From contig NZ_JABUXV010000012.1 of NCBI RefSeq assembly GCF_014897705.1, positions 62,001 through 126,000 on the forward strand: a stretch of DNA of 64,000 bases. The letters run 5' to 3'. The position numbers and the translations under genes are program-made. Shown in pieces: positions 1 through 64,000 of the stretch. Each line of letters starts with the position of its first letter. Position 1 is the stretch's first letter. The stretch is from Brachybacterium sp. FME24 (GTDB lineage: Bacteria > Actinomycetota > Actinomycetes > Actinomycetales > Dermabacteraceae). The notes under the pieces are model-generated. The model ran no database searches and had not been told where the DNA came from. It saw nothing but the letters and a program-made list of their open reading frames with translations.

Positions 1-66
1 ACTGCCGGATTCCAGCAGGTCCAGAGCGCTGCGGAAGTCCTCGGTGATCGTGAGCTGCGGGGGCAT
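1..66 (-). CDS. N-terminus of a truncated protein, possibly a PIF1/AAA-type ATPase
   Basis: Only about 22 codons are visible; the gene runs off the left edge of the window. The frame read leftwards from ATG at 66 has strongly GC-rich third positions and encodes MPPQLTITEDFRSALDLLES. The string EDFRSALDLLE resembles the segment just ahead of the Walker A motif in some PIF1-like helicases and AAA ATPases, but no nucleotide-binding motif is inside the window, so this is a weak inference. An in-frame ATG at 123 is possible, but the codons between the two are less biased. The gene is divergent from the phosphotransferase gene at 210. Confidence 0.4.
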   Translation of the reverse strand, partial: MPPQLTITEDFRSALDLLESGS

Positions 67-209
67 GCGCTGATTGTCCCGCAGATCGAAGACTTCCGTC
101 CTCAGCGGAACCGCCGCTGGCATCGGCCGCACCGCAGCCCAGATTCTCAACAACGGCGGTGAGACCTCCCGAGCGAGGCGGGTGAACCGATGCGTGCGAT
201 CCTTGGCGG

Positions 210-1223
210 GTGCGCGACCACTCCACGCCGTTCGTCGACGAGCCGGCCCTCGACCCGGCGCTGCTGAGGACGCTCGCGGCCGCTGGTCTGCCGGCGACCG
301 GGCGCTTTCATCTCAAGGCCGGCTGGGTCAGCCGCGCGTGGGTCGGCGACGACTGCGTCGTCCGACTGAACACCGACGAACGTTTCCGCGATGCCTATCG
401 CCACGAAGCGGCAGTCGTCCGCCTGCTCGCCGGCAGCGAGGTCCCCCACGCCCGGCACCTCGCCCACGGCGACGGCCCGGACGGGCCCTGGTACATCTCC
501 GAACGCCTGCCCGGCCGAACCCTGTACGACGCATGGCCGGCGGCGGACCCGCACACGCGCCACGCAATGATCGAAAGCCTCGGCTCTGCATTGCGCGCGC
601 TTCACCGCGTTCCTGTCCCAGCCGGCCTGCTGCCACCCTGGCTGGCCGACGCACTGGCCGACGCGCTCGCCGGCAAGCCGTGGCCTGCGTTCCATCCACC
701 CGTCGTGAGTGCGGTGCCTCAGCTGGTCGAGGCTGCTCGGCGACGGCCCGGTCATGACCCGCGCCTGCTCGCGGACGTCGCCGAGTGGTTCCAGGAGCGG
801 CTGGCGCTGTTCGCCGCCGACGAACCCGTCCTCGTCCATGGCGATCTGCATGGATCCAACGTGATGGTCGACCAAGGACGCGTCACCGGTCTGATCGACT
901 TCGCGGAGGCGTCGGCTCAGTCGGCGGATGTCGAGCTCGATACCATCCTGCGCTGGTGCGCGAAAGCGCGCGAGTACCCACCCACTCCCCACGAGCAGGG
1001 GCTCGACGACGCCACCCTCACCGAGGTTCCCGGATGGCTGCGCGGAGAGTATCCGGAGCTGTTCGAGCGCGAGAATCTGCGCGAGCGGTTGGACGTGTAC
1101 GACATGCACGAGGCGCTCGCGCTCTCCGCGCACCATCCCCGACCTGACATCCGCGACGCGGCACGGGGCCGCATCGCTCGCCTGCTCGCCGGCCACAACC
1201 ATCTCGACCGACTCGTCTGGTAG
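210..1223 (+). CDS. Aminoglycoside phosphotransferase-fold kinase
   Basis: This 337-residue cytoplasmic protein is a member of the APH/choline-kinase-like family, which phosphorylates small hydroxylated molecules with ATP. The catalytic loop HGDLHGSN (His210, Asp212, Asn217) and the metal-binding IDF (Asp230) are both present, preceded by an N-lobe with the typical RHEAAVVRLL helix. The GTG start at 210 gives the full family length. The true substrate cannot be told from sequence; most chromosomal members are not antibiotic-resistance enzymes. It is convergent with the DUF4282 gene at 1260, leaving only 36 bases between the stops. Confidence 0.85.
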   Translation: MRDHSTPFVDEPALDPALLRTLAAAGLPATGRFHLKAGWVSRAWVGDDCVVRLNTDERFRDAYRHEAAVVRLLAGSEVPHARHLAHGDGPDGPWYISERLPGRTLYDAWPAADPHTRHAMIESLGSALRALHRVPVPAGLLPPWLADALADALAGKPWPAFHPPVVSAVPQLVEAARRRPGHDPRLLADVAEWFQERLALFAADEPVLVHGDLHGSNVMVDQGRVTGLIDFAEASAQSADVELDTILRWCAKAREYPPTPHEQGLDDATLTEVPGWLRGEYPELFERENLRERLDVYDMHEALALSAHHPRPDIRDAARGRIARLLAGHNHLDRLVW

Positions 1224-1259
1224 CTCGTCGTCCGCGCCCAGAGGGCGTCGGCCCCCGGG

Positions 1260-1865
1260 TCAGCGCCCGGCAGCAGCCGCGTCGGCGATCTTCGTCGTGT
1301 TCTGCGCGGTGCGGACGGTCGCGACGCTGAATTCCAGGCCCAGCCGCATCGCGATCAACGAGATGACCGAGGGGATCCAGCCGAACACGATGGCGAGGAC
1401 CAGCGGCACGGCATTGAAGCTCGCCTCCCCGTAGAAGCTGCCCATGCTCCCCAGCAGGGAGCCGAACACGACCGCGGAGACGATCTGCCCGAGCCACAGG
1501 AGGAGCGCGACGAGGATCGCCACGATGTAGAGGAACGAGGAGAACTTCACCGTGATGAAGTGGTCGAACTTGAAGTCGAACATCGCGCGGAAGAAGTTCA
1601 CCTCTCCCGACTTCTGAGCCGCAGGTGCCCAGGAATCGCCCTGCGGGATCTGCGGCCCGGCCGCCGGCGACGCGGGACCGTACGCGGGTGGGGCCTGCGG
1701 GGAACCGTAGCTCTGCCCCGGATCGCCCGCCGAGGCGGAGGACCACCCGCTGGACGGGGAGCCGGGGGCGGACTGTGCCCACGGCTGGTCGGACTGCTGG
1801 TCAGGGCCGTTGTTCTGCTCCGGATACGGCGTGGCGAAGCGGTCGTCGTCGGATGGATGCGACAT
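1260..1865 (-). CDS. DUF4282 domain membrane protein
   Basis: A 201-residue protein of unknown function. The first ~100 residues are a low-complexity, Pro/Gly/Ser/Gln-rich cytoplasmic region (repeated PQAPPAYGP, PSSGWSSAS). The C-terminal half carries the DUF4282 domain: FFRAMFDFKFDHFITVKF followed by two hydrophobic segments (VAILVALLLWLGQIVSAVVFG and VPLVLAIVFGWIPSVISLIAM). The open frame extends to 2174, but the upstream part lacks codon bias. ATG at 1865 has AGGAAC about 12 bases upstream and gives the usual start ahead of the disordered tail. The function of the domain is unknown. Confidence 0.82.
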   Translation of the reverse strand: MSHPSDDDRFATPYPEQNNGPDQQSDQPWAQSAPGSPSSGWSSASAGDPGQSYGSPQAPPAYGPASPAAGPQIPQGDSWAPAAQKSGEVNFFRAMFDFKFDHFITVKFSSFLYIVAILVALLLWLGQIVSAVVFGSLLGSMGSFYGEASFNAVPLVLAIVFGWIPSVISLIAMRLGLEFSVATVRTAQNTTKIADAAAAGR

Positions 1866-2099
1866 AGCGCTGTTCACGTTCCTCATGCGTCGATGGCTGA
1901 TGCGAGGTGCGCGCGCCGCAGCTCCCCGAAAGTTCCGGCGGCCCCCGTCGCACTGTCCCCTGCCCGGAACTGTATCGGCAATCACGTGGTCTCGGCATTC
2001 GGCCCCGGGGCAGATTCGTCGCCGACCCCTCGTGGAGTGTCGACGGGTAGATGGCGTCACGGACAGATTCTGTCCGCCTCTTCTGAAAGGCTGGGCGGC

Positions 2100-2669
2100 A
2101 TGAACGCTGCAGAGCTGCCGCCCCCTCTGGTCATCGCCGATCGCAGCGCGTGGCGCACATGGTTGGATGCACACGAGGACGCGTCCGACGGAGTCTGGCT
2201 GCTGCTGGCGAAGAAGGGCAAGGACTCCTCGACGGCCCTCACCTATCAGGAGGCGCTCGAGGAGGCGCTGTGCAGCGGATGGGTCGACGGCCAGCGGCGC
2301 ACGTACGACGAACGGAGCTTCCGGCAGTGGTACACACCGCGCCGTGCGCGGTCGATCTGGTCCCAGCGCAACGTCCAGATCGTGGGCCGTCTCGACGAGG
2401 AGGGACGCCTGCGCGAGCGCGGACGCCAGGAGATCGAGAGGGCCAGGGCCGACGGGCGCTGGGACCGGGCCTACGCGGGTCCTGCCACCGCGGAGGTTCC
2501 CGCGGACCTGCTCGCCGCGCTCGACCAGTCACCTCCGGCGCAGGCACGGCTCGCTCAGCTGACCCGCACCGCCCGCTACTCCGCCCTGCACCCGATCCTC
2601 ACCGCCGCGACCGCCCAGACGCGGGCACGCCGAATCGCCGCGCTGATCGCAAGGCTCGAAAAGGAGTGA
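2100..2669 (+). CDS. YdeI/OmpD-associated family protein
   Basis: A 189-residue cytoplasmic protein matching the YdeI-like family, sometimes described as bacteriocin-protection proteins. Diagnostic strings are WLLLAKKG, TYQEALEEALCSGWVDGQRR, FRQWYTPRRARSIWSQRN and the C-terminal KE-rich helix. ATG at 2100 follows GAAAGGCTGGGCGGC, which serves as a ribosome site; the frame open further upstream is non-coding. No partner gene is adjacent. Biochemical function is not established for the family. Confidence 0.85.
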   Translation: MNAAELPPPLVIADRSAWRTWLDAHEDASDGVWLLLAKKGKDSSTALTYQEALEEALCSGWVDGQRRTYDERSFRQWYTPRRARSIWSQRNVQIVGRLDEEGRLRERGRQEIERARADGRWDRAYAGPATAEVPADLLAALDQSPPAQARLAQLTRTARYSALHPILTAATAQTRARRIAALIARLEKE

Positions 2670-2745
2670 GCGAGAACGTCAGCACGGAGAGTCTGCGGCC
2701 TGGAATCGTCGCGATGAATGCCCCCGTCGCCAGGGATGCCCTTCG

Positions 2746-2991
2746 ATGAACTCCGCTGATCAGGACCACCTCGAGCGCGTGAAACAGCAGATCCGCGACG
2801 ACTTCGCGACGCGATGCACCCAGGGGCACTCCGACGCACGAGCCATAGAGCTCGTCGCCATCGATCTGCAGCTCAGCCTGGATGAGTGCTGTGCGACCGT
2901 CGGCCGCGAAGACCTCGCCGCCGAGCTGGGTCATCGCTGGACGCTCGACCTCCCGGACGTCGGGCCGCCGGCGATTCGTCGACCCCGTTAA
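2746..2991 (+). CDS. Small hypothetical protein
   Basis: An 81-residue open frame with no recognised domain. It is hydrophilic and largely helical in character (DQDHLERVKQQIRDDFATRC), ends in a Pro/Arg-rich tail, and has a moderately GC-biased third position. It starts with ATG about 75 bases after the YdeI-like stop and has only a weak ribosome site (AGGGAT). It overlaps no better gene. I cannot assign a function and hold it as probable rather than certain. Confidence 0.5.
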   Translation: MNSADQDHLERVKQQIRDDFATRCTQGHSDARAIELVAIDLQLSLDECCATVGREDLAAELGHRWTLDLPDVGPPAIRRPR

Positions 2992-3109
2992 CCGACCTGT
3001 GGCGCTGGACCACACGATGACCGGCCCTGAACCTCTGCGGGCGGAACCGGTCGGGACAGTTCTGTCGCCGGAGCGGGGAACTGCCGAAGGCGTCCGAGAC
3101 CCGGACCGA

Positions 3110-4282
3110 TCAGGGGTGCGGGAACGCCGCTTCGCGGTCCTGGAACTCGAGGATCGCCGGATTGATGATCATGCCGTCCTGGATCTCGATCGCGTGCTGG
3201 ATGGTCGGATCCTCGACCCAGGCCGAAGGGCCAGCCATGACGGTCTCCAGGAAGGGGAGCAGTGCGGAGCTGTTCTCCCAGCTCGCAGAGTTCCAGAGGT
3301 ACGAGGGGCTGTGGTCCACCGCGTAGTAGTTGATGCCGTTGTCCAGCATGAGCATCGGCTCCACGAAGGAGGTGGGGCGCGCCCAGGAGAACCCCATGCC
3401 CTCGTCGCAGGAGACGTCCACGATCAGGCTTCCCGGCGTGAACTGCTGCAGGTCCTCGTCGTTCAGGTACAGCAGCGGAGCGTTGGGGTCCTGCAGGGTG
3501 CAGTTGACCACGATGTCGCTCTCGGCGAGGAACGGCCCCAGCGGGACCCGCCCCTCGTCGGTGATGGCCTGGCTCTGGTAGGGCTCGTCCTCATGAGCGA
3601 ACTGGACGATGTCCACCGAGTGGATCGGCGAGCCGACTGCGGCGACGGCGCGGTTGGTGAGCACTCGGATCTGGGTGATGCCGTGGGCGCTCAGCGCGGT
3701 GATCGCGCCCCGCGCGGTGGCGCCGAACCCGATGACCGTGGCGGTGAGGCGGCGGCCGTAGTTCCCCGTCGAGCCGAGCAGCTGCAGGGAGTGCAGCACC
3801 GAGCTGTAGCCCGCCAGTTCATTGTTGGAGTGGAACACGTGCAGGTTGAACGAGCCGTCCTCGTGCCAGTGGTTCATCGCTTCGAAGGCGATGAGCGTGA
3901 GGCGCTTGTCGATGGCCAGCTGGGTGAGCTCGCGGTCCTGCACGCAGTGCGGCCAGCCCCACAGGATCTGACCATCGCGCATGGCGGCGATGTCCTCGTG
4001 CTGCGGCTTCGACAGCACCAGCACGTCGGCCGCCTCGAACACCTCGGCGCGGGTGGCGACTCGACCCACGAGCGTCGAGAGCTCGGCGTCCGACACCCCG
4101 AAGCGAGCGCCATAGCCCTCTTCGATGAGGATGCGGCTGCGCAGCTCGGGAGGAATCCGGTCCAGATGCGCGGGGTGCACCGGCACCCGGAGCTCATCAG
4201 CCTTGTGGGAGACCCCGATCAGTCCAAGGGTGAGAGCAGAATTCTTCGTCGCATCGTGGTGGTCGTTCTGGTGTGCAAGCAC
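3110..4282 (-). CDS. N5-(carboxyethyl)ornithine synthase / alanine dehydrogenase-family enzyme
   Basis: A 390-residue NAD(P)-dependent enzyme of the alanine dehydrogenase / PNT superfamily. The N-terminal half carries ELRVPVHPAHL, RILIEEGYGARFG and VLVLSKPQ. A Rossmann segment (ATVIGFGATARGAITAL) follows, then DVSCDEGMGF and a substrate-loop stretch. These resemble N5-(carboxyethyl)ornithine synthase, which reductively condenses pyruvate with a basic amino acid, more than classical alanine dehydrogenase. GTG at 4282 has AGGA 11 bases upstream. A weak promoter, TTGACT (4342-4337), lies in the repeat-rich spacer ahead. It sits downstream of the RidA/deacylase operon, so a role in D- or N-acyl amino acid metabolism is possible; the substrate is unknown. 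Confidence 0.7.
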   Translation of the reverse strand: MLAHQNDHHDATKNSALTLGLIGVSHKADELRVPVHPAHLDRIPPELRSRILIEEGYGARFGVSDAELSTLVGRVATRAEVFEAADVLVLSKPQHEDIAAMRDGQILWGWPHCVQDRELTQLAIDKRLTLIAFEAMNHWHEDGSFNLHVFHSNNELAGYSSVLHSLQLLGSTGNYGRRLTATVIGFGATARGAITALSAHGITQIRVLTNRAVAAVGSPIHSVDIVQFAHEDEPYQSQAITDEGRVPLGPFLAESDIVVNCTLQDPNAPLLYLNDEDLQQFTPGSLIVDVSCDEGMGFSWARPTSFVEPMLMLDNGINYYAVDHSPSYLWNSASWENSSALLPFLETVMAGPSAWVEDPTIQHAIEIQDGMIINPAILEFQDREAAFPHP

Positions 4283-4503
4283 GCTCGTCCGTTCCTGGGC
4301 GCACGGTGCTCCCTGAATTCTGACGATAGAGCATCAAGTCAACTGGCCCGCCGCTGGCCATCGCCCGCCCGCCCGCCGGCCGGTCACGGCCCTCTGCCCG
4401 CCGTGTGCTGGCCCCGCTGCTCGTCACCCGCCTGTCGCCGCCGCGGGTCCTCTCGGGTTCCCGGGCCTCCGAGCCCGCGCGCCGGGGCCTCTCGCGTCTG
4501 CTC

Positions 4504-4554
4504 TTGCGACCTTGCGCACCTCTTCGTCGGCTGACGAGATGCGCATGGTCGCAA
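4504..4554. repeat. Hairpin from inverted core repeats, copy 1
   Basis: TTGCGACC (4504-4511) pairs with GGTCGCAA (4547-4554). After one T/T mismatch, TGCGCA pairs with TGCGCA; after another mismatch, CTC pairs with GAG. The RNA stem would have about 17 pairs. No U-tract follows. It could act as a stabiliser or terminator in either direction. Confidence 0.75.
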
Positions 4555-4677
4555 CGGGCCTGCTGGGGCGCGCACGGCCAGGCGCGACGCCGGCGTGGGA
4601 GTGCCAGCGGCCAGGCGCGACGTCGGAGTGGGCGCGAGCCTGTGTGCTGGCTCTTCCGGGGCCTTTGGCTCCTGCTC

Positions 4678-4728
4678 TTGCGACCATGCGCACCTCTTCG
4701 TCAACTGAAGGGGTGCGCAAGGTCGCAA
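4678..4728. repeat. Hairpin from inverted core repeats, copy 2
   Basis: TTGCGACC (4678-4685) pairs with GGTCGCAA (4721-4728), and TGCGCA with TGCGCA, separated by one A/A mismatch. It has the same architecture as the hairpin 174 bases to the left, but the loop sequence differs, so the arms look conserved and the loop does not. Confidence 0.75.
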
Positions 4729-4849
4729 CGGACCTGCCGGGGTGCGCACGGTCGCAACGGACCTGCCGGGGTGCGCACGGCCGCAACGGACCTGCCGGGT
4801 GCGCACGGCCGCAATGGACCTGACGAGGTGCGCATGGTCGCACTGGACC
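4710..4849. repeat. Tandem array, about five 29-bp units
   Basis: Units begin at 4710, 4739, 4768, 4797 (28 bp, one G lost) and 4825 (partial). Each unit reads approximately GGGGTGCGCA, then a variable base, then GGYCGCAACGGACCTGCC. The first three are nearly identical and the last two have drifted. The units are head-to-tail without spacers, so this is not a CRISPR array. Confidence 0.85.
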
Positions 4850-4872
4850 GTTCGGGCCCCTCCGGCAGGGGC

Positions 4873-5250
4873 TCAGGCGCTGATGCGGGCCACCAGGTCG
4901 ATCTCCACGAGGATGTTCGCCAGCTGCGAGCCGACGGTGGTGCGCACCGGGAACGGCTCGGAGAAGAACTCGCGGTAGGCGGCGTTGAACTCCTGGAAGT
5001 CGGCGAGGTCGGCGAGGTGCACGGTGGTCTTCAGCGCGTCATCGAGGGTGGCGCCGCGCTCGGCGAGCACCGCCTGGATGTTCCGCAGCACCTGGCGGGT
5101 CTGGTCGCCGACGGATTCGGGGACCTCACCGGTGGCTGGGTCCTGGGGGCCGAAGCCGGCGGTGAACAGCAGGTCGCCGCTGACGATCGCCTGGCTGTAC
5201 GGGCCCGCGGGCTGCGGGGCGCCGGTGGTGTGGAGGGCTTCCTTGGTCAT
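4873..5250 (-). CDS. RidA/YjgF family imine deaminase
   Basis: A 125-residue protein of the RidA family, which hydrolyses reactive enamine/imine intermediates released by PLP and flavin amino acid enzymes. It shows PQPAGPYSQAIVSGDLLFTAG at the N-terminus, the DQTRQVLRNIQAVL helix and the motif PVRTTVGS whose arginine binds the substrate carboxylate in characterised members. Its ATG overlaps the stop of the deacylase gene (ATGA at 5250-5247), with GGGAGAAC as ribosome site, so the two are translationally coupled. It probably clears imines produced during D-amino acid breakdown. Confidence 0.92.
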   Translation of the reverse strand: MTKEALHTTGAPQPAGPYSQAIVSGDLLFTAGFGPQDPATGEVPESVGDQTRQVLRNIQAVLAERGATLDDALKTTVHLADLADFQEFNAAYREFFSEPFPVRTTVGSQLANILVEIDLVARISA

Positions 5251-6884
5251 TGTTCTCCCTGATGTGGTGAGTGGATATCTGCTGCCGCAGGGCCATCGCC
5301 CTGCGGTGTCGCCGGCGCGGCACGGAGGCCGCCGCCGGGACGGTCACCGGTGAGCTGGCCACCGGCGAGAACGGGGCGACCCGCGACGAACACGTCGTCG
5401 ATGCCCACGGCGAGGGCTGTCGGGTCGTCATAGGTCGCCGTGTCGCGCACGGCCTCGGCGTCGATCAGCGCGAGGTCGGCGAGGTGGCCGGGGAGCACCC
5501 GTCCGCGCGCACCGAGGCGGAAGCGCGACACGGGACCGGTGGAGAGGTGCTGCACCGCAGCAGGCCAGTCGAGGAAAGCATGCTCACGCACGTAGGTCGC
5601 GAGGTAGGAGGCGAAGGTGCCGCGGGCACGCGGATGCGGATGCGCGCCGATGAAGATGCCGTCGGAGCCGCCGAGGTGGCCGGGCAGGGCGATGAGCCGC
5701 CCGAGATCCGCCACGGGGCGCTGGTCGCGCACGGCCATCACGACGTTCACCTGCAGTCGAGAGGCCGCAAGGAGGTCGAGGGCGGCGTCGACGGCGTCGG
5801 TGCCGCGGCGCCGCGCGACCTGCGCGAGGGTGAGCCCGTGGGCCCAGTCGAAGTCCCTCGCGATCGTGTGCGCGATGGTGATCAGCTCGGGCCATTCGGG
5901 GCCCAGGCTCGCGTTGCGGTCCACCTGGGGGAACCAGTCCTCGCGCAGCTGCTGGCGCTGGACCGGGTCATGCAGCAGGGTCACGGCCTCATCGGGCGGC
6001 AGGGCGTTCACGGCCGGCGGCAGCAGGGACATGCCCAGGATCGAGCAGCCGCGCGTGTACGGGTACGCGTCGAAGCTGGCGTCGAGACCGTGCTGCGCGA
6101 GCCAGTCCATCAGGCGCGCCGCCTCGTCGGCCCGGGTGTGGAAGTGCGAGATGTGCACGGGAACGCCGGCGGTCAGGCCGATGCGGGCGACCTCCTCGAT
6201 GCCCACCTGCGAGTTGTCCTCGTAGCCGCCGCGCATGTGCGTGACATAGGGGAGGTGATCGGCGGCGAGCGGGTGGCACAGGGCGGCGATCTCCTCGGCG
6301 TCCGCGTAGAGGCCCGGCGTGTAGTCGAGTCCGGTGGACAGCCCCACCGCTCCGTCGGCCACCCCCTGCGCGACGAGCGCGGTCATGCACTGGCGCTCTG
6401 CCTCGGTCGCGGGCCGGTCGGCGGTTCCCATCACCTCGTGGCGCACGGTGCCGGCGGGCACGAGATAGGCGACCTGCAGCGGGATCTGCCCGTCGTACGT
6501 GGCGAGCAGATCGGCGACGCGCGGGCCGCGGTAGCGGGGGTGGGGGCCGTTGATCGCCGCGAAGTACTCCGAGGCGTGGGCGCCGTCGCCGGGAGCGTAG
6601 GAGACCCCGTCCTGACCGCCGATCACGGTGGTCACGCCCTGGCGCAGCAGGGCGAGCTGCACCTCCGGGTCGAACACGGCGCCCTCGGCGTGGGAGTGCA
6701 CGTCCACGAATCCTGGAACCACCAGGCGCCCGTCTGCCTCGAGGACGTCCGCGCCGGCGGCGTCGGCCGGATCGATCTCCCCGACTGCCACGATGCGATC
6801 GTCATGGATCAGCACCTCGGCGCGGGTGATGGCGTCGCCCTCGACGACGTGGCCGCCACGGATCAGAAAGGCATTCATGGTCAT
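5247..6884 (-). CDS. N-acyl-D-amino-acid deacylase (D-aminoacylase family)
   Basis: A 545-residue amidohydrolase-superfamily enzyme that would release D-amino acids from N-acyl-D-amino acids or similar amides. It has the N-terminal beta-sandwich segment MNAFLIRGGHVVEG, the metal site PGFVDVHSHAEG, the GGQDG loop, the HISHFH string deeper in the barrel and a C-terminal ADLALIDAEAVRDTATYDDP tail typical of this subgroup. The start ATG (6884) overlaps the transporter stop, and a second ATG lies two codons on. It is flanked by an MHS transporter and RidA in one coupled operon. The acyl donor specificity cannot be read from sequence. Confidence 0.88.
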   Translation of the reverse strand: MTMNAFLIRGGHVVEGDAITRAEVLIHDDRIVAVGEIDPADAAGADVLEADGRLVVPGFVDVHSHAEGAVFDPEVQLALLRQGVTTVIGGQDGVSYAPGDGAHASEYFAAINGPHPRYRGPRVADLLATYDGQIPLQVAYLVPAGTVRHEVMGTADRPATEAERQCMTALVAQGVADGAVGLSTGLDYTPGLYADAEEIAALCHPLAADHLPYVTHMRGGYEDNSQVGIEEVARIGLTAGVPVHISHFHTRADEAARLMDWLAQHGLDASFDAYPYTRGCSILGMSLLPPAVNALPPDEAVTLLHDPVQRQQLREDWFPQVDRNASLGPEWPELITIAHTIARDFDWAHGLTLAQVARRRGTDAVDAALDLLAASRLQVNVVMAVRDQRPVADLGRLIALPGHLGGSDGIFIGAHPHPRARGTFASYLATYVREHAFLDWPAAVQHLSTGPVSRFRLGARGRVLPGHLADLALIDAEAVRDTATYDDPTALAVGIDDVFVAGRPVLAGGQLTGDRPGGGLRAAPATPQGDGPAAADIHSPHQGEQ

Positions 6885-8242
6885 GATCCTTGCAGAGCGT
6901 TCAGGCGCCCGGCGTCAGCCGTGTCCGGGCGGATGGTCGCGGTCGCGGTGGCGATCGCTCCGACAGCGCAGATCACCACCACGTAGACGATGACCGGCCA
7001 GATGGAGCCGCTGGCCCAGCCCACCAGCGCGGTCGCGATCAGCGGGGCGAGGCCGCCGCCGAGGGTGTTGGAGAGCTGGTAGCCGATGTTGACGCCGGTG
7101 GTGCGCTGCTCGACGTCGAACATCTCGGTGAGCATGGTCTGCAAGGTGCCCTGCATCGCGATGCCGGGGATGACGAACCCGATGATCATTCCCAGCCAGA
7201 TCAGGCCGGGCACGTGCGTGCCGTACAGCGCGAACGCCGGCCAGACCAGCAGGGCGAAGCCGATGCAGCCGGCGATGTAGACCTGCTTCCGGCCCACACG
7301 GTCCGAGAGGGCGCCGTAGGCGGGGGCCATGACGATCTGCAGGGCGCCGACGATCATGGTGCCGATGAAACCGACCTGCGCGGGCACGCCGCCGGCGACC
7401 ATGAAGGCCAGGCCGAAGGTGAGCACCACGTACCCGGCGATCGACTGCGGCAGCCCGATGAGGATCCCCAGGATCGCGTTCTTCGGGTGGCGCACGACCT
7501 CGCGCAGCGGGGAGGTGGCGGCGACCTTCTTGTCGGCGACATCGCGGCTGTGCTGGGTGAACTCCTCGGATTCCTCGAGGTGGCGACGCAGGAAGACCGC
7601 GACGATGGCGAGCACGAGGGCGAACAGGAACGGCAGGCGCCAGCCCCAGGTCATGAAGAACGACTCCGGACCGGCGCCGAGGCCGGCCATCATCCCGGCC
7701 GAGGCCACGTTCGCGATGCCGGCGCCGCTGATGAGGAAGGCGCCGTACAGGCCGCGGCGGCCGACGGGAGCGTGCTCGACGACCATGGTCGCGGCCCCGC
7801 CCATCTCGCCGCCGACGAACAGGCCCTGGAACATGCGGGCGATCACCAGCAGCACCGGGGCCACCAGGCCGATCTGGGCGTCCGAGGGGATCAGGCCGAT
7901 CGCCGCGGTGGTCAGGCCCATCCCGATCACGGTGATCAGGAGGGTGAGCTTGCGGCCGTAGCGGTCCCCGATGTACCCGAAGACGAGGCCGCCGACGGGG
8001 CGCAGCAGGAAGCCGACGGCGAAGGTCGCGAAGCTCGACAGCTGCGCGATGAACACGGAATCCTGCGAGAAGAACACGGCGGGGAAGACCGCGGCGGAGG
8101 CGAGGCCGTAGAGGTAGTAGTCGAAGTACTCCATGAGCGTGCCGATGGAGCCGCCGGCGATGGTGCGCTTCTGCGTGCTGGTGAGCTTCGCGGGGGGAGC
8201 CGCGGCCTCGAGTGGGGCCGCGGGCTGGGACGTCGGCTGCAA
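6881..8242 (-). CDS. MHS-family (metabolite:H+ symporter) MFS transporter
   Basis: A 12-TM permease of about 453 residues in the MHS group (ProP, shikimate, citrate and alpha-ketoglutarate carriers). Diagnostic strings are GSIGTLMEYFDYYLYG, FLLRPVGGLVFGYIGDRYGRK and GGEMGGAATMVVEH. The open frame begins at 8263, but a strong AAGGAGG lies inside that stretch. TTG at 8242, five bases after it, is therefore the likely start, giving MQPTSQPAAP. It is the first gene of the operon with deacylase and RidA, and probably imports the acylated amino acid or related organic anion. Divergent from the DauR-like regulator. Confidence 0.88.
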   Translation of the reverse strand: MQPTSQPAAPLEAAAPPAKLTSTQKRTIAGGSIGTLMEYFDYYLYGLASAAVFPAVFFSQDSVFIAQLSSFATFAVGFLLRPVGGLVFGYIGDRYGRKLTLLITVIGMGLTTAAIGLIPSDAQIGLVAPVLLVIARMFQGLFVGGEMGGAATMVVEHAPVGRRGLYGAFLISGAGIANVASAGMMAGLGAGPESFFMTWGWRLPFLFALVLAIVAVFLRRHLEESEEFTQHSRDVADKKVAATSPLREVVRHPKNAILGILIGLPQSIAGYVVLTFGLAFMVAGGVPAQVGFIGTMIVGALQIVMAPAYGALSDRVGRKQVYIAGCIGFALLVWPAFALYGTHVPGLIWLGMIIGFVIPGIAMQGTLQTMLTEMFDVEQRTTGVNIGYQLSNTLGGGLAPLIATALVGWASGSIWPVIVYVVVICAVGAIATATATIRPDTADAGRLNALQGS

Positions 8243-8327
8243 GCTGTCCTCCTTGACGAGCAATGGTTGACCGAATTTATACAGGGTTGACAGACGCTAC
8301 GTCTACACCGGGTGTCATGATGGGCGC
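8243..8327. promoter_or_regulatory. Divergent promoter region with palindrome
   Basis: On the minus strand a TATAAA box (8279-8284) lies about 17-18 bases after TAGACG, and leads into the AAGGAGG of the transporter gene. A perfect 5-3-5 inverted repeat AGACG-CTA-CGTCT (8292-8304) overlaps that -35 element. GGTTGAC occurs twice (8266 and 8285). This is the natural place for the adjacent YheO/DauR-type regulator to act; binding is inferred, not shown. Confidence 0.5.
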
Positions 8328-9032
8328 ATGCACGCTGCCCAGAGCGACCTCGACCCCTTGATGCCCGAGACCCGTGCGCGATTCGCGAGCTTCGAGGACG
8401 CCTACCGCGCGCTCACTCCGCTGATGGAGGCGATCGCGGCGGTGGTCGGCCCGCACTGCGAAGTGGTGCTGCACGACCTCAGCGGCGGCGACCTGGATCA
8501 TTCGGTGGCCGCGATCGTCAACGGGCACCTCAGCGGTCGCACCGTCGGCGGGCCGTCCACGAACCTCGGGGTCGAGGTGCTGCGCGACCAGAGCACCGAC
8601 CACGACGCCCACGGATACCGCGGCCGCACCGGCGACGGGCGCGAGCTCATCAGCTCCTCGGTCTACTACCGCGACCACGACGGCGCGGTGATCGCCGCGT
8701 TCTGCCTCAACGTGGACCTCACCCCTGTCCAGACCGCGATGACGGCGCTGGGTGCGTTGCTGCCGGCGGTGCGCGACGACGTCGGGGAGCGGCCGAAGGA
8801 GCTGGTGGGGCCGGACATCTCGAGCGTCCTGGACGAGATGATCGGCGAGGCGATCGCTGCGGTCGGCAAACCGGTGCCGTCGCTGACCAAGCCGGAGCGG
8901 ATCCAGATCCTGCGCCTGCTGGAGGAGCGGGGCGCGTTTCGCATCAAACGGGCGGCCGACAAGGTTTCCACTCGGCTCGGCGTCTCCCGGGTGACGGTGT
9001 ACGGGTATCTCGACGAGGTGCGTCGGGGCTGA
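8328..9032 (+). CDS. YheO/DauR-type transcriptional regulator
   Basis: A 234-residue regulator of the YheO family: an N-terminal PAS-like sensor domain (about residues 25-135, with EVVLHDLSGG and ISSSVYYRDHDGAVIAAFCLNVD) and a C-terminal helix-turn-helix (about 180-232, with RIQILRLLEERGAF and LGVSRVTVYGYLDEVRR). The family includes DauR, which controls D-arginine catabolism in Pseudomonas. Its position, divergent from a transporter/D-aminoacylase/RidA operon, agrees with a sensor of D-amino acids or their derivatives. The ATG at 8328 has no clear ribosome site. Confidence 0.88.
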   Translation: MHAAQSDLDPLMPETRARFASFEDAYRALTPLMEAIAAVVGPHCEVVLHDLSGGDLDHSVAAIVNGHLSGRTVGGPSTNLGVEVLRDQSTDHDAHGYRGRTGDGRELISSSVYYRDHDGAVIAAFCLNVDLTPVQTAMTALGALLPAVRDDVGERPKELVGPDISSVLDEMIGEAIAAVGKPVPSLTKPERIQILRLLEERGAFRIKRAADKVSTRLGVSRVTVYGYLDEVRRG

Positions 9033-9050
9033 AGCGTGGCGGTCGACATG

Positions 9051-9123
9051 TCGGCCGCGCACCCGAGGGGGATCGGCGCAGGGTCGGCCGAGCATTCGAT
9101 GCCGATCGGCCGAGCGGTCGATG
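9051..9123. repeat. Direct repeats of TCGGCCGAGC upstream of a membrane protein gene
   Basis: TCGGCCGAGC-N2-TCGATG occurs at 9084-9101 and 9106-9123, a 22-bp period that puts both on one face of the helix. A degenerate TCGGCCGCGC lies at 9051. The copies sit just upstream of a TAGCGT -10-like box (9144-9149). The arrangement looks like sites for a DNA-binding protein. Confidence 0.5.
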
Positions 9124-9155
9124 TGGAGCTACCGGGCCTCTCCTAGCGTGGCGGT

Positions 9156-10229
9156 ATGCAGAGCGAGCAGAGCGCCCTTCCCGCCGAGGCCATCTCGGGT
9201 CCCCGCCGCCGTCTCTCCCGCATGGCGCAGATCCTCGGACTGCTGGCGCTGTGCGGGATCGGGGCAGAGCTGCTCTCGGCGTACTCCGACTCCACGGGGA
9301 ACCCGGGCGCCATCGCCTTCGCACTGGTCTTCTTCGCCGCGCTCTACGGGGCACCGGCGCTGCTCGCTCGGGACCTCGCGCGTCGGCTCGGTTGGGGCTG
9401 GCCGAGCCTGCTGGCGATGTGCGCTGCTCTCGGTGTGGTGCAGGCCTGCCTGATCGACCAGTCGCTGTTCAGCGCCGACTACGGCGGGTACGCGGGCTGG
9501 AAGGAGAGCCGCGAGCCGACCCTCATCGCGGCGCTGGGAATCAGCGGCGACAACGCGTACTCCTTCCTCGTAGGGCACATGATCTTCAGCTTCGCAGCTC
9601 CGGTCGCCCTGGCGGAAGCGTGGGCGCCGGCGCGAGTGCGCACACCGTGGCTCGGCCGGCTCGGCACGATCCTCGCGGGGCTCGCGTACCTCGCGGCGGC
9701 GGCGTTGATCGCCGGTGATCCGGAGTCGCGGTCCGGGAGCATGCCCCAGCTGCTGGGCGCGACGGGAGTCGTCCTCGCCCTGCTGCTGCTCGCCGTGGTG
9801 ACAGGCCGATACCGGGCGCAGGTCCGCGCCGACGACGCTGCAGGGCGGACTGCGCCCCCGATCGTGGCGGTGATCGCAGCGGGCCTCGTGGCCGGGCTGA
9901 TCCCGGACTTCATGCCACCGACCTGGCCCGGAGTGGTCGGTGCGGCCACGGTCACATCGGTACTCGGGATCGCGATGCTGCTCGCCAGCAGACGGTGGAC
10001 GTGGACCCCGCGTCACGCAGCGGCCGTGGGGCTGGGGCTCCTCCTCGAGCGAGGGCTGCTGGCGTTCACGTACTACCCGCTGCTCGGCGAGGTGGGCGCG
10101 GGAGCCAAATACGCCCACAATGCCGTCATGCTGCTCGCGGTGCTCCTGGCCGGAGGGCTGGCACTGGTCCCGCGAGATCGGCGAGCCAGCCGACCCGGCG
10201 CGGGCGGGGAATCGGTCTCGGCCGCCTGA
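9156..10229 (+). CDS. Multi-pass integral membrane protein, unknown function
   Basis: A 357-residue protein with roughly nine hydrophobic segments (for example AQILGLLALCGIGAELLSAY, AIAFALVFFAALYGAPALLA, LLGATGVVLALLLLAVVTG and VMLLAVLLAGGLALV). Short hydrophilic ends and an acidic, glycine-containing loop with DYGGYAGWKESREP are visible. I do not recognise the family. The gene stands alone between the DauR-like regulator and the ROK regulator. TAGCGT lies only six bases before the ATG, so the message may be nearly leaderless. A hairpin follows the stop. Confidence 0.75.
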   Translation: MQSEQSALPAEAISGPRRRLSRMAQILGLLALCGIGAELLSAYSDSTGNPGAIAFALVFFAALYGAPALLARDLARRLGWGWPSLLAMCAALGVVQACLIDQSLFSADYGGYAGWKESREPTLIAALGISGDNAYSFLVGHMIFSFAAPVALAEAWAPARVRTPWLGRLGTILAGLAYLAAAALIAGDPESRSGSMPQLLGATGVVLALLLLAVVTGRYRAQVRADDAAGRTAPPIVAVIAAGLVAGLIPDFMPPTWPGVVGAATVTSVLGIAMLLASRRWTWTPRHAAAVGLGLLLERGLLAFTYYPLLGEVGAGAKYAHNAVMLLAVLLAGGLALVPRDRRASRPGAGGESVSAA

Positions 10230-10274
10230 ATCCAGGAGCCGGGAGACGCACGCGGCCGTCTCGCAGCCGGATCG

Positions 10275-10293
10275 CCCGGCGGCGATCGCCGGG
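10275..10293. terminator. Hairpin after membrane protein gene
   Basis: CCCGGCG (10275-10281), loop GCGAT, CGCCGGG (10287-10293), flanked by GATC on both sides. There is no U-tract, as is common in actinobacteria. It lies 45 bases after the stop and ahead of the ROK promoter. Confidence 0.55.
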
Positions 10294-10375
10294 ATCAGAG
10301 GCGCCGCCGGCTGAGGCTGCGAAGGTGAAGGTCGAGGGGCCGGTCGTCGTGCGGCCGAAGTTTTCTGCCAGAGGG

Positions 10376-10404
10376 TTGTCGGAAAAATTCCTCGTCTCTA
10401 GCGT
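10376..10404 (+). promoter_or_regulatory. Promoter of the ROK/sulfatase operon, probably leaderless
   Basis: TTGTCG (10376-10381), a 17-bp spacer, then TAGCGT (10399-10404). The ATG at 10412 falls where transcription should begin, so the ROK message is predicted to be leaderless, which fits the absence of a ribosome site. Confidence 0.65.
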
Positions 10405-10411
10405 TGCCCCC

Positions 10412-11533
10412 ATGAACGATGACATCGGTGTTCTCGCGCTGACGCGGCGAACCCACGAGAAGCGGGTCCTGGCCGCGCTCAGGGTGCGCGGGGCGTCCAG
10501 TCGCGCGCAGCTCGCGGAATCGACGCGACTGTCGCGGACCACGCTCTCGGTGATCGTGGCCGACCTCATCGCCCGCGGAGCCGTCGTCGTCGCGGACACC
10601 GACGCTTCTCAGCGCCGGGGGAGCGGCCGACCCGCGGCTCTTCTCGCCCTCGACCCCGGCTCGGCGCAGTTCCTCGGCTTCGACTTCGGGCACCGGCGCG
10701 TTGCCATCGCGATCGCCGGAGCGAGCCATGAGGTCGTCGCCCAGGGCGAGGCCGAGTACGACGAGCGCAGCGGCTGGCGTGAGCGCGCCGAGACCGCTGT
10801 GGACCTCGCCTGGTCCATGGGCGCGGAGCACCGGCTCCACTTCGGAGCGATCCAGGGAGTGGCAGCCGGTGTGACCGGCCGCAGCCGTGATACTGCCGAG
10901 CCCGTCGTCGCCGGAGAGCTGGCGGCCGCCTTCGGCATCGACGTGATCGTCGACAACAACGTCCGCTTCGCCGGGCTCGCCGAGGCCAGCGAGCGGGGCA
11001 GCCGATTCTCGAACGCGATCTACCTCCATCTCAGCGACGGGGTCGGAGGAGCCATGGTGGTCGGCGGTCGTCTCTACCAAGGAGCCGACCGGTTCGCCGG
11101 CGAGTTCGGGCACGTCGTCGTCGACCCGGACGGCGCGCTCTGCCGATGCGGGAAGCGCGGATGCCTCGAGACGATCTCGCGGATCGGGGCGCTCGAGGGC
11201 GCCTCGCCCGCGGACCTCGACGAAGTCGCGAGGGACGTGGGCCGGGTCCTGGGAGCGGCGGCGATGGTCCTGAACCCGGATCTCATCGTGATCGGCGGAC
11301 GCGTGCCCACGGAGCATCCCGGCCTCCTCGCCCGGATCGAGGTCGCGGTGGAGGAGAGCACAGCGGGGTCGGCCGGCTCGCGGCCCGAGGTCCGCGCAGC
11401 CGTCTGCGGGCCGTTCGCCGGCGCGCTCGGCTCCCTCATCGCGGCGATCCACGAGAGCCCGCTCCTGGCGGGATACGACGGCACGGTCTTCGAGACCGCG
11501 CAGTACCCCAGCATCGGAAAGGCCACAGGATGA
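10412..11533 (+). CDS. ROK-family transcriptional repressor
   Basis: A 373-residue ROK protein combining an N-terminal winged helix (residues ~15-60, SSRAQLAESTRLSRTTLSVIVADL) with a sugar-kinase-like sensor domain. The zinc motif CRCGKRGC is present (Cys244, Cys246, Cys251). Asp181 in DNNVRFAGLAE occupies the kinase catalytic position. It is the first gene of a run continuing through two sulfatases, two glycosidases and an ABC importer, and its stop overlaps the first sulfatase start (ATGA). It is therefore likely the pathway's own repressor, released by a sugar. ATG at 10412 is chosen because the upstream frame is non-coding and the promoter ends just ahead of it. Confidence 0.9.
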   Translation: MNDDIGVLALTRRTHEKRVLAALRVRGASSRAQLAESTRLSRTTLSVIVADLIARGAVVVADTDASQRRGSGRPAALLALDPGSAQFLGFDFGHRRVAIAIAGASHEVVAQGEAEYDERSGWRERAETAVDLAWSMGAEHRLHFGAIQGVAAGVTGRSRDTAEPVVAGELAAAFGIDVIVDNNVRFAGLAEASERGSRFSNAIYLHLSDGVGGAMVVGGRLYQGADRFAGEFGHVVVDPDGALCRCGKRGCLETISRIGALEGASPADLDEVARDVGRVLGAAAMVLNPDLIVIGGRVPTEHPGLLARIEVAVEESTAGSAGSRPEVRAAVCGPFAGALGSLIAAIHESPLLAGYDGTVFETAQYPSIGKATG

Positions 11534-13032
11534 CGACACCGAACATCCTCTTCCTCATGACGGACCAGCACCGGGTCGACACGCTCGGCGCCTACGGCAA
11601 CGCGTGCGCGAAGACGCCGGTGATCGACGAGATCGCCCGCACCGGCACCCGGTTCGACCGCTGGTACACGCCGACGGCGATCTGCACACCGGCCCGCGCG
11701 AGCCTGCTCACGGGCATGGCGCCGTTCCGGCACAGGGTGCTCGCCAACCACGAGCGCAACGTCGGGTACATCGAGGATCTCGAGGAAGGGATGTTCACCT
11801 TCCCGGAGGCATTGCAGGAGGCGGGGTACAGCACCGCCCTGGTCGGCAAGTGGCATGCGGGCTACGAGCGCACGGCACGCAGCTTCGGATTCGACGGCCC
11901 GGAACTTCCCGGACAGGCATGGCACAACCCCGTCGAGGCACAGGACTATCTCGACTACCTCGCCGAGAACGATCTGCCGCCCTACGAGATCAGTGAACGG
12001 ATCCGCGGCACCCTGCCCAACGGCGGACCGGGCAACCTCCTCGCGGCCCGCCTGCACCAGCCGCTGGAGGCGACGTTCGAGCACTACCTCGCGACGCGGG
12101 CGATCGAGCTGCTCGAACGCTTCGCCGCTGAGCGGGAGAACGACGACACCCCCTTCTACCTGCAGCTGAACTTCTTCGGCCCGCACCTGCCGTACATCCT
12201 CCCCGACGAGTACTTCGACATGTTCGATGTGGCGGACGTCGATCTGCCCGCCTCCATCTCGGAGACCTTCGAGGGCAAACCCCCCGTGCAGGCGAACTAT
12301 TCGGCGCACTGGGCGTTCGACACCATGCCGCTGGAGACTTCGCGCAAGCTCATCGCGATCTACTGGGGCTACGTCGCGATGATCGACCGCGAGATGGGAC
12401 GCGTCATGGACGCGATGGAACGCCTGGGCCTGGTCGAGGACACGGCAGTCTTCGTCACCGCCGACCACGGCGAGTTCACCGGATCGCACCGGCTGCACGA
12501 CAAGGGCCCGGCCATGTATGAGGACATCTACCGCACCGCGGGGATCCTCCGGGTCCCCGGGCAGGAGCCCGGCATCGTGCGGGAGGAGTTCGTGAGCCTG
12601 CTGGACTGCACCGCGACGATCCTGGACCTGGCAGGGGCCGATCCCGCCCGAGCGGTCGATTCGCGCAGCCTGCTGCCTCTCACCACACGCGATGAGGTGC
12701 CGTGGCAGGACGACATCGTGTGCGAGTACCACGGGCATCACTTCCCGTACCCGCAGCGCATGCTCCGCAACGATCGGTACAAGCTCGTCGTGAACCCGGA
12801 GTCGGTCAACGAGCTCTACGACCTCGCCTCGGACCCGGACGAGGTGCGAAACAGGTACGAGGACCCGGACCTTCTCGAGGTCCGCCGGCGGATGTCCCGG
12901 CGCCTCTACGAGCTCCTGGTCGCACGAGGGGACAACTTCTTCCACTGGATGACCTCGATGTACGACATCGGCGAGGTGTCCTACGACCCGATGATGAGCG
13001 GGCTCGACGAGGCGAGCTACCCCACGAGCTGA
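11530..13032 (+). CDS. Type I sulfatase, cytoplasmic (first copy)
   Basis: A 500-residue alkaline-phosphatase-superfamily sulfatase that hydrolyses a sulfate ester. The formylglycine signature CTPAR is at 52-56, with Cys52 the residue to be oxidised. Metal ligands are in NILFLMTDQHR (Asp12, Gln13) and VTADHGEFTGSH. There is no signal peptide, so it should act in the cytoplasm on imported sulfated sugars. It is coupled to the ROK gene by a 4-base overlap and followed 40 bases later by a GH51 arabinofuranosidase. A formylglycine-generating enzyme, needed for activity, is not in this window. Confidence 0.92.
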   Translation: MTTPNILFLMTDQHRVDTLGAYGNACAKTPVIDEIARTGTRFDRWYTPTAICTPARASLLTGMAPFRHRVLANHERNVGYIEDLEEGMFTFPEALQEAGYSTALVGKWHAGYERTARSFGFDGPELPGQAWHNPVEAQDYLDYLAENDLPPYEISERIRGTLPNGGPGNLLAARLHQPLEATFEHYLATRAIELLERFAAERENDDTPFYLQLNFFGPHLPYILPDEYFDMFDVADVDLPASISETFEGKPPVQANYSAHWAFDTMPLETSRKLIAIYWGYVAMIDREMGRVMDAMERLGLVEDTAVFVTADHGEFTGSHRLHDKGPAMYEDIYRTAGILRVPGQEPGIVREEFVSLLDCTATILDLAGADPARAVDSRSLLPLTTRDEVPWQDDIVCEYHGHHFPYPQRMLRNDRYKLVVNPESVNELYDLASDPDEVRNRYEDPDLLEVRRRMSRRLYELLVARGDNFFHWMTSMYDIGEVSYDPMMSGLDEASYPTS

Positions 13033-13035
13033 TCC

Positions 13036-13050
13036 GCGCGGGCCCCGCGC
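13036..13050. repeat. Intercistronic palindrome between sulfatase and GH51 gene
   Basis: GCGCGGG-C-CCCGCGC, a perfect inverted repeat, fills most of the 40-base gap just before the AAGGAGG of the GH51 gene. Possible RNA processing or attenuation element. Confidence 0.5.
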
Positions 13051-13072
13051 ACCACTGCAAGGAGGACGTCGC

Positions 13073-14701
13073 ATGACGGCACAGGCAACCATCACGATCT
13101 CGACCAGCGAGCGCGCGGAGGTCGACCGGAACGTCTACGGTCACTTCCTCGAGTCCGCGTTCTTCGGCAACATCGAAGGCGGAGTCTTCGACGAGGGGTC
13201 GGCGCTGTCCGTGACGGGACAGGGCGCCCTGGACGGGTGCCGTCTGGATGTCATCGAGGCATGCCGCGAGCTCGGCCTGCCCGTCGTGCGGTGGCCGGGC
13301 GGGAACTTCACCTCGGCGTACTGGTGGCGGGACGGGGCGGGCCCCCGCGACGAGCGCCCGCGGCGCCTGGAGCTCGCCTGGGGGTCGGAGGAGTCGAACC
13401 GCTTCGGGACGCCGGAGTTCCTCGCCTGGATCGAGGCCGTCGGGACCGACGCAGCGCCGACGGCGGCCTACCTGCACCACGGGGCGCGCAGCGTCGACGA
13501 CGCCGTGCGCTGGGTGGAGTACACCAACTACGCGGGCCGCACCGAGATGTCGGCGCTCCGCGCCGCCGACGGGCACCCGGATCCGTACGACGTGCTGTGG
13601 TGGGGCGTCGGCAACGAGATCTACGGCCCGTGGCAGATGGGTCACCGCAGCGTCGAGCGCTACGTCGAGGACGCCCGTGAGCACCTCCACTTCATGCGTC
13701 TGGTGGACAGCAGGCTGAAATTCATCGCCTGCGGCTGGGAGCGCGAGGAGTACACGGAGAAGCTCATCTCGGGGCTCGGCGACCGGGTCGACGCCGTCTC
13801 GCTGCACCTGTACGGCCTCGATCATCACCTCACGGACCCGAGCGAGTCGGAGTTCGACGACATCGTCGCGCAGGCCGTCTACTTCGAGCAGACGATCGCG
13901 GAGTACGCCGACGAGATCGCCTTCGTCGCGGGCAGAGCGCACCTCGACAGCGCACCGACGATCGCGATGGACGAGTGGAACAACCGCCACCTGGAATCCG
14001 CCGAGCTCAGCGAACCCGTCCCCGCGGCGGACGGCGGATTCGAACCCCATGGGACCGGGAGGATCGAGCACCGCAAGAGGGTCAACCGGCACAGCCCCCG
14101 CACCCTCGCGGACGCGCTCATGTACTCCGGGGTCTTCCATGCGATCCACCGAGCCGCCGGCCACGAGGTGCCGGTGACGATGGCCAACGCCGTCAACCTC
14201 CTCAACGCCAACGGCATCATGCAGGTGCGCCCGGAGGGCGTGATCCGCACGCCCCTGTTCCACATCTGGCGTCTCTACCAGAACCTGTTCCAGCCGATCG
14301 CGGTGCGCGCGGACGTCACCGCTCCCGCGACATGGCGACGTCTGCGCGCAGGAGCGGCACGTCAGGACGAGCGCGGGTATCCGCGCAGCACCCGCCCGGC
14401 GGCGATCAGCCTGCTCGACATCAGTGCCTCCACATCCCGCGACGGGCGCACGCTGACGGTCGCAGCGATCAACCGCTCCGCGACGGACCACCTCACGGCA
14501 CACATCGTGCGGGAGGCGGGAGGTCTCCCCGACGTCGCGACGTGCCACGACCTCGGCGCCGACGACATGGACCTCTTCCAGGCCAATTCGCTGAGCGACC
14601 CGGACGCCTGCACGCTGCGCGAGCGCGGCGAGGTGACGCTGCGCGACGGCGCGTACACCTTTCCCGCCCACAGCGTCACGCTGCTGACGTTCGCCCTCTG
14701 A
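13073..14701 (+). CDS. GH51 alpha-L-arabinofuranosidase
   Basis: A 542-residue intracellular glycosidase that removes terminal alpha-L-arabinofuranosyl units from oligosaccharides. The GH51 fold is clear: YGHFLESAFFGNIEGGVFD and VRWPGGNFTSAYWWRDG at the N-terminus, acid/base Glu182 in WWGVGNEIYGPWQ, nucleophile Glu301 in IAMDEWNNRH, and a C-terminal beta-sandwich ending in PAHSVTLLTFAL. No signal peptide is present. A strong AAGGAGG precedes the ATG. It lies between a sulfatase and a secreted GH43 enzyme, indicating that the transported ligand contains arabinose. Confidence 0.93.
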   Translation: MTAQATITISTSERAEVDRNVYGHFLESAFFGNIEGGVFDEGSALSVTGQGALDGCRLDVIEACRELGLPVVRWPGGNFTSAYWWRDGAGPRDERPRRLELAWGSEESNRFGTPEFLAWIEAVGTDAAPTAAYLHHGARSVDDAVRWVEYTNYAGRTEMSALRAADGHPDPYDVLWWGVGNEIYGPWQMGHRSVERYVEDAREHLHFMRLVDSRLKFIACGWEREEYTEKLISGLGDRVDAVSLHLYGLDHHLTDPSESEFDDIVAQAVYFEQTIAEYADEIAFVAGRAHLDSAPTIAMDEWNNRHLESAELSEPVPAADGGFEPHGTGRIEHRKRVNRHSPRTLADALMYSGVFHAIHRAAGHEVPVTMANAVNLLNANGIMQVRPEGVIRTPLFHIWRLYQNLFQPIAVRADVTAPATWRRLRAGAARQDERGYPRSTRPAAISLLDISASTSRDGRTLTVAAINRSATDHLTAHIVREAGGLPDVATCHDLGADDMDLFQANSLSDPDACTLRERGEVTLRDGAYTFPAHSVTLLTFAL

Positions 14702-14742
14702 CCGACCCGAAGGACCATCGACGCGACGAGGAGGTCGCCCGC

Positions 14743-17097
14743 ATGTCCGCACACCCGCTCCACGGCCCCCGAAGCACGAGGCGCCGGCTGCTGATCACCG
14801 CCCCGGTGATGGCGCTGGCCGTCACCGCCGGGGTCACCACCACGAGGAGGGCAGCCATGGCCGATGACGACGTCGAGCCCGAAGCGCCCACATACACGAA
14901 CCCCGTCATGACCGGCGTGACCGAGAACTTCGCGGACCCCACGATCCTCCGCGGGCGCGACGGATACTGGTACGCCTACGCCACCAACGGTCCGCGGTTC
15001 CCCGGGGACGAGCGCCAGCTCATGATGATCACCCGGTCCACGGACCTCATCGACTGGGAATGGGTGGGACCGGTCTTCACCCCGGAGACGATGCCGACCT
15101 ACGACGGCAAGCCCGCCGAGGCGAACCGCCAGTTCTGGGCACCCGAGATCGCCTACGTCGACGGGCAGTACGTCCTCTACTACTCCTACGTCGTCAACGA
15201 CCCCGATGATCCGTGGCGCGTGATCGGCGCGGCCACGGCCGACCACCCCGCGGGCCCGTGGACCGATACGGGCGAGGTCGTCGTCGGCAATGAGACCTGG
15301 GAGGTCCGACCCGGCGAGACCCAGGTCAGGAACAACATCGACCCTGATCTGCTCACCGCCCCCGACGGCACCAGGTACCTCTACTACGGGTCGGTGCAGG
15401 GCGGCGTGCGCGTCGTCCGGCTCGCGGACGACGGGCTGACGGCCGACGGCGACCCCGTCCAGCTGACCGATGCGCACCGCTACGAAGCGGCCTACGTCGT
15501 CCACCGGGACGGGTACTACTACCTCATGATGTCCGTGATCGGCGGCTGCTGCGCCGGCGCCGCATCGGGATACCCGGTCATGGTGGGGCGATCGGAGGAC
15601 CCGATGGGCCCGTTCGTCGACCGTGAGGGCCATGCGGTCGACGGGCCCACCGGCGGCGGCACCCCCGTGCTCTCCCCGAACGGCAACAGCTGGGTCAGCA
15701 CGGGGCACAACGCTGTCGCGACCGACCTGTCCGGGCAGGACTGGATCGTCAGCCACGCCATCGACCGCGCGAAGCCGTACGTGGAGGGACGCCAGAGTGC
15801 CCGTCATCTGGTGCTCACCCGGCTGGACTGGATCGACGGCTGGCCGGTCGGCAACGCCGGGAAGGGGATCCCTGATGGACCCGAGCCGGGGCCGCGCACC
15901 GCCGCCGTCCTCGCCGACGCGTTCGAAGCGGATCTCTCCGCCTGGGACGTGCCCGAGGGGTGGGAGACGCGCACGGAGGCCGCGGGCGGGTACGTCCACA
16001 CCTCGGGCACGCAGCGCCTCGTCTCGCACGCGGAGATCGCGGGAGACATCCGGCTGCGCGGGACGGTCCGCCTCGACCCCGGGGACGGCGGAAGAGCAGG
16101 GCTCGTCGCCGGGGCGGCCGGGCGCAACGGCGTCAGCGCCTGGATCGACCGAGCAGAGGGCCGGCTCGTCGTCGAGGGAGGCAAGGGCAGTCACCGGGTG
16201 CACGCCACCGCCCCGCTCCCGGCAGCCTTCGGCTACGACACCTGGCACGAGATCGAGATCGAGGTGACGGACGGCCGGATCCATGCCTCCGTGACCGAGT
16301 CGGGGCAGTACGACCCCGTCGCCGAGATCGAGGCCACGATCCACCCCGCCGCGGCGACAGGGCCGGTCGCGCTGGCGGCGGAGGGGACGGGCGCGGACTT
16401 CGACGACGTCACCGTCGCCCCGTACCGCGTCGTCGACGCCGAGATGGCGCCGACCCCTGAGGTCGGGGACTTCGCCCCGGACCTGTCGACGGACTTCGCG
16501 GACGGCATCGGACCGGAGTGGGACTGGACCGGTGACCCCGCAGGGACGGTGGACGGGGGCGACCTCAGCGTCGACATCACCTCGGCGACGCTCATCGACC
16601 GGCGCCGGCCCGACGAGGGAGAGGCCCCCTCGCTCCTCCTGCGCGATATGCCGGAGGGCGAATGGACCGCCGAGACGACCGTGACGATCCCCTTCGGCAG
16701 CTCCATCCCGTACGGCTGGCCGCAGGCCGGGCTGATCGCGTACGGGAACGACGACGACTGGGCCGCACTGGCGTACACGACCCGGGAATCTCGGCGCTTC
16801 ACGGCCTTCGCCCGCCAGGTGCCTCCGCCGGACGGGAGAGAGGCCGTCTACGGGCATGCAGCCCTCGGACCGAGCCGGGACACCATGCACCTGCGACTGC
16901 GCCACACCGTGGCGGACAACGGGGAGCACCTCTACCGCGCGGCGCTCAGCCTCGACGGCGAGCACTGGCAGTGGCACGGAACGCGGACGCTCCCGGCCGG
17001 GGAGCAGCCCCGGATCGGACTGTTCGCGATGGACCACGCCGAGGCGAACGATGAGCCGCTGACCGCCACGTTCGACGGCTTCCGCGTGTATCGCTGA
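14743..17097 (+). CDS. Secreted GH43-type arabinanase/xylosidase with two lectin-like domains
   Basis: A 784-residue exported enzyme. The N-terminus has a Tat-type signal (TRRRLLI followed by a hydrophobic stretch to about residue 40). The five-bladed propeller spans about 48-385 with the GH43 triad Asp65 (FADPT), Asp200 (NNIDPD) and Glu248 (RYEAAY). Two concanavalin-like domains follow (about 395-565 and 580-784). The second resembles the C-terminal domain of GH43 beta-xylosidases. It should cut extracellular arabinan- or xylan-like glycan and supply oligosaccharides to the ABC importer encoded next. ATG at 14743 has GAGGAGG upstream. Confidence 0.88.
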   Translation: MSAHPLHGPRSTRRRLLITAPVMALAVTAGVTTTRRAAMADDDVEPEAPTYTNPVMTGVTENFADPTILRGRDGYWYAYATNGPRFPGDERQLMMITRSTDLIDWEWVGPVFTPETMPTYDGKPAEANRQFWAPEIAYVDGQYVLYYSYVVNDPDDPWRVIGAATADHPAGPWTDTGEVVVGNETWEVRPGETQVRNNIDPDLLTAPDGTRYLYYGSVQGGVRVVRLADDGLTADGDPVQLTDAHRYEAAYVVHRDGYYYLMMSVIGGCCAGAASGYPVMVGRSEDPMGPFVDREGHAVDGPTGGGTPVLSPNGNSWVSTGHNAVATDLSGQDWIVSHAIDRAKPYVEGRQSARHLVLTRLDWIDGWPVGNAGKGIPDGPEPGPRTAAVLADAFEADLSAWDVPEGWETRTEAAGGYVHTSGTQRLVSHAEIAGDIRLRGTVRLDPGDGGRAGLVAGAAGRNGVSAWIDRAEGRLVVEGGKGSHRVHATAPLPAAFGYDTWHEIEIEVTDGRIHASVTESGQYDPVAEIEATIHPAAATGPVALAAEGTGADFDDVTVAPYRVVDAEMAPTPEVGDFAPDLSTDFADGIGPEWDWTGDPAGTVDGGDLSVDITSATLIDRRRPDEGEAPSLLLRDMPEGEWTAETTVTIPFGSSIPYGWPQAGLIAYGNDDDWAALAYTTRESRRFTAFARQVPPPDGREAVYGHAALGPSRDTMHLRLRHTVADNGEHLYRAALSLDGEHWQWHGTRTLPAGEQPRIGLFAMDHAEANDEPLTATFDGFRVYR

Positions 17098-17207
17098 CGC
17101 GGCGCTCCCGCATCCGATGACGTGGGCAGGAGTGACGACGATGTGCTTCCGCCCGGACTGCTTTCCGACGTACGTATGGCAACTACTCAATGAAGAGGAC
17201 TGGAACG

Positions 17208-18701
17208 ATGACTCAGAACACGCACGACGGGGCCGGTGCCGGAATCTCCCGCCGGAGACTCCTCGGGACCGCAGGACCCCTGTCGGTGGCAGGACTCCTC
17301 GCCGCCTGCACGGGCGGCGGTCAGAGCACCGAGGAGAGCGCACAGACCCGCGACGGCACCCTGCAGTGGTGGGACCAGTTCCGGCCGCTCACGGAGCTGT
17401 TCGAGAACGAGATGTTCGCTCCGTTCATGCAGGAGCACTCCGACCTCGCGATCGAGCGCCGCCAGCTGGACGCGGCGGATCTCGGGGAGGCGCTGCAGGT
17501 CGCCCGGCGCAGCGGCCAGATGCCCGATGTGCACTCCAGCGCCGGCCTCGGGACGACGCCCGCCGCGCTCATCAGCCAGGGCTGGTTCCAGCCGATCGGG
17601 GACCTGGTCGATGTCGACTCCCAGCCGATCGGCGAGTCGATCTACGAGGGGGTGCACCGCTTCGGCGGGGAGCTCTACTCGGTGCCGATGTTCTCCGGAC
17701 GCCTTCACGACGCGACCCCCTGGATCAACACGCAGCTGGCCGAACAGGCGGGCATCGATCCGGAGGTCTCGCCCGCGACCTGGGAGGACTTCCGGTCCGC
17801 GGTGAAGCAGATCGACGACGCCACCGACGCCAGCGGGATCGTGCTCCCCCAGAAGGACGCGCAGTTCCTCAACGGCTTCGTGACCTGGATCGCGCAGACC
17901 GCCGGGGCCCCGGGAGCGATCGACTGGACCACCGGTGAGTACCAGTTCGCGACCCCGCCGTTCCTCGATGCGATCGAGTACCTCAAGTCCTTCCAGGACG
18001 ACGGGATCATGCACCCCTCCTCGCCGTCGATGGGGCCCCGCGACGCCCGGGCGCGCTGGGCCGCGGGCGAGGTCGGGATCTACATGTGGGGTTCTTGGAT
18101 CATCGGAGGCCTCACCGTGGACGAGCCGGAATCCGTCGAGCGGGGCATCGCGGCATGGAGCATCCCACGGCAGGACTCCACGCGGCACAAGCTCACGCGC
18201 GGGCCCGGGGCGGGCCAGTTCTGGGTCAACGCCGATTCGGCCTATGCGCAGGAGGCCGCCGAGCTGCTCGCCCTCATGAGCGGCGAGGAGTTCCAGGCGA
18301 AGCTCGCCGGCGCGATGGATCAGCCGCCCGCTCTGCTGGACTCCGTGGAGGACGCCGACGTCCATCCCGCCTATGCGCGGATGGTCGAGCACTTCACCGA
18401 GGACGTGCGCATCGCTCCCGTCCCGGAATCGGGGAACCCCGCGACGTGGAAGGTCGTCGCGGAGATGACCGATATCCACCCGAACGTCGGCGAGATCGCC
18501 CAGGCCTACCTCTCGGGCGCCTCGGACTCTCTCCAGGCCGATCTCACCGCGTACTACGACGCGATGAACGTCGAGCGCGAGCGTGCCGTCGAGGCCATCG
18601 TCGCCGAGGGCGAGGGCGAGGACGTCGGCGTCGAGGACTGGGTCTTCGCGAACTGGGATCGCGAGTCCGACTACACGGCCGACGACTACGGGAGCAGGTG
18701 A
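17208..18701 (+). CDS. Carbohydrate ABC transporter substrate-binding lipoprotein
   Basis: A 497-residue solute-binding protein (extracellular family 1). A twin-arginine segment SRRRLLGTAGPL leads to the lipobox LLAAC, predicting a Tat-exported lipoprotein anchored at Cys26. The mature part opens with LQWWDQFRPL and contains the WAAGEVGIYMWGSW ligand-domain string typical of oligosaccharide binders. ATG at 17208 (MTQNTHDG) has AGAGGA at good spacing; the in-frame ATG at 17190 has none. Both permeases follow immediately. No ABC ATPase is encoded here, so a shared MsmK-type ATPase elsewhere is expected. Confidence 0.9.
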   Translation: MTQNTHDGAGAGISRRRLLGTAGPLSVAGLLAACTGGGQSTEESAQTRDGTLQWWDQFRPLTELFENEMFAPFMQEHSDLAIERRQLDAADLGEALQVARRSGQMPDVHSSAGLGTTPAALISQGWFQPIGDLVDVDSQPIGESIYEGVHRFGGELYSVPMFSGRLHDATPWINTQLAEQAGIDPEVSPATWEDFRSAVKQIDDATDASGIVLPQKDAQFLNGFVTWIAQTAGAPGAIDWTTGEYQFATPPFLDAIEYLKSFQDDGIMHPSSPSMGPRDARARWAAGEVGIYMWGSWIIGGLTVDEPESVERGIAAWSIPRQDSTRHKLTRGPGAGQFWVNADSAYAQEAAELLALMSGEEFQAKLAGAMDQPPALLDSVEDADVHPAYARMVEHFTEDVRIAPVPESGNPATWKVVAEMTDIHPNVGEIAQAYLSGASDSLQADLTAYYDAMNVERERAVEAIVAEGEGEDVGVEDWVFANWDRESDYTADDYGSR

Positions 18702-18704
18702 ACC

Positions 18705-19676
18705 ATGACGTTCGTGTCCTCCGACCTGACCCGGAGCGCCCGGGCCGACAGGCCGAGGACCAGGCAGTCCTTCGCCCGCAGGCTCCGCGAGCACTGGTGG
18801 GTCTACCTCTTCCTCCTGCCCACCCTCGTCGGCTACGGCCTGTACACGGTGTATCCGCTCCTGGCGAGCTGGGTGTACGCGTTCATGGACTGGCCCGGGT
18901 TCGCGCTCGCCGGGACCTTCAACGGCCTGGAGAACTTCGTCCAGCTGTGGAACGACCCGCTGTTCTGGAACGCGTTCGGGAAGTCGCTGCTGTTCCTCGT
19001 GGTCGCCATGCCGACCCGGGTGGTGCTGGCTCTCCTGCTCGCCCTCTGGCTCAACAGCCGGTCGACGCCGTTCAAGGGAGTCTTCCGGACGCTGTTCTTC
19101 CTCCCGGTCGTGACGACCGGCGCGATCATCGGCATCGTCTTCACCCTGCTGCTCGATGCGCAGGGGCCCATCAGCCTCGCGCTCGTCTGGGCGGGGATCA
19201 CCGACACTCCCGTCAACTTCGTCGCCCATCCCGATACCTCGCTGTGGTCCGGCGTCGCGGTATGGGTCTGGAAATGGTTGGGCATCACGATGATCTACTG
19301 GCTCGCCGCCCTGCAGACGGTCCCGACCGACGTGCACGAGGCCGCACAGCTCGACGGGGCCAGCGGGTGGCAGGAGTTCTGGCGGGTCACGCTTCCGCTG
19401 CTGATCCCCTTCCTCATCATCATCACGCTCATCGACACGGTCAGCGCTTTGAACGTCTTCGACCTCATGCAGACGATGACCGGCGGCGGCCCGGCGTTCT
19501 CCTCCGAGGTGATCGAGATCTTCATCTATCGCACGGCCTTCGCCGCCACGACACCGCAGCTCGGGTACGCCTCCGCTGCCGCCGTCCTGTTCGGTCTGCT
19601 CACCGTCGTCCTCGCGATCGTGCAGGCGTTCGGCATCCGCGCGGCCCGCGGCATGATGCCGGGAGGGAACTCATGA
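18705..19676 (+). CDS. Carbohydrate ABC transporter permease (MalF/UgpA type)
   Basis: A 323-residue inner-membrane permease with six predicted helices, beginning WWVYLFLLPTLVGYGLYTVYPLL. The EAA loop that docks the ATPase reads EAAQLDGASGWQEFWRVTLP. It begins three bases after the binding-protein stop and overlaps the next permease by four bases, so the three transport genes are one translational unit. The substrate is inferred from neighbours to be a sulfated or arabinose-containing oligosaccharide. Confidence 0.92.
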   Translation: MTFVSSDLTRSARADRPRTRQSFARRLREHWWVYLFLLPTLVGYGLYTVYPLLASWVYAFMDWPGFALAGTFNGLENFVQLWNDPLFWNAFGKSLLFLVVAMPTRVVLALLLALWLNSRSTPFKGVFRTLFFLPVVTTGAIIGIVFTLLLDAQGPISLALVWAGITDTPVNFVAHPDTSLWSGVAVWVWKWLGITMIYWLAALQTVPTDVHEAAQLDGASGWQEFWRVTLPLLIPFLIIITLIDTVSALNVFDLMQTMTGGGPAFSSEVIEIFIYRTAFAATTPQLGYASAAAVLFGLLTVVLAIVQAFGIRAARGMMPGGNS

Positions 19677-20569
19677 CGCTCACCGAGACCACCGTCCCCA
19701 CCACCCGCGAGGCGGGGAAGCGCGCACCGCGGCGCCGTCGGCGCCCCTGGAGCGTGCGGCGCATCGCCACCTTCGTGCTGCTCGTCGTGATGACGCTGCT
19801 GTGGGTCTACCCGTTCATCTGGCTGGTGTCGGCCTCGCTCAAGCAGTCCTCCGAGATCTTCGGCAGCGGGCTCACCCTGATTCCCGAGACCTTCCGATGG
19901 GAGAACTATGTGCGCGCCTGGACGGAGGCGGGGTTCGCGCAGTACTTCCTCAACACCGTGATCATCACGGTCGGCGCCATCGTGATCGTCGTGGTGCGCA
20001 GCGCGCTCGCCGGGTACGTGCTGGGGCGCTACAGCTTCCCGGGGAAGAAGATTCTCATCGGCATCTTCCTCGTGACGTTCTTCCTCCCGGAGGGATACAC
20101 GATCATCCCCATCACGCAGCTCACCGACCAGCTCGGTCTGCTGAACACGCATGCGGGCGTGATCCTCGGCCTCGGCGCCGGGGGTCACATCGCAGCGACA
20201 CTGCTGTACGCCGGGTTCTTCCGCGGCCTGCCGAAGGAGCTCGAGGAGAGCGCGAAGCTCGACGGGGCGGGTGCGTTCCGCACCTTCTTCCAGGTCATGC
20301 TGCCGCTCTCGTGGCCGATCACCGCCACGGTGGTGATACTGACCTTCCTGGCCGCGTGGAACGCCTACCTGCTGCCCCTGGTGTTCACGCTCAGCAACCC
20401 GGATCTGCAGACGCTCGCGATCGGCATGACCTCCTTCGTGGACGACTACGGGCAGGACTGGTCGGGGATGGCGGCGGGAGCCGTGATCTCGCTGGTCCCG
20501 GTGGTGATCGTGTTCGTCATCCTGCAGAAGAAGTTCGTCGACTCCATCGCCGGCGCGGTGAAGCAGTGA
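19673..20569 (+). CDS. Carbohydrate ABC transporter permease (MalG/UgpE type)
   Basis: A 298-residue permease. An Arg-rich cytoplasmic N-terminus (APRRRRRPWSVRR) precedes the six-helix core, with the EAA-type loop EESAKLDGAGAFRTFFQVMLP and the final helix VVIVFVILQKKFV. Its ATG overlaps the upstream permease stop and has GGAGGGAAC as ribosome site. The frame is open much further upstream, but that part is a shadow of the preceding genes. It pairs with the MalF-type permease to form the membrane channel. Confidence 0.92.
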   Translation: MTLTETTVPTTREAGKRAPRRRRRPWSVRRIATFVLLVVMTLLWVYPFIWLVSASLKQSSEIFGSGLTLIPETFRWENYVRAWTEAGFAQYFLNTVIITVGAIVIVVVRSALAGYVLGRYSFPGKKILIGIFLVTFFLPEGYTIIPITQLTDQLGLLNTHAGVILGLGAGGHIAATLLYAGFFRGLPKELEESAKLDGAGAFRTFFQVMLPLSWPITATVVILTFLAAWNAYLLPLVFTLSNPDLQTLAIGMTSFVDDYGQDWSGMAAGAVISLVPVVIVFVILQKKFVDSIAGAVKQ

Positions 20570-20589
20570 TCTCCACGGAAGGGAAGGCC

Positions 20590-22017
20590 ATGACTCAGCC
20601 GAACATCCTGCTCATCTCGACCGATCAGCAGCGCTTCGACATGGTGGCGGCGGCGGGGAACACGGCCGTGAGCACCCCGCACCTCGACCGGCTCGCCGCG
20701 CAGGGGGCACTGTTCGAGAACTGCTATGTGCAGAATCCGGTGTGCTCGCCGTCGCGCGCAAGCCTGATGACGAGCACATTCGTCTCGACCCATGGCCTCT
20801 ACGAGAACGGCGTCGACATCGACCCGGACACGCGGGTGTTCTCGAAGGACCTGGCCGAGGCCGGATACGACTGCGGTCTCGTGGGGAAGTTCCACCTCAG
20901 CTCCTGCTTCGACGGTCGCACCGAGCCACGCCTCGACGACGGATTCCGAGTCTTCCGATGGGCACACGACCCGTACCCCGGCTCCAGCGAGAACGCGTAT
21001 CACCGATGGCTGCGGTCGAGGCGGCCCGAGCTGTACGAGCGCGCGCTCGAAGACCGTCGCCTGTTCGACTCCATGCCGACCGAGGCGCACTACAGCCATT
21101 GGATCGCGGAGGAGACGATCTCCTTCCTGCGCACCGACCGCCGGACGGATCAGCCGTTCTTCTTCGTCTCCAACTTCTTCGATCCGCACCACGGCTTCGG
21201 GGCGCCGGAGGAGTACATCCGCCGCTACGACGACGTCGAGCTCCCACCGATCAACACCCGCGACGGGGAGCTCGACGACAAGCCGGAGATCCAGCGCCTC
21301 GCATCCCAGCGCCTCGGCGGCGGCCTGCCCAGCTACGTCGAGCACACCGAGCAGGAGCTGGACGAGGTCCGCACGGCCTACTACGCGATGGTGAGCCTCG
21401 TCGACGACGAGGTGGGGCGGATCCTCGACGCTCTCGACGAGGAAGGGCTCGCCGAGAACACGATCGTCGTGTTCACGAGCGACCACGGTGAGCTGCTCGG
21501 CGACCACCAGCTCCTGCGCAAGGGCCCCTTCATGTACGACTGCTCGGTGCGGGTGCCACTCATCGTCCGCTGGCCGGGCGTCGTCGCGGAGGGCACGCGA
21601 CGCACCGAGCTCGTGCAGTGGGTCGATCTCGCCCCCACCTTCCTCGACGTCGCGGGGCTCGACCGTCCACGGCAGATGCAGGGGGAGAGCCTGACCCCGC
21701 TGCTCCGCGGTGAGGAGGTCGACTGGCGGGACTGGGCGCTCAGCCAGTACCGCTCCGGCGGGGACCCGGCGAACCCGGGGGCGCACCTGACGATGCTTCG
21801 ACACGACAGATGGAAGCTCATCGCGCACCACGGACCCCCGGGCACTTCGAGGGACCGTGCGGGCGAGCTGTACGACCTCGAGTCGGACCCGGGGGAGCTC
21901 GAGAACCTGTGGGCCGACGGCGCGCATCTCGGCGTGCGCCTCGAGCTCACGGAGCGGATGCTCGACGTCCTCTCAGGCATCGAGGACCGCAGGAACCCGC
22001 AGCTCGCTCCCTGGTGA
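20590..22017 (+). CDS. Type I sulfatase, cytoplasmic (second copy)
   Basis: A 475-residue sulfatase distinct from the first. The formylglycine signature CSPSR is at 52-56 with Cys52; metal residues are in ILLISTDQQR and FTSDHGELLGDHQ. No export signal. ATG at 20590 follows GGAAGGGAAGG; a GTG overlapping the permease stop would add eight residues. Identity to the first sulfatase appears limited outside the motifs, so the two probably take different sulfate positions on the same imported glycan. It ends the operon; the convergent LysR gene starts its 3' end 48 bases away. Confidence 0.92.
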   Translation: MTQPNILLISTDQQRFDMVAAAGNTAVSTPHLDRLAAQGALFENCYVQNPVCSPSRASLMTSTFVSTHGLYENGVDIDPDTRVFSKDLAEAGYDCGLVGKFHLSSCFDGRTEPRLDDGFRVFRWAHDPYPGSSENAYHRWLRSRRPELYERALEDRRLFDSMPTEAHYSHWIAEETISFLRTDRRTDQPFFFVSNFFDPHHGFGAPEEYIRRYDDVELPPINTRDGELDDKPEIQRLASQRLGGGLPSYVEHTEQELDEVRTAYYAMVSLVDDEVGRILDALDEEGLAENTIVVFTSDHGELLGDHQLLRKGPFMYDCSVRVPLIVRWPGVVAEGTRRTELVQWVDLAPTFLDVAGLDRPRQMQGESLTPLLRGEEVDWRDWALSQYRSGGDPANPGAHLTMLRHDRWKLIAHHGPPGTSRDRAGELYDLESDPGELENLWADGAHLGVRLELTERMLDVLSGIEDRRNPQLAPW

Positions 22018-22064
22018 CGGGAGTCCAGCGGACACCTCGACGACGTCCACGGCGCGACCTGCGC

Positions 22065-22982
22065 TCACCGCGCAGCGTGGAGGAGGCCCGGGAGCAGCTG
22101 CGGGGTGCGTGCCGGGGGATCGAGGAGGTCCAGGAGTCGTGCGGCCGAGGCGTCGGCGTGGTTGGCGGTGACGGCGGAGACCACCCATTCCGGGGTGGTC
22201 TCGCGGGGGAGCCGGATCGTGGTGAGGCCCGCGGCCTCGGGTTTCTCGGCGACGTGCTGTGGGACGAGGGCGATGCCGAGGCCGCGGTGGATCAGGTCGA
22301 GAAGGGTGTGGATGTCATCGACGGTGCACCGGACCCGCCTCGACGCTCCGAGTTCCGAGCAGGCCGCCTCGTTGAGCGATCGCACGCCCCAGGATTCGCG
22401 GAAGTCGATGAACTCGTGATCGCGCAGTGCGGCCCATTCCACGCTCGAGCCGGACGCGAGCGGGTGTCCGGGCGGTGCGAGCAGCACGACCGGTCGCCGT
22501 CCGAGCTCCGTGCTGTGCACGGTCGCGAGGTGCTCGGTGGTGGCGACGAAGGCGACATCGAGGGTGCCCGCGTGGATCTGCGTGACGAGGTCGTGGGAAC
22601 CGGCCTGGGTGAAGTGGATGTCGACGAGCGGATACCGACGATGGAACCGCTCGAGCAGCGGCGGCACGTCCACGACGCCGAGGCACTGCTCCGCCCCGAC
22701 GTACAGCCGGCCCGAGAGCGAGTGGGTGGCGCGGACCACCGCGTCGCGGCCCGCGGCCGCCTGGGCGAGCGTGGCCCGCGCGAAGGGCAGCAGGGCGAGC
22801 CCGGCGTCGGTGGTGTCGACGCGACGGGTGGTGCGGGTGAACAGCGGCGTGCCGAGCTCGTCCTCGAGGTTGCGGATCGCCGCGGACAGCCCCGACTGCG
22901 AGACCCGGCAGACGGCTGCCGCGCGCGTGAACTGCTGCTCGTCCGCGAGGGCGACCACGTACTCCATCTGTCGCAGATCCAT
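22065..22982 (-). CDS. LysR-family transcriptional regulator
   Basis: A 305-residue LTTR. The winged helix occupies about residues 1-60 (MEYVVALADEQQFTRAAAVCRVSQSGLSAAIRNLEDELG), and a periplasmic-binding-like effector domain follows (GRLYVGAEQCL, VDIHFTQAGSHDLVTQI, GLGIALVPQHVA). It is divergent from a run of three aldo-keto reductase genes, the classical LysR arrangement, so those are the likely targets. The effector is unknown. The intergenic DNA is unusually AT-rich. Confidence 0.93.
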   Translation of the reverse strand: MDLRQMEYVVALADEQQFTRAAAVCRVSQSGLSAAIRNLEDELGTPLFTRTTRRVDTTDAGLALLPFARATLAQAAAGRDAVVRATHSLSGRLYVGAEQCLGVVDVPPLLERFHRRYPLVDIHFTQAGSHDLVTQIHAGTLDVAFVATTEHLATVHSTELGRRPVVLLAPPGHPLASGSSVEWAALRDHEFIDFRESWGVRSLNEAACSELGASRRVRCTVDDIHTLLDLIHRGLGIALVPQHVAEKPEAAGLTTIRLPRETTPEWVVSAVTANHADASAARLLDLLDPPARTPQLLPGLLHAAR

Positions 22983-23083
22983 TGATCAACACCATTTCTC
23001 AATTGCATGACGAGCAGTTGTTTTACTTCTAGTATGTCGGTGCCTACCGTGACTGCACAACCACATCGACCGGAAGGCATCCT
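22983..23083. promoter_or_regulatory. AT-rich divergent control region, LysR / aldo-keto reductases
   Basis: About 100 bases, of which 22981-23040 is far richer in A and T than the surrounding DNA. An inverted ATTGA-N13-TCAAT (22981-23003) overlaps the LysR start, and TAGTAT (23030-23035) could serve as a -10 box for the rightward genes. The assignment of operator is tentative. Confidence 0.45.
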
Positions 23084-23947
23084 GTGCAGCAACGTACTCT
23101 CGGCGGGCGCACCGTCAGCACCATCGGTCTCGGCGGCATGCCGATGTCCATCGAAGGGCGCCCCAACGAGGCCCGATCGATCGAGACGATCCACGCCGCC
23201 CTCGATGCGGGCGTGACGCTCTTCGATACCGCCGACGCCTACCATCGCGACCCCGGCGAGGTCGGCCACAACGAGGAGCTCATCGCCCGAGCTCTGCGCA
23301 GCTCCTCCACGATGACCGACGAGGTGCTCGTCGCGACCAAGGGCGGGCACCTGCGTCCCGGCGATGGCTCGTGGACCCTTGACGGCCGGCCGGAGTATCT
23401 GAAGGACGCGGCGAAGGCCTCTGCCCGTCGGCTCGGCGTCGAGACGATCGGCCTGTTCCAGTTCCATCGCCCGGACCCCGAGGTGGCTTACGCCGACTCG
23501 ATCGGCGCTCTGGCCGACCTCCTCGACGAGGGTGTCATCGCCATGGCCGGCATCTCCAACGCGAGCATCGCCCAGATCGACGAGGCCCACCAGGTGCTCG
23601 GCGGGCGCCTGGTCTCGGTGCAGAACCAGTTCTCGCCGGCATTCCGCTCGAGCCTCGAGGAGCTCCGCCACTGCGCCGCACGGGGCATCGCCTTCCTTCC
23701 CTGGTCGCCGCTGGGCGGGATCAGCCGCGCGGGCGCGGTCGGGGAGAACCACACCGCCTTCCAGGCCGTCGCCGACGCCCACGGTGTCAGCCCGCAGCAG
23801 ATCGCGCTCGCCTGGGAGCTCGCCCTCGCCCCGCAGGTCATCCCCATTCCCGGCGCTTCCCGCCCCGCGAGCATCATCGACTCCGTGCAGGCTGCCGAGA
23901 TCGAGCTGAGCACGGCCGAACTCGCCTCCCTGTCCCGCGAGAGCTGA
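23084..23947 (+). CDS. Aldo/keto reductase (first of three)
   Basis: A 287-residue NADPH-dependent (alpha/beta)8-barrel oxidoreductase. The catalytic tetrad is complete: Asp48 and Tyr53 (FDTADAYH), Lys86 (VATKGG) and His128 (FQFHRPD). A C-terminal cofactor-binding string IPIPGASRPASIIDS is present. The GTG start has GGAAGG eight bases upstream. It opens a run of three AKR genes of different subfamilies on the same strand, opposite LysR. Substrate unknown; sugars, aldehydes or xenobiotic carbonyls are all possible. Confidence 0.9.
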   Translation: MQQRTLGGRTVSTIGLGGMPMSIEGRPNEARSIETIHAALDAGVTLFDTADAYHRDPGEVGHNEELIARALRSSSTMTDEVLVATKGGHLRPGDGSWTLDGRPEYLKDAAKASARRLGVETIGLFQFHRPDPEVAYADSIGALADLLDEGVIAMAGISNASIAQIDEAHQVLGGRLVSVQNQFSPAFRSSLEELRHCAARGIAFLPWSPLGGISRAGAVGENHTAFQAVADAHGVSPQQIALAWELALAPQVIPIPGASRPASIIDSVQAAEIELSTAELASLSRES

Positions 23948-24028
23948 CGCCGCACGCGTTCGTCATGCCCCCGCTGCACGACCCCCGCAGCACCGCCCGC
24001 TCAACACACCTCTGTCCGTGCCTGCCCT

Positions 24029-24049
24029 GCCTCGCAAGCCCTGCGAGGC
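24029..24049. repeat. Hairpin ahead of second aldo/keto reductase gene
   Basis: GCCTCGC (24029-24035), seven-base loop, GCGAGGC (24043-24049), ending 22 bases before the ATG and next to the GAAAGGA ribosome site. Confidence 0.5.
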
Positions 24050-24071
24050 ACACCCTCGAAAGGACACCCCC

Positions 24072-25007
24072 ATGAAGACCTTCACCCTGCCCGGAACCGA
24101 GATCCTCGCCCCGAACGTCGTGCTCGGCCTGATGCGCATCGCCGAGAAGACCGACGACGAGGTGCGCGAACTCGTCCGCACCGCCCGCGACGCGGGCATC
24201 GACTTCGTCGACCATGCCGACGTCTACGGCAAGGATCTGCACGGATGCGAGCGCCGCTTCGCCGAGGCGATGCAGCTGACCCCGTCCCAGCGCGACGAGA
24301 TCACGATCCAGACCAAGGCCGGGATCGTCGGGGACGGGCCGTACTTCGACTTCTCCTACGAGCACCTCATCGAATCCGTCGAGGGGTCGCTCTCCGCGCT
24401 GGAGACCGACCACATCGACATCCTGCTGCTGCACCGTCCCGATGCACTCGTCGAGCCCGAGGAGGTCGCCCGCGCCTTCGACGAGCTCGAATCGTCCGGC
24501 AAGGTGCGCAGCTTCGGCGTCTCGAACCACACGCCGCGCCAGATCGACCTGCTGCGCAAGCACGTGAACCAGCCGATCGTCGCCAACCAGCTGCAGCTGT
24601 CCATCACCCACGAACCGCTCATCGCCCAGGGCGTCGCGGCGAACATGCTCGACCAGGAGCAGTCCGTCACCCGGGACGGCGGAGGGATCCTCGACTATTG
24701 CCGTCTGCACGACATCACCGTCCAGGCGTGGTCCCCGTTCCAGGCAGGGTTCTTCAACGGCACCTTCCTCGGCTCGCCCGACCACGCAGAGCTCAACGCC
24801 GTGATCGACCGGCTCGCCGCCTCGTACGACGTGCCGCCGATCGCCATCGCCACCGCCTGGATCACGCGCCATCCGGCCCAGATGCAGGTCGTGCTCGGCA
24901 CCACCACCCCCGAGCGCGTCGCCGGGGCGGCCCTCGGCTCCGAGGTGCCCCTCACCCGCCCCGAGTGGTACGAACTCTTCCGCGCCTCCGGGCACCTCGT
25001 GCCGTGA
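24072..25007 (+). CDS. Aldo/keto reductase, YdhF-like (second of three)
   Basis: A 311-residue AKR closest in pattern to Escherichia coli YdhF. The tetrad residues are Asp47 or Asp50 with Tyr52 (FVDHADVYG), Lys82 (IQTKAG) and His121 (LLLHRPD). HHPAQMQ-like C-terminal strings (ITRHPAQMQVVLGTTTPERV) bind the cofactor. ATG at 24072 follows CGAAAGGACACCCCC. The 124-base gap before it contains a 7-bp stem hairpin. It is the middle gene of the AKR run and likely shares its control. Confidence 0.9.
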   Translation: MKTFTLPGTEILAPNVVLGLMRIAEKTDDEVRELVRTARDAGIDFVDHADVYGKDLHGCERRFAEAMQLTPSQRDEITIQTKAGIVGDGPYFDFSYEHLIESVEGSLSALETDHIDILLLHRPDALVEPEEVARAFDELESSGKVRSFGVSNHTPRQIDLLRKHVNQPIVANQLQLSITHEPLIAQGVAANMLDQEQSVTRDGGGILDYCRLHDITVQAWSPFQAGFFNGTFLGSPDHAELNAVIDRLAASYDVPPIAIATAWITRHPAQMQVVLGTTTPERVAGAALGSEVPLTRPEWYELFRASGHLVP

Positions 25008-25042
25008 CCTCGGGTCCGCTCCGCGCGGTCCGTCCCGATGCG

Positions 25043-25063
25043 GCTCGCCGCCCAGCGGCGAGC
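25043..25063. repeat. Hairpin ahead of third aldo/keto reductase gene
   Basis: GCTCGCCGC (25043-25051), loop CCA, GCGGCGAGC (25055-25063): a perfect 9-bp stem in the 89-base gap between AKR genes. Confidence 0.6.
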
Positions 25064-25096
25064 ACCACCCGATCCCACCTTTCAGGAGAACGTGCC

Positions 25097-26143
25097 ATGA
25101 CCCAGGATTCCGTCACCTACCGCACTCTCGGCCGCAGCGGCGCCGTCGTGTCCACCCATGCCCTCGGCACGATGACCTTCGGGGCCGAGGCCGACGAGGC
25201 CGCGTCGCATGCGCTCCTGGACGCCTACGTCGGCGCGGGCGGCAACTTCGTCGACACCGCCGACGTCTACAGCGCCGGTGTCAGCGAGGAGATCATCGGG
25301 CGCTGGCTGGCCGCCCACCCCACCGAGGCGGAGCAGATCGTCCTCGCCACCAAGGGCCGCTTCCCGATGGGGGCGGGGCCCAACGACCTCGGCACCTCGC
25401 GCCGCCACCTGCGCACCGCCCTCGAGGCGTCCCTGCGACGACTCGGGGTCGATCACATCGACCTCTACCAGCTCCACGCGTGGGATGCGATCACCCCACT
25501 GGAGGAGACCCTGCGCTTCCTCGACGACGCGGTCTCCGCCGGCAAGATCGGCTACTACGGGTTCTCGAACGTCACCGGATGGCAGCTCACCAAGGCGATC
25601 CACGTCGCCCAGCAGCGCGGATGGGAGCTGCCCGTGACCCTGCAGCCCCAGTACAACCTCCTCGTGCGCGGGATCGAGCACGAGATCGTCCCGGCATCCC
25701 TCGACGCCGGCATCGGACTGCTGCCGTGGTCGCCGCTCGGCGGAGGCTGGCTCAGCGGGAAGTACCGCCGCGACCAACAGCCCAGCGGGGCGACGCGTCT
25801 GGGCGAGAACCCGGACCGGGGCATGGAGGCCTGGGCCAAGCGCAACGCGGACGAGCGCACCTGGCGGGTCCTCGACGCCGTCGCCGCTGTCGCGGACCAG
25901 CAGGGGGCCACCTCCTCGCAGGTGGCCCTCGCCTGGCTGGCCGCTCAGCCCGCCGTCACCTCCGTCATCCTCGGGGTCCGGACCCTCGAGCAGCTGCGCG
26001 ACAACATGGGAGCAGCCGCCCTCACCCTGACCACGGAGCAGCTGGACCAGCTCACGACGGCCAGCGCCCCCGAGATCGAGGACTACCCCTACGGAGTCGC
26101 AGGCACCCAGCAGCGCCACCGCAAGCTCGGGGGCGGCCGATAG
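25097..26143 (+). CDS. Aldo/keto reductase (third of three)
   Basis: A 348-residue AKR of the larger Tas/YajO-like class. Tetrad: Asp53 and Tyr58 (FVDTADVYS), Lys86 (LATKGRF), His127 (YQLHAWD). The C-terminal half has PQYNLLVRGIEHEI, LPWSPLGGGWLSGKY and the cofactor string VTSVILGVRTLEQL. A good ribosome site, TTTCAGGAGAACGTGCC, precedes ATG 25097. A strong hairpin terminator follows the stop, closing the AKR operon. Confidence 0.9.
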   Translation: MTQDSVTYRTLGRSGAVVSTHALGTMTFGAEADEAASHALLDAYVGAGGNFVDTADVYSAGVSEEIIGRWLAAHPTEAEQIVLATKGRFPMGAGPNDLGTSRRHLRTALEASLRRLGVDHIDLYQLHAWDAITPLEETLRFLDDAVSAGKIGYYGFSNVTGWQLTKAIHVAQQRGWELPVTLQPQYNLLVRGIEHEIVPASLDAGIGLLPWSPLGGGWLSGKYRRDQQPSGATRLGENPDRGMEAWAKRNADERTWRVLDAVAAVADQQGATSSQVALAWLAAQPAVTSVILGVRTLEQLRDNMGAAALTLTTEQLDQLTTASAPEIEDYPYGVAGTQQRHRKLGGGR

Positions 26144-26146
26144 AAG

Positions 26147-26180
26147 CCTCGGGCGCCGGTCGCGGGGCCGGCGCCCGAGG
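26147..26180 (+). terminator. Terminator closing the aldo/keto reductase operon
   Basis: CCTCGGGCGCCGG (26147-26159), loop of eight, CCGGCGCCCGAGG (26168-26180): a perfect 13-bp GC-rich stem four bases after the stop codon. There is no U-run. Confidence 0.85.
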
Positions 26181-26260
26181 CCGTCGAGCTGCGGCTCGGC
26201 GTTCTTCGCAGCGACGGTCGTGGTGCGTCGCGGTGCCGCGCCGACCCCTCCGCGATCCCG

Positions 26261-26266
26261 TAGCGT
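26261..26266 (+). promoter_or_regulatory. TAGCGT -10-like box before the LysE gene
   Basis: TAGCGT recurs here 40 bases before the LysE start, the same hexamer as at 9144, 10399 and 54512. No convincing -35 is visible at 17 bp. Confidence 0.4.
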
Positions 26267-26305
26267 GGGAGCTGGCAGTACGGGGTGGGCGACGACGGGA
26301 ACGGC

Positions 26306-26944
26306 ATGATGGTGAGCTGGACAGCAGTGGTGGGCATCGCGCTCATCGAGCTGGGGATGGCGATCACGCCCGGCCCCAACATGGTCCATCTGGCAGCGCG
26401 TTCGATCGGCCAGGGTGTCCGTGCCGGCTTGATGGCGCTCGGCGGGACGGCAGTCGGATTCGTCGTCTATCTCGTGGCTGCGACGCTGGGGCTGGCCGCG
26501 CTTTTCGCCGCCGTGCCGACAGCCTTCCTCCTCGTCAAGATCGCCGGAGCTGTCTATCTCGGCTACCTCGCCTGGCAGATGCTGCGCCCATCGGGTCGTT
26601 CGGTGTTCGAGCCGGAGGAGGTCACGCCCATCCGTCCGGTGAGACTGTTCGGGGCAGGTCTTCTCACGAACCTGCTGAACCCGAAGATCGCGATCCTGTA
26701 CGCCGCGGTGCTGCCGCAATTCATCGATGCCTCGCGGCCTGTCTGGCCGCAGTTCCTGATCCTCGGCGGCGTGCAGATCGTCGTCGGAGTCGCGGTCAAC
26801 GGCCTCGTCGTCCTCACCGCGGGTCGGCTCGCGGGCTTCCTGCGCCGCCGTCCGAACGCGATGCGGGTGCAGCGTTGGGCGTCGGGAGGCGTGCTCGCCG
26901 GGTTCGCCGTCAAATTGGCGGTCGAGCCTCACCGCGCGACATAG
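26306..26944 (+). CDS. LysE/RhtB-family amino acid exporter
   Basis: A 212-residue membrane protein with about six hydrophobic segments. The family hallmark near the N-terminus is IELGMAITPGPNMVHLAARSIGQG, followed by KIAGAVYLGYLAWQMLR and the central FGAGLLTNLLNPKIAIL. Members export amino acids such as lysine, homoserine or threonine using the proton gradient. Two adjacent ATGs (26306, 26309) and a GTG at 26285 compete as start; none has a strong ribosome site. Convergent with the phosphotransferase gene at 27059. Confidence 0.88.
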   Translation: MMVSWTAVVGIALIELGMAITPGPNMVHLAARSIGQGVRAGLMALGGTAVGFVVYLVAATLGLAALFAAVPTAFLLVKIAGAVYLGYLAWQMLRPSGRSVFEPEEVTPIRPVRLFGAGLLTNLLNPKIAILYAAVLPQFIDASRPVWPQFLILGGVQIVVGVAVNGLVVLTAGRLAGFLRRRPNAMRVQRWASGGVLAGFAVKLAVEPHRAT

Positions 26945-27058
26945 GAGCAGCAAGCCGGTCCCACCGCGTCGGTGCGGCCCGGGGAGGCAGCGAAGCGGCC
27001 CCTCGCCCGCGACGCCGGCGCCCGCGTCGCAGATCGGCTTCAGCATCCGGCACGCGAT

Positions 27059-28213
27059 TTACTCTGCGGTGAATGCGGGGAACAGCGGCGCCGGCGGGTG
27101 GGCGGCGTCGGGCCATCGGGTGGTCATCGCGTCCGACAGCGTGCAGAGCCAGTCGCTGAGGGCCGGCAGGCTGCCGGCCCGCTCCGCGAGCTGGGTGAAG
27201 GCCCGTATCTGCTGCACGGTCTGCCCCCGGCGCCGCCAGCTGTCATGCGGCGACTGGTCCGGTCGGGAGATCAGCGGCAGTCGAGCGAGCCGTCCGATGA
27301 GGACGATGGCTGCTCCGTCCGCAAGCACCCGGTCGTACCCGTCGATCACCTGGTGGGCGCCGCCGTCGGCCAATGCCGTGCGGTAGGCCGCATCGGCGGA
27401 GGCGACGACGTCGTCCGGCACGATTCCCCAGGGAGTGCTGTGGTGCGGGAACGGGTAGTACAGGAAGCAGGCGTCGATGCCGAGGTGCCCGAATCGGCTG
27501 CCCTCGAAGTCGACCAGGCGTGCCCCGGCATCGGTGAGCAGCACGTTGGTCGGATTCAGGTCCAGGTGGGTGAGCGCCGCGGACCGGCCAGGATCGGCCG
27601 CTCGTCGCAGCAGGGGGACCACCTCGTCCCGGGCCTGCCGGCCCGACGGCAGGCCCAGACCGGCGCACACCTGCTCGATCTCGTCCCAGCGCTCCATCCC
27701 GTACACGTAGTTCAGACCGGTCTCCACGTCGGCGGACAAGGCAGCAAGGGCTCGCTGATGCTCAGCACGCCGGTCGACGGTGGAGGCGTGCAGCCGTCCG
27801 ACGGCGATCGCCATCTCCACCATGCCCGCGGCAGCCGCAGCCGGGTCCTCTCCCACCAGATGATCCTGCAGCGTGGGCCACTCGCCGAGGTCGGTCTGGA
27901 GCATCACCCCCGCATCGTCGTCGACGTGCACGGCGTGGGCGGTGACCTCGCTGGGCAGGGCCGTGGTCAACGCGGCGACCTCGCGGCGCAGGAAGGCAGG
28001 TCCTCCGTGTCCTTCGCCCTCGACCCGGCGGGTCTTGGCCATGATCGTCGAGCCGATCCCGGGAACGTCCCGATCCAGACCCAGACGAGTGACCGGGGCC
28101 GCGTCGTGGCCGACGTGCTGCTCGGACGTCAATCGGACGGGCCCGCCGGCGAGTCGGGACAGAGCGGTACGTATCCGGTCTCGACGGGCGGCCGTCAGGG
28201 GGTGGGCGGGCAC
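27059..28213 (-). CDS. APH-fold phosphotransferase
   Basis: A 384-residue kinase-like protein. The catalytic loop is THLDLNPTNVLL and the metal aspartate is in ARLVDFEGSRFGH, both diagnostic of the APH/choline-kinase family. The lobe between them and the C-terminus is longer than usual and contains YYPFPHHSTPWG. GTG at 28213 is chosen because codon bias begins there; the open frame to 28351 would run into the neighbouring gene. It lies 68 bases after the D-serine dehydratase-like gene on the same strand, so both may be co-transcribed. Substrate unknown. Confidence 0.78.
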   Translation of the reverse strand: MPAHPLTAARRDRIRTALSRLAGGPVRLTSEQHVGHDAAPVTRLGLDRDVPGIGSTIMAKTRRVEGEGHGGPAFLRREVAALTTALPSEVTAHAVHVDDDAGVMLQTDLGEWPTLQDHLVGEDPAAAAAGMVEMAIAVGRLHASTVDRRAEHQRALAALSADVETGLNYVYGMERWDEIEQVCAGLGLPSGRQARDEVVPLLRRAADPGRSAALTHLDLNPTNVLLTDAGARLVDFEGSRFGHLGIDACFLYYPFPHHSTPWGIVPDDVVASADAAYRTALADGGAHQVIDGYDRVLADGAAIVLIGRLARLPLISRPDQSPHDSWRRRGQTVQQIRAFTQLAERAGSLPALSDWLCTLSDAMTTRWPDAAHPPAPLFPAFTAE

Positions 28214-28281
28214 CGCCTCAGGGTAACGGCGGGTGCTGCGACGGGAGGTCGACGGAGGCCGAGAGCCGGGAGAGGCGCATT

Positions 28282-29526
28282 CTAGAAGAACGTCTCGACG
28301 GCCTCGCCCACGACGCCGGTGGCCGCGTCGAGGATCGGGATCAGCCGCCACTTGTCGAAGGCCGTGCAGGGGTGGGAGAGGCCGAGCGTGACGACGTCAC
28401 CGATCGCGAGCTCGGACTCCCCCTGCCAGCGCAGGAAGGTGTGCTGGTCGTTCAGCGCTGTGATCTCCGCAGCGCTCTCCGCTGCGAACACGCGCTCCTC
28501 ACCGCCGAGTGTGGAGGCGAACGCACGGGGGATGGGCAGCCCCTCGTCGAAGGGCACGTCGCGCTTGCCGGCGTCGAGCAGCGCGAGCCCCGGCTCGGGC
28601 ATCGACACCACTCGCGCGTAGGCGCGCATCGCGGGCAGCAGGGCCGACTCCTCGGCGACGTCCCGGAGGGTATCCAGCGGGGAGATGCCCCGGTAGAAGC
28701 CGCTGTCGTGCACGATGTACGCGCCTGAACGCAGGATCGCCCGCACGTCCGTCAGGGGCTCGAAACTGCTGGCGACCAGGTCGAAGTAGGCGCTGCCCCC
28801 TGCGGTGACCCAGGGAGTGCCGGTGATGAGAGGGCGGACGCTATCCACCAGTGCGGCCAGACGATCGCAGTACGCGCCGACGATCTCCAGAGCATCCTCG
28901 GAACGATCATGGGCCAGCGCTCCTTCGTAGCCGGCGACCCCGTACAGCGAGAGCACGCTCGAGGCGGACACCCGTTCGGCGATCGCCTGGGCCTGGTCCT
29001 CCTCCCGCGCGCCGGTGCGCCCGCCCGCGGCGCCGAGCTCCACCAGCACCCCCAGGCGCGACCCCTCCGGCAGCTCGCGCTCGAGCAGGTCGATCGTCGC
29101 GAGAGAATCGGCCCAGCACACGAGCTCCTGCTCCGGGTGCTGCGTGAGATGGGCGGCGAGCCGCCGCAGCAGGGCCGGATCGGTGCAGGTGTTGGCGATC
29201 TGCACGGTCGAGATGCCGGCCCGCAGGGCGACGTCCGCCTGCCAGCCGGTCGCGACCGTGATCCCCGTGCAGCCCGCCTCGAGCTGGCGGCGCCACAGCA
29301 CGGGCGCCATCGTGGTCTTCCCGTGCGGCATCAGCTCGAGCCCGCGCTCGCCGGTCCACCTCGCCATCACCTGCAGGTTGTGCGCCATCGCCTGCTCATC
29401 GAGCACCAGCAGGGGTGTGGAGAACTCCGCCAGCGGAGCGTTCAGCTCGCTGATCGGGCGGCCGACGAGGCCTGCCGGGAACGACTTGTCGACCGCCTCG
29501 ACGGTGCGCTGGGCGTGCTGGGACAT
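28282..29526 (-). CDS. D-serine dehydratase-like PLP enzyme (alanine racemase-type fold)
   Basis: A 414-residue fold-type III PLP enzyme of the D-threonine aldolase / D-serine dehydratase-like group. STPLLVLDEQAM begins the barrel, and Lys70 in LMPHGKTTMAPVLW is the likely PLP lysine. The C-terminal metal-site segment characteristic of the group includes LGLSHPCTAFDKW. Such enzymes deaminate or cleave D-hydroxy-amino acids. ATG at 29526 has GTGAGG seven bases upstream and is preferred to the GTG at 29538. It is divergent from an Nramp-like carrier, which may transport its substrate or product. Confidence 0.85.
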   Translation of the reverse strand: MSQHAQRTVEAVDKSFPAGLVGRPISELNAPLAEFSTPLLVLDEQAMAHNLQVMARWTGERGLELMPHGKTTMAPVLWRRQLEAGCTGITVATGWQADVALRAGISTVQIANTCTDPALLRRLAAHLTQHPEQELVCWADSLATIDLLERELPEGSRLGVLVELGAAGGRTGAREEDQAQAIAERVSASSVLSLYGVAGYEGALAHDRSEDALEIVGAYCDRLAALVDSVRPLITGTPWVTAGGSAYFDLVASSFEPLTDVRAILRSGAYIVHDSGFYRGISPLDTLRDVAEESALLPAMRAYARVVSMPEPGLALLDAGKRDVPFDEGLPIPRAFASTLGGEERVFAAESAAEITALNDQHTFLRWQGESELAIGDVVTLGLSHPCTAFDKWRLIPILDAATGVVGEAVETFF

Positions 29527-29705
29527 GGGCGACCTCACTCCACTGGACGGCGGTGAACGGCAACTCTCCGGGGTTTGCTGGGATTATGCAAGGTGGGCAG
29601 GGGCCTGCTCGAATGGGCGCTGCACCTCGGGCTCGAGCCCGAAGGGGGCTAGGTTGGTTCCCGCCCAGGGGCGCCGCGCGGCGCCCTTCGACCGAGGAGT
29701 CACTG

Positions 29706-31130
29706 TTGACCGAGTCCGCCCTGGATCCAGACCACGAGAACACGCCCGCTGCGAGGTTCGTCAGCGGCGACCCGTACTCGCTCGACGCGTCGGCGGTGAA
29801 GGAACCTCCCGTCGGTTGGCGCGCCTCCTCGAAGTTCTTCGGCCCCGGCCTGATCGTCTCTGCCTCCGTGGTGGGCGCCGGCGAACTCATCACCGCGACC
29901 TCGCTCGGCGCACAGGCCGGGTTCGTGCTGCTGTGGCTGGTGTTCATCTCGACCATCGTCAAGGTGGCCGTGCAGGTGGAGATGGCCCGCTACTCGATCG
30001 TCACCGGCGAGGGCGCCATGGAGGGCTACAACCGCGTGCCGCCGCGCATCGGGCCCGTCAGCTGGGTCTTCGTGATGTGGGCGCTGATGGCGCTGAGCAA
30101 ACTGATCCAGACCGGCGGCCTCATCGGCGGGATGGCTGCGGCGCTGTCGATGCTGCTGCCCCTCGGCTTCGGGCCGCTGTCGCCGGCAGCGGTGACGATC
30201 TGGGCCGTGGTCGTCACCCTGGTCGCGATCGCCACGCTGATCTCCAACCGCTACGGGCTCATCGAGAACGTCGCGACGTTCCTGACCATGGCGTTCGTGC
30301 TGGTCACGATCTTCGTGGTCCTCGCGCTGCCCTTCAGCGAGTTCGCCTACTCCGGCGGGGACCTGGCCTCCGGGTTCGGCCTGCAGCTCCCGATCGGCGC
30401 CCTCGGCATCGCCCTGACGATGTTCGGCCTGACCGGCGTCGCCTCGGAGGAGATCACCGCCTACACCTACTGGTGCCTCGAGAAGGGCTACGCCCGCTGG
30501 TCCGGCCCCAACGACGGATCCGAGGCGTACCGCCGGCGCGCCCGCGGCTGGATCGCGGTCATGCAGAAGGACGCCATCGTCTCGTGGGTCATCTACACCG
30601 TCTCGACCGCAGCATTCTTCCTCCTCGGCGCCGCAGTCCTGCACCCGCAGGGCCTGGTCCCCGAGGGCAACGAGATGATCCTGACCCTGTCGGAGACCTT
30701 CGCCGGGGTGTTCGGCGAGACCGGCCGGATCATCTTCCTGATCGGTGCGATCGCGGCGCTGGGCTCCACGATCTGGGCCGCGATCCCGTCCTGGTCGCGA
30801 TCCTGGGCCAACGCGCTGTCCATCGTGGGCGTCTTCGACTGGTCCCACAGCCGCACCCGTACGCGGTGGATGCGTTTCTTCATCGCGTTCCTGCCGATCA
30901 TGTGGCTGCTGACCTTCCTGTGGATCAACTCGCCCCTGGTGATGATCATGGTCGGCGGCATCGCGGGCGGAATCTTCCTGGCCGCGGTCGCCGTCTCCGC
31001 GCTCTACCTGCGCGGACGCGTCGAGCCCGCGCTGCGGGGCGGGCGCTTCATCCACGTCGCCCTGATCGTCAGCTCCGTCGCGATCATCGCGCTGGGCATC
31101 TACTCCGCAGCGACGAACGTGCTCGGCTGA
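29706..31130 (+). CDS. Nramp-family carrier lacking the metal-binding motifs
   Basis: A 474-residue membrane protein with about 11 helices and the overall Nramp layout (KFFGPGLIVSASVVGAGELITATSLGAQAGFVLLW). In metal transporters helix 1 carries DPGN and helix 6 MPHN. Here the aligned positions read GAGE (57-60) and VASEE (245-249), so the classical Mn/Fe site is absent. A magnesium or organic substrate is therefore more likely. The start is TTG at 29706 with GAGGAG six bases upstream. Divergent from the D-serine dehydratase-like gene across 179 bases. A C-terminal extension has two further hydrophobic segments. Confidence 0.82.
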   Translation: MTESALDPDHENTPAARFVSGDPYSLDASAVKEPPVGWRASSKFFGPGLIVSASVVGAGELITATSLGAQAGFVLLWLVFISTIVKVAVQVEMARYSIVTGEGAMEGYNRVPPRIGPVSWVFVMWALMALSKLIQTGGLIGGMAAALSMLLPLGFGPLSPAAVTIWAVVVTLVAIATLISNRYGLIENVATFLTMAFVLVTIFVVLALPFSEFAYSGGDLASGFGLQLPIGALGIALTMFGLTGVASEEITAYTYWCLEKGYARWSGPNDGSEAYRRRARGWIAVMQKDAIVSWVIYTVSTAAFFLLGAAVLHPQGLVPEGNEMILTLSETFAGVFGETGRIIFLIGAIAALGSTIWAAIPSWSRSWANALSIVGVFDWSHSRTRTRWMRFFIAFLPIMWLLTFLWINSPLVMIMVGGIAGGIFLAAVAVSALYLRGRVEPALRGGRFIHVALIVSSVAIIALGIYSAATNVLG

Positions 31131-31270
31131 GGGGAGCGGCGGGTCGGCGCTGGCGGCGGAGCAGTGGGGGCAGGACGTGCTCAACGGTCCCGAAACCTAC
31201 CCATAAAAGCGCTAAACATACTAATCTGGAGGCATCTTAGGTAGTTTGGCGGAAAGATTGGTGGTTCATC
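31131..31270. other. Intergenic region with an AT-rich patch
   Basis: From about 31195 to 31265 the sequence becomes markedly AT-rich (CATAAAAGCGCTAAACATAC, GGCATCTTAGGTAGTTTGG) against a background near 70% GC. It leads into the Fic gene. I see no convincing -35/-10 pair; TACTAAT (31219-31225) is a possible -10. Confidence 0.5.
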
Positions 31271-32320
31271 GTGCAGTCGTTCGGCCCGCTGGATCGCACT
31301 CTTGGGTCAGTGCCCGGCACGCTCGTCGGTCAGTTGAGTCGGATCGATATCGGGCGCGGACGAGAAGAGCTCTACGCGAATCAACTCCCGGAGCTGCTCA
31401 CGGCACTGGCGGCGCGAGCACGCGTCGAGTCGATCACCGCGTCGTCTGCCCTCGAGGGAATCGTGGTCGCCGACAAGGGGCGTGCTGCCAAGATCATCGA
31501 CGGTTCCGTCCGAGGACTCCGTTCACGCAGCGAGCAGGAGTTTGCTGGGTATCGCAGTGCGTTGGACTACCTCTACGCGCAGGAATGGCGTCCGCTCAAC
31601 CTCGGGCTGATCCTGCATCTGCACCGCCTTCTCTTCTCCGAGACTCCGGGGCGAGGCGGCAGGCTCAGGAGCAGTGACAACCTCGTCGTCGACCGGGCGG
31701 ATGATGGGTCCCGAACAGTTCGCTTCACTCCGGTGCCGGCCGCGCAGACCGGACACACGCTGCAGGAGCTCCTGGAGCGATACGTCGAAGCTCGTCGGGC
31801 AGGAGACCACCACCCTGTTCTCCTGATCGGCCTCTTCGTCTTGGACCTGCTGACCATCCATCCCTTCGACGACGGCAACGGGCGAGTCGCCCGCGTGCTG
31901 ACCAATGCACTTTTGGCGGAGGCAGGCTACGGGATCGGTCGGTTCGTCTCGCTCGAACAGCTGATCGCCGAGTCCGCCGATGTGTACTACGCGGCCCTGT
32001 TGGAGTCGACTCACGGGTGGCACGAGAACGAGCATGACCCGTGGCCCTGGCTGACCTACTTCGTCTCCCTGTTGACGGGGGCGTATCACCGTTTCGAGGA
32101 GGGTGCTGCGTCGAAGCGCCCGACGGGCAGCAAGCAGGATCGCGTGCGCGGGTACGTCCTGGACCACGCCCCGGAGTTCTTCGCGATCGGCGAGGTCCGT
32201 GCTGCGTTACCCGGGATAAGTGACCAGACGATCCGGCTCACGCTGGACGCGTTGCGCAGTCAAGGGCAGGTCCGGTCCGAGGGGACGGGTCGGGGCGCTC
32301 GGTGGCATCGCTTGCGGTGA
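31271..32320 (+). CDS. Fic-domain protein (class II, self-inhibited AMPylator type)
   Basis: A 349-residue Fic protein. The active-site motif HPFDDGNGR (His197 to Arg205) is intact. An N-terminal inhibitory helix SSALEG (Ser58, Glu62, Gly63) matches the [ST]xxxE[GN] pattern of class II Fic enzymes, which transfer AMP or another nucleotide moiety to a target protein. The C-terminal ~80 residues form a winged-helix-like domain (IGEVRAALPGISDQTIRLTLDAL). GTG start after a weak ribosome site. No antitoxin partner gene is adjacent, as expected for a self-inhibited form. The AT-rich upstream DNA suggests acquisition. Confidence 0.9.
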   Translation: MQSFGPLDRTLGSVPGTLVGQLSRIDIGRGREELYANQLPELLTALAARARVESITASSALEGIVVADKGRAAKIIDGSVRGLRSRSEQEFAGYRSALDYLYAQEWRPLNLGLILHLHRLLFSETPGRGGRLRSSDNLVVDRADDGSRTVRFTPVPAAQTGHTLQELLERYVEARRAGDHHPVLLIGLFVLDLLTIHPFDDGNGRVARVLTNALLAEAGYGIGRFVSLEQLIAESADVYYAALLESTHGWHENEHDPWPWLTYFVSLLTGAYHRFEEGAASKRPTGSKQDRVRGYVLDHAPEFFAIGEVRAALPGISDQTIRLTLDALRSQGQVRSEGTGRGARWHRLR

Positions 32321-32329
32321 GAGCCAGCG

Positions 32330-33547
32330 TTACCGCGCCCACCCCATCGAGTACGCCCACGCCATCACGCGCCGAGCCGGCGTGCCCAGCGCGACCCGCA
32401 CGGCAACGTCCCGAGCCACGGCAAGTGGCACCGGGAGCGGACGGCCCAGCGCCATGTTCGCGTGCGCGAGGAGCCGGGCGATCCGGGCGCGACTCCGGCA
32501 GGCCCGCTCGAACCGCTGCCAGGCGGGGTGGCTCCGCAGCGAGCCATGTTGTCGGTTCTCCGCCGCCTGCTGCAGGAGCGGCGCGAGGTCGAGGGCGTCC
32601 AGCCAGCCGAGCGTGATTCCCTGCCCGCCGATGGGGCTGATCTCGTGGGCGGCGTCGCCGATCAGTACGCAGCGCCCGGTGACCAGTGCCCGCGCCGTGC
32701 GACGACGCACCGTGAACGCGCTGATCATCGTGGCCGACGCAGCCTCGAGGCGTACTCCCGTGCGCGTGCGGACTATCTCTGCCAGGTCATCGAGGGAGGC
32801 GGCTGACGGGGGAGCGGGCCCGGTGTGCGCCACCCAGCGATTTCCGCCGCCCGGTAGCGGGAAGGACTCGACGACGCCGCCGGGTTCGAGATGGATGACG
32901 GCGTCGCGGTCGGCGCCTGCTGCGTCGGGTGCGGCGAAGTCGCCCATGAGGTAGGTGTCCGGATACTGCGCCCCGGTGGTGCCGACCCCGAGGAGATCGC
33001 GCACCCGGCTGCGGGCCCCGTCGGCGCCCACGACCACGCGGGCGCGAACCATGAGGGGCCCGGCGTCCGGGTCAGCGCCGAGGTCGGGCTGCGCGGTCAC
33101 CTCCACGCCATGGAGCGTCGCGCGCAGCTCCGTGACCTCCCAGCCGCGCCGCAGCGCTGCGGGGGCGAGCTCGATCAGGCGCTCCTCGAGCAGTTCCTCG
33201 GTGCGGCTCTGCGGAAGAGAGAGCACGAACGGCCGACGCGGCCACGCTCGCTCGAAGCTCAGGCGCCCGAGCTCCCGACCGCGGCTGCGCGCGCTCCCGC
33301 CCCGGATCCTCGCCCCGGCGGCCACCGCGGCGTCGGCCACACCCACCTCGTGCAGCGCGGCCACCGCCGGAGGGTGCAGACCGATCGCGCGGGAGTGGGC
33401 ACTGGGCGCGGCGCGGCGCTCCAGCACGAGCACATCCACGCCCAGGTCGGCCAGCAGGGTCGCGAGGAACAGTCCCGTCGGTCCGCCGCCGACGATCATC
33501 ACCTCGCAGGCACGCTCTGTGCGGTTCGCGGAGTTCGTCGGCGTCAT
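32330..33547 (-). CDS. FAD-dependent aromatic monooxygenase (SrsC-like)
   Basis: A 405-residue class A flavoprotein hydroxylase. FAD motifs are complete: VMIVGGGPTGLFLATLLADLG near the N-terminus, VVGADGARSRVRDLLG (the DG motif), and GRCVLIGDAAHEISPIGGQG (the GD motif). ATG at 33547 overlaps the methyltransferase stop as TGATG, so translation is coupled. With the type III PKS and methyltransferase upstream, the gene order matches the Streptomyces griseus srsABC operon, where SrsC hydroxylates an alkylresorcinol to a hydroquinone. The gene is convergent with fic at eight bases. Confidence 0.9.
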   Translation of the reverse strand: MTPTNSANRTERACEVMIVGGGPTGLFLATLLADLGVDVLVLERRAAPSAHSRAIGLHPPAVAALHEVGVADAAVAAGARIRGGSARSRGRELGRLSFERAWPRRPFVLSLPQSRTEELLEERLIELAPAALRRGWEVTELRATLHGVEVTAQPDLGADPDAGPLMVRARVVVGADGARSRVRDLLGVGTTGAQYPDTYLMGDFAAPDAAGADRDAVIHLEPGGVVESFPLPGGGNRWVAHTGPAPPSAASLDDLAEIVRTRTGVRLEAASATMISAFTVRRRTARALVTGRCVLIGDAAHEISPIGGQGITLGWLDALDLAPLLQQAAENRQHGSLRSHPAWQRFERACRSRARIARLLAHANMALGRPLPVPLAVARDVAVRVALGTPARRVMAWAYSMGWAR

Positions 33548-34275
33548 CACAAGGCGCCGGCGCTGTGGGTGAGCAGGAGACGCCATGGGCCGAGCGCGGT
33601 CACGTCCCAGCCAGGCGGTACGGCCGCTCGCAGCTCGCCGGCGGTGTAGCTGCGGCGGATCGAGGTCAGCCCGTCCTCGCGGATGAAGGAGCCGCGGAAG
33701 ACGGGCAAGGTGCCGACCGAGAACAGGGCGTAGGCGGCGCGGCCGCGCCGGATATCGCTGTGCACCACGGCCGTGCGGGCCAGGCGCTGGGAGTCGGCGA
33801 GCAGGCCGCGCAGCTGAGTCTGATCGAGATGATGGAGCAGGTGGTTGGAGACGACCAGATCGAAACTCTCGCCGTCGGAGACCAGGGTGCTGGACAGCGC
33901 TCGACGAAACCGCACCCCCTCGACCGGCGGCTGACGCCGCGCCCAGGCGTGCGCCCGCGGATCGGGATCGATGCCGGTGACGCGCAGGTCGAAGCCGTCG
34001 CGGCGGGCCCAGCGCGCCAGCGCCCGGGAGAGGTCCCCGCCGCCGCTGCCCACGTCCAGCAGTGTGGTCACGCCGGTGGGATGCAGGTGCGGTCGCAGTT
34101 GGTGGCGGTAGGTGGCGCGCCAGCCCGCGACCACGGCATTGATGAGCCGGAACTGGGCGTAGGTGCGCTCGAGCATCCGCAGGTCGCAGTGCGGGTCGTC
34201 CATCTGCTCGGTGGCGCGGAGGTCGCGCTCGGTGAGATCGGGCGCGAGGGGGCCCGGGGGGCGGGGCAGGATCAC
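33547..34275 (-). CDS. Class I SAM-dependent methyltransferase
   Basis: A 242-residue methyltransferase. The SAM-binding motif is TTLLDVGSGGGDLSRALA, followed by VTGIDPDPRA and FDLVVSNHLLHHLD. GTG at 34275 overlaps the PKS stop (GTGA), and the gene ends overlapping the flavin hydroxylase start, so it sits in the middle of a coupled three-gene operon. In srsABC the middle gene encodes a membrane isoprenylcysteine-type methyltransferase; here it is replaced by a soluble class I enzyme. It probably methylates the resorcinol or pyrone product. Confidence 0.88.
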   Translation of the reverse strand: MILPRPPGPLAPDLTERDLRATEQMDDPHCDLRMLERTYAQFRLINAVVAGWRATYRHQLRPHLHPTGVTTLLDVGSGGGDLSRALARWARRDGFDLRVTGIDPDPRAHAWARRQPPVEGVRFRRALSSTLVSDGESFDLVVSNHLLHHLDQTQLRGLLADSQRLARTAVVHSDIRRGRAAYALFSVGTLPVFRGSFIREDGLTSIRRSYTAGELRAAVPPGWDVTALGPWRLLLTHSAGAL

Positions 34276-35471
34276 GGGCGCGTCGGGCCCGTCGCGGGCA
34301 CGGTCTCCGGTGCTGCGCCGGATCCGGCGTCGGGCGTGGAGGGGGCGCCGATCGTGGTCAGCAGAGCCGTCTCCACCGTCAGGCCCGGCCCGAACGCCAT
34401 GGAGCACACGCGCTCCGTAGTGCCGGGCGTCGCAGCGCGCAGGATCTTCTGCAGCACGAACATCACGGTCGCGCTGGACATGTTGCCGTAGTCCCGCAGC
34501 GTCTCGCGGGCAGGGACCAGCTGCGCCTCGTCCAATTCGAGCTTGGCCTCGACCTTGTCCAGGATGCTGCGCCCGCCGGGGTGGATCGCCCAGTGCTCGA
34601 TGTCGCGGTAGGGGAGATCGGCGAGCGAGGGGTCGTGGGTCAGAAGGGGAGCAAGGGCGCCTGTGATGTGCTCGTCGATGATGTGCGGGACGTAGGTGCC
34701 CAGCACCATCTCGAAACCGTTGTCGCCGATGTTCCACGCCATCGACTCTTCGCCGACGGGTGTCAGCACGGTCTCGAAGTGATCCAGCTGCAGCAGGGGA
34801 GCGGCAGAGGGGAGGTCCTTCCCGGTGACGATCGCGGCGGCGGCGCCGTCGGCGAACAGGGAGGAGCCGACGATGGTGTCGGGGTCGTTCGAGGTGCGCA
34901 CGTGCAGGGTGCACAGCTCGACTGTGGCCACCAGCACCACCGCATCCGGGTCGGCGCGGCAGATGGTCTGCGCCTGGCGCAGCGCCGGGAGCGCCGCGTA
35001 GCAGCCCATGAACCCCAGGTGGTAGCGCTGCACGGAGGGGTCGAGGTCCAGGGCGCGCACGATCCGGTAGTCGGGCCCGGGAGCGAAGAACCCGGTGCAG
35101 GAGACGGTGATGACGTGGGTGACGTCTGCCGCGGAGATGCCCTCGGCGGCCTCCAGCGCGGAGGCAGCGACCCGGGTGTAGAGCTCGGTGGCCTCGCGGA
35201 CGAAGATCTGGTTGCGGGCGGCGGTGGTGGGGTTCAAGAACCGGCCGGTGTCCGCTTCGAAGAACACGGGCTCCTCGCCGGGTGGCGGCCCGTCCCATTC
35301 GTTCAAGGCGCTGTAGCGCCGCTCGATGCCGGAGGAGTTGAACGAGGTCGCGACCAGGCGTTCGCCGAGGCGGGTCAGGCCGGGCTGCGCGGCGAAGACG
35401 TCACGGACCTCCTCCTGGGCGAGCTCCGTAGCGGGGACTGCGACTTCCAAGGACCGGAGGGTGACCGTCAT
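34272..35471 (-). CDS. Type III polyketide synthase
   Basis: A 399-residue chalcone-synthase-fold enzyme, homodimeric in known members, which extends an acyl starter with malonyl-CoA and cyclises it. The catalytic triad is intact: Cys157 (GFMGCYAALP), His297 (WAIHPGG) and Asn330 (YGNMSSAT). Sequence style fits the alkylresorcinol/alkylpyrone group more than plant-type or RppA-type enzymes. It is the first gene of an operon with a methyltransferase and a flavin hydroxylase, predicting a methylated, hydroxylated phenolic lipid or quinone. ATG at 35471; the start is supported by conserved length. Confidence 0.92.
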   Translation of the reverse strand: MTVTLRSLEVAVPATELAQEEVRDVFAAQPGLTRLGERLVATSFNSSGIERRYSALNEWDGPPPGEEPVFFEADTGRFLNPTTAARNQIFVREATELYTRVAASALEAAEGISAADVTHVITVSCTGFFAPGPDYRIVRALDLDPSVQRYHLGFMGCYAALPALRQAQTICRADPDAVVLVATVELCTLHVRTSNDPDTIVGSSLFADGAAAAIVTGKDLPSAAPLLQLDHFETVLTPVGEESMAWNIGDNGFEMVLGTYVPHIIDEHITGALAPLLTHDPSLADLPYRDIEHWAIHPGGRSILDKVEAKLELDEAQLVPARETLRDYGNMSSATVMFVLQKILRAATPGTTERVCSMAFGPGLTVETALLTTIGAPSTPDAGSGAAPETVPATGPTRP

Positions 35472-35597
35472 GGTTCATTGTCTGGACGGGAAGCGCGCCG
35501 GGGCAAGGGGTTGGACCTTGCGGTCGTGCCCGGCCCGGATCCGGCCCTCGGATTTCCCTCTTGCCACGCCCACCGCGGGCGGGCAGGGTAGCGAGAC

Positions 35598-35978
35598 ATG
35601 GAGCTGAGAAACTTTGCACGCACGATGGGCGTCGTCTGCGCGGCGATAGGCGGTCTGCAGACTCTGGGCGGGACGAGGGCCGAGCCGGGAATGACGGACG
35701 ATGCCACGGTCGATTCGCACGTGCGCTTCATGGGCACGGTCTTCGTCGGGTACGGCATCGGGTGGCTGGATGCGGCGTCCCGGGACGATACGCAGCGGAT
35801 GCGAGTGCTCGGCGGATTGATGGCCCTCGGCGGAGCGGGCCGGCTCGTCACGCGCGGGACGCTCGGCCGCCCGCATCGGTTCCACGACGTGCTGCTGGCC
35901 GTCGAGCTCGCGACACCGGTCGCGATCGAGGTCCTCGCTCGACGCCCACGCAGCCGGACGGCGCCACGAGTGCCCTGA
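35598..35978 (+). CDS. DUF4345 small membrane protein
   Basis: A 126-residue protein with about four short hydrophobic helices: FARTMGVVCAAIGGLQTLGG, RFMGTVFVGYGIGWLDA, MRVLGGLMALGGAGRLVT and VLLAVELATPVAIEVLA. The pattern and length match DUF4345. Function unknown. It is divergent from the PKS operon and convergent with the amidase gene. ATG at 35598 has no strong ribosome site. Confidence 0.8.
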   Translation: MELRNFARTMGVVCAAIGGLQTLGGTRAEPGMTDDATVDSHVRFMGTVFVGYGIGWLDAASRDDTQRMRVLGGLMALGGAGRLVTRGTLGRPHRFHDVLLAVELATPVAIEVLARRPRSRTAPRVP

Positions 35979-36047
35979 GGTCCCGTCGCGACAACAGCCG
36001 GACAACGGCCGGCAGCGCCGCGCGACGCCTGCTCGACCTCGCGCTCC

Positions 36048-37469
36048 TCACCGCTGCCCCGGTGCTCCTCCGCGCTGAGCCGGGAGGGCCGGCAGTCGGT
36101 AGAGCGCCTCCACCGCCGCGGCAGCCCGGAGCACAGCGGCTTCGCCCAACGCAGGGCCGACGAACTGCATCCCGACGGGCATGCCGTACAGGGCAGCGCA
36201 GGGCACCGAGATCGACGGGAGACCGGCCAGGTTCGCCGGGCCGACCAGTCGCATCAGCTCGCCGTCCCGGTCCCGGTCCTCGCCCTCGATGCGGACCACC
36301 GATTCACCGACCCGAGGAGTCCGGATCGGGAGGGTCGGCGAAGCGATCACGTCGACCTCCGTGAACACGCTCCGGAAATCGTCGCGGACCTGGGAGCGGA
36401 TCTGCTGGGCGTGGAGGTAGTCCACGGCCGTCGTCAGGGCCCCGCACTCGACCAGGAGCCGGACGTCCTCGCCGTACTCGTGCGCCCGGTGCTGGAACTG
36501 CTCGTCGTGGAAGGCGGTGGTCTCGGCGGTGTCGATCACCGTGAGCGCGTAGGTGGCATCGCGGAGGGAGGGGATCACGACGGGTTGGATCTGCGCGCCC
36601 GCGCGGGCAAGGGAATCCAGCATCTGCCGCACGACGGCTTCGACCTCCGGGTCGACGTCGGCGAAGAAGTACTGCTCCTCGATGCCGATGCGCAGCGGCC
36701 GCCCCTGCTGGAGCTCGCCCGCCGTTCGTGACGGGGGTAGATCCAGCGAGGTGGCCACCCGTGGATCGTGCCCGCTCACGGCGTCGAACATCATCGCGGC
36801 ATCCTCGACGGTCCTGGTCAGGACGCCCACGTGGTCCAGGCTCCACGCCTCGGGATAGCAGCCGTGGGTGCTCACCCGTCCGTAGGTGGGTTTGAGGCCG
36901 ACGAGACCGCAGGCGGCCGCGGGGATCCGGATCGACCCCGAGGTGTCGGAGCCGATCGCACCCAAGGACATCCCGGTGGCGACCGCGACGGCGGAGCCTC
37001 CGCTGGATCCTCCCGGAGTCCGGTCGCGGTCCCAGGGGTTGCGGCAGATCCCGAAATGAGGGTTCTCGGTAGTCACCCCGAGGGCGAACTCGTGCAGGTT
37101 CGTCTTTCCCAGCAGCACGGACCCCTGGGCCTCGAGTCGGTCGACCACTCCGGCAGTCTCGGAGGCGACGTGGTCACGGAAGATCGCGGAGCCCATCGTC
37201 GTCACCTGGCCGGAGACAGAGAGGTTGTCCTTGACGGCAAGGGGCAGGCCGTGGAGGGGGCCGTCGACCTGGCCGCGCCGGAGTCGGTCGTCGGCGGCGT
37301 CGGCCTGCTGTCGGGCGCGATCGGCGTAGACCGTGATGAAGGCGCGCAGGTCCGCGTCCATCGCGTCGATCCTGCTCAGGCAGGCGTCGGTCAGCTCCCG
37401 CGAGCTGAGGTCACCCCGGGTGAGGTGCGAGGCGGCCTGCGCCACGGTGGGAGCATCCGCGGGCGTCAT
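36048..37469 (-). CDS. Amidase signature family enzyme
   Basis: A 473-residue amidase with the Ser-cisSer-Lys triad in place: Lys80 (PLAVKDN), cis-Ser155 (GGSSGGSA) and nucleophile Ser179 (GSDTSGSIRIP). The C-terminal FVGPALGEAAVLRAAAAVE is typical. Its ATG overlaps the stop of a 60-residue AtzG-like gene (ATGA at 37469-37466), and an APC permease precedes that. The pairing recalls AtzG-AtzE, in which the small protein is needed by the hydrolase. It probably hydrolyses an imported amide or ureido compound. Substrate unknown. Confidence 0.9.
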   Translation of the reverse strand: MTPADAPTVAQAASHLTRGDLSSRELTDACLSRIDAMDADLRAFITVYADRARQQADAADDRLRRGQVDGPLHGLPLAVKDNLSVSGQVTTMGSAIFRDHVASETAGVVDRLEAQGSVLLGKTNLHEFALGVTTENPHFGICRNPWDRDRTPGGSSGGSAVAVATGMSLGAIGSDTSGSIRIPAAACGLVGLKPTYGRVSTHGCYPEAWSLDHVGVLTRTVEDAAMMFDAVSGHDPRVATSLDLPPSRTAGELQQGRPLRIGIEEQYFFADVDPEVEAVVRQMLDSLARAGAQIQPVVIPSLRDATYALTVIDTAETTAFHDEQFQHRAHEYGEDVRLLVECGALTTAVDYLHAQQIRSQVRDDFRSVFTEVDVIASPTLPIRTPRVGESVVRIEGEDRDRDGELMRLVGPANLAGLPSISVPCAALYGMPVGMQFVGPALGEAAVLRAAAAVEALYRLPALPAQRGGAPGQR

Positions 37470-37648
37470 GCGGTCCCGTTCCTCGGATCGAAGGTCATGG
37501 CCGGTTGCGCGTCCCGGAGCCGTTCCCTGTCCACGTGCCGGCGCAGGTCAGCGAGGTGCTCGGCCTGCGCGCGCAGCCCGGCCTCGTCCTGATCGGGGGC
37601 CAGGGGGAACCGGGCGCGGACCATCTCGAGCGGGGTCGGGTCAGACAT
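37466..37648 (-). CDS. AtzG/GatC-like small amidase partner
   Basis: A 60-residue protein that routine annotation could miss. It begins MSDPTPLEMVRARFPLA, continues with a helical stretch (AGLRAQAEHLADLRRHVDRERL) and ends AMTFDPRNGTA. The shape (two helices plus an extended C-terminal tail containing an FDPR-like segment) and position immediately before an amidase match AtzG/DUF4089 and GatC-type accessory subunits. It starts two bases after the permease stop region and overlaps the amidase start by four bases, so a stoichiometric complex is likely. Homology is inferred by pattern only. Confidence 0.7.
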   Translation of the reverse strand: MSDPTPLEMVRARFPLAPDQDEAGLRAQAEHLADLRRHVDRERLRDAQPAMTFDPRNGTA

Positions 37649-37650
37649 TC

Positions 37651-39042
37651 TCACTCCTCGATCTTCTCGTCGAACGTCGATACGTCGTCGGGGGTCAGGA
37701 TGATCGGTGCGTAGCCCGGATCGACGCGCTTGCGGTAGTACGTCATGGCCACCGGGACCAGTGCTCCGATGATGATGTACGCGATGATCGGCGGCCACGC
37801 GTTCGGCGGCAGCAGCGTCACGCCGACGACGGTGATCGCGGCGGAGATCAGCATCCCGAGCGCGAAGATCGGCTTCCCGGCGGGGGCACGGAAGGGGCGC
37901 TTCCACCCGGGATGCTTGCCGCGGAGGCGGTAGGCGGCCAGGCAGCCCAGGAAGTACACGGCACCGGCCGCGACCACCGACAACGAATAGGTGTACTGCA
38001 CCCAGTTCGTGCCGGTGAACGCCGCGAAGAAGATGCCGAACGCGAGGACCACGATGTTGGCGATGTAGGGCTGACCGTGCCGGTTGGTCCGGCTGAACCA
38101 GGGCGGCAGCTGCCGCAGCTGGGAGGCGCCGTAGAGCACGCGCGCCGAGGAGGTCCAGAATCCCATCAACGTGGTGAAGGCGTACAGGAGGCCGGAGAAG
38201 ATGGCCAGCAGCCCGATGATCGCGGGCATGCCCAGCTGACCCACCAGCTCCGGCTCGGGGACGCTCAGATTCGCGATGATGGTGTGCGGAGCGAGGCCGC
38301 CGATCGCGACCGTCGCCAGCAGGTAGACCGCGGCAGGGATGAACAGCCCCGCCAGGATCACGATGATCATCTTCTTCGCCGGGAATCTGGTCTCCTGGAT
38401 CATGGTCGGCGTCATCGCGAAGCCGATGAACTTCAGGACCAGTGCCGAGGCGGCGGCCACGGCGCCGAAGATCCCGTGGGGGAAGAACCCGCCGTGGTCG
38501 GAGATGTTGGTGAACTCCCAGTGGCCGCTGGAGAGGTAGTAGATCGAGTTGCCGACCGTGATCCCCACCATGAGGATGAACAGGATGATCGCCAGCTTGC
38601 CGGTCAGCTCGATGGTGAAGTTCGAGAAGATGTACCAGACCACCATGATGGCGATCGCGATGAGCGGCTTCGCGGCTTCGGGGACGTCGACGAAGAAATC
38701 CGCGGCGGTCACGAAGATGAACGCCACCAGCGGCGGCTCCACGACCTGCACCAGGAAGAACAGCCACTGGGTGGCCCAGCCGATGGTCGGGTTGATCGCG
38801 CTGCTGGACCAGACGTCGACGGAGGACGCGAAGGGCAGCACCGACGCCAGTTCGGAGAAGGCCAGGGCGATCGGGATCAGGATGACGGCCAGGATCGGGA
38901 AGATGAAGGCCGCGCCTGCGCCGGTCAGCTCGAACCAGTACGGCGCTTCGGCGAGCCAGCCGCCCAGCACGGCGCCTGCCGCGAGGGCGATGAGACTGAA
39001 CAGGGACAATTGGCGTTTGAGGCCCGTGCTTCTTCCAGCCAT
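37651..39042 (-). CDS. APC-superfamily amino acid/amine permease
   Basis: A 463-residue transporter with about 12 helices. The helix-1 motif is LSLFSLIALAAGAVLGGW; later segments include FIGFAMTPTMIQETRFPAKKM and WTSSARVLYGASQLRQLPPWF, both typical of APC carriers. It should import the amide or amine used by the downstream amidase. ATG at 39042 has GAAGGAGACGTC as ribosome site. It heads the permease / AtzG-like / amidase operon, whose promoter and operator lie immediately upstream. Confidence 0.9.
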   Translation of the reverse strand: MAGRSTGLKRQLSLFSLIALAAGAVLGGWLAEAPYWFELTGAGAAFIFPILAVILIPIALAFSELASVLPFASSVDVWSSSAINPTIGWATQWLFFLVQVVEPPLVAFIFVTAADFFVDVPEAAKPLIAIAIMVVWYIFSNFTIELTGKLAIILFILMVGITVGNSIYYLSSGHWEFTNISDHGGFFPHGIFGAVAAASALVLKFIGFAMTPTMIQETRFPAKKMIIVILAGLFIPAAVYLLATVAIGGLAPHTIIANLSVPEPELVGQLGMPAIIGLLAIFSGLLYAFTTLMGFWTSSARVLYGASQLRQLPPWFSRTNRHGQPYIANIVVLAFGIFFAAFTGTNWVQYTYSLSVVAAGAVYFLGCLAAYRLRGKHPGWKRPFRAPAGKPIFALGMLISAAITVVGVTLLPPNAWPPIIAYIIIGALVPVAMTYYRKRVDPGYAPIILTPDDVSTFDEKIEE

Positions 39043-39075
39043 GACGTCTCCTTCGACGCGCGAATGCTGAACTTC

Positions 39076-39106
39076 CCAGCATAATTGCTGGTCATAGAGG
39101 CGTCAA
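39076..39106 (-). promoter_or_regulatory. Promoter of the permease-amidase operon with overlapping operator
   Basis: On the minus strand TTGACG (39106-39101), an exact 17-bp spacer, then TATGCT (39083-39078). The palindrome CCAGCA-TAAT-TGCTGG (39076-39091) covers the -10 box, which is the geometry of a repressor site. The regulator is not encoded next to it. Confidence 0.75.
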
Positions 39107-39132
39107 GGGTGCGACGGGCTGTACATGCCGTG

Positions 39133-39180
39133 AACCTCTCCTCCCTCCTGCGCTCTCAGCGCGGGGAGGGAGGAGAGGTT
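39133..39180 (-). terminator. Strong hairpin between ABC exporter operon and amidase operon
   Basis: AACCTCTCCTCCCTCC (39133-39148) pairs perfectly with GGAGGGAGGAGAGGTT (39165-39180). The loop holds a small inner GCGCT/AGCGC stem. It lies 53 bases after the ABC permease stop, in its reading direction. Confidence 0.85.
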
Positions 39181-39232
39181 CTGCGGTGGGGCGTCGTCGT
39201 CGGAGTGGGACAGGGGAGGGTCGGCACCGGTT

Positions 39233-39955
39233 TCAGCGCCGCGGCTCCCACTGGAAGAACCGCTTGGCCAGCAGCACGCCGATGGCGATCCAGGCCACGG
39301 TGGGCCCCAGCAGGAGCAGGTTGTCGACCAGGTCGGTGCCCCCGTTCCAGGCGTTGATGGTCAGCTCGGTCGCGGACCCGCCGGGCAGCAGCCGCTTGAG
39401 CGTACCGAGTTCCTCGGTGCCGGTGAACCCGATCCAGAACGCCACCGCCGAGGTGCCCATGGTGATCGGGAGGGTGGTGACCTGCGCGTGCTCCGGGGAG
39501 GTGGTGATGCCGGCGGTGGCCAGAGCCAGGCCCACCATCATCGCCACCAGGGAGAGCCCGGAGACGATCAGCAGCGGAATCTCCGCGGGGATGTCCGTGA
39601 GCACTGCCAGCACGGTGAGCACCGCGGTGACCTGGATGATGGCGATCAGGACGGGCGGCCCGAGAATGCCCGCCAGGGCGGACGAGTCGCTGACCGCGGT
39701 GGAGCGCAGTCGCTTCAGGAACAGGGTCTGGCGCCGGGCGGCCAGGGTGGAGACCGCGGTGGTGTACAGGCCCATGCTGATCAGGATGATCATGAAGACC
39801 CCGGCGAGGAGCCCCACGCCGGAGGGGACCGTGCTGAAGAGGTCGCGCTGGGTGATGAGCAGCAGGCTCACGCCCACGGGGATGATGGTGGCGCTGAAGA
39901 AGACGAGGCGGTTGCGGAGGATCTGTCGGAGTTCGCTGCGGGCGATGGTGAGCAT
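39233..39955 (-). CDS. ABC-2 type transporter permease
   Basis: A 240-residue membrane protein with about six helices of the ABC-2/DrrB-like exporter class (MLTIARSELRQILRNRLVFFSATIIPVGVSLLL; LLAGVFMIILISMGLY; LLPGGSATELTINAWNG). ATG at 39955 has AAGGA seven bases upstream; the frame open beyond it is the intergenic spacer and part of the ATPase gene. It is encoded 34 bases after the ATPase and forms the export channel with it. A divergent two-component system probably controls both. Confidence 0.88.
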   Translation of the reverse strand: MLTIARSELRQILRNRLVFFSATIIPVGVSLLLITQRDLFSTVPSGVGLLAGVFMIILISMGLYTTAVSTLAARRQTLFLKRLRSTAVSDSSALAGILGPPVLIAIIQVTAVLTVLAVLTDIPAEIPLLIVSGLSLVAMMVGLALATAGITTSPEHAQVTTLPITMGTSAVAFWIGFTGTEELGTLKRLLPGGSATELTINAWNGGTDLVDNLLLLGPTVAWIAIGVLLAKRFFQWEPRR

Positions 39956-39989
39956 CTGTCTGTCCTTGGGACGTGGTGTGGAATGCGGG

Positions 39990-40877
39990 TCAGTTGTGCG
40001 AGACGGAGCGGAAGACGTCATCGAGCCGCGTGGGTCCGGCATCGAGGTCGTACAGCTCGGTGTCGTGGGCGTGCGCCCAGGTCAGCAGTTCGTGGAGGTC
40101 GTGCTGGAGGCTCTGGGTCTTGATCAGCTGCTTGCCGGTGCCGGTGAGCGAGCTCGGCAGCGGCAGGTGGGGGGCCATGGCGTCATCGAGGACGAAGCTG
40201 ATGGTCCCGGGCAGGGTTCCGGTCAGCTCGCTGACGGTGCCCTCCATCCGCAGGGTTCCCTCGTGCATCAGGCCGATCCTGTCGGCCCGCTGCTGAGCCT
40301 CCTCCAGATAGTGAGTGGTCAGCACGATGGTCGCCCCGTCCTCGCGGAGCCGGTCCACCGTGTCCCAGAGGTCGTCGCGGGACTGGATGTCGAGCCCGGT
40401 GGTGGGCTCATCGAGAAAGATGAGCTCGGGGGATCCGTAGATCGCGGTCGCGAAGTCCAGCCGGCGCTTCTCACCTCCGGACAGGGAGGAGACCCGGGTG
40501 TCGACCTTCGCGGTCAGCCCGACCACGTCGAGCACCCGGCTGGGCTGATCGCTGCGCCCCGACAGCGAACCGATGAGCGCGAGGGTCTCCCGGACGCTCA
40601 GATCCGCGGCGAAGCCGCTCTCCTGGAGCATGATGCCCATGCGAGGGCGCACGGCTCGGCGATCGAGCGGGTGCTCACCGAGGACGGTGACCTTTCCGGA
40701 GGTCGCTGCCCGGTGTCCCTCCACCACCTCCAAGGTGGAGGTCTTGCCCGCACCATTCGTGCCGAGCAGGGCATACAGCTCTCCGCGCCGGACCGAGAAC
40801 GTGAGGTCCTTGACGGCGTGAAAGTCGCCGTAACTGACATTGAGACGTTCGACGTCGATGACTGTTGGTGAATTCAT
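39990..40877 (-). CDS. ABC exporter ATP-binding protein
   Basis: A 295-residue DrrA/YadG-type ATPase. Walker A is GTNGAGKTS (39-47), the signature is SSLSGGEKRRL, Walker B is ELIFLDEPTTGLD, and the H-loop reads TIVLTTHYLEEA. It drives the ABC-2 permease encoded downstream, exporting a lipid, antibiotic or peptide. ATG at 40877 gives the standard N-terminus (VIDVERLNVSYG) after a short lead; the open frame to 40937 has no ribosome site. Divergent from the histidine kinase gene. Confidence 0.92.
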   Translation of the reverse strand: MNSPTVIDVERLNVSYGDFHAVKDLTFSVRRGELYALLGTNGAGKTSTLEVVEGHRAATSGKVTVLGEHPLDRRAVRPRMGIMLQESGFAADLSVRETLALIGSLSGRSDQPSRVLDVVGLTAKVDTRVSSLSGGEKRRLDFATAIYGSPELIFLDEPTTGLDIQSRDDLWDTVDRLREDGATIVLTTHYLEEAQQRADRIGLMHEGTLRMEGTVSELTGTLPGTISFVLDDAMAPHLPLPSSLTGTGKQLIKTQSLQHDLHELLTWAHAHDTELYDLDAGPTRLDDVFRSVSHN

Positions 40878-40936
40878 GCCGCTATTCCACTCCGGTGCGA
40901 GCTGTGGCGGCAGTAGGAGGGTGTCAGCAGCGGGCA

Positions 40937-40949
40937 TGACGTTTCGTCA
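40937..40949. promoter_or_regulatory. Candidate response-regulator site between exporter and kinase genes
   Basis: TGACG-TTT-CGTCA, a perfect 5-3-5 inverted repeat, lies 60 bases from the ATPase start and 77 from the kinase start. NarL/LuxR-type regulators such as DesR bind inverted repeats of this sort; the link is inferred. Confidence 0.5.
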
Positions 40950-41025
40950 CTTCCGGCGGCGAGGTGGATCCGCGATGATGGACGGACCCCAATGCCGTCG
41001 AGATGGATCCACGGAGGCGCCCCTG

Positions 41026-42156
41026 ATGTCATCGACCTCCATCGCTGCTCGGCGGCGGCTGCACCGGGCCACGGTGCTCACCACGGTGGTGGCCATCGCC
41101 CCGGTGACGCTGGCGATCGCGGCCATGACCTCGCAGAGCTGGCAGGAAGGCCTGGGCTTCAGCGTGGGAATCATGGTCACCTTCCTGGTGCTGCTGGAGT
41201 TCGAGCCCGCCCGGCACCCTCGCTCCACGGCGCTCGCCGTAGCATTCTCCTTCGCGATCTGGGTCATCTGCGCCCTGCTGGCGCTCAACCCGTTGGCCTT
41301 CTTCGGCGCCGCGATCCTCAGCGGTGTCCTCATCCCCCAGCTGCGCGGACGGCACCTGTTCTGGATCATCGGGGTCGGAGCGCTGATCGCCGCCATCGGG
41401 GGCCTCTATTTCGTGACCGAACCGGTGACCTGGGTCAATGTGGTGCGCTTCGTGGTGATGCCCGGCGGTTTGAGCGTGTTCGTCGCCGCAGTGATCCTGA
41501 TGATCCAGGGCTACTGGGGCATCATCGACGATCTCGAGATCGCGCAGGAGGCGGAGGCGGAGCTGGGCATCATGCGCGAGCGGATGCGCTTCGCCAGCGA
41601 CCTGCACGACATCCAGGGCCACACCCTGCACGTGGTGAACCTGAAGGTCGCGCTGGCCGAGGAGTTGCTGCACCGCGAACCGGAACGGGCGATGACCGAG
41701 CTGCGCGAGGTCTACGCGCAGGTGGAGGAGACCATTCGGGAGACCAAGAACCTCGCCTACGCCCAGCGGAAGCTCAACCTCCGGGCAGAGCTGGAGAACG
41801 CCAGGAACCTCCTGGACGCCGCCGGGGCCACCGTGCGGATCACCCGCGAAGGGGAGGCTCGCGCCGGCATCGGCGAGCTGCTGGGCCAGGTACTGCGGGA
41901 GGCGACCACGAATATCCTGCGCCACGCCCAGCCCACCCGAGTCGCCATCACCCTCTCGGAGGCGGGGATCGAGATCGTCAACGACGGTGCTCCCGATGGC
42001 GCGCTGCCCGCTCTGCGCGGCCTGGAGACGCTGCGCGCCCGGGTCGCCAGCGAGGGCGGCTCGCTCGCCGTGGCGCAGTCGCTCGGCGAGTTCCGCACTG
42101 CGGCCCATTTTCCTGCGCCGGTGCCCGTTGAGCCGAGCGGGCGGAGAGTCTCGTGA
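41026..42156 (+). CDS. Sensor histidine kinase (DesK/NarL-type)
   Basis: A 376-residue membrane sensor. Four to six hydrophobic segments occupy about residues 15-165. A HisKA_3 dimerisation helix carries phosphoacceptor His194 in FASDLHDIQGHTLHVVNL, and a C-terminal ATPase domain has EATTNILRHAQPT (N-box) and GLETLRARVASEGGSL. ATG at 41026 follows GGAGG. The short extracytoplasmic parts suggest it senses the membrane or a compound in it, as DesK-like kinases do. It overlaps the response regulator by four bases and is divergent from the ABC exporter. Confidence 0.92.
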   Translation: MSSTSIAARRRLHRATVLTTVVAIAPVTLAIAAMTSQSWQEGLGFSVGIMVTFLVLLEFEPARHPRSTALAVAFSFAIWVICALLALNPLAFFGAAILSGVLIPQLRGRHLFWIIGVGALIAAIGGLYFVTEPVTWVNVVRFVVMPGGLSVFVAAVILMIQGYWGIIDDLEIAQEAEAELGIMRERMRFASDLHDIQGHTLHVVNLKVALAEELLHREPERAMTELREVYAQVEETIRETKNLAYAQRKLNLRAELENARNLLDAAGATVRITREGEARAGIGELLGQVLREATTNILRHAQPTRVAITLSEAGIEIVNDGAPDGALPALRGLETLRARVASEGGSLAVAQSLGEFRTAAHFPAPVPVEPSGRRVS

Positions 42157-42755
42157 TCAGGATCGTGCTCGCCGACGACGAGGCCCTCCTGCGCTCCGCG
42201 CTGGCATCGCTGCTGCCCCTGAAGGCGGACATCGAGGTGGTGGCCGAAGCGGCCGATGGCGCGGCCGCCGTCGACGTCGTCCTGGAGCATGAGCCCGACG
42301 TCCTGGTCATCGACCTCGAGATGCCCGGTACCGACGGCCTCGAGGCCGTGGAGGCGATTCGCCGGCGCCGGCCCGAGCAGGCGATCCTCATGCTCACCCG
42401 GCATGCTCGGCCCGGGGTGCTCCGCCGTGCCCTGAAAATGGGGGTGCGGGGCTTCGTGAGCAAAGCGGCCCACCCCGCACTGATCGCCGAGGTGATCGAG
42501 ACCCTGCATGCGGGCAGGCGCTGGATCGACCCCGAGATCTCCGCGCTGGCCGTGCTGGACGACTCCCCGCTCACGGATCGGGAGCTCGATGTGCTGCGGG
42601 AGACCCTGGAGGGCTATTCGGTGGCCGAGATCGCCGCGCGGGTTCACCTTGCCGAGGGAACCGTGCGCAACTACCTCTCCAACGCCATGCACAAGACGCA
42701 GACCCGCAGCCGGCGCGAGGCCGCGCGGTATGCGCGCTCGCGCGAGTGGCTGTGA
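42153..42755 (+). CDS. NarL/LuxR-family response regulator
   Basis: A 200-residue regulator: receiver domain with phosphoacceptor Asp54 (VLVIDLEMPG) and acidic pocket ADDE, then a LuxR-type helix-turn-helix (LTDRELDVLRETLEGYSVAEIAARVHLAEGTVRNYLSNAM). The GTG start overlaps the kinase stop, so the pair is coupled. It most likely switches on the divergent ABC exporter through the TGACG-N3-CGTCA site. Sequence is close to DesR/YxjL-like regulators of membrane stress. Confidence 0.93.
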   Translation: MIRIVLADDEALLRSALASLLPLKADIEVVAEAADGAAAVDVVLEHEPDVLVIDLEMPGTDGLEAVEAIRRRRPEQAILMLTRHARPGVLRRALKMGVRGFVSKAAHPALIAEVIETLHAGRRWIDPEISALAVLDDSPLTDRELDVLRETLEGYSVAEIAARVHLAEGTVRNYLSNAMHKTQTRSRREAARYARSREWL

Positions 42756-42943
42756 GCGGGAGGGTCGACCTCGGCGGGACATCGCGCTGAACTCTGCACC
42801 CCACGGGTCAGCGGGCGCCGGGCCAGCGGGGTGGCCGCCATCGATTCCCGCTCACCCATAGACCGGGACTGCTCCGAGGTGGAATTCTAGGAGGGAACCG
42901 CACGGCTGCGTGGTCGGGCGATCCGAGAAGAGGTGGGACCCCG

Positions 42944-44062
42944 ATGGCGTCGAAGACCTCGATACCCGAGACGATGAGCGCGGTGCAGCTCGTGGGCCAT
43001 GGCGGGCTCGAGAAACTGGTCCATACCCAGGACGCCCCCACGCCGAGCCCGGCGGCGGGGGAGGTGCTGATCGATGTGCACGCCTGCGGGATGAACAACA
43101 CCGACGTGTGGGTGCGCGAAGGCGCCTACGGCAGCGACACCGACCCGCAGGAGGTCTCCTCGTGGCGGCGCGGCCGCTCCACGCTGCAGTTCCCCCGCAT
43201 CCAGGGCGCCGACATCGTGGGCCGCATCGTGGCCGTCGGAGACGGCGTCCTCGCGGCTCGCATCGGGCAGCGGGTGATGGTCGATTTCAGCATCTACAAC
43301 CGGCCCGAGGGCGATGACAGCCTCGCCGACATCGATTACATCGGCCACGGTCGTGACGGCGGCTACGCGGAATACGTCGCGGTGCCCGGGGAGAACGCCT
43401 ACGAGATCACCGCCGATATCAGCGACGCCGAGCTCGCCACCTTCTGCTGCGCCTACCTGACCGCGGAGCAGATGCTGGTGCGCAGCAGACTGACAGAAGG
43501 GGAGCGGGTTCTGGTCACCGGAGCCTCCGGCGGCGTCGGCTCGGCCATCATCCAGCTCGCCCGAGCGCGCAGAGCGATCCCGTACGCCGTGACCAGCGCC
43601 GGCAAGGAGGAGGCGCTGCGCACGATCGGCGCCGAGGGCGTCATCCTGCGCGAGACCGAGGATCTGGTCGCCGAGGTCGCCCGAGTGGTCGACGCCCCGG
43701 TGGACGTGGTGGCCGATCTGGTCGCCGGGGCGATGTTCAACGACCTGCTGCGGATCCTGCGCCCGGAGGGCCGCTACACCACCGCCGGCGCCATCGCCGG
43801 GCCCGTGGTTGACCTCGACCTGCGCACGATGTACCTCAAGCAGCTCGAGCTGCACGGTTCCTCCCAAGGGACACGCACCGCCTTCCGACGCCTGGTGGGC
43901 TACATCGAGAACGGCACGATCGCTCCGCTGCTGGATCGCACCTTCCGCCTCTCCGACTTCCACGAGGCGCAGCGCACCTTCCTGGGCAAGAGCTACATCG
44001 GCAAGCTGGTCGTCGTCCCGGACCGCCACTGGGACGCCTTGGGAGCACCCCATGCATCGTGA
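42944..44062 (+). CDS. Medium-chain reductase, quinone-oxidoreductase-like
   Basis: A 372-residue MDR-superfamily enzyme. The GroES-like N-terminus reads GEVLIDVHACGMNNTDVWVREG; the Rossmann motif is VLVTGASGGVGSAIIQLA. The zinc-ligand pattern of alcohol dehydrogenases is not kept (GMNNTD instead of GVCRTD, QGADIVG instead of GHEGVG), so a zinc-free NADPH oxidoreductase is likely. ATG at 42944 follows GAGGTG. Its 3' end overlaps the start of the proline-racemase-like gene by 11 bases, so both probably act on one substrate. Confidence 0.88.
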   Translation: MASKTSIPETMSAVQLVGHGGLEKLVHTQDAPTPSPAAGEVLIDVHACGMNNTDVWVREGAYGSDTDPQEVSSWRRGRSTLQFPRIQGADIVGRIVAVGDGVLAARIGQRVMVDFSIYNRPEGDDSLADIDYIGHGRDGGYAEYVAVPGENAYEITADISDAELATFCCAYLTAEQMLVRSRLTEGERVLVTGASGGVGSAIIQLARARRAIPYAVTSAGKEEALRTIGAEGVILRETEDLVAEVARVVDAPVDVVADLVAGAMFNDLLRILRPEGRYTTAGAIAGPVVDLDLRTMYLKQLELHGSSQGTRTAFRRLVGYIENGTIAPLLDRTFRLSDFHEAQRTFLGKSYIGKLVVVPDRHWDALGAPHAS

Positions 44063-45083
44063 ACGGGAACTCGAACTGATCGACACCCAGTCCGGCGGCG
44101 ATGTCAGCCGGATCGTCACCGCCGGGATCGAGTCGCTGCCGAGGCGCAGCGTGCTGGAGAAGGCCCGGTATCTCCAGCACGAGGGCGACGGGCTGCGCCG
44201 ATTGCTGCTGTCCGAGCCGTACGGAGACCCGGCGATGTCGGTGGACCTCATCGTCGAGGCCAGCCATCCCCAGGCGCAGGCCGGTTACATCATCATGGAG
44301 GCCATGGGGTACCCGATGTACTCCGGCTCCAACACCATCTGCGTCGCGACAGCCCTGCTGCAGAGCGGCATGATCCCGATGACGCCGGGGCTGCAGGAAG
44401 TGGTCCTGGAATCTCCGGCGGGACTGGCTCGGGTCACCGCCCGCAACGTCGGCGGGCGCGTCGCGTCGATCACCACCCAGGGTGAGCCCGCCTATGTCGC
44501 CGAACGCGGACTGTCGGTGGAGGTGCCCGACTACGGCCGCGTGACGTTCGACCTGGTGTGGAGCGGTGCCTACTTCGCCATGATCCGCGCGGCCGACCAT
44601 GATTTCGAGCTCACGGCCGACGAGCAGATCGCGCTGGCCGCCTTCGGTGACGCCTTCGTGCGCACGGCCCGCCCGGGCCTGCGCCAGGAGCACCCGTCCC
44701 TGGGAGACGTGGGCCCCTTGCCGTTCGTCCACTTCATGGGGCGCGTACGCACTCTGGAGAACGGCAAGGTCGAGTCCCGTTCGGCGACGTACGTCCACCC
44801 GGGGGTGATCTGTCGCAGCCCGACCGGGACCGGCACCTCCGCCCGGCTGGCGCTCATGGCCGGAGTGGGCGACCTCGCCCCCGGTGACACGCTGGAGACG
44901 ATCTCGCCGCGAGGCAATCGCTTCCTGGGCACCGTGGGCAGCGAGGCCACCGTCGGCGACTTCCCCGCGTGGCATTCGACGATCACGGGGCGCGCCAGGC
45001 TGATGGCCCGCTCACGGATCACCGTGGACCTCGATGATCCGCTGGTGGACTCCTCGGATCTGGAGAAGCTGCTCACGCCCTGA
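44052..45083 (+). CDS. Proline racemase-fold protein with Ser/Thr active site
   Basis: A 343-residue member of the proline racemase / hydroxyproline epimerase / trans-3-hydroxyproline dehydratase superfamily. In racemases the two catalytic cysteines sit in MCGHGT and DRSPCGTGT. Here the aligned strings are YSGSNT and CRSPTGTGT, giving Ser91 and Thr258 in place of the cysteines, Ser93 for His and Cys254 for Asp. Neither racemisation nor the known Cys/Thr dehydratase chemistry is directly predicted. ATG at 44052 lies inside the reductase gene's 3' end. Function unknown; possibly an elimination or isomerisation partner of the reductase. Confidence 0.85.
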   Translation: MHRERELELIDTQSGGDVSRIVTAGIESLPRRSVLEKARYLQHEGDGLRRLLLSEPYGDPAMSVDLIVEASHPQAQAGYIIMEAMGYPMYSGSNTICVATALLQSGMIPMTPGLQEVVLESPAGLARVTARNVGGRVASITTQGEPAYVAERGLSVEVPDYGRVTFDLVWSGAYFAMIRAADHDFELTADEQIALAAFGDAFVRTARPGLRQEHPSLGDVGPLPFVHFMGRVRTLENGKVESRSATYVHPGVICRSPTGTGTSARLALMAGVGDLAPGDTLETISPRGNRFLGTVGSEATVGDFPAWHSTITGRARLMARSRITVDLDDPLVDSSDLEKLLTP

Positions 45084-45147
45084 GGCCGGGAGCGTCTCGC
45101 GCCTCGTGCGGGGTGCTCTTGTCCCGTGCGCCATGGAGGAGACCCGC

Positions 45148-45651
45148 TCAGCCTGCCTCGTCGCCAGGGGGCACTGTGCGGTCCCGCGCCTCGTCGGTGA
45201 CGAAGCCGTTCCTCTCCGCTCTCTCCTCGAGGCTCTCGAGTTCTTGGAAGAACGTGACCTGCCAGCCGGCGGGCCCTTGGACGCGGGCATTGACGGAACG
45301 GAATGGAGTCTCCACAGCGTCCGCGAGCACGGGAACTCCCTCGCTGCGCACGGCCTCCACGGCGGAGGCGGTATCCGCGACCTCGAGTGCGAGGCGGAGG
45401 ACAGGGCCTGACCGGGAGCCCGTCGAAGGGGCCATCCCTTCGATCTCCTCGATGGAGCGGGCGTGGCGGGGCGACGCGATCTCGACCGTGGCAGAACCCG
45501 CGTGGAGGATGGAGACCCGATCGTCCCCGGAGGTGGCGAACGCCGCCTGCTCCGGCATGCCGAGGATGTCTCGATAGAAGTGGACGGCGTCGTCGACGTC
45601 GGCCGTCTCGATGATCAGTCGGAGCTGGAGGGGACGGGGTGAGGTGGTCAT
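45148..45651 (-). CDS. VOC (glyoxalase/bleomycin-resistance) family protein
   Basis: A 167-residue single-subunit VOC protein: LRLIIETADVDDAVHFYRDILGM opens the first beta-alpha-beta unit and GPAGWQVTFFQELE closes the second. Metal-dependent members act on glyoxals, dioxygenation substrates or bind antibiotics. ATG at 45651 gives the standard N-terminus. It follows a MerR gene on the same strand, with a palindrome at the junction, so MerR probably controls it. Convergent with the proline-racemase-like gene. Confidence 0.85.
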   Translation of the reverse strand: MTTSPRPLQLRLIIETADVDDAVHFYRDILGMPEQAAFATSGDDRVSILHAGSATVEIASPRHARSIEEIEGMAPSTGSRSGPVLRLALEVADTASAVEAVRSEGVPVLADAVETPFRSVNARVQGPAGWQVTFFQELESLEERAERNGFVTDEARDRTVPPGDEAG

Positions 45652-45668
45652 GTCTCCACAGTCGGTGC

Positions 45669-45683
45669 TGACACTGGTGTCAA
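45669..45683 (-). promoter_or_regulatory. Candidate MerR operator with TTGACA box
   Basis: TGACAC-TG-GTGTCA (45669-45682) is a perfect inverted repeat. It overlaps the MerR stop codon and, on the minus strand, a consensus TTGACA (45683-45678) ahead of the VOC gene. The -10 box is poor, as expected when MerR must distort the promoter. Confidence 0.6.
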
Positions 45684-46075
45684 CTGCAAGCCCTCGGCGC
45701 ACCCGTGGCCGGCACCTCCGGCTCCGGGGCCGTGGCCCCGATCTCCCGGCGCAGGTCCTGCAGGACCTCGAGCTGGCGCTCGAGGTCACGAACGCCGGTC
45801 TCCAGTCGCGTCGCCTCGCGGGCCAGCAAGGTGTCCAGCGAGCTCGTCCGGTCCGGGGGCGATGCCTCCAAGCAGGGGAGGAGCGGCTCGATGACCCGAC
45901 TGCACAGGCCCGCGGCGAAGAGCCGCTGGATCAGAATGACGCGATCGACGGTGCTCGCCGGGAAGATCCGCCACCCGCTCCCGGTCCGCTCGGAGCGGAT
46001 CAGCCCCTGGCTCTCGTAGTACCTCAAGGAGCGCGCGCTGACCCCGGTCGCGCCTGCGAGCTCTCCGATGCGCAC
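45680..46075 (-). CDS. MerR-family transcriptional regulator
   Basis: A 131-residue regulator: VRIGELAGATGVSARSLRYYESQGLI is the classical MerR winged helix, followed by the RIFPASTVDRVILIQRLFAAGL segment and a coiled-coil (LAREATRLETGVRDLERQLEVLQDL). The C-terminus has a single cysteine near the end (APRACS) and no metal-binding cluster. GTG at 46075 is preceded by a near-perfect AGGAGGAATACC. It is likely to control the VOC gene downstream through the palindrome at its own 3' end, and possibly itself. Confidence 0.9.
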   Translation of the reverse strand: MRIGELAGATGVSARSLRYYESQGLIRSERTGSGWRIFPASTVDRVILIQRLFAAGLCSRVIEPLLPCLEASPPDRTSSLDTLLAREATRLETGVRDLERQLEVLQDLRREIGATAPEPEVPATGAPRACS

Positions 46076-46217
46076 GGTATTCCTCCTTGAGACCGGCTGA
46101 GGCCAGTGTGTCATCCGTGCTCGTCGTCACGGGGGAGCGCGACGATGCACGTGGCAGCCCGCCCGATGTGATCAATCCGCCGTGGGACGGTCGCGCCTCT
46201 CGACGTAAACTTCAGCA

Positions 46218-47795
46218 GTGCCAGACCTCCCTCACTCCCCGTCGCAGGCCCCATCGGCCGCCGGCAGCGCCCCCGACGACCGCACTGCGGACTCCGCCGA
46301 CGACCTCGCTGCGGACAGCCTCTCCGCCGACGACATCGCGACAGCCCTGCGGGTGCTGCAGTCGGCGACCGCGCTGGCGGACGACGACACGGATCTGATC
46401 GCCCTGAAGCGCGCCTCCCGGACCTTCGAGCGACGGATCGCGAAGAACCGGCGCAGTGCGAAGACGTGGGCGCAGCGCAAGGCGGACCGGGCCGTCGTCG
46501 AGGCGACCGCCACCGGGTCCCCGCTGCGCATCGACGACGAGACCAAGGGGATCCCGCTGGTCTCCACCGCGCAGGGAGCCTTCGCCGGGGAGCTGAACAG
46601 ATCGCGCGGCTGCTACATCTGCAAGGCCGACTACACCCTGGTGGACGCCTTCTATCACGGGCTCTGCCCCGACTGCGCAGCGATGTCCCACTCCAAACGG
46701 GATCAGCGCACGGACCTCAGGGGCAAGCGCGCCCTGCTCACGGGCGGGCGCTCCAAGATCGGCATGTACATCGCCCTGCGCCTGCTGCGCGATGGCGCGC
46801 ACACCACGATCACCACCCGCTTCCCCAAGGACGCGAGCTGGCGCTTCGCCCAGATGGAGGACGCCGGCGACTGGATCCACCGGCTGAAGATCGTCGGGAT
46901 CGATCTGCGCGACCCCACCCAGGTCGTCGCCCTGGCGGACGAGGTCGCCGCCGCCGGCCCCCTGGACATCTTGATCAACAACGCCGCGCAGACCGTGCGG
47001 CGCTCGCCGACCGCGTACTCCGCCCTGGTCGAGCAGGAGAACGCTCCGCTGCCCAGCGATCTCGCGCTTCCGGAGATGACGGCCTTCGACCGGATCTCGC
47101 AGGCGCATCCCGCGGCGATCGCGGGAGTGTTGGATGCACAGTCGGTCCCGCAGCACGTCGGGGAATCGCTCGAGCACGCCCGCGCGGCGCAGAGCGCGGC
47201 GTCGATGACCGCGCTGTCGCTGCGCGCCGGCAAGGCCAGCCTGCAGGAGCACCTCGCCGGGACCGCGGTCGACGCCGGAGGGCTCCTGCCGGACCTGCAG
47301 ACCACCAACTCGTGGACGCAGACGGTGGACCAGGTCGAGGCCCTCGAGATGCTCGAGGTGCAGCTGTGCAACGAGACGGCTCCCTTCCTCCTGATCAGCC
47401 GGCTGCGCGCCTCGATGCGCGCCGCCGTGCAGGCCGGGGCACGCCGCGCCTACATCGTCAACGTCTCGGCGATGGAGGGCCAGTTCTCCCGCCGCTACAA
47501 GGGCGCCGGCCACCCGCACACGAACATGGCCAAGGCGGCCCTGAACATGCTCACCCGCACCAGCGCCGGGGAAGCCTTCGAGACCGACCGCATCCTCATG
47601 ACCGCGGTCGACACCGGGTGGATCACCGACGAGCGACCGCATCAGGAGAAGCTGCGCATCGCCGCCGAGGGATGGCATGCCCCGCTGGATCTCGTGGACG
47701 GCGCCGCCCGCGTGTACGACCCGATCGTGCGCGGCGAGGCCGGCGAGGACCTGTACGGCTGCTTCGTGAAGGACTACGCGCCCAGCCCGTGGTGA
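46218..47795 (+). CDS. Large SDR-family oxidoreductase with zinc-ribbon insertion
   Basis: A 525-residue protein, twice the usual SDR size. Residues 1-165 are an extra N-terminal region with an acidic helical segment and a CxxC-N14-CxxC zinc ribbon (Cys132, Cys135, Cys150, Cys153). A Rossmann domain follows (LLTGGRSKIGMYIA, 173-186; NNAAQ, 254-258). A ~100-residue insertion separates it from the catalytic region, where Ser417 is kept but the YxxxK tyrosine is replaced: T435-N-M-A-K439. Activity may differ from classical SDRs. GTG start with TAAACT seven bases before it suggests a leaderless message. Confidence 0.82.
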   Translation: MPDLPHSPSQAPSAAGSAPDDRTADSADDLAADSLSADDIATALRVLQSATALADDDTDLIALKRASRTFERRIAKNRRSAKTWAQRKADRAVVEATATGSPLRIDDETKGIPLVSTAQGAFAGELNRSRGCYICKADYTLVDAFYHGLCPDCAAMSHSKRDQRTDLRGKRALLTGGRSKIGMYIALRLLRDGAHTTITTRFPKDASWRFAQMEDAGDWIHRLKIVGIDLRDPTQVVALADEVAAAGPLDILINNAAQTVRRSPTAYSALVEQENAPLPSDLALPEMTAFDRISQAHPAAIAGVLDAQSVPQHVGESLEHARAAQSAASMTALSLRAGKASLQEHLAGTAVDAGGLLPDLQTTNSWTQTVDQVEALEMLEVQLCNETAPFLLISRLRASMRAAVQAGARRAYIVNVSAMEGQFSRRYKGAGHPHTNMAKAALNMLTRTSAGEAFETDRILMTAVDTGWITDERPHQEKLRIAAEGWHAPLDLVDGAARVYDPIVRGEAGEDLYGCFVKDYAPSPW

Positions 47796-47918
47796 CGAGG
47801 CGGGGCACGCGCGGGATTTCGCCCGATGGGCCGACGACGGCAGACTGTCCGTCGACGAGAGGCCGAAGGCGCGGGGATGCCCCGTATGGCGCGGCGGGAC
47901 GACGGGGACGAAAGAACT

Positions 47919-48296
47919 ATGGATTGGGACGAGCAGGAACGGGCGAGCCGATGGGGTGCCTCGGCCTACGACGGGGCGCAGGGACGCCGGCACGGAAGCT
48001 GCTTCGTGAGCGCGGAGATGGCCTTCATCGGCCTGGGAGCCGGCTTCTACGTGGCGCTGGGGCACGACGCCTCCGCCCCGACCGCGATCGCCGTCGGCCT
48101 GGTCGTCTTCGTGCTCGGGCTCATCCTGTGCCAGGTCCCGGTGCTCGGCGCCCTCATCGGCGTGCTGCTCGCGATCGGGTGGGGTGTGCTCGCCGGATCG
48201 CTCGCGACGTCGCTGGGAAATCTTGTGCTCGGCATCGTGGTGGGCACCATCGTGGGTCTGATCGTGGTGGGGCTCCACCTGGGATATCGCCGCTGA
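47919..48296 (+). CDS. Small membrane protein, unknown function
   Basis: A 125-residue protein with a polar N-terminus (MDWDEQERASRWG) and two to three long hydrophobic segments made of Gly, Val, Leu and Ile (VSAEMAFIGLGAGFYVAL; AIAVGLVVFVLGLILCQVPVLGALIGVLLAIG; LVLGIVVGTIVGLIVVGLHLG). The frame is open back to 47826, but codon bias is weaker there; the start is uncertain. Not recognised. Lies 123 bases after the large SDR gene and is convergent with the dipeptidase gene. Confidence 0.6.
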   Translation: MDWDEQERASRWGASAYDGAQGRRHGSCFVSAEMAFIGLGAGFYVALGHDASAPTAIAVGLVVFVLGLILCQVPVLGALIGVLLAIGWGVLAGSLATSLGNLVLGIVVGTIVGLIVVGLHLGYRR

Positions 48297-48350
48297 GACC
48301 GCGCGGGCACGGGGCGCCCGCCGGCGAACGCCCTCGGAGTGCTTCCGGCC

Positions 48351-49955
48351 TCAGCCGTCCGAGCGGGAGAACCGGTTGGTCATGAGGTTGCTCGTCGTAT
48401 GCAGCACGGCACCGAGCACCTGATCGGTCTCGGCGCGGATCTGCTCGGCGACGGTGGTGTTCGCCTCGGCCAGCACGGACGGGACGGACCGCTCCGAAGA
48501 CCCGTCGCCTCCTGAGGACCCGTCGGCCGCGGAGTGAGGAGGCCGGCAGACGGTCCCATCGGTCGCGTGCACGGCGGCACGCCCGAGCGCGAGGGTTGTC
48601 AGCTGGTACCGCTCGATGAGCGGTATGGCGTCGGCGAAGTGCGCGTCGGCCAGGGTCGCGAGCAGGCGCGAGGTCCAGTAGAAGCTGTCGGTGCTGACCT
48701 GAGCGGTCGTGGTCGCCAGGTACTCCGGGGCTTCGTCGACGTTCGTGAACATCGGGATCAGCGTCGTGAACGGGTTCGAGGCGTAGGCGATCCACTGCAG
48801 CGCCCGGGAGGATTCCGGACGGTCCGGACGGATCTGCAGGATCGCCAGGGCGTTGTGCCGGTTGATGCCGATGGGGCGGAACGCGCGCCGCTGGGCCTCG
48901 GTGCCGTGCGCGGAGTAGGGATCGTACGGCGTGCCCTGGTAGTGCGAGCTGAGCACGTCCTTGACGTCCTCGATCGTCAGCCTCCGCTCCGGCCGACGGC
49001 TCCAGGGCAGGTCATCGGACTCCGGTCGATTGCCCGGCCCCGGCCCGTCCCAGTCCTCGCTCGTGGGGTTCAGGGTGCGCTGCATGGACCAGGCGCGGGG
49101 CGTGTTGTAGACGTGGTCGGCGTCCGTGTGGGAGCCGAAGGCCTCCCGGGGGTTGAGCACGTGCGGGCTCGGCGCGCCGGCGGGTGCTCCGGCCGAGGAG
49201 CCGGCCGACGGATCCAGCGACGCATCGCGCAGCGTGAGGTCGAGATGGTGGGTCTCCAGGAACGAGCGCAGGTCCCGGCTCGCGAGGTGATCGTGGCCCT
49301 TGCCCTCGGCGTCCTCGAGGTCGAAGGAGTCGATGCCCAGCTGGTTGGGCATGGTCACGTAGTGGTCCTCGGGAACCCGCTTCGCGATCCAGTGATGACC
49401 GCCCACGGTCTCCAGCCACCAGATGTCCTCGACATCGGAGAACGCGATCCCGTTCATCTCGTAGGTGCCGTGCTCGGCGAGCAGTGCGCCCAGGCGCTCC
49501 ACTCCCTCGCGGGCACTGCGGATGTAGGGCAGGACCAGGGTCAGCATGTCCTCCTCGCCGATCCCGCCGGGCCGTTCCGGCCGATGGTCCGGCGTGCCGG
49601 GAGCTCCTGACTCCGGGACGAGATCGACGAGTGGATCCGCGCCGAGCACCCGTGGGTTGCTGGTCAGCGTCTCGGTGGCGCTCATCGCGATGTTCGCGGC
49701 GTTGATCCCGGCGCCGCCCCAGATCCCCTCATCGGGCAAGGCGTTGGGCACCGATGTGTACCGCAGCGGATTCTCCGGCAGCTCGATCCGCAGGCGGCTG
49801 AGGACGCTCGTGTACACGCGTGGCTGGTCCTCGGGGCGGACCACCACGACGTGCTTGGGATCGAAGGACCCGTTCGACGAATCCTCGGTGCGGGCGACGA
49901 GCGGCGACCCGTCGGCGCTGGCCCTCCTGCCCACCAGAAGCGTTGTGCAACCCAC
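48351..49955 (-). CDS. C69-family dipeptidase (PepD-like)
   Basis: A 534-residue N-terminal-nucleophile hydrolase. The catalytic cysteine is residue 3 in MGCTTLLVGRRAS, as required for this family; later segments include DGEW-like IAFSDVEDIWWLETVGGHHW and NPREAFGSHTDADHVYNTPRAW. It should cleave dipeptides in the cytoplasm. GTG at 49955 is fixed by AAGGAGGTCACAG immediately upstream and by the need for Cys near the terminus. A Gly/Ser-rich stretch (SSGGDGSSER) near the C-terminus is unusual. Followed by a downstream-convergent small membrane protein. Confidence 0.9.
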   Translation of the reverse strand: MGCTTLLVGRRASADGSPLVARTEDSSNGSFDPKHVVVVRPEDQPRVYTSVLSRLRIELPENPLRYTSVPNALPDEGIWGGAGINAANIAMSATETLTSNPRVLGADPLVDLVPESGAPGTPDHRPERPGGIGEEDMLTLVLPYIRSAREGVERLGALLAEHGTYEMNGIAFSDVEDIWWLETVGGHHWIAKRVPEDHYVTMPNQLGIDSFDLEDAEGKGHDHLASRDLRSFLETHHLDLTLRDASLDPSAGSSAGAPAGAPSPHVLNPREAFGSHTDADHVYNTPRAWSMQRTLNPTSEDWDGPGPGNRPESDDLPWSRRPERRLTIEDVKDVLSSHYQGTPYDPYSAHGTEAQRRAFRPIGINRHNALAILQIRPDRPESSRALQWIAYASNPFTTLIPMFTNVDEAPEYLATTTAQVSTDSFYWTSRLLATLADAHFADAIPLIERYQLTTLALGRAAVHATDGTVCRPPHSAADGSSGGDGSSERSVPSVLAEANTTVAEQIRAETDQVLGAVLHTTSNLMTNRFSRSDG

Positions 49956-50060
49956 CTGTGACCTCCTTGGTCCTGCGACGTCTCGGGCGACCTCGCCCGG
50001 GCGGGATCGCATGCCCTGCCACGGTAGTCCTCGGGGTGGGCAGCGCGGGAGGTGCGCGGG

Positions 50061-51326
50061 TCAGCAGGCTGCCGGAACCTCGGATGCCTGTGCTGCGGCC
50101 GCTTCTGACGCGAGGGCGTCGGCCCGCGCCCGCTGGCGGCGGTGCACGAGGTAGGACCAGCTCGCGATCCCGAGGCCGAGCACGGCCAGCACCACGCCCG
50201 TCCAGGCCGGCGCGAGCAGCCCCCATCCCGCGGCGAGCACGCCCGCCCCGAGAGCGGCGCCCAGGGAGTTGCCGATGTTCAGCGCCGAATGGTGCAGCGC
50301 GGCGGCCAGCGAAGGAGCCTCGGGGGAGGCGTCCATCAGGAACAGCTGCAGCGAGGGGCCCATCATCTGGGAGGTCACAGCGATGGCGAGCAGCAGGATC
50401 ATTCCGGCGATGGCCTGATGGGCGACGAGCGCGAACACGGTGAGGCTGAGCCCCATGCCGATCAGCCCGAGGAAGATGGTGCCGTAGACGCTGCGATCGG
50501 CGAGGCGGCCGGCCAGGAGGTTGCCCACGGTCATGCCGACGCCGAACACGAACAGTGCGAGAGGCACCGCGCGCTCGCCGAGGCCCATCACGCCTGGCAC
50601 GATCTCGCCGATATAGCTGTAGACGGCGAACATGCCGCCGAAGCCGATGGACCCGATGCCGAGGGCGAACCACACCTGGACGCGTCGCAGTGCTCGCAGT
50701 TCCCCGCGGATCGATCCGGCGACGCCGTTGCCCTCGGGTTCGGGCACCAGGCGCCAGATCGCCAGCGTGCTGGCCGCGGCGATGACGACGACGATCACGT
50801 ACGCCCAGCGCCAGCCCACGCTCTGGCCGAGCGCCGTGGAGGCGGGGACTCCGAGCATCGTGGCGATCGTCAGGCCCAGCATCACGAGCGATACGGAGCG
50901 GGCGCGCTGACCAGCGGGCGACAGCCGGGCGGCGACCAGCGAGGCGACCCCGAAGTAGGCGCCGTGGGGGAGACCGGCGAGGAAGCGGGCCGAGGCCAGC
51001 ACCGTGAAGTCCGGTGCCATCGCCGAGAGCAGGTTCCCGACACCGATCAGGGCGATCAGCAGCACCAGCAGGCGCGAGCGTGGCAGCTTCACGGCGGCGA
51101 TCGTCACCAGCGGGGCGCCGATCACCACGCCCAGGGCGTACAGGGTGATGAGCATGCCGGCCTGCGGGATGCTCACCTCGAGGGACTGCGCGATTTGTGG
51201 CAGCAGCCCCATGCTGGCGAACTCGGTGGTGCCGATCGCGAAAGCGCCCAGCGACATGGCCAGGATGACCAGCCGGAGACGACCGGGGGACAGCGGGGCG
51301 GGCGACGATGAGGGATGCGAGGTCAC
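50061..51326 (-). CDS. MFS exporter (DHA1/AraJ-like)
   Basis: A 421-residue 12-helix MFS protein. Its first helix region LVILAMSLGAFAIGTTEFASMGLLPQIAQSL and the YALGVVIGAPLVTI and ARFLAGLPHGAYFG motifs match drug/arabinose-efflux (DHA1) exporters. GTG at 51326 has GGAGCTCCT upstream; the longer frame to 51488 is non-coding. It lies 105 bases upstream of the dipeptidase on the same strand. Substrate unknown: sugars, purines or drugs are exported by relatives. Confidence 0.88.
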   Translation of the reverse strand: MTSHPSSSPAPLSPGRLRLVILAMSLGAFAIGTTEFASMGLLPQIAQSLEVSIPQAGMLITLYALGVVIGAPLVTIAAVKLPRSRLLVLLIALIGVGNLLSAMAPDFTVLASARFLAGLPHGAYFGVASLVAARLSPAGQRARSVSLVMLGLTIATMLGVPASTALGQSVGWRWAYVIVVVIAAASTLAIWRLVPEPEGNGVAGSIRGELRALRRVQVWFALGIGSIGFGGMFAVYSYIGEIVPGVMGLGERAVPLALFVFGVGMTVGNLLAGRLADRSVYGTIFLGLIGMGLSLTVFALVAHQAIAGMILLLAIAVTSQMMGPSLQLFLMDASPEAPSLAAALHHSALNIGNSLGAALGAGVLAAGWGLLAPAWTGVVLAVLGLGIASWSYLVHRRQRARADALASEAAAAQASEVPAAC

Positions 51327-51480
51327 AGGAGCTCCAGCGCGGGTTGGGCAGGGAAACGCTGCCGACGCTGGAAGCGGTGAGTAACGCTCGATCCTATAGG
51401 CGGAGGTAGCGGCGGTGCCAGGGCGGGGTGACGGATCCGCATCCCTGATCAGGGGAGCCGTGCGGGGGATCGTCCTGGAA

Positions 51481-51510
51481 CGGGGCACCCACCGGCCGGT
51501 GGATGCCCCG
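51481..51510 (-). terminator. Terminator closing the transketolase operon
   Basis: CGGGGCACCCACCGG faces CCGGTGGATGCCCCG as a 30-bp near-perfect palindrome (one C/A mismatch), 37 bases after the transketolase stop in its direction. Confidence 0.8.
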
Positions 51511-51546
51511 CACCTCCCTGCTCACCCGGCAAGCAGGACCCGCCTG

Positions 51547-52539
51547 TCAGAGCAGTCCGCGCACTCGTTCCACGATCGCCTCGGTGCTCACGCCGTAGCG
51601 ATCGTTGAGCGTGGGAAGGGCGCCGGCCTCGAGGAACTCGTCGGGCAGAGCGATCGGGGTGATCTTCTCTCCCAGGCCGTGGCTCGCAACGGTCCGGGCC
51701 ACGGTGTCGAACAGGCCTCCCACCACGGAATGGTTCTCCGCGGTGAGGACCAGGCGGCCCTTGCCGAGCTGTGCGAGCAGGGCCTGTTCATCGAAGGGCT
51801 TGATGGTGGGGGAGTGCAGCACCGCCACGCCGATGCCGTCCTTCTCGAGCTCCTTGGCGGCATCCAGGACCCGTTCGGTCATCAGGCCGCTGGAGACGAC
51901 CAGGACGTCCGCGCCATCGCGCAGGAGCTTGGCCTTGCCGAGCTCGAACGTGTAGTCGTACTCGTCGAGCACAGCAGGCACCTTGCCGCGCAGAAGGCGC
52001 AGGTAGGTGGGGCCCTCCGACGCGGCGAGCTGCGGGACGGCCTGCTGGATGTCGATCGCGTCGCAGGGGTCCACGATGGTCAGGTTCGGCACGGCGCGCA
52101 GGATCGCGAGGTCGTCGGTGGCCGCGTGCGAGGGCCCGTACCCGGTGGTCAGACCGGGCAGCGCGCACACCAGGTTGACGTTGAGATTCGCCTCGGCGAT
52201 GTCGAGCAGCAGGAAGTCGTAGGCGCGACGGGTGGCGAACACCGAGTAGGTGGAGGCGAACGGAACATAGCCTTCCATCGCGAGACCGGTGGCTGCACCG
52301 ACCAGAGCCTGCTCGGCCATCCCGATCTGGTAGAACCGCTCGGGCATCGCGTCGCGGAAGATGTGCAGGTCGGTGTACTTCGCGAGGTCCGCCGAGAGGC
52401 CGACGATCCGTTCGTCCTGCTGTGCGGCCTCGACCAGGGCGTGGCCCAGCGGCGCGGAGACGGTGCGCTGACCGGACTTGGCGAGGTCGGCGCTCATCGC
52501 CCCGGAGCGGAGGTTCTGGGTGGGGGGTGTCTGATTCAT
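51547..52539 (-). CDS. Transketolase, C-terminal subunit
   Basis: A 330-residue half-transketolase carrying the pyrimidine-binding and C-terminal domains (DERIVGLSADLAKYTDLHIFRD; FYQIGMAEQALVGAATGLAMEGYVPFASTYSVF, whose Glu in the GMAEQ segment activates thiamine diphosphate; GPSHAATDDLAILRAVPNLTIVDP). It works only with the N-terminal subunit encoded just upstream. The ATG overlaps that gene's stop (ATGA). Split transketolases move two-carbon units between ketoses and aldoses, here probably in a dedicated sugar pathway. Confidence 0.92.
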   Translation of the reverse strand: MNQTPPTQNLRSGAMSADLAKSGQRTVSAPLGHALVEAAQQDERIVGLSADLAKYTDLHIFRDAMPERFYQIGMAEQALVGAATGLAMEGYVPFASTYSVFATRRAYDFLLLDIAEANLNVNLVCALPGLTTGYGPSHAATDDLAILRAVPNLTIVDPCDAIDIQQAVPQLAASEGPTYLRLLRGKVPAVLDEYDYTFELGKAKLLRDGADVLVVSSGLMTERVLDAAKELEKDGIGVAVLHSPTIKPFDEQALLAQLGKGRLVLTAENHSVVGGLFDTVARTVASHGLGEKITPIALPDEFLEAGALPTLNDRYGVSTEAIVERVRGLL

Positions 52540-53420
52540 CGTCCCGTGGTCTCCTTCAGCGCCTCGTGGCTCTCGGACAGCTTCTCGTGGGCCTGCGCCC
52601 ATTCCTCCTCGGTGACCTTCATGAAGTGCAGCTTCTCCCGCTCCTCGAGGAAGTCGACGCCCTTGCCGAGCGTGGTGTCGACGATCAGCACGCGGGGCCG
52701 CGGGTCGTCGGTCTCGCGCAGCGCGATGAGGTTCTCCAGCAGTGCGGGCACGTCGTGGCCGTCGCAGCGGCGGGCAAACCACCCGAAGGACTCGAACTTC
52801 TCGGTGACCGGCTCCATCGACAGCGTCTGGGTGGACTTGCCGTCGGCCTGCTGGTCGTTGAAGTCGACGATCGCGATGAGGTTGTCGAGGCCGTGGTGGG
52901 CGGCCACAGCGGCGGCTTCCCAGGTCGACCCCTCGCCGAGCTCACCGTCGGAGAGCAGGTTGTACACGAAGCGGTCGGACCCCTTGCGCTTCAGGCCCAT
53001 GGCCACACCGTTCGCGATCCCGAGGCCGTGTCCGAGCGAACCGCCCGAGATCTCGACGCCCGGGGTGTAGGTGCGCATCGAGGACATCGGGAAGCGGGAG
53101 TCGTCGCTCGCGTAGGTCTGCAGCTCCTCGACCGGGAAGAACTTCGCCTCCGTCAGCGCCGCGTAGAGGGCGAGGGCGTAGTGGCCGATGGACAGCTGGA
53201 AGCGATCGCGGTCCTCGCTCTCGGGGTCCAGCGGATCCAGGTGCAGCTGGTCGGCGTACAGCACGGCCAGCACGTCGGCGATGTCGAGGGCCTGGCCGAT
53301 GTAGCCCTGGCCCTGCACCTCCGCCTGGATCAGCGCGTACTGGCGGATGCGGTAGGCGGCCTCGCGGATGCGAAGGATCCGCTCCGGATCCAGCGGCGGC
53401 TGAGTGGACGTCACAGTCAT
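52536..53420 (-). CDS. Transketolase, N-terminal subunit
   Basis: A 294-residue thiamine-diphosphate-binding half (PP domain). The cofactor motif SDGELGEGSTWEAAAVAAHHGLDNLIAIVDFN and GGSLGHGLGIANGVAMGLK are clear. Start ATG overlaps the regulator stop by four bases and its own end overlaps the C-terminal subunit, so regulator and both subunits are one coupled operon. The order regulator, N-half, C-half suggests feedback by the substrate. No sugar kinase is encoded nearby. Confidence 0.93.
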   Translation of the reverse strand: MTVTSTQPPLDPERILRIREAAYRIRQYALIQAEVQGQGYIGQALDIADVLAVLYADQLHLDPLDPESEDRDRFQLSIGHYALALYAALTEAKFFPVEELQTYASDDSRFPMSSMRTYTPGVEISGGSLGHGLGIANGVAMGLKRKGSDRFVYNLLSDGELGEGSTWEAAAVAAHHGLDNLIAIVDFNDQQADGKSTQTLSMEPVTEKFESFGWFARRCDGHDVPALLENLIALRETDDPRPRVLIVDTTLGKGVDFLEEREKLHFMKVTEEEWAQAHEKLSESHEALKETTGR

Positions 53421-54160
53421 TCTTCTCCTCGGGTGGTGGTCTCGGTCTTCGGGGACGGGGCGCGGGAGATGCGGCGCCAGCTGTCGAAGTGCTCGGCCAT
53501 CGCAGCGGCGACAGCCTCCCGGCGGCGCGAGCGCAGGGCGCGGGTGATCTCGAAGTGCACGGAGTCGCTCGCGAACATGGCGGGCACCTCGCCGCCGTTG
53601 GCCGCGATCTCCTTGCTGATCACCACGCGCCGTCGCTCCAGGAGCAGGTCATGCAGGGTGTGGTTCATGCCGCCCGCGATGTAGCTCATGATCGGGTTGC
53701 CGATGATCTCGAACAGGGCGATGTGGAAGGCATGATCGGCCTTCAGGCCGCCCACGAAATCGCGATTGGAGGAGGCATCGACCATCGCGTAGACGAGGTC
53801 CTCGAGGTCATGGATCTGCTTGTCGGTGACCCGTTCGACCATCCGTGGTGCGATGGCGACCTCGAGGATCTCCCGCGCCTCGGCGAGCTGGGAGATCGTC
53901 ACCATGCCGGCCCGCAGCATCAACTCGAACACATTGCCGCTGCCACCGTCGAAGGATGCGGTGACCAGGATGTTGCCGTGCCCCTGCACCTTCTTGAGCA
54001 TGCCGAGCATCTGCAGGCCGGAGAGCCGCTCCCGCACCCGGGCCCGCGACATGCCGCTGACTTCGGCGAGCCGACGTTCGGTGGGTATCAGGATGCCGCC
54101 CTCGACAGCGGTGCCCTCGGTGACGAGGCTGTCGAGGAACTCGAGAGTCTCAGCGTCCAC
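53417..54160 (-). CDS. FadR-type GntR-family regulator
   Basis: A 247-residue regulator: winged helix (about 15-70, ILIPTERRLAEVSGMSRARVRERLSGLQMLGML) and an all-helical FCD effector domain (about 85-235, with LAEAREILEVAIAPRM and the metal-ligand-like DHAFHIALFEIIGNPIM and HFEITRALRSRR). GTG at 54160 follows AAGGAGGTCAG. FCD regulators sense carboxylate or sugar-acid effectors. It should repress both its own operon and the divergent SDR/isomerase/TRAP genes through TGGTCNGACCA sites in the 415-base spacer. Confidence 0.92.
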   Translation of the reverse strand: MDAETLEFLDSLVTEGTAVEGGILIPTERRLAEVSGMSRARVRERLSGLQMLGMLKKVQGHGNILVTASFDGGSGNVFELMLRAGMVTISQLAEAREILEVAIAPRMVERVTDKQIHDLEDLVYAMVDASSNRDFVGGLKADHAFHIALFEIIGNPIMSYIAGGMNHTLHDLLLERRRVVISKEIAANGGEVPAMFASDSVHFEITRALRSRRREAVAAAMAEHFDSWRRISRAPSPKTETTTRGEE

Positions 54161-54575
54161 CTGACCTCCTTCGGTCGGCGTCGTGGCGGGCCTGCGTGGC
54201 GTGATCGGCCGGAATCCGGTGGTGGCGCCGTCGATGTGGGGATGATGCAAGCACGCGCCGTCAGGGCGGGCAATCACCGTGCGCCTCACCGGCCGTCGGC
54301 CGACGAAGATCAGTGCAGGTCAGAGGGGGAGGCCGAGCCACAGGAATTGGTCGACCATTCTGTCACGGGTGGCCGGGAGGTGAACCTCGGGTCCCGCCGG
54401 GAGAAGTGGTCTGACCAATAAAGCGGCACTTTTGGGTCCCTGAGCAGGACTGTTGTGTCGAGACCTGGGTCACGGGGGCCGCCGGCAGTTGTCCGACCAT
54501 TCGATCGCTCATAGCGTCTGCTCGATCCGACCCGGGCCGAGCGCCCATCCACACCGACGTGAGGGAAGTGCACCG
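54161..54575. promoter_or_regulatory. Divergent control region with three FadR-type operators
   Basis: No gene is present. Three related palindromes occur: TGGTCGACCA (54348-54357), TGGTCTGACCA (54407-54417) and TTGTCCGACCA (54489-54499). They match the TNGTNNNACNA style of FadR-subfamily sites. On the minus strand a possible promoter TTCACC-N16-CAGAAT ends next to the first palindrome. An extra TTTATT box lies near the second. Confidence 0.7.
54489..54517 (+). promoter_or_regulatory. Promoter of the SDR/isomerase/TRAP genes
   Basis: TTGTCC (54489-54494), an exact 17-bp spacer, TAGCGT (54512-54517), the same form as the ROK promoter. The third FadR-type palindrome covers its -35 hexamer, so bound regulator would block RNA polymerase. 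Confidence 0.75.
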
Positions 54576-55352
54576 ATGCACACACAGCCCGCTGGCAGCC
54601 AGGCCAGAACAGCAGTCATCACCGGCGGCGCCGGCCCCCGCAGCATCGGTCGCGCCACCGCCGCCCGCTATGCCCGCGAGGGCTGGGCCGTGGCGATCCT
54701 CGACCTCGACGGAGACGGCGCCCGCACTCTCGCCGGCGAGCTCGCTGCCGAGCACGGTATCGCCGCCCAGGGGTACGCCCTCGACGTCACCGACTCCGCC
54801 GCGGTCAACGAGGTCGCCGCGCAGATCGCGGACTCGGACCTTCCGCCCGTCGGCGCGCTCGCGAACATCGCCGGCATCCCCTCCCCGGTCCCGTTCCTGG
54901 ACGTCGACGACGCACTGTGGGACAAGGTCATCGCCGTGAACCTGACCGGTTCCTTCTACACCTGCCGCGCCTTCCTGCCGGCCATGCTCGAGGGCGGCTA
55001 CGGCCGCATCGTGAACATGTCCTCGGTGTCCGCGCAGCAGGGCGGCGGGGTGTTCTCCAAGACCCCGTACTCCGCGGCGAAGGCAGGCGTGCTGGGCCTG
55101 ACCCGATCGCTCGCCCGCGAGATGGCCCCGGAGGGCGTCACCGTCAACGCCGTCTCCCCGGGCGCCGCCGACACCAACATCCGCGGCAACACCACCGAGG
55201 AGTCGGAGGCGGCGCTGTCGGCCTCGATCCCGATGGGCCGCCAGGCCACGGCCGACGAGATCGCCGCGCTCGTGGTGTGGCTCTCGAGCGAGGACGCCGG
55301 CTACATCACCGGCACCACCCAGGCCATCAACGGCGGCGCGTACATCTCATGA
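54576..55352 (+). CDS. SDR-family NAD(P)-dependent oxidoreductase
   Basis: A 258-residue classical SDR. Cofactor motif TGGAGPRSIG (16-25) has the longer spacing typical of one subset; the catalytic set is Ser149/Ser150, Tyr165 and Lys169 (SKTPYSAAK), with NIAG at 97-100. It should oxidise or reduce a hydroxyl of the sugar or sugar acid imported by the TRAP system. ATG at 54576 follows GAGGGAAGTG. Its stop overlaps the next gene's start (ATGA), linking it to the isomerase. Confidence 0.93.
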   Translation: MHTQPAGSQARTAVITGGAGPRSIGRATAARYAREGWAVAILDLDGDGARTLAGELAAEHGIAAQGYALDVTDSAAVNEVAAQIADSDLPPVGALANIAGIPSPVPFLDVDDALWDKVIAVNLTGSFYTCRAFLPAMLEGGYGRIVNMSSVSAQQGGGVFSKTPYSAAKAGVLGLTRSLAREMAPEGVTVNAVSPGAADTNIRGNTTEESEAALSASIPMGRQATADEIAALVVWLSSEDAGYITGTTQAINGGAYIS

Positions 55353-56179
55353 CGACTCCCACCGCGCGCGTCGGCCTCTCGACGATCTCGTTCCGGCACC
55401 GCCCGCTGGCGGAGGCGCTGCGGCTGATCGCGGAGACGGGTGCGCGCGAGATCGACCTGGGTGCGATCCCGGACGTCACCGACCACGTGCCGGTTCCGTT
55501 CGACGGGGAGCCAGCGGATTACGTCCGGGCGATCGAGGCGGCAGGCCTGCGAGCGGGAGCGGTCAACACCGATCCGGGAGACCTCAACGACCCGGAGCTG
55601 TCCGCGCAGTCGCTCACGGCGGTGATCGAGCCGCTGGTGCGGCTCGCCGCAGCCCTCGGGGCAGCGCTCATCGTGCCGGCCGGCCGCGCCGATCACGCCC
55701 CGGTCCTGGACCACGAGACTGACCTGGACAGGATCGCCGAGAATCTCGGCCTGATCTCGCGACTCTGCGCGACGCACCAGGTGCGGCTGCTGGTGGAGGT
55801 GCTGCACCACCGCCGGTACGTCCACACCGTGGCCGACGCCGACGCGCTGCTGGCACGCTGCGCTCCCGAGCAGTTCGGCGTGCTCTTCGACGTCTCCCAC
55901 GTGGTGGCCTCGGCCGAGGACCCACTGGCCTGGGCCCACCACCTCGGGGACCGCATCGAGCGTGTCCACCTGCGCGACGCCGTACCCGGAGACCTCAACC
56001 TCTCCCTGGGCGCCGGCGACGTGGACTTCCCGGCACTGGTGGGGACCCTCGAGGACCAGGGCTTCACCGGCACCTACATCCTCGAACTGGAGACCCATGA
56101 CGTGGCGGAGGAGGACCGCGAGCAGGACGTGCGACGCAGTCGCATCGAGATCGCCGAACTGCTCGAGCCGACTCTCTGA
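55349..56179 (+). CDS. Sugar (phosphate) isomerase/epimerase, AP endonuclease 2 fold
   Basis: A 276-residue TIM-barrel protein of the xylose-isomerase-like superfamily. Metal ligands appear as Glu in LLVEVLHH, Asp in VLFDVSHV, the HLRD segment and Glu in YILELETHD, the layout of hydroxypyruvate isomerase, tagatose epimerase and similar enzymes. Overlaps the SDR stop by four bases. Together they would turn a sugar into a ketose suitable for the split transketolase. No phosphate-specific loop can be identified, so whether the substrate is phosphorylated is unclear. Confidence 0.88.
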   Translation: MTTPTARVGLSTISFRHRPLAEALRLIAETGAREIDLGAIPDVTDHVPVPFDGEPADYVRAIEAAGLRAGAVNTDPGDLNDPELSAQSLTAVIEPLVRLAAALGAALIVPAGRADHAPVLDHETDLDRIAENLGLISRLCATHQVRLLVEVLHHRRYVHTVADADALLARCAPEQFGVLFDVSHVVASAEDPLAWAHHLGDRIERVHLRDAVPGDLNLSLGAGDVDFPALVGTLEDQGFTGTYILELETHDVAEEDREQDVRRSRIEIAELLEPTL

Positions 56180-56221
56180 GCCCCGATGCTCTGAGGCCCA
56201 GTCCACTCAGACCCCGCCGCC

Positions 56222-56238
56222 CGGTGGCCGGACCACCG
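56222..56238. repeat. Small hairpin between isomerase and TRAP genes
   Basis: CGGTGG-CCGGA-CCACCG in the 162-base gap ahead of the TRAP binding-protein gene. No separate promoter is evident; perhaps a processing site. Confidence 0.35.
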
Positions 56239-56341
56239 CAACGGCCCTGAGCATGCCTCCCCGCCGCTCCGACGCTCCGTCGGCCCGGCCCACCGCGACC
56301 CCAGGGACTGCAACGACGCTCCCTGCCCCCAGGAGGAACCC

Positions 56342-57391
56342 ATGACCCTTCCACGATCCCCGGGCCGCCGCGATCTTCTGCGCGGCGCCGCCCTGGCCGG
56401 ACTCGCCGGCGTCGGCCTCAGTGCCTGCGCCGGAGGCGACGGCCCCCGCCGCACCGACTCGGTGCGCATCATCCTCGGCCACGGCGCCGCCCCCGGGAAT
56501 CCCCGGTCCGAGGGAGCTCTGGCCTTCCAGCGACTGGTCTCCGAGAAGTCCGGCGGCGAGGTCGAGATCCAGATCCTCGGTCAGGAATCGGTGGGCAGCG
56601 ACACGGAGATGATGGTCTCCGTCGCCGCCGGCACCTTGGACATGTCGATCAACTCGCAAGGACCCTTCGCCTCGTACGTGCCGGAGGCCGCTCTGGTCGG
56701 TCTTCCTTTCCTGTTCGAGACGTCCGAGCACGCTTACCAGGTGCTCGATGGCCGCATCCAGGAAAGCATCGCGACCAGGGCCGAGGAGAAGGGCTTCCAC
56801 GTGCTCGACTTCTGGGACAACGGCATGCGCGACATCACCAACTCGGTGCGACCGATCGACAACCCCGAGGACCTCGCCGGGCTGAAGATCCGTACCCCCG
56901 ACGACACCATGACCATCGACATCTTCCGCGAGCTGGGCGCCAACCCGACCCCGATGGCCTTCGGCGAGCTGTACCTGGGCTTGCGCCAGGGAGCGGTCGA
57001 CGGTCAGGAGAACCCGGTGGTCAACATCTTCAGCTCCTCCCTGCAGGAGGTGCAGTCGCACCTGGCGGTGACCGGCCACAAGTACGAGATGAACCCCTTC
57101 GTCATGTCCACCTCCCGCTGGGAGAACCTCGATACGAACATCCGCACCCTCATCGAGGAGGCCTCGGTGGAGGCGCTGGCGGAGCAGCGGAGCCTGATGC
57201 TCGAGCAGAGCACGGAGATCTACGCGGAGTTCGAGGAGATCCTCGAGGTCACGCATCCCGATCGGACGGTGTTCCGCGAGGCCACCGCCCCGGTGTACGA
57301 CCGCTGGCAGCAGGCGCATCCGGACTTCTTCGACGAGATCACCGCCGCTGCCGACGACACCCGCGCCGAGCACGAGGAGCGTGCAGCATGA
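56342..57391 (+). CDS. TRAP transporter substrate-binding protein (DctP family)
   Basis: A 349-residue DctP-type receptor. Tat-like signal GRRDLLRGAALAGLAGVGLSAC gives a lipoprotein on Cys29. The mature domain includes RIILGHGAAPGNPRSEGALAFQRLVSEKSGGEVEIQILGQ and the conserved arginine/asparagine ligand region DLAGLKIRTPDDTM and GAVDGQENPVVNI. TRAP receptors bind sialic acids, sugar acids, C4-dicarboxylates or sulfonates through their carboxylate or similar group. AGGAGGAACCC precedes the ATG. The two membrane subunits follow with overlapping starts. Confidence 0.93.
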   Translation: MTLPRSPGRRDLLRGAALAGLAGVGLSACAGGDGPRRTDSVRIILGHGAAPGNPRSEGALAFQRLVSEKSGGEVEIQILGQESVGSDTEMMVSVAAGTLDMSINSQGPFASYVPEAALVGLPFLFETSEHAYQVLDGRIQESIATRAEEKGFHVLDFWDNGMRDITNSVRPIDNPEDLAGLKIRTPDDTMTIDIFRELGANPTPMAFGELYLGLRQGAVDGQENPVVNIFSSSLQEVQSHLAVTGHKYEMNPFVMSTSRWENLDTNIRTLIEEASVEALAEQRSLMLEQSTEIYAEFEEILEVTHPDRTVFREATAPVYDRWQQAHPDFFDEITAAADDTRAEHEERAA

Positions 57392-58071
57392 GCCGAACCT
57401 CCCCTGTCCCGCCCTCGGGCATCCAGCGCGATGCCGTCATCACCGAAGAGGACCTCGCGTCCCTCGACACCTCCGAGGGGCATTGCGACGACGCCTCGCC
57501 CGAGGAGCCGATCAACGCGGTCTGCGCGCGGATCGGTGGCTGGATCGCGATGATCGCCACCGTGATCATCGTGGTGCTGGTGACCGTCGCGGTGGTCATG
57601 CGCTACTTCCTGAACTCCTCGCTGCCGATCGCGGCGGAGGGTCCCACCTACCTCTTCCCCTGGCTGATCGCCGGCGGCGCCATCGTGGCGCAGGGCAGCC
57701 GCGGCCACATCGCGGTCGACGTCCTGGTCAGCAGGCTGACGGGTAAGGCCCAGGAACGGGCGCAGATCGCGATCTGGGCGTTCTCGACCCTGCTGCTGGC
57801 CTACCTCACCTACCTCGCGGTGTATCTGATCCCGCCGATGGCGGACCAGTCCACCCCGATCATGGGCTGGCCCCAGCTGGGCAGCTTCAGCGCCTTCATC
57901 GTGATGGTCGCCGTGATGGCTCTCCAAGCAGGTGCCCGCACCGTCCACTACATCCGTCACGGGGTGCCCGGAGAGGGCATCGGCGCCGCGCATCCGGGCG
58001 GCCCGGATGCTCCGTCCGCCCAGCACGACGGCCCGACGCAGGACTCGCCGAAGGAGAACCCCGGTGCTTGA
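57388..58071 (+). CDS. TRAP transporter small permease (DctQ family)
   Basis: A 227-residue membrane subunit with four helices (WIAMIATVIIVVLVTVAVVMRYFL, EGPTYLFPWLIAGGAIVAQG, AIWAFSTLLLAYLTYLAVYLIPP, FSAFIVMVAVMALQAG). The family signature SRGHIAVDVLVSRL is present. The N-terminal 55 residues and a Pro/Asp-rich C-terminus are cytoplasmic extensions. It overlaps the receptor gene by four bases and DctM by eight, and scaffolds DctM. Confidence 0.92.
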   Translation: MSRTSPVPPSGIQRDAVITEEDLASLDTSEGHCDDASPEEPINAVCARIGGWIAMIATVIIVVLVTVAVVMRYFLNSSLPIAAEGPTYLFPWLIAGGAIVAQGSRGHIAVDVLVSRLTGKAQERAQIAIWAFSTLLLAYLTYLAVYLIPPMADQSTPIMGWPQLGSFSAFIVMVAVMALQAGARTVHYIRHGVPGEGIGAAHPGGPDAPSAQHDGPTQDSPKENPGA

Positions 58072-59335
58072 AGCTCTTCTCGCAGTCGCCGTCTTCATCA
58101 TCCTGCTGCTGCTCGGCATCCCGGTCGCCTTCGCGATCATCGCGGGCGCCGTCGTCGGCCTGTTCGCCGTGGGCTCGCTGCCCATGGAAGGGCTCGCGCA
58201 GCAGTCGTTCAGCCCGGTGGGGGACTACTCCATCCTGGCCATCCCCTTCTTCATCCTCACCGCGGACCTGCTGTTCAGCGGCAAGCTCGGCGCGCAGGTG
58301 ATCGGCCTGGCCACTCGGGTGGTCGGCCGCCTGCGCGGTGGTGTGGGCATGACGAGCGTGCTGACCAACGCGGTCTTCGCCGGCATCTCCGGCTCCGCGG
58401 TGGCCGACGCCACCGGCATCGGCAAGGTGGTCATCCCGTGGACGAAACGGCTGGGCTACAGCGGCGGCTACGCCACCGCTGTCAATGCGTCCGCCTCCTC
58501 GCTCGGCGTGATCCTGCCGCCCTCGATCCCGATGATCCTGTTCGCCTCGGCCTCCGGTGCCTCGGTGGCGGCGGTGTTCACCGCCGGCATCGGCCCGGGC
58601 CTGCTCGGCGCGGCCCTGCTGCTGGTGGGCTGCTGGCTGGTGGCCTGGAAGGCCGGTTTCCCACGGGTCAAGGCGAAGTTCACCGCGAAGCGTCTGCTGA
58701 TCGATCTGCTGTTCGCAACCCCCGCGATCCTGATCCCGATCATCCTGATCCGCATCGTGCTGTTCACCGGTATCGCCACGGTGACCGAGGTGTCGGTGCT
58801 GGCAGTGCTGTACGCCCTCGGCGTGCGAGTGCTGCTCTACCGTGATCTGAACGTCGCACAGTTCAAGAAGGCACTGGTCAACTCGGCCTCCTCGAGTGCC
58901 GTGGTGCTGCTGCTGATCATGTTCTCCTCCGCGCTGGCGTGGCTGCTCACCATCCAGGAGGCCCCGCAGGCACTGGCGGAGACTCTCACCTCCACGCTGC
59001 AGGCGGACTGGCTGGTCATCCTCGCCATGATCCTGATCCTGCTGGTCGTCGGCATGTTCCTGGATATCTCGCCGGCGATCCTGCTGCTCACCCCGGTGAT
59101 GCTGCCGGTGGCGAACGCGATCGGGATGGACATGATCCACTTCGGCATCATCATGGTGGTGACCCTCGCGATGGGCCTGTACACCCCGCCGGTGGGGACC
59201 ACGCTGTTCATCTCGGCCTCGATCGGCAAGGTCCCGATCCTGGAAACGGCGCGGGCGCTGCTGCCGTTCTACGGGCTGGGACTGCTGGTGGTGTTCCTCG
59301 TGGCGTATCTGCCCGGACTGCTGTTCATCGTCTGA
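58064..59335 (+). CDS. TRAP transporter large permease (DctM family)
   Basis: A 423-residue, about 12-helix sodium-dependent permease. Family marks include VAVFIILLLLGIPVAFAIIAGAVVGLF, AGISGSAVADATGIGKVVIPWTKRLGYSGGYATAVNASASSLGVILPPSIPMI and YTPPVGTTLFISASIGKV. GTG at 58064 follows AAGGAGAACCCCG. This is the transport channel of the three-component system. A hairpin after the stop separates it from the convergent CvpA gene. Confidence 0.93.
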   Translation: MLEALLAVAVFIILLLLGIPVAFAIIAGAVVGLFAVGSLPMEGLAQQSFSPVGDYSILAIPFFILTADLLFSGKLGAQVIGLATRVVGRLRGGVGMTSVLTNAVFAGISGSAVADATGIGKVVIPWTKRLGYSGGYATAVNASASSLGVILPPSIPMILFASASGASVAAVFTAGIGPGLLGAALLLVGCWLVAWKAGFPRVKAKFTAKRLLIDLLFATPAILIPIILIRIVLFTGIATVTEVSVLAVLYALGVRVLLYRDLNVAQFKKALVNSASSSAVVLLLIMFSSALAWLLTIQEAPQALAETLTSTLQADWLVILAMILILLVVGMFLDISPAILLLTPVMLPVANAIGMDMIHFGIIMVVTLAMGLYTPPVGTTLFISASIGKVPILETARALLPFYGLGLLVVFLVAYLPGLLFIV

Positions 59336-59358
59336 CGCTCGGGCACAGAATCCGCAGC

Positions 59359-59388
59359 GGGGACGGCCCTCTCGAGGGGACCGTCCTC
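59359..59388. terminator. Shared hairpin between TRAP operon and CvpA gene
   Basis: GGGGACGGCCCTC (59359-59371), loop TCGA, GGGGACCGTCCTC (59376-59388), with three imperfect positions. It lies between two convergent genes and could stop transcription from both sides. Confidence 0.65.
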
Positions 59389-59485
59389 GCTGGAGGCGGA
59401 GAGGTCGGGCACTGCCGCTGTCTCCTGAGCTCCGGGTGAGGGATCTGCCCGGGGCTCGCGCACGCAACCGGATCCCGTCAGCGCG

Positions 59486-59959
59486 TCACTGAAGGCGTTC
59501 GAGCACCCCGTCCAGCAGCGCGGGAGTCGCCCGGTCCACGAACTGCAGCACGCGGGAGGAGTCCGCAGCCGGCGTGAGGGCGGGGACGTCGGATCCGGTG
59601 AGGACGGTCCCGGCCAGGAAGACGACGACCAGGCCGATCACCAGCCCGAGCACTCCGCCGAGGAGGCGGTCCACGATTCCCAGGTGGAGGCGATCGGCGC
59701 CGCGGCGCACCATGTGCCCGATCCTGCCGCCGACACCGCTGCCGATGAGAAGGAGCAGGACGAACGAACCGATCACGGCCACGCTGCGCCACGGTGGATC
59801 GATCGCGTCGGAGATGTGGGGCATCGCCCAGATGGCAGCGGCCGCTCCGGCGGCGAGGCCGAGCAACGCCCCGAGGGAGGCCGCGAAGCCCGAGCGCAGA
59901 CCGGAGGCGAGGGTACCCAGCAGGATCAGCACGATCACTGCGTCGACGATCCAGACCAT
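59486..59959 (-). CDS. CvpA-family membrane protein
   Basis: A 157-residue protein with four hydrophobic segments: VWIVDAVIVLILLGTLASGLRSGFAASLGALLGL and VAVIGSFVLLLLIGSGVG, then LLGGVLGLVIGLVVVFLAG. The actinobacterial family often fuses this domain to a serine protease; here only the membrane domain and a ~25-residue tail are present, so it is a stand-alone form. ATG at 59959 has GAAGGTGG upstream. CvpA proteins are linked to colicin V production and envelope stress in proteobacteria. Confidence 0.82.
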   Translation of the reverse strand: MVWIVDAVIVLILLGTLASGLRSGFAASLGALLGLAAGAAAAIWAMPHISDAIDPPWRSVAVIGSFVLLLLIGSGVGGRIGHMVRRGADRLHLGIVDRLLGGVLGLVIGLVVVFLAGTVLTGSDVPALTPAADSSRVLQFVDRATPALLDGVLERLQ

Positions 59960-60145
59960 CGGGCCACCTTCTTCTCGCGTCTGCCGGTCACGTGGGTGGG
60001 GGCATCCTGCCATGGCGAACCTGGATGGGTCGTGAGCCCCACTGTTCACCTCGACGACGTGGCACCAGGTTCCGCAAGGGAGGGCTTTCGTCCGGGCGGG
60101 AACGGAGGCATTGCCGCGGGTGCCGCCTCGTGCGAGCCTTGCGGT

Positions 60146-60427
60146 ATGTGCAGGAACATCAGGCCGCTCCATAACTTCGCCCCGGAGGCCACGTCCCAGG
60201 AAGTGCATGATGCTGCGCTGCAGTACGTGCGCAAGGTCAGCGGGATGACCAAGCCTTCCCAGGCCAACACCGAAGCCTTCGACCGTGCCGTCGCCGAGAT
60301 CTCCCACGTCACCGAGCATCTGCTGGCGGAACTGGTGACCTCCGCGCCGCCGAAGGACCGTGAGGTGGAACGGGAGAAGGCGCGCGCCCGCACCGCCAAG
60401 CGATTCCCGGAGACTGCCGCGTCCTGA
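60146..60427 (+). CDS. DUF2277 family protein
   Basis: A 93-residue cytoplasmic protein beginning MCRNIRPLHNFAPEATSQEVHDAALQYVRKVSGMTKPSQAN, the conserved N-terminus of DUF2277 (Cys2, Arg3, Asn4, Ile5 nearly invariant). A KAR-rich helical tail follows. Function is unknown. ATG at 60146 has no ribosome site. It is divergent from the CvpA gene and convergent with the osmoprotectant binding protein. Confidence 0.9.
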   Translation: MCRNIRPLHNFAPEATSQEVHDAALQYVRKVSGMTKPSQANTEAFDRAVAEISHVTEHLLAELVTSAPPKDREVEREKARARTAKRFPETAAS

Positions 60428-60478
60428 GACTGCTCCCGGTGGTGCGTGCCCTCGGGGGAGCCTGCGGGCCGAGGTCCG

Positions 60479-61540
60479 TCAGGGCTCCGTGACGAATCCC
60501 TGCTCGACCATGAACTCGAAGGCGACGTCGGCCGGCAGCTCGCCGCCCTCGTCGACCCGCAGGTTCAGCGAGCGCAGCGCGTCGTCGGTGAGGGTGGGGG
60601 TCACCTGGTCGTAGACGTCGGCGAGCTCCGGGTAGGTCTCGAGGGTGCTCGTGTTGAGCACGGCGGCCACGTTGTAGGCCGGGAAATAGCCGAGGTCATC
60701 CTCGAGCACCGTCAGGTCGAGGCTCTCGATGCGGCCGTCCGTCGTGAAGACCTCGCCGAAGTTGCAGGAGCCGCGATCGGTCGCGGTGTAGACGGCGCCG
60801 GTGTCGTAGATGCTGATGTTGTCCACGGGGACGCCCTGAGGATCGTCGCGCGGGATGCCGTACGTCTCGAGCAGAGGGATCAGACCGTCGGCTCGGGAGT
60901 TGAACTCGGCCTCGACGCAGATCGTGCGGTCCTCGACGGGCAGGTCCGCGAGCTCGCTGAGCGTCGAGATCCCGCCGAGCTCCTCGACGGCCTCCGAGCG
61001 CACCGCGAGGGCGTAGGTGTTGTTCAGCGGCGCTGGCTCGAGCCAGGTCAGCCCGGCCGTGGCGTCTTCGTCGCGCACGGCTTCCCACTGCTCCGTCTGG
61101 TCCGGGATGCCCTCGGTCTGGCCCATGTAGGTCAGCCATGCCGTGCCCGTGTACTCCCAGCTCATGTCCGCCTCGCCGGAGGTCATGAGCTCGCGTGCCG
61201 GGACGCTGCCGGGCACGTTGGTGAGGTCGATGACGTCGAAGCCCGCGGCGCTCGCGGCGATGACCCCGATCTTCCCGAGGATCAGCTGCTCGGTGAAGTT
61301 CTTCCCGGTCACGGTGATGCTCGCGCCGGACGGCAGCCCCTCGATGGGCGTGATGGATCCTGGGGCGACGTCGGGGGTGTAGGCGGTGGCCGGGCGCAGG
61401 CCACAACCGGCCAGGGGGAGCAGGGCGAGGCCGGCGAGCGCCCCGAACTGCCGGCGCCCGAGGCGGCCTCCGACGCCGGGGAAACCGGGGACGCGGGTCA
61501 TGGTGGACGGTCTGTCGGGGCGGGTGCCGGGCATGGTCAC
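60479..61540 (-). CDS. Osmoprotectant ABC transporter substrate-binding lipoprotein
   Basis: A 353-residue OpuAC/ProX-type receptor. A Tat-like GRRQFGALAGLALLPLAGC signal gives lipid attachment at Cys46. The mature protein carries ITVTGKNFTEQLILGKI, SWEYTGTAW and VEAEFNSRADGL, typical of glycine betaine/choline binding proteins. The GTG start at 61540 overlaps the permease stop; an ATG two codons later is an alternative. Last gene of a four-gene import operon reading leftwards. Confidence 0.9.
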   Translation of the reverse strand: MTMPGTRPDRPSTMTRVPGFPGVGGRLGRRQFGALAGLALLPLAGCGLRPATAYTPDVAPGSITPIEGLPSGASITVTGKNFTEQLILGKIGVIAASAAGFDVIDLTNVPGSVPARELMTSGEADMSWEYTGTAWLTYMGQTEGIPDQTEQWEAVRDEDATAGLTWLEPAPLNNTYALAVRSEAVEELGGISTLSELADLPVEDRTICVEAEFNSRADGLIPLLETYGIPRDDPQGVPVDNISIYDTGAVYTATDRGSCNFGEVFTTDGRIESLDLTVLEDDLGYFPAYNVAAVLNTSTLETYPELADVYDQVTPTLTDDALRSLNLRVDEGGELPADVAFEFMVEQGFVTEP

Positions 61541-62319
61541 AGTCCCTTCGGTCGGGCGACGTGCTCGACGACGCGTCCGAGCCAGTCGACGATCAGCGCG
61601 AGGAGGGCGATCAGCAGGGCGCCGGCGATCAGGACGGTGAAGAGGTAGAGGTTGACGCCGGTGGTGATGAGCAGGCCCAGGCCGCCGCCGTTGACGAAGG
61701 CGGCGAGGGAGGCGGTGCCCACCAGGAGCACCAGGGCGGTGCGCACTCCGGAGAGCATGACGGGCACGGCGAGCGGAAGCTCCACGCGCCAGAGCACGGA
61801 GGCCGCCGTCATGCCCATGCCGCGGCCGGCCTCGACGAGTCGTTGGTCGACGCCGCGGATGCCGATCATCGTGTTGCGCAGCACCGGCAGCACGGCGTAC
61901 GCCACCAGCGCGATGATCGAGGCGCGGAAGCCGTTCGGGATCAGTGCTGCCAGCAGCACGATGAGACCGATGGCGGGAGCCGACTGGCCGAAGTTCGCGA
62001 TCCCGAGGACGGGCTCGGCCACGATCCGCAGCGGTCGCCGGGTCAGCAGGACTCCGAGCGGGATCGCGATCAGGAGCACGAGCACCGTGGCGACGAACGT
62101 CAGCGCGAGGTGCTGGCCGGTGAGGTTCAGGAGCGAGGTGGGGTTCAGCGTGTTCCGCTCGGCTTCTGTCAGCGGGGCGACGAGGAGCCAGATCACGAAG
62201 CCGCCGAGGATCGCGAGCAGCACGGCGATCTGCACGCCGAGCGCCTTCCAGCCGCGAAGCGTCTCCGCCGCGGCCGCGGAGGCCCCGGAGGTGCTGATCG
62301 TGGTGGTCTCCTCAGGCAT
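61537..62319 (-). CDS. Osmoprotectant ABC transporter permease (second)
   Basis: A 260-residue permease with about six helices. The transport-domain motif EAGRGMGMTAASVLWRVELPLAVPVMLSGVRTALVLLVGTASLAAF is the ATPase-docking region of ProW/OpuBB proteins. The start overlaps the ATPase stop by eight bases. With the permease truncated at the window edge it makes a heterodimeric channel, as in OpuC/OsmU-like systems. Confidence 0.9.
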   Translation of the reverse strand: MPEETTTISTSGASAAAAETLRGWKALGVQIAVLLAILGGFVIWLLVAPLTEAERNTLNPTSLLNLTGQHLALTFVATVLVLLIAIPLGVLLTRRPLRIVAEPVLGIANFGQSAPAIGLIVLLAALIPNGFRASIIALVAYAVLPVLRNTMIGIRGVDQRLVEAGRGMGMTAASVLWRVELPLAVPVMLSGVRTALVLLVGTASLAAFVNGGGLGLLITTGVNLYLFTVLIAGALLIALLALIVDWLGRVVEHVARPKGL

Positions 62320-63577
62320 CGGGTATCGTCCCCGCGATCTCGCCGCTGTCGGTGGTGACGGCGTCGAAGGTGCCGGTGTTGGTGCCGACGGGGGCGTCGC
62401 TCGAGCGTTCGGAGGCGGATTCGCGGGCCGCCCGGATCGCGTCCATCACGGTCTCCACGTCCACGACGCCTTCGAGCACGCCGCCGCGACCGGTGACGAG
62501 AGTGGCGCCTGCGCTCGAGACGAGCATGGTGTCCAGTGCGTCGTTGAGGGTCGCGCCGGAGCCGACCAGGGGGATCGACGGGTCGACCTCCGTCGGCAGC
62601 TGCTGCATGCGGGACAGGGCTCGGCGGGAGGGCCAGGCGATGGGGCGGCCCCGGGAGTCGGTGACGACGACGTGGTCGTGCCCGACCTCCTTCGCGCGGC
62701 GCAGCGCGTCGGCCGGGTCCCCACCGGCGGAGGTGACCACCGCATCGGTGACCTCGACCTCGCGCACCCGGCGCAGGGCGAGCTGCTTGAGCGCCGCTCC
62801 GGAGCCGATGAAGTTCTCGACGAACTCGTCGGCGGGCTCGGCGAGGATGCGCTCGGGGGTGTCGTACTGGACGATCTGCGCGCCCTCGCGGAAGACGACG
62901 ATCCAGTCGCCGAGCTTGACGGCCTCGTCGAAGTCATGGGTGACGATGACCATCGTCTTGCGCACCTCGTGCTGGATGCTGATGAGCTCGTCCTGCAGGC
63001 GCTGCCGGGTGATCGGATCCACCGCGCCGAACGGTTCGTCCATGAGCAGCACGGGCGGGTCGGCGGCAAGTGCCCTGGCCACGCCCACGCGCTGCTGCTG
63101 GCCACCGGAGAGTTCCTTGGGGTAGCGGTTCTTGTACACCTCGGGGTCGAGCCCGACGAGGTCCAGCAGCTCGTCGATGCGGGTGGCGATGCGGTCCTTG
63201 TCCCAGCTGAGCATCTTGGGCACGATCGCGATGTTCTGCGCGACGCTCATGTGCGGGAAGAGGCCGCCGGCCTGGATGACGTAGCCGATGCGGCGGCGCA
63301 GCTCGTCCCCGTCGATCGAGGTGACGTCCTCGTCGCCGAGCATGATGCGACCTTCGCTGGGCTCGATGAGCCGGTTGATCATCTTCAAGGTGGTGGTCTT
63401 GCCGCAGCCGGACGGGCCCACGAGCATGACCACCTGGCCCTCGGGTATCTCGAGGTTGACGCCGTCGACGGCTGGGCGCTTCTGGCCCGGGTACCGCTTG
63501 GTGACGTTGTCCAGGCGGATGGAGCGCCCGGAGATCGCATGGTCCTCGGGTGAGGTGGCGTGGTCGATGTCAGTCAC
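62312..63577 (-). CDS. Osmoprotectant ABC transporter ATP-binding protein with CBS domains
   Basis: A 421-residue ATPase. Walker A is GPSGCGKTTTLK, signature ELSGGQQQRVGVARAL, Walker B PVLLMDEPFGAVDP, H-loop IVTHDFDEAV. The C-terminal ~150 residues hold CBS-type repeats (SIPLVGSGATLNDALDTMLVSSAGATLVTGRGGVLEGVVDVETVM), which in OpuA sense ionic strength. The GTG start overlaps the upstream permease stop by four bases. Energises betaine/choline uptake under osmotic stress. Confidence 0.92.
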   Translation of the reverse strand: MTDIDHATSPEDHAISGRSIRLDNVTKRYPGQKRPAVDGVNLEIPEGQVVMLVGPSGCGKTTTLKMINRLIEPSEGRIMLGDEDVTSIDGDELRRRIGYVIQAGGLFPHMSVAQNIAIVPKMLSWDKDRIATRIDELLDLVGLDPEVYKNRYPKELSGGQQQRVGVARALAADPPVLLMDEPFGAVDPITRQRLQDELISIQHEVRKTMVIVTHDFDEAVKLGDWIVVFREGAQIVQYDTPERILAEPADEFVENFIGSGAALKQLALRRVREVEVTDAVVTSAGGDPADALRRAKEVGHDHVVVTDSRGRPIAWPSRRALSRMQQLPTEVDPSIPLVGSGATLNDALDTMLVSSAGATLVTGRGGVLEGVVDVETVMDAIRAARESASERSSDAPVGTNTGTFDAVTTDSGEIAGTIPDA

Positions 63578-64000
63578 CGGATGCCCTTCGAGGTCGTGAG
63601 TCGGCCGATGCCGAGGAGGATGAGGTCGAGGATCAGCGCGAGGAGCACGACGCCGACGGTGCCGGTGATGACGGATTCGATCGCGCCGGCGCCGCCGAGG
63701 CGGGAGAGGCCTTGGAAGATGAATCCGCCCAGGCCCGGGCCGAGGACGTACGCGGCGACGGCCGCGACGCCCATGACCATCTGTGCGGAGATCCGTACGC
63801 CGCTGAGGATCACGGGCCAGGCCAGCGGCAGCTCGACGCGCAGGAAGATGCCCAGGCGGCTCATACCGAGGCCGCGGGCCGATTCCACCAGTGCGGAGTC
63901 CACGTTCGAGAGGCCGACGACCGCGTTGCGCAGGATCGGCAGCGTCGCGAAGAAGACCACGACGACGACGGCGGGAGCGACGCCGAAGCCGAAGGGCGCG
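63574..64000 (-). CDS. Osmoprotectant ABC transporter permease (first), truncated by the window edge
   Basis: The 3' part of a ProW-type permease. The frame stays open through the window end at 64000, where it reads PFGFGVAPAVVVVVFFATLPILRN. The docking motif ESARGLGMSRLGIFLRVELPLAWPVILSGVRISAQMVMG is present. Only about 142 residues are visible. The ATG at 63960 is internal, not the true start. It is the first visible gene of the import operon; the promoter lies outside the window. Confidence 0.85.
   Translation of the reverse strand, partial: APFGFGVAPAVVVVVFFATLPILRNAVVGLSNVDSALVESARGLGMSRLGIFLRVELPLAWPVILSGVRISAQMVMGVAAVAAYVLGPGLGGFIFQGLSRLGGAGAIESVITGTVGVVLLALILDLILLGIGRLTTSKGIR

Follow-up and report, generated by a model that had tools for sequence, protein, structure and literature searches.

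The evidence leans towards the reading that eight genes on one strand of Brachybacterium sp. FME24, within a window (the whole stretch of DNA analysed) of 64,000 nucleotides, form an operon for the catabolism of a glycan that contains arabinose and carries sulfate; the likeliest candidates are a sulfated arabinogalactan and a sulfated arabinan with 5-linked alpha-L-arabinofuranose. The operon seems to be an undescribed form of a known sugar-scavenging system, varied in scattered relatives. In the mechanism that we propose, an exported GH43 enzyme would cut the glycan outside the cell into oligosaccharides, which a solute-binding lipoprotein and two permeases, driven by an ATPase encoded elsewhere, would import with the sulfate still on; two sulfatases activated by formylglycine-generating enzyme (FGE) would then strip sulfate at two different positions in the cytoplasm, a GH51 enzyme would free L-arabinose for the ara pathway, and a ROK repressor would keep the operon off until a product binds.

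Gene organisation

The initial annotation had described nine co-directional genes. Using a second gene caller, sequence reading and Pfam/NCBIfam searches, we found eight at 10412-22017, every one on the + strand as had been described; the count of nine was dropped, and the gene immediately upstream (9156-10229), without any match in a Pfam scan, lies outside the start of the run as first annotated. The genes are, in order:

10412..11533, + strand: ROK-family repressor with N-terminal winged helix (PF00480, 100.5 bits, cut-off 22.9)
11530..13032, + strand: S1a, S1 sulfatase with CTPAR and GKWH, without signal peptide (PF00884, 153.3 bits)
13073..14701, + strand: GH51 subclade member, alpha-L-arabinofuranosidase-like, cytoplasmic (PF06964, 31.1 bits, cut-off 27)
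14743..17097, + strand: GH43, endo-arabinanase-like, predicted to be exported, with two C-terminal concanavalin-like modules (PF04616, 171.3 bits, cut-off 32.2)
17208..18701, + strand: carbohydrate solute-binding protein, SBP (PF01547, 76.5 bits on a longer ORF)
18705..19676, + strand: ABC permease 1, CUT1/UgpA-like (PF00528, 57.7 bits)
19673..20569, + strand: ABC permease 2 (gene call, sequence, orthologue identity)
20590..22017, + strand: S1b, S1 sulfatase with CSPSR and GKFH, without signal peptide (PF00884, 169.6 bits on a longer ORF)

The gaps between them are, in the same order, -4, 40, 41, 110, 3, -4 and 20 bases. Because this spacing is close, we infer a single transcript; the promoter and terminator scans found no promoter-like site and terminator-like sites at chance level (three, against a shuffled mean of 2.1).

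Sulfatases and their maturation

Both formylglycine-type sulfatases of the initial annotation were borne out, since S1a and S1b each combine a sulfatase domain with the C-x-P-x-R formylglycine motif, and they may cut sulfate esters from two different positions. The start of S1b at 20590 is backed by the N termini of its orthologues. Judged by eye, neither protein has a signal peptide, as had been claimed, and none was seen among the N termini of 22 S1a and 12 S1b orthologues (one incomplete S1a was uninformative) or among those of 22 GH51 orthologues. The import-then-desulfate logic put forward earlier is thus supported by the lack of signal peptides on the sulfatases and GH51 and, likewise, on their orthologues. 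A genome search for FGE, which the initial annotation had recommended, was positive: two PF03781 genes exceed the cut-off, both with GGSYLCH.SYCNRYR, which we take to be the FGE active-site motif. Bifidobacterium breve UCC2003, in contrast to this genome with its FGE-family genes, reportedly matures its sulfatase with a radical-SAM enzyme.

Glycosidases of the operon

The GH51 protein shows catalytic-barrel homology with both catalytic glutamates, in the GNE and DEW motifs, which are present in the full-length subclade members compared. It passes the PF06964 cut-off, lies at that of PF22848 and matches the solved GH51 4atw with E 3e-67; 16 of its 17 solved relatives are named arabinofuranosidase or arabinosidase, the remaining one being MgGH51, and it is predicted to hydrolyse arabinofuranosides. 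Its subclade is only 28-32% identical (tblastn) to ordinary GH51 of the same genus. In the subclade R305-H306 follow the nucleophile. Most of the ordinary proteins show W or a gap in place of R305, and Q in place of N372. Both residues are probably near the sugar pocket, and therefore recognition of plain L-arabinofuranose is not assured.

The leader of the GH43 protein is twin-arginine-like (TRRRLL), and its nearest solved relatives are endo-alpha-1,5-L-arabinanases (E 1.4e-25). It had been annotated with two lectin domains, of which PF17851 just passes (23.5 bits, cut-off 22.7), whereas PF06439 falls below its cut-off (20.9 versus 26.8 bits). GH43 orthologues, both with signal-like N termini, were found near GH51 in only two of 22 other loci (L093 and L094), which rules out GH43 as a conserved core component. 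In addition, a structure model of an undescribed neighbour protein, built from two sequences (mean pLDDT 56.8), had only weak matches, with GH10 xylanase-type barrels at the top (E 4e-5 and TM 0.40 at best), a result that is no more than suggestive.

A further, tentative and rather doubtful proposal is that the GH51 proteins of this subclade form a lineage of dedicated sulfo-arabinofuranosidases, in which R305-H306 and other invariant basic residues, absent from ordinary GH51 of the genus, would bind the sulfate of the imported oligosaccharide, for example a 2-O/3-O-sulfated alpha-1,5-L-arabinofuranan; S1a and S1b would be a matched position-specific pair, and an undescribed secreted clan-A-like glycosidase would replace GH43 as the outside depolymerase in sister loci.

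Importer and regulator

The carbohydrate ABC importer first annotated here was confirmed as an SBP with two permeases (PF01547, PF00528 and gene call), which is the composition of a CUT1 sugar importer with a separate ATPase; one OB_MalK match, indicating a MalK-type ATPase, lies elsewhere in the genome and is its putative partner. The N terminus of the SBP has a twin-arginine and a lipobox-like sequence (LLAAC). Its orthologues in nine loci are 47-58% identical, and eight of the nine calls have signal or lipobox features, the ninth being incomplete. The best PDB relative of the SBP is CbpB (E 1.6e-11), by name not an arabinoside binder, and an arabino-oligosaccharide binder is among its weak solved relatives. 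Permease 1 scores 91.7 bits against the UgpA model, below the cut-off of 335, and permease 2 has orthologues with 70-79% identity in ten module loci. The ROK protein, whose MarR_2 match (25.2 bits) is below the cut-off of 27, is probably a sugar-responsive regulator of the operon; ROK genes directly adjoin S1a in L047, L048, L053, L054, L057, L093 and L102. The araA gene was found in the genome. The run unites a regulator, a predicted exported depolymerase, an importer and intracellular enzymes in a conserved set, which is the make-up of a Gram-positive glycan utilisation cluster.

Linkage and co-occurrence in other genomes

An S1a or S1b orthologue lies within ~10 kb of the subclade GH51 gene in 16 of 22 other loci and near none of 22 ordinary GH51 loci of the genus (Fisher 3.6e-7, for loci that are not independent). 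Linkage in this control was scored by tblastn with S1a and S1b at >60 bits, a search that very distant sulfatases could escape in both sets, and the contig of one control (L115) measures 10.4 kb. S1a orthologues account for 14 of the 22 loci; in two of these 14 (L050, L061), judging by gene sizes and tree position, S1a sits in an apparent SsuABC-type row adjoining GH51, not in a sugar operon. In four loci no S1 gene was found near GH51 (L049, L052 (little left flank), L058 and L091), and in L059 and L088 only distant ones were. Across 47 genomes of the family (identity at least 50% for S1a, 55% for S1b and 46% for GH51), S1a was present in all 12 with the subclade GH51 and in seven of the 35 without it (one of the seven a partial match), and S1b in 10 of the 12 and none of the 35. 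The gene caller missed S1b of G010, which a sequence search revealed, and the SBP in L089.

Most other loci hold part of the eight-gene set. In L093, which belongs to another family of the same order, a single run contains every one of the eight gene types, differently arranged and with a ROK protein only 31% identical, and the module also occurs in Microlunatus. These loci support the view that the coupling of GH51, sulfatase and importer recurs in other actinomycete families with the same compartments. S1a orthologues are also found away from the subclade GH51. In L095 the neighbour is a gene of the SsuA family (207 bits, cut-off 163.5), a pattern shared by L096 and, next to GH51, by L050; in L097 it is a sugar-porter MFS gene (315.4 bits, cut-off 237.8; similar start sequences in L098, L099 and L104); and in L102 it resembles a metabolite/H+ symporter gene (378 bits, below the cut-off of 443). 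These contexts rule out S1a as a GH51-only enzyme. S1a beside sulfonate-type or monosaccharide transporters, together with GH43 in only two of 22 loci, counts against a fixed substrate. The sulfated arabinose glycan of the initial annotation stands in part: the cytoplasmic coupling and its compartments recur, while L-arabinofuranose as the sugar, a polymer as the substrate and an algal arabinan as that polymer are candidates only.

Alternative explanations

Arabinose is suggested as the sugar by the enzyme families, and seaweed arabinan would be one option among several. Enzymes of the GH43 and GH51 families would not be expected to cut beta-L-arabinopyranans. The algal sulfated arabinans reviewed are mostly such pyranans, Chaetomorpha being the one with 5-linked alpha-L-arabinofuranose (PMC7550628), a type that would suit GH43 plus GH51. 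The pyranosic character of most algal arabinans, the R305 and N372 replacements, and GH2 genes adjoining the module in L088, L089 and L094, with GH97 in L094, would agree with a sulfated glycan in which something other than L-arabinofuranose serves as furanose or main sugar (beta-D-galactofuranose, for example, or an arabinopyranose or galactose glycan trimmed by GH2/GH97-type enzymes in sister loci) and with GH51 and GH43 of shifted specificity; however, the arabinanase kinship of GH43 and the names of 16 of the 17 solved GH51 relatives make this unlikely. We consider it quite unlikely, too, that small sulfated arabinosides are imported mainly for sulfate and not a polymer for carbon, since an exported endo-type GH43 and a CUT1-type importer fit polymer-derived oligosaccharide, and the presence of a glycosidase and a ROK repressor alongside the two sulfatases suits carbon use; such sulfur scavenging would nevertheless explain S1a beside SsuA-family, sugar-porter and symporter-like genes, and intracellular sulfatases with use of sulfated monosaccharide are reported for Bifidobacterium breve (PMC7326374).

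That both S1 proteins instead hydrolyse phosphonate or phosphate esters, like other members of their superfamily, is very improbable. PehA-type and phosphonate monoester hydrolases, which share C-x-P-x-R, are among the matches, and the best solved match of S1b (4upl, E 1.6e-51) is named merely 'sulfatase family protein' and is followed by a named phosphonate hydrolase (E 2.5e-38). In contrast, S1a has as its best solved match an exo-2S-iota-carrageenan S1 sulfatase (6pt4, E 9.5e-51) and is far closer to it than to any named phosphonate hydrolase (best E 1.8e-29), FGE genes are present, and all listed orthologues (22 S1a and 12 S1b) keep GKxH, which is typical of sulfatases and gives way to other residues in phosphonate hydrolases. 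With 14 sulfatase matches in the genome, a neighbour within ~10 kb is expected at ~6% of positions, yet the 22 ordinary GH51 loci without one S1 gene in that range, against 16 of 22, rule out a chance neighbourhood; the probability that the sulfatases are neighbours by accident, or incidental members of an otherwise ordinary operon for arabinan, is negligible. A further weak point of the preferred sulfated-arabinose-glycan reading lies in the NCBIfam equivalog cut-offs for arabinosidases, which neither GH43 (AbnA, 122.3 bits, cut-off 480) nor GH51 (ArfA, 233.9 bits, cut-off 625; related, not that equivalog) reaches.

Relation to known systems

Gram-positive arabinan systems comprise a GH43 endo-arabinanase, an intracellular GH51 and an ABC importer. 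The present operon resembles them in its predicted cutting outside, ABC uptake and GH51 inside, and differs in its two added sulfatases and in a GH51 from a separate subclade. The marine 6pt4 enzyme and its relatives share sulfatase family and formylglycine motif position with S1a; they are distant and act on another substrate, and therefore no specificity can be transferred. Bacteroides plebeius PUL13, a locus for sulfated arabinogalactan proteins, likewise has two sulfatase genes (BpS1_8, BpS1_14), and desulfation by BpS1_8 is required there before GH43 action and before growth of another species; it differs in having SusC transporters and in that desulfation there serves an exo-beta-1,3-galactanase, and GH51 is not named in the main text (PMC8406133). 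The GlcNAc-6-sulfate clusters of Bifidobacterium breve UCC2003 are alike in belonging to an actinobacterium that uses a sulfated sugar with an intracellular sulfatase, and unlike in serving a mucin monosaccharide, with GH51 and GH43 unmentioned in the cited passage (PMC7326374). The literature searched, mostly non-subscription papers and hence weak evidence of absence, described no actinobacterial system of such make-up and joined neither sulfated arabinan nor Chaetomorpha to both sulfatase and arabinofuranosidase (arabinofuranos-).

If the reading is true, the operon would let actinobacteria take up a sulfated pentose glycan in the selfish manner and desulfate it in the cytoplasm, and the two sulfatases, the GH51 subclade and the binding protein would be reagents for reading and degrading sulfated arabinogalactans. 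Since scattered genomes share the linkage and the control loci clearly lack it, the substrate is directly testable in the named Brachybacterium and Microlunatus carriers.

Organization of the operon

At 10412-22017 of the window, whose source assembly is 4.81 Mb, gene calling resolved eight co-directional genes, where the initial annotation had counted nine.

Features of the operon
10412-22017, + strand: ROK, sulfatase S1a, GH51, exported GH43, solute-binding protein (SBP), permease 1, permease 2, sulfatase S1b
11530-13032, + strand: S1a, with the motif CTPAR
20590-22017, + strand: S1b, with the motif CSPSR

Neighbouring genes lie -4 to 41 bases apart; the one larger gap, of 110 bases, precedes the SBP gene. 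The earlier description of the operon otherwise held, apart from one of its two lectin-type modules, which fell under the Pfam cut-off. S1a and S1b are S1-type sulfatases as judged by Pfam, motif and solved relatives, and by eye their N termini (MTTPNILFLMTDQHR and MTQPNILLISTDQQR, respectively) carry no signal peptide. Both the GNE and the DEW motif are present in the GH51 enzyme, which resembles arabinofuranosidases of known GH51 structure (E 3e-67) but scores far under the ArfA equivalog cut-off. The GH43 enzyme is closest to endo-alpha-1,5-L-arabinanases and has a twin-arginine-like leader. At its N terminus the SBP has twin-arginine features and a lipobox-like sequence. Among solved structures CbpB is its closest relative (E 1.6e-11); the weaker ones include an arabino-oligosaccharide binder (E 1.4e-7) and a sulfoquinovosyl-glycerol binder (E 5.8e-5), matches too weak to assign a ligand.

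A search of the genome for formylglycine-generating enzyme (FGE), which the initial annotation had proposed, found two FGE-family genes, both with a catalytic-looking motif, and one of them directly adjoins another sulfatase. At L064:10777-13607 (G000:C20, own genome) an FGE gene lies immediately next to a divergent sulfatase (CMPAR). The same genome holds 14 sulfatase matches in total, an L-arabinose isomerase gene and one MalK-type ATPase match, which could serve the importer of the window.

Linkage of the GH51 subclade to sulfatases

Close relatives of the window GH51 (at least 46% identity) were found in 12 of 47 family genomes and in 7 of 394 genomes sampled at class level, own genome included in both counts, and in 1 of 396 sampled at phylum level, the own genome, with at most three candidates scored per genome in the latter two samples. 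A named collection gave eight subclade loci, five from Brachybacterium, two from Microlunatus and one from a Propionibacteriaceae MAG. We compared 22 loci besides the window (L047-L054, L057-L063, L088-L094) from 20 genomes, counting duplicate genomes once, and called orthologues by tblastn within about 10 kb of GH51 at identities of at least 56% for S1a and at least 65% for S1b. S1a was present in 14/22 loci, S1b in 9/22, either one in 16/22 and both in 7/22, while any S1 gene above 60 bits was near GH51 in 18/22; those of L059 and L088 are distant ones only. Four loci had no S1 gene within about 10 kb: L049, L058, L052, for which little sequence on the left is available, and L091, which is short on the right. 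The contig of L063 stops at GH51, so that its downstream side is not visible. On the contig of L049 (genome G011) S1a and S1b lie about 28-32 kb from GH51, on either side, and on that of L058 (G013) S1b lies about 37 kb away. In contrast, the same search found an S1 gene near none of 22 ordinary GH51 loci of the same genus (L055, L056, L108-L127); the Fisher values of 3.6e-7 (16/22) and 1.4e-8 (18/22) overstate the linkage because the loci share ancestry. Among the 47 family genomes, excluding rows at 35-42% identity, S1a orthologues occurred in 12/12 with the subclade GH51 and 7/35 without it (one a partial match, G044), and S1b orthologues in 10/12 and 0/35. The module is real and recurrent.

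Gene arrangements around subclade GH51 genes
L093 (another family of the same order): ROK, S1a, SBP, permease 1, permease 2, GH51, S1b, GH43, in one co-directional run
L060, L061, L089, L090, L092: S1a with SBP-permease 1-permease 2-GH51-S1b (SBP not called in L089)
L063: S1a with SBP-permease 1-permease 2-GH51, at end of contig
L091: SBP-permease 1-permease 2-GH51 alone
L047, L048: ROK-S1a divergent from SBP-permease 1-permease 2-GH51
L057: ROK-S1a-GH51-S1b (S1b located by tblastn)
L053, L054: ROK-S1a and GH51, SBP/permease set further off
L051: S1a-GH51
L062: GH51-S1b
L094: GH51-S1b with GH2, GH97, ABC genes and GH43

The order in L093 differs from that of the window, and its products are 68% (GH43), 78-79% (permeases) and only 31% (ROK) identical to those of the window.

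A protein beside modules lacking GH43

GH43 was near GH51 in two of the 22 other loci, L093 and L094. Five GH43-less modules adjoin a protein with GALGANFN near its N terminus (L047:2442-3620, L048:2455-3603, L090:1273-2355, L092:17344-18546 and, for L063, G015:C35:8109-9257), which a search of 58 relatives located in one (G015), and which the own genome lacks; genes of comparable size occupy the corresponding place in L089 and L091. Two such proteins, when scanned, gave no Pfam or NCBIfam match. The motifs GNEPFIES and ATEFSL, together with a low-confidence barrel model, suggest a possibly undescribed clan-A-like glycosidase, which might take the outside-depolymerase slot of GH43. In Microlunatus speluncae the next gene downstream of GH51 (L048:12003-14117) encodes a 704-residue protein without Pfam or NCBIfam matches.

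Residues of the GH51 subclade

We compared 22 subclade sequences (21 loci and the window, L094 being dropped for its length) with 35 ordinary GH51 sequences of the same genus. All 22 carry R-H at window positions 305-306, whereas position 305 of the ordinary enzymes is W in 17/35 and a gap in 13/35; position 372 is N in 21/22 subclade and Q in 35/35 ordinary sequences. Alignment also placed R110 in Thermotoga-type solved relatives, so it is not unique to the subclade; these relatives have W at position 305. The window nucleophile, E301, aligns with E294, given as the nucleophile of the Geobacillus enzyme in PMC11036162. Window position 305 thereby corresponds to Geobacillus position 298. The Trp there presumably lies close to the substrate. 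A basic residue at 305 could contact sulfate.

Other contexts of the sulfatases

In a FastTree of 56 sulfatases, shown without support values, GH51-linked S1b formed one group, with a sister group (L101, L105-L107) that has its own ABC genes and no GH51 in the stretch. At L105:14142-16025 a regulator with an apparent IS630-like helix-turn-helix N terminus fused to a LacI-type repressor is divergent from the S1b and ABC gene row, and L106 and L107 have similar-sized genes. S1a formed a single CTPAR family, chiefly from GH51 loci, in which sequences from other loci were nested (L095-L100, L102, L104) or branched first (L103). One neighbour scanned per locus was SsuA-family in L095, a sugar-porter MFS protein in L097 and, under cut-off, metabolite/H+ symporter-like in L102; the remaining loci were assessed by gene order and start sequence. 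These contexts argue that S1a enzymes can process small imported sulfate esters; such activity agrees with an intracellular role but weakens the case for a single fixed substrate.

At L095:10798-13491 an S1a-type sulfatase shares its row with a ROK regulator, an SsuA-family binding protein of the sulfonate type and two further ABC-like genes, likely a sulfate-ester scavenging set, and the pattern recurs in L050, L096 and perhaps L061. A third sulfatase type (CVPART) occurs at L053:11684-14558 and, in the own genome, at L076:7842-10696. In each case the gene behind it opens with a signal-like sequence, and the mature parts of the two products begin with similar residues. A CVPART sulfatase also lies downstream of GH51 in L047 and upstream in L088.

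Proposed pathway and its alternative

The sequences themselves establish the parts, their predicted compartments and their linkage; the substrate, step order and inducer we infer. GH43 would cleave the glycan outside, the SBP and permeases, powered by an ATPase encoded elsewhere, would take up the products, and in the cytoplasm S1a and S1b would remove sulfate and GH51 would release arabinose for the ara genes. The import-then-desulfate logic of the initial annotation emerged strengthened, while its seaweed-arabinan label is unproven. According to a review (PMC7550628), Codium and Cladophorales have sulfated arabinans that are chiefly beta-L-arabinans in the pyranose form; it also cites a Chaetomorpha linum polymer in which 5-linked alpha-L-Araf, with sulfate at C-2 or C-3, occurs together with 6-linked beta-D-Gal. 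The latter suits GH43, GH51 and two sulfatases and is our best single guess, not a result. Sister loci L088, L089 and L094 add GH2 genes, two of which, scanned in NCBIfam, were closest to beta-galactosidase and beta-glucuronidase models, and L094 adds a GH97 gene closest to an alpha-galactosidase model, all under cut-off; these are compatible with galactose or glucuronic acid. Bacteroides plebeius, according to PMC8406133, uses sulfated arabinogalactan proteins with a sulfatase.

We regard a catabolic operon for a sulfated, arabinose-containing glycan as moderately probable. Import of small sulfated arabinosides mainly for their sulfate is unlikely, yet favoured by L050 and L061, where S1a ends a row matching the SsuABC-like row of L095 in gene sizes and clusters with the L095 S1a in the tree; S1a may therefore be a mere neighbour there, not an operon member. 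These two contexts shift slight weight from glycan catabolism to sulfur scavenging.

Other features of the window
32330-35471: type III polyketide synthase close to a gene of the FAD-dependent monooxygenase type; the two may belong to a small cluster for a polyketide or pigment
51547-53420: two-part transketolase gene pair
55349-57391: xylose-isomerase-like barrel protein, then a DctP-type TRAP binding protein

The last two may form another sugar or sugar-acid cluster.
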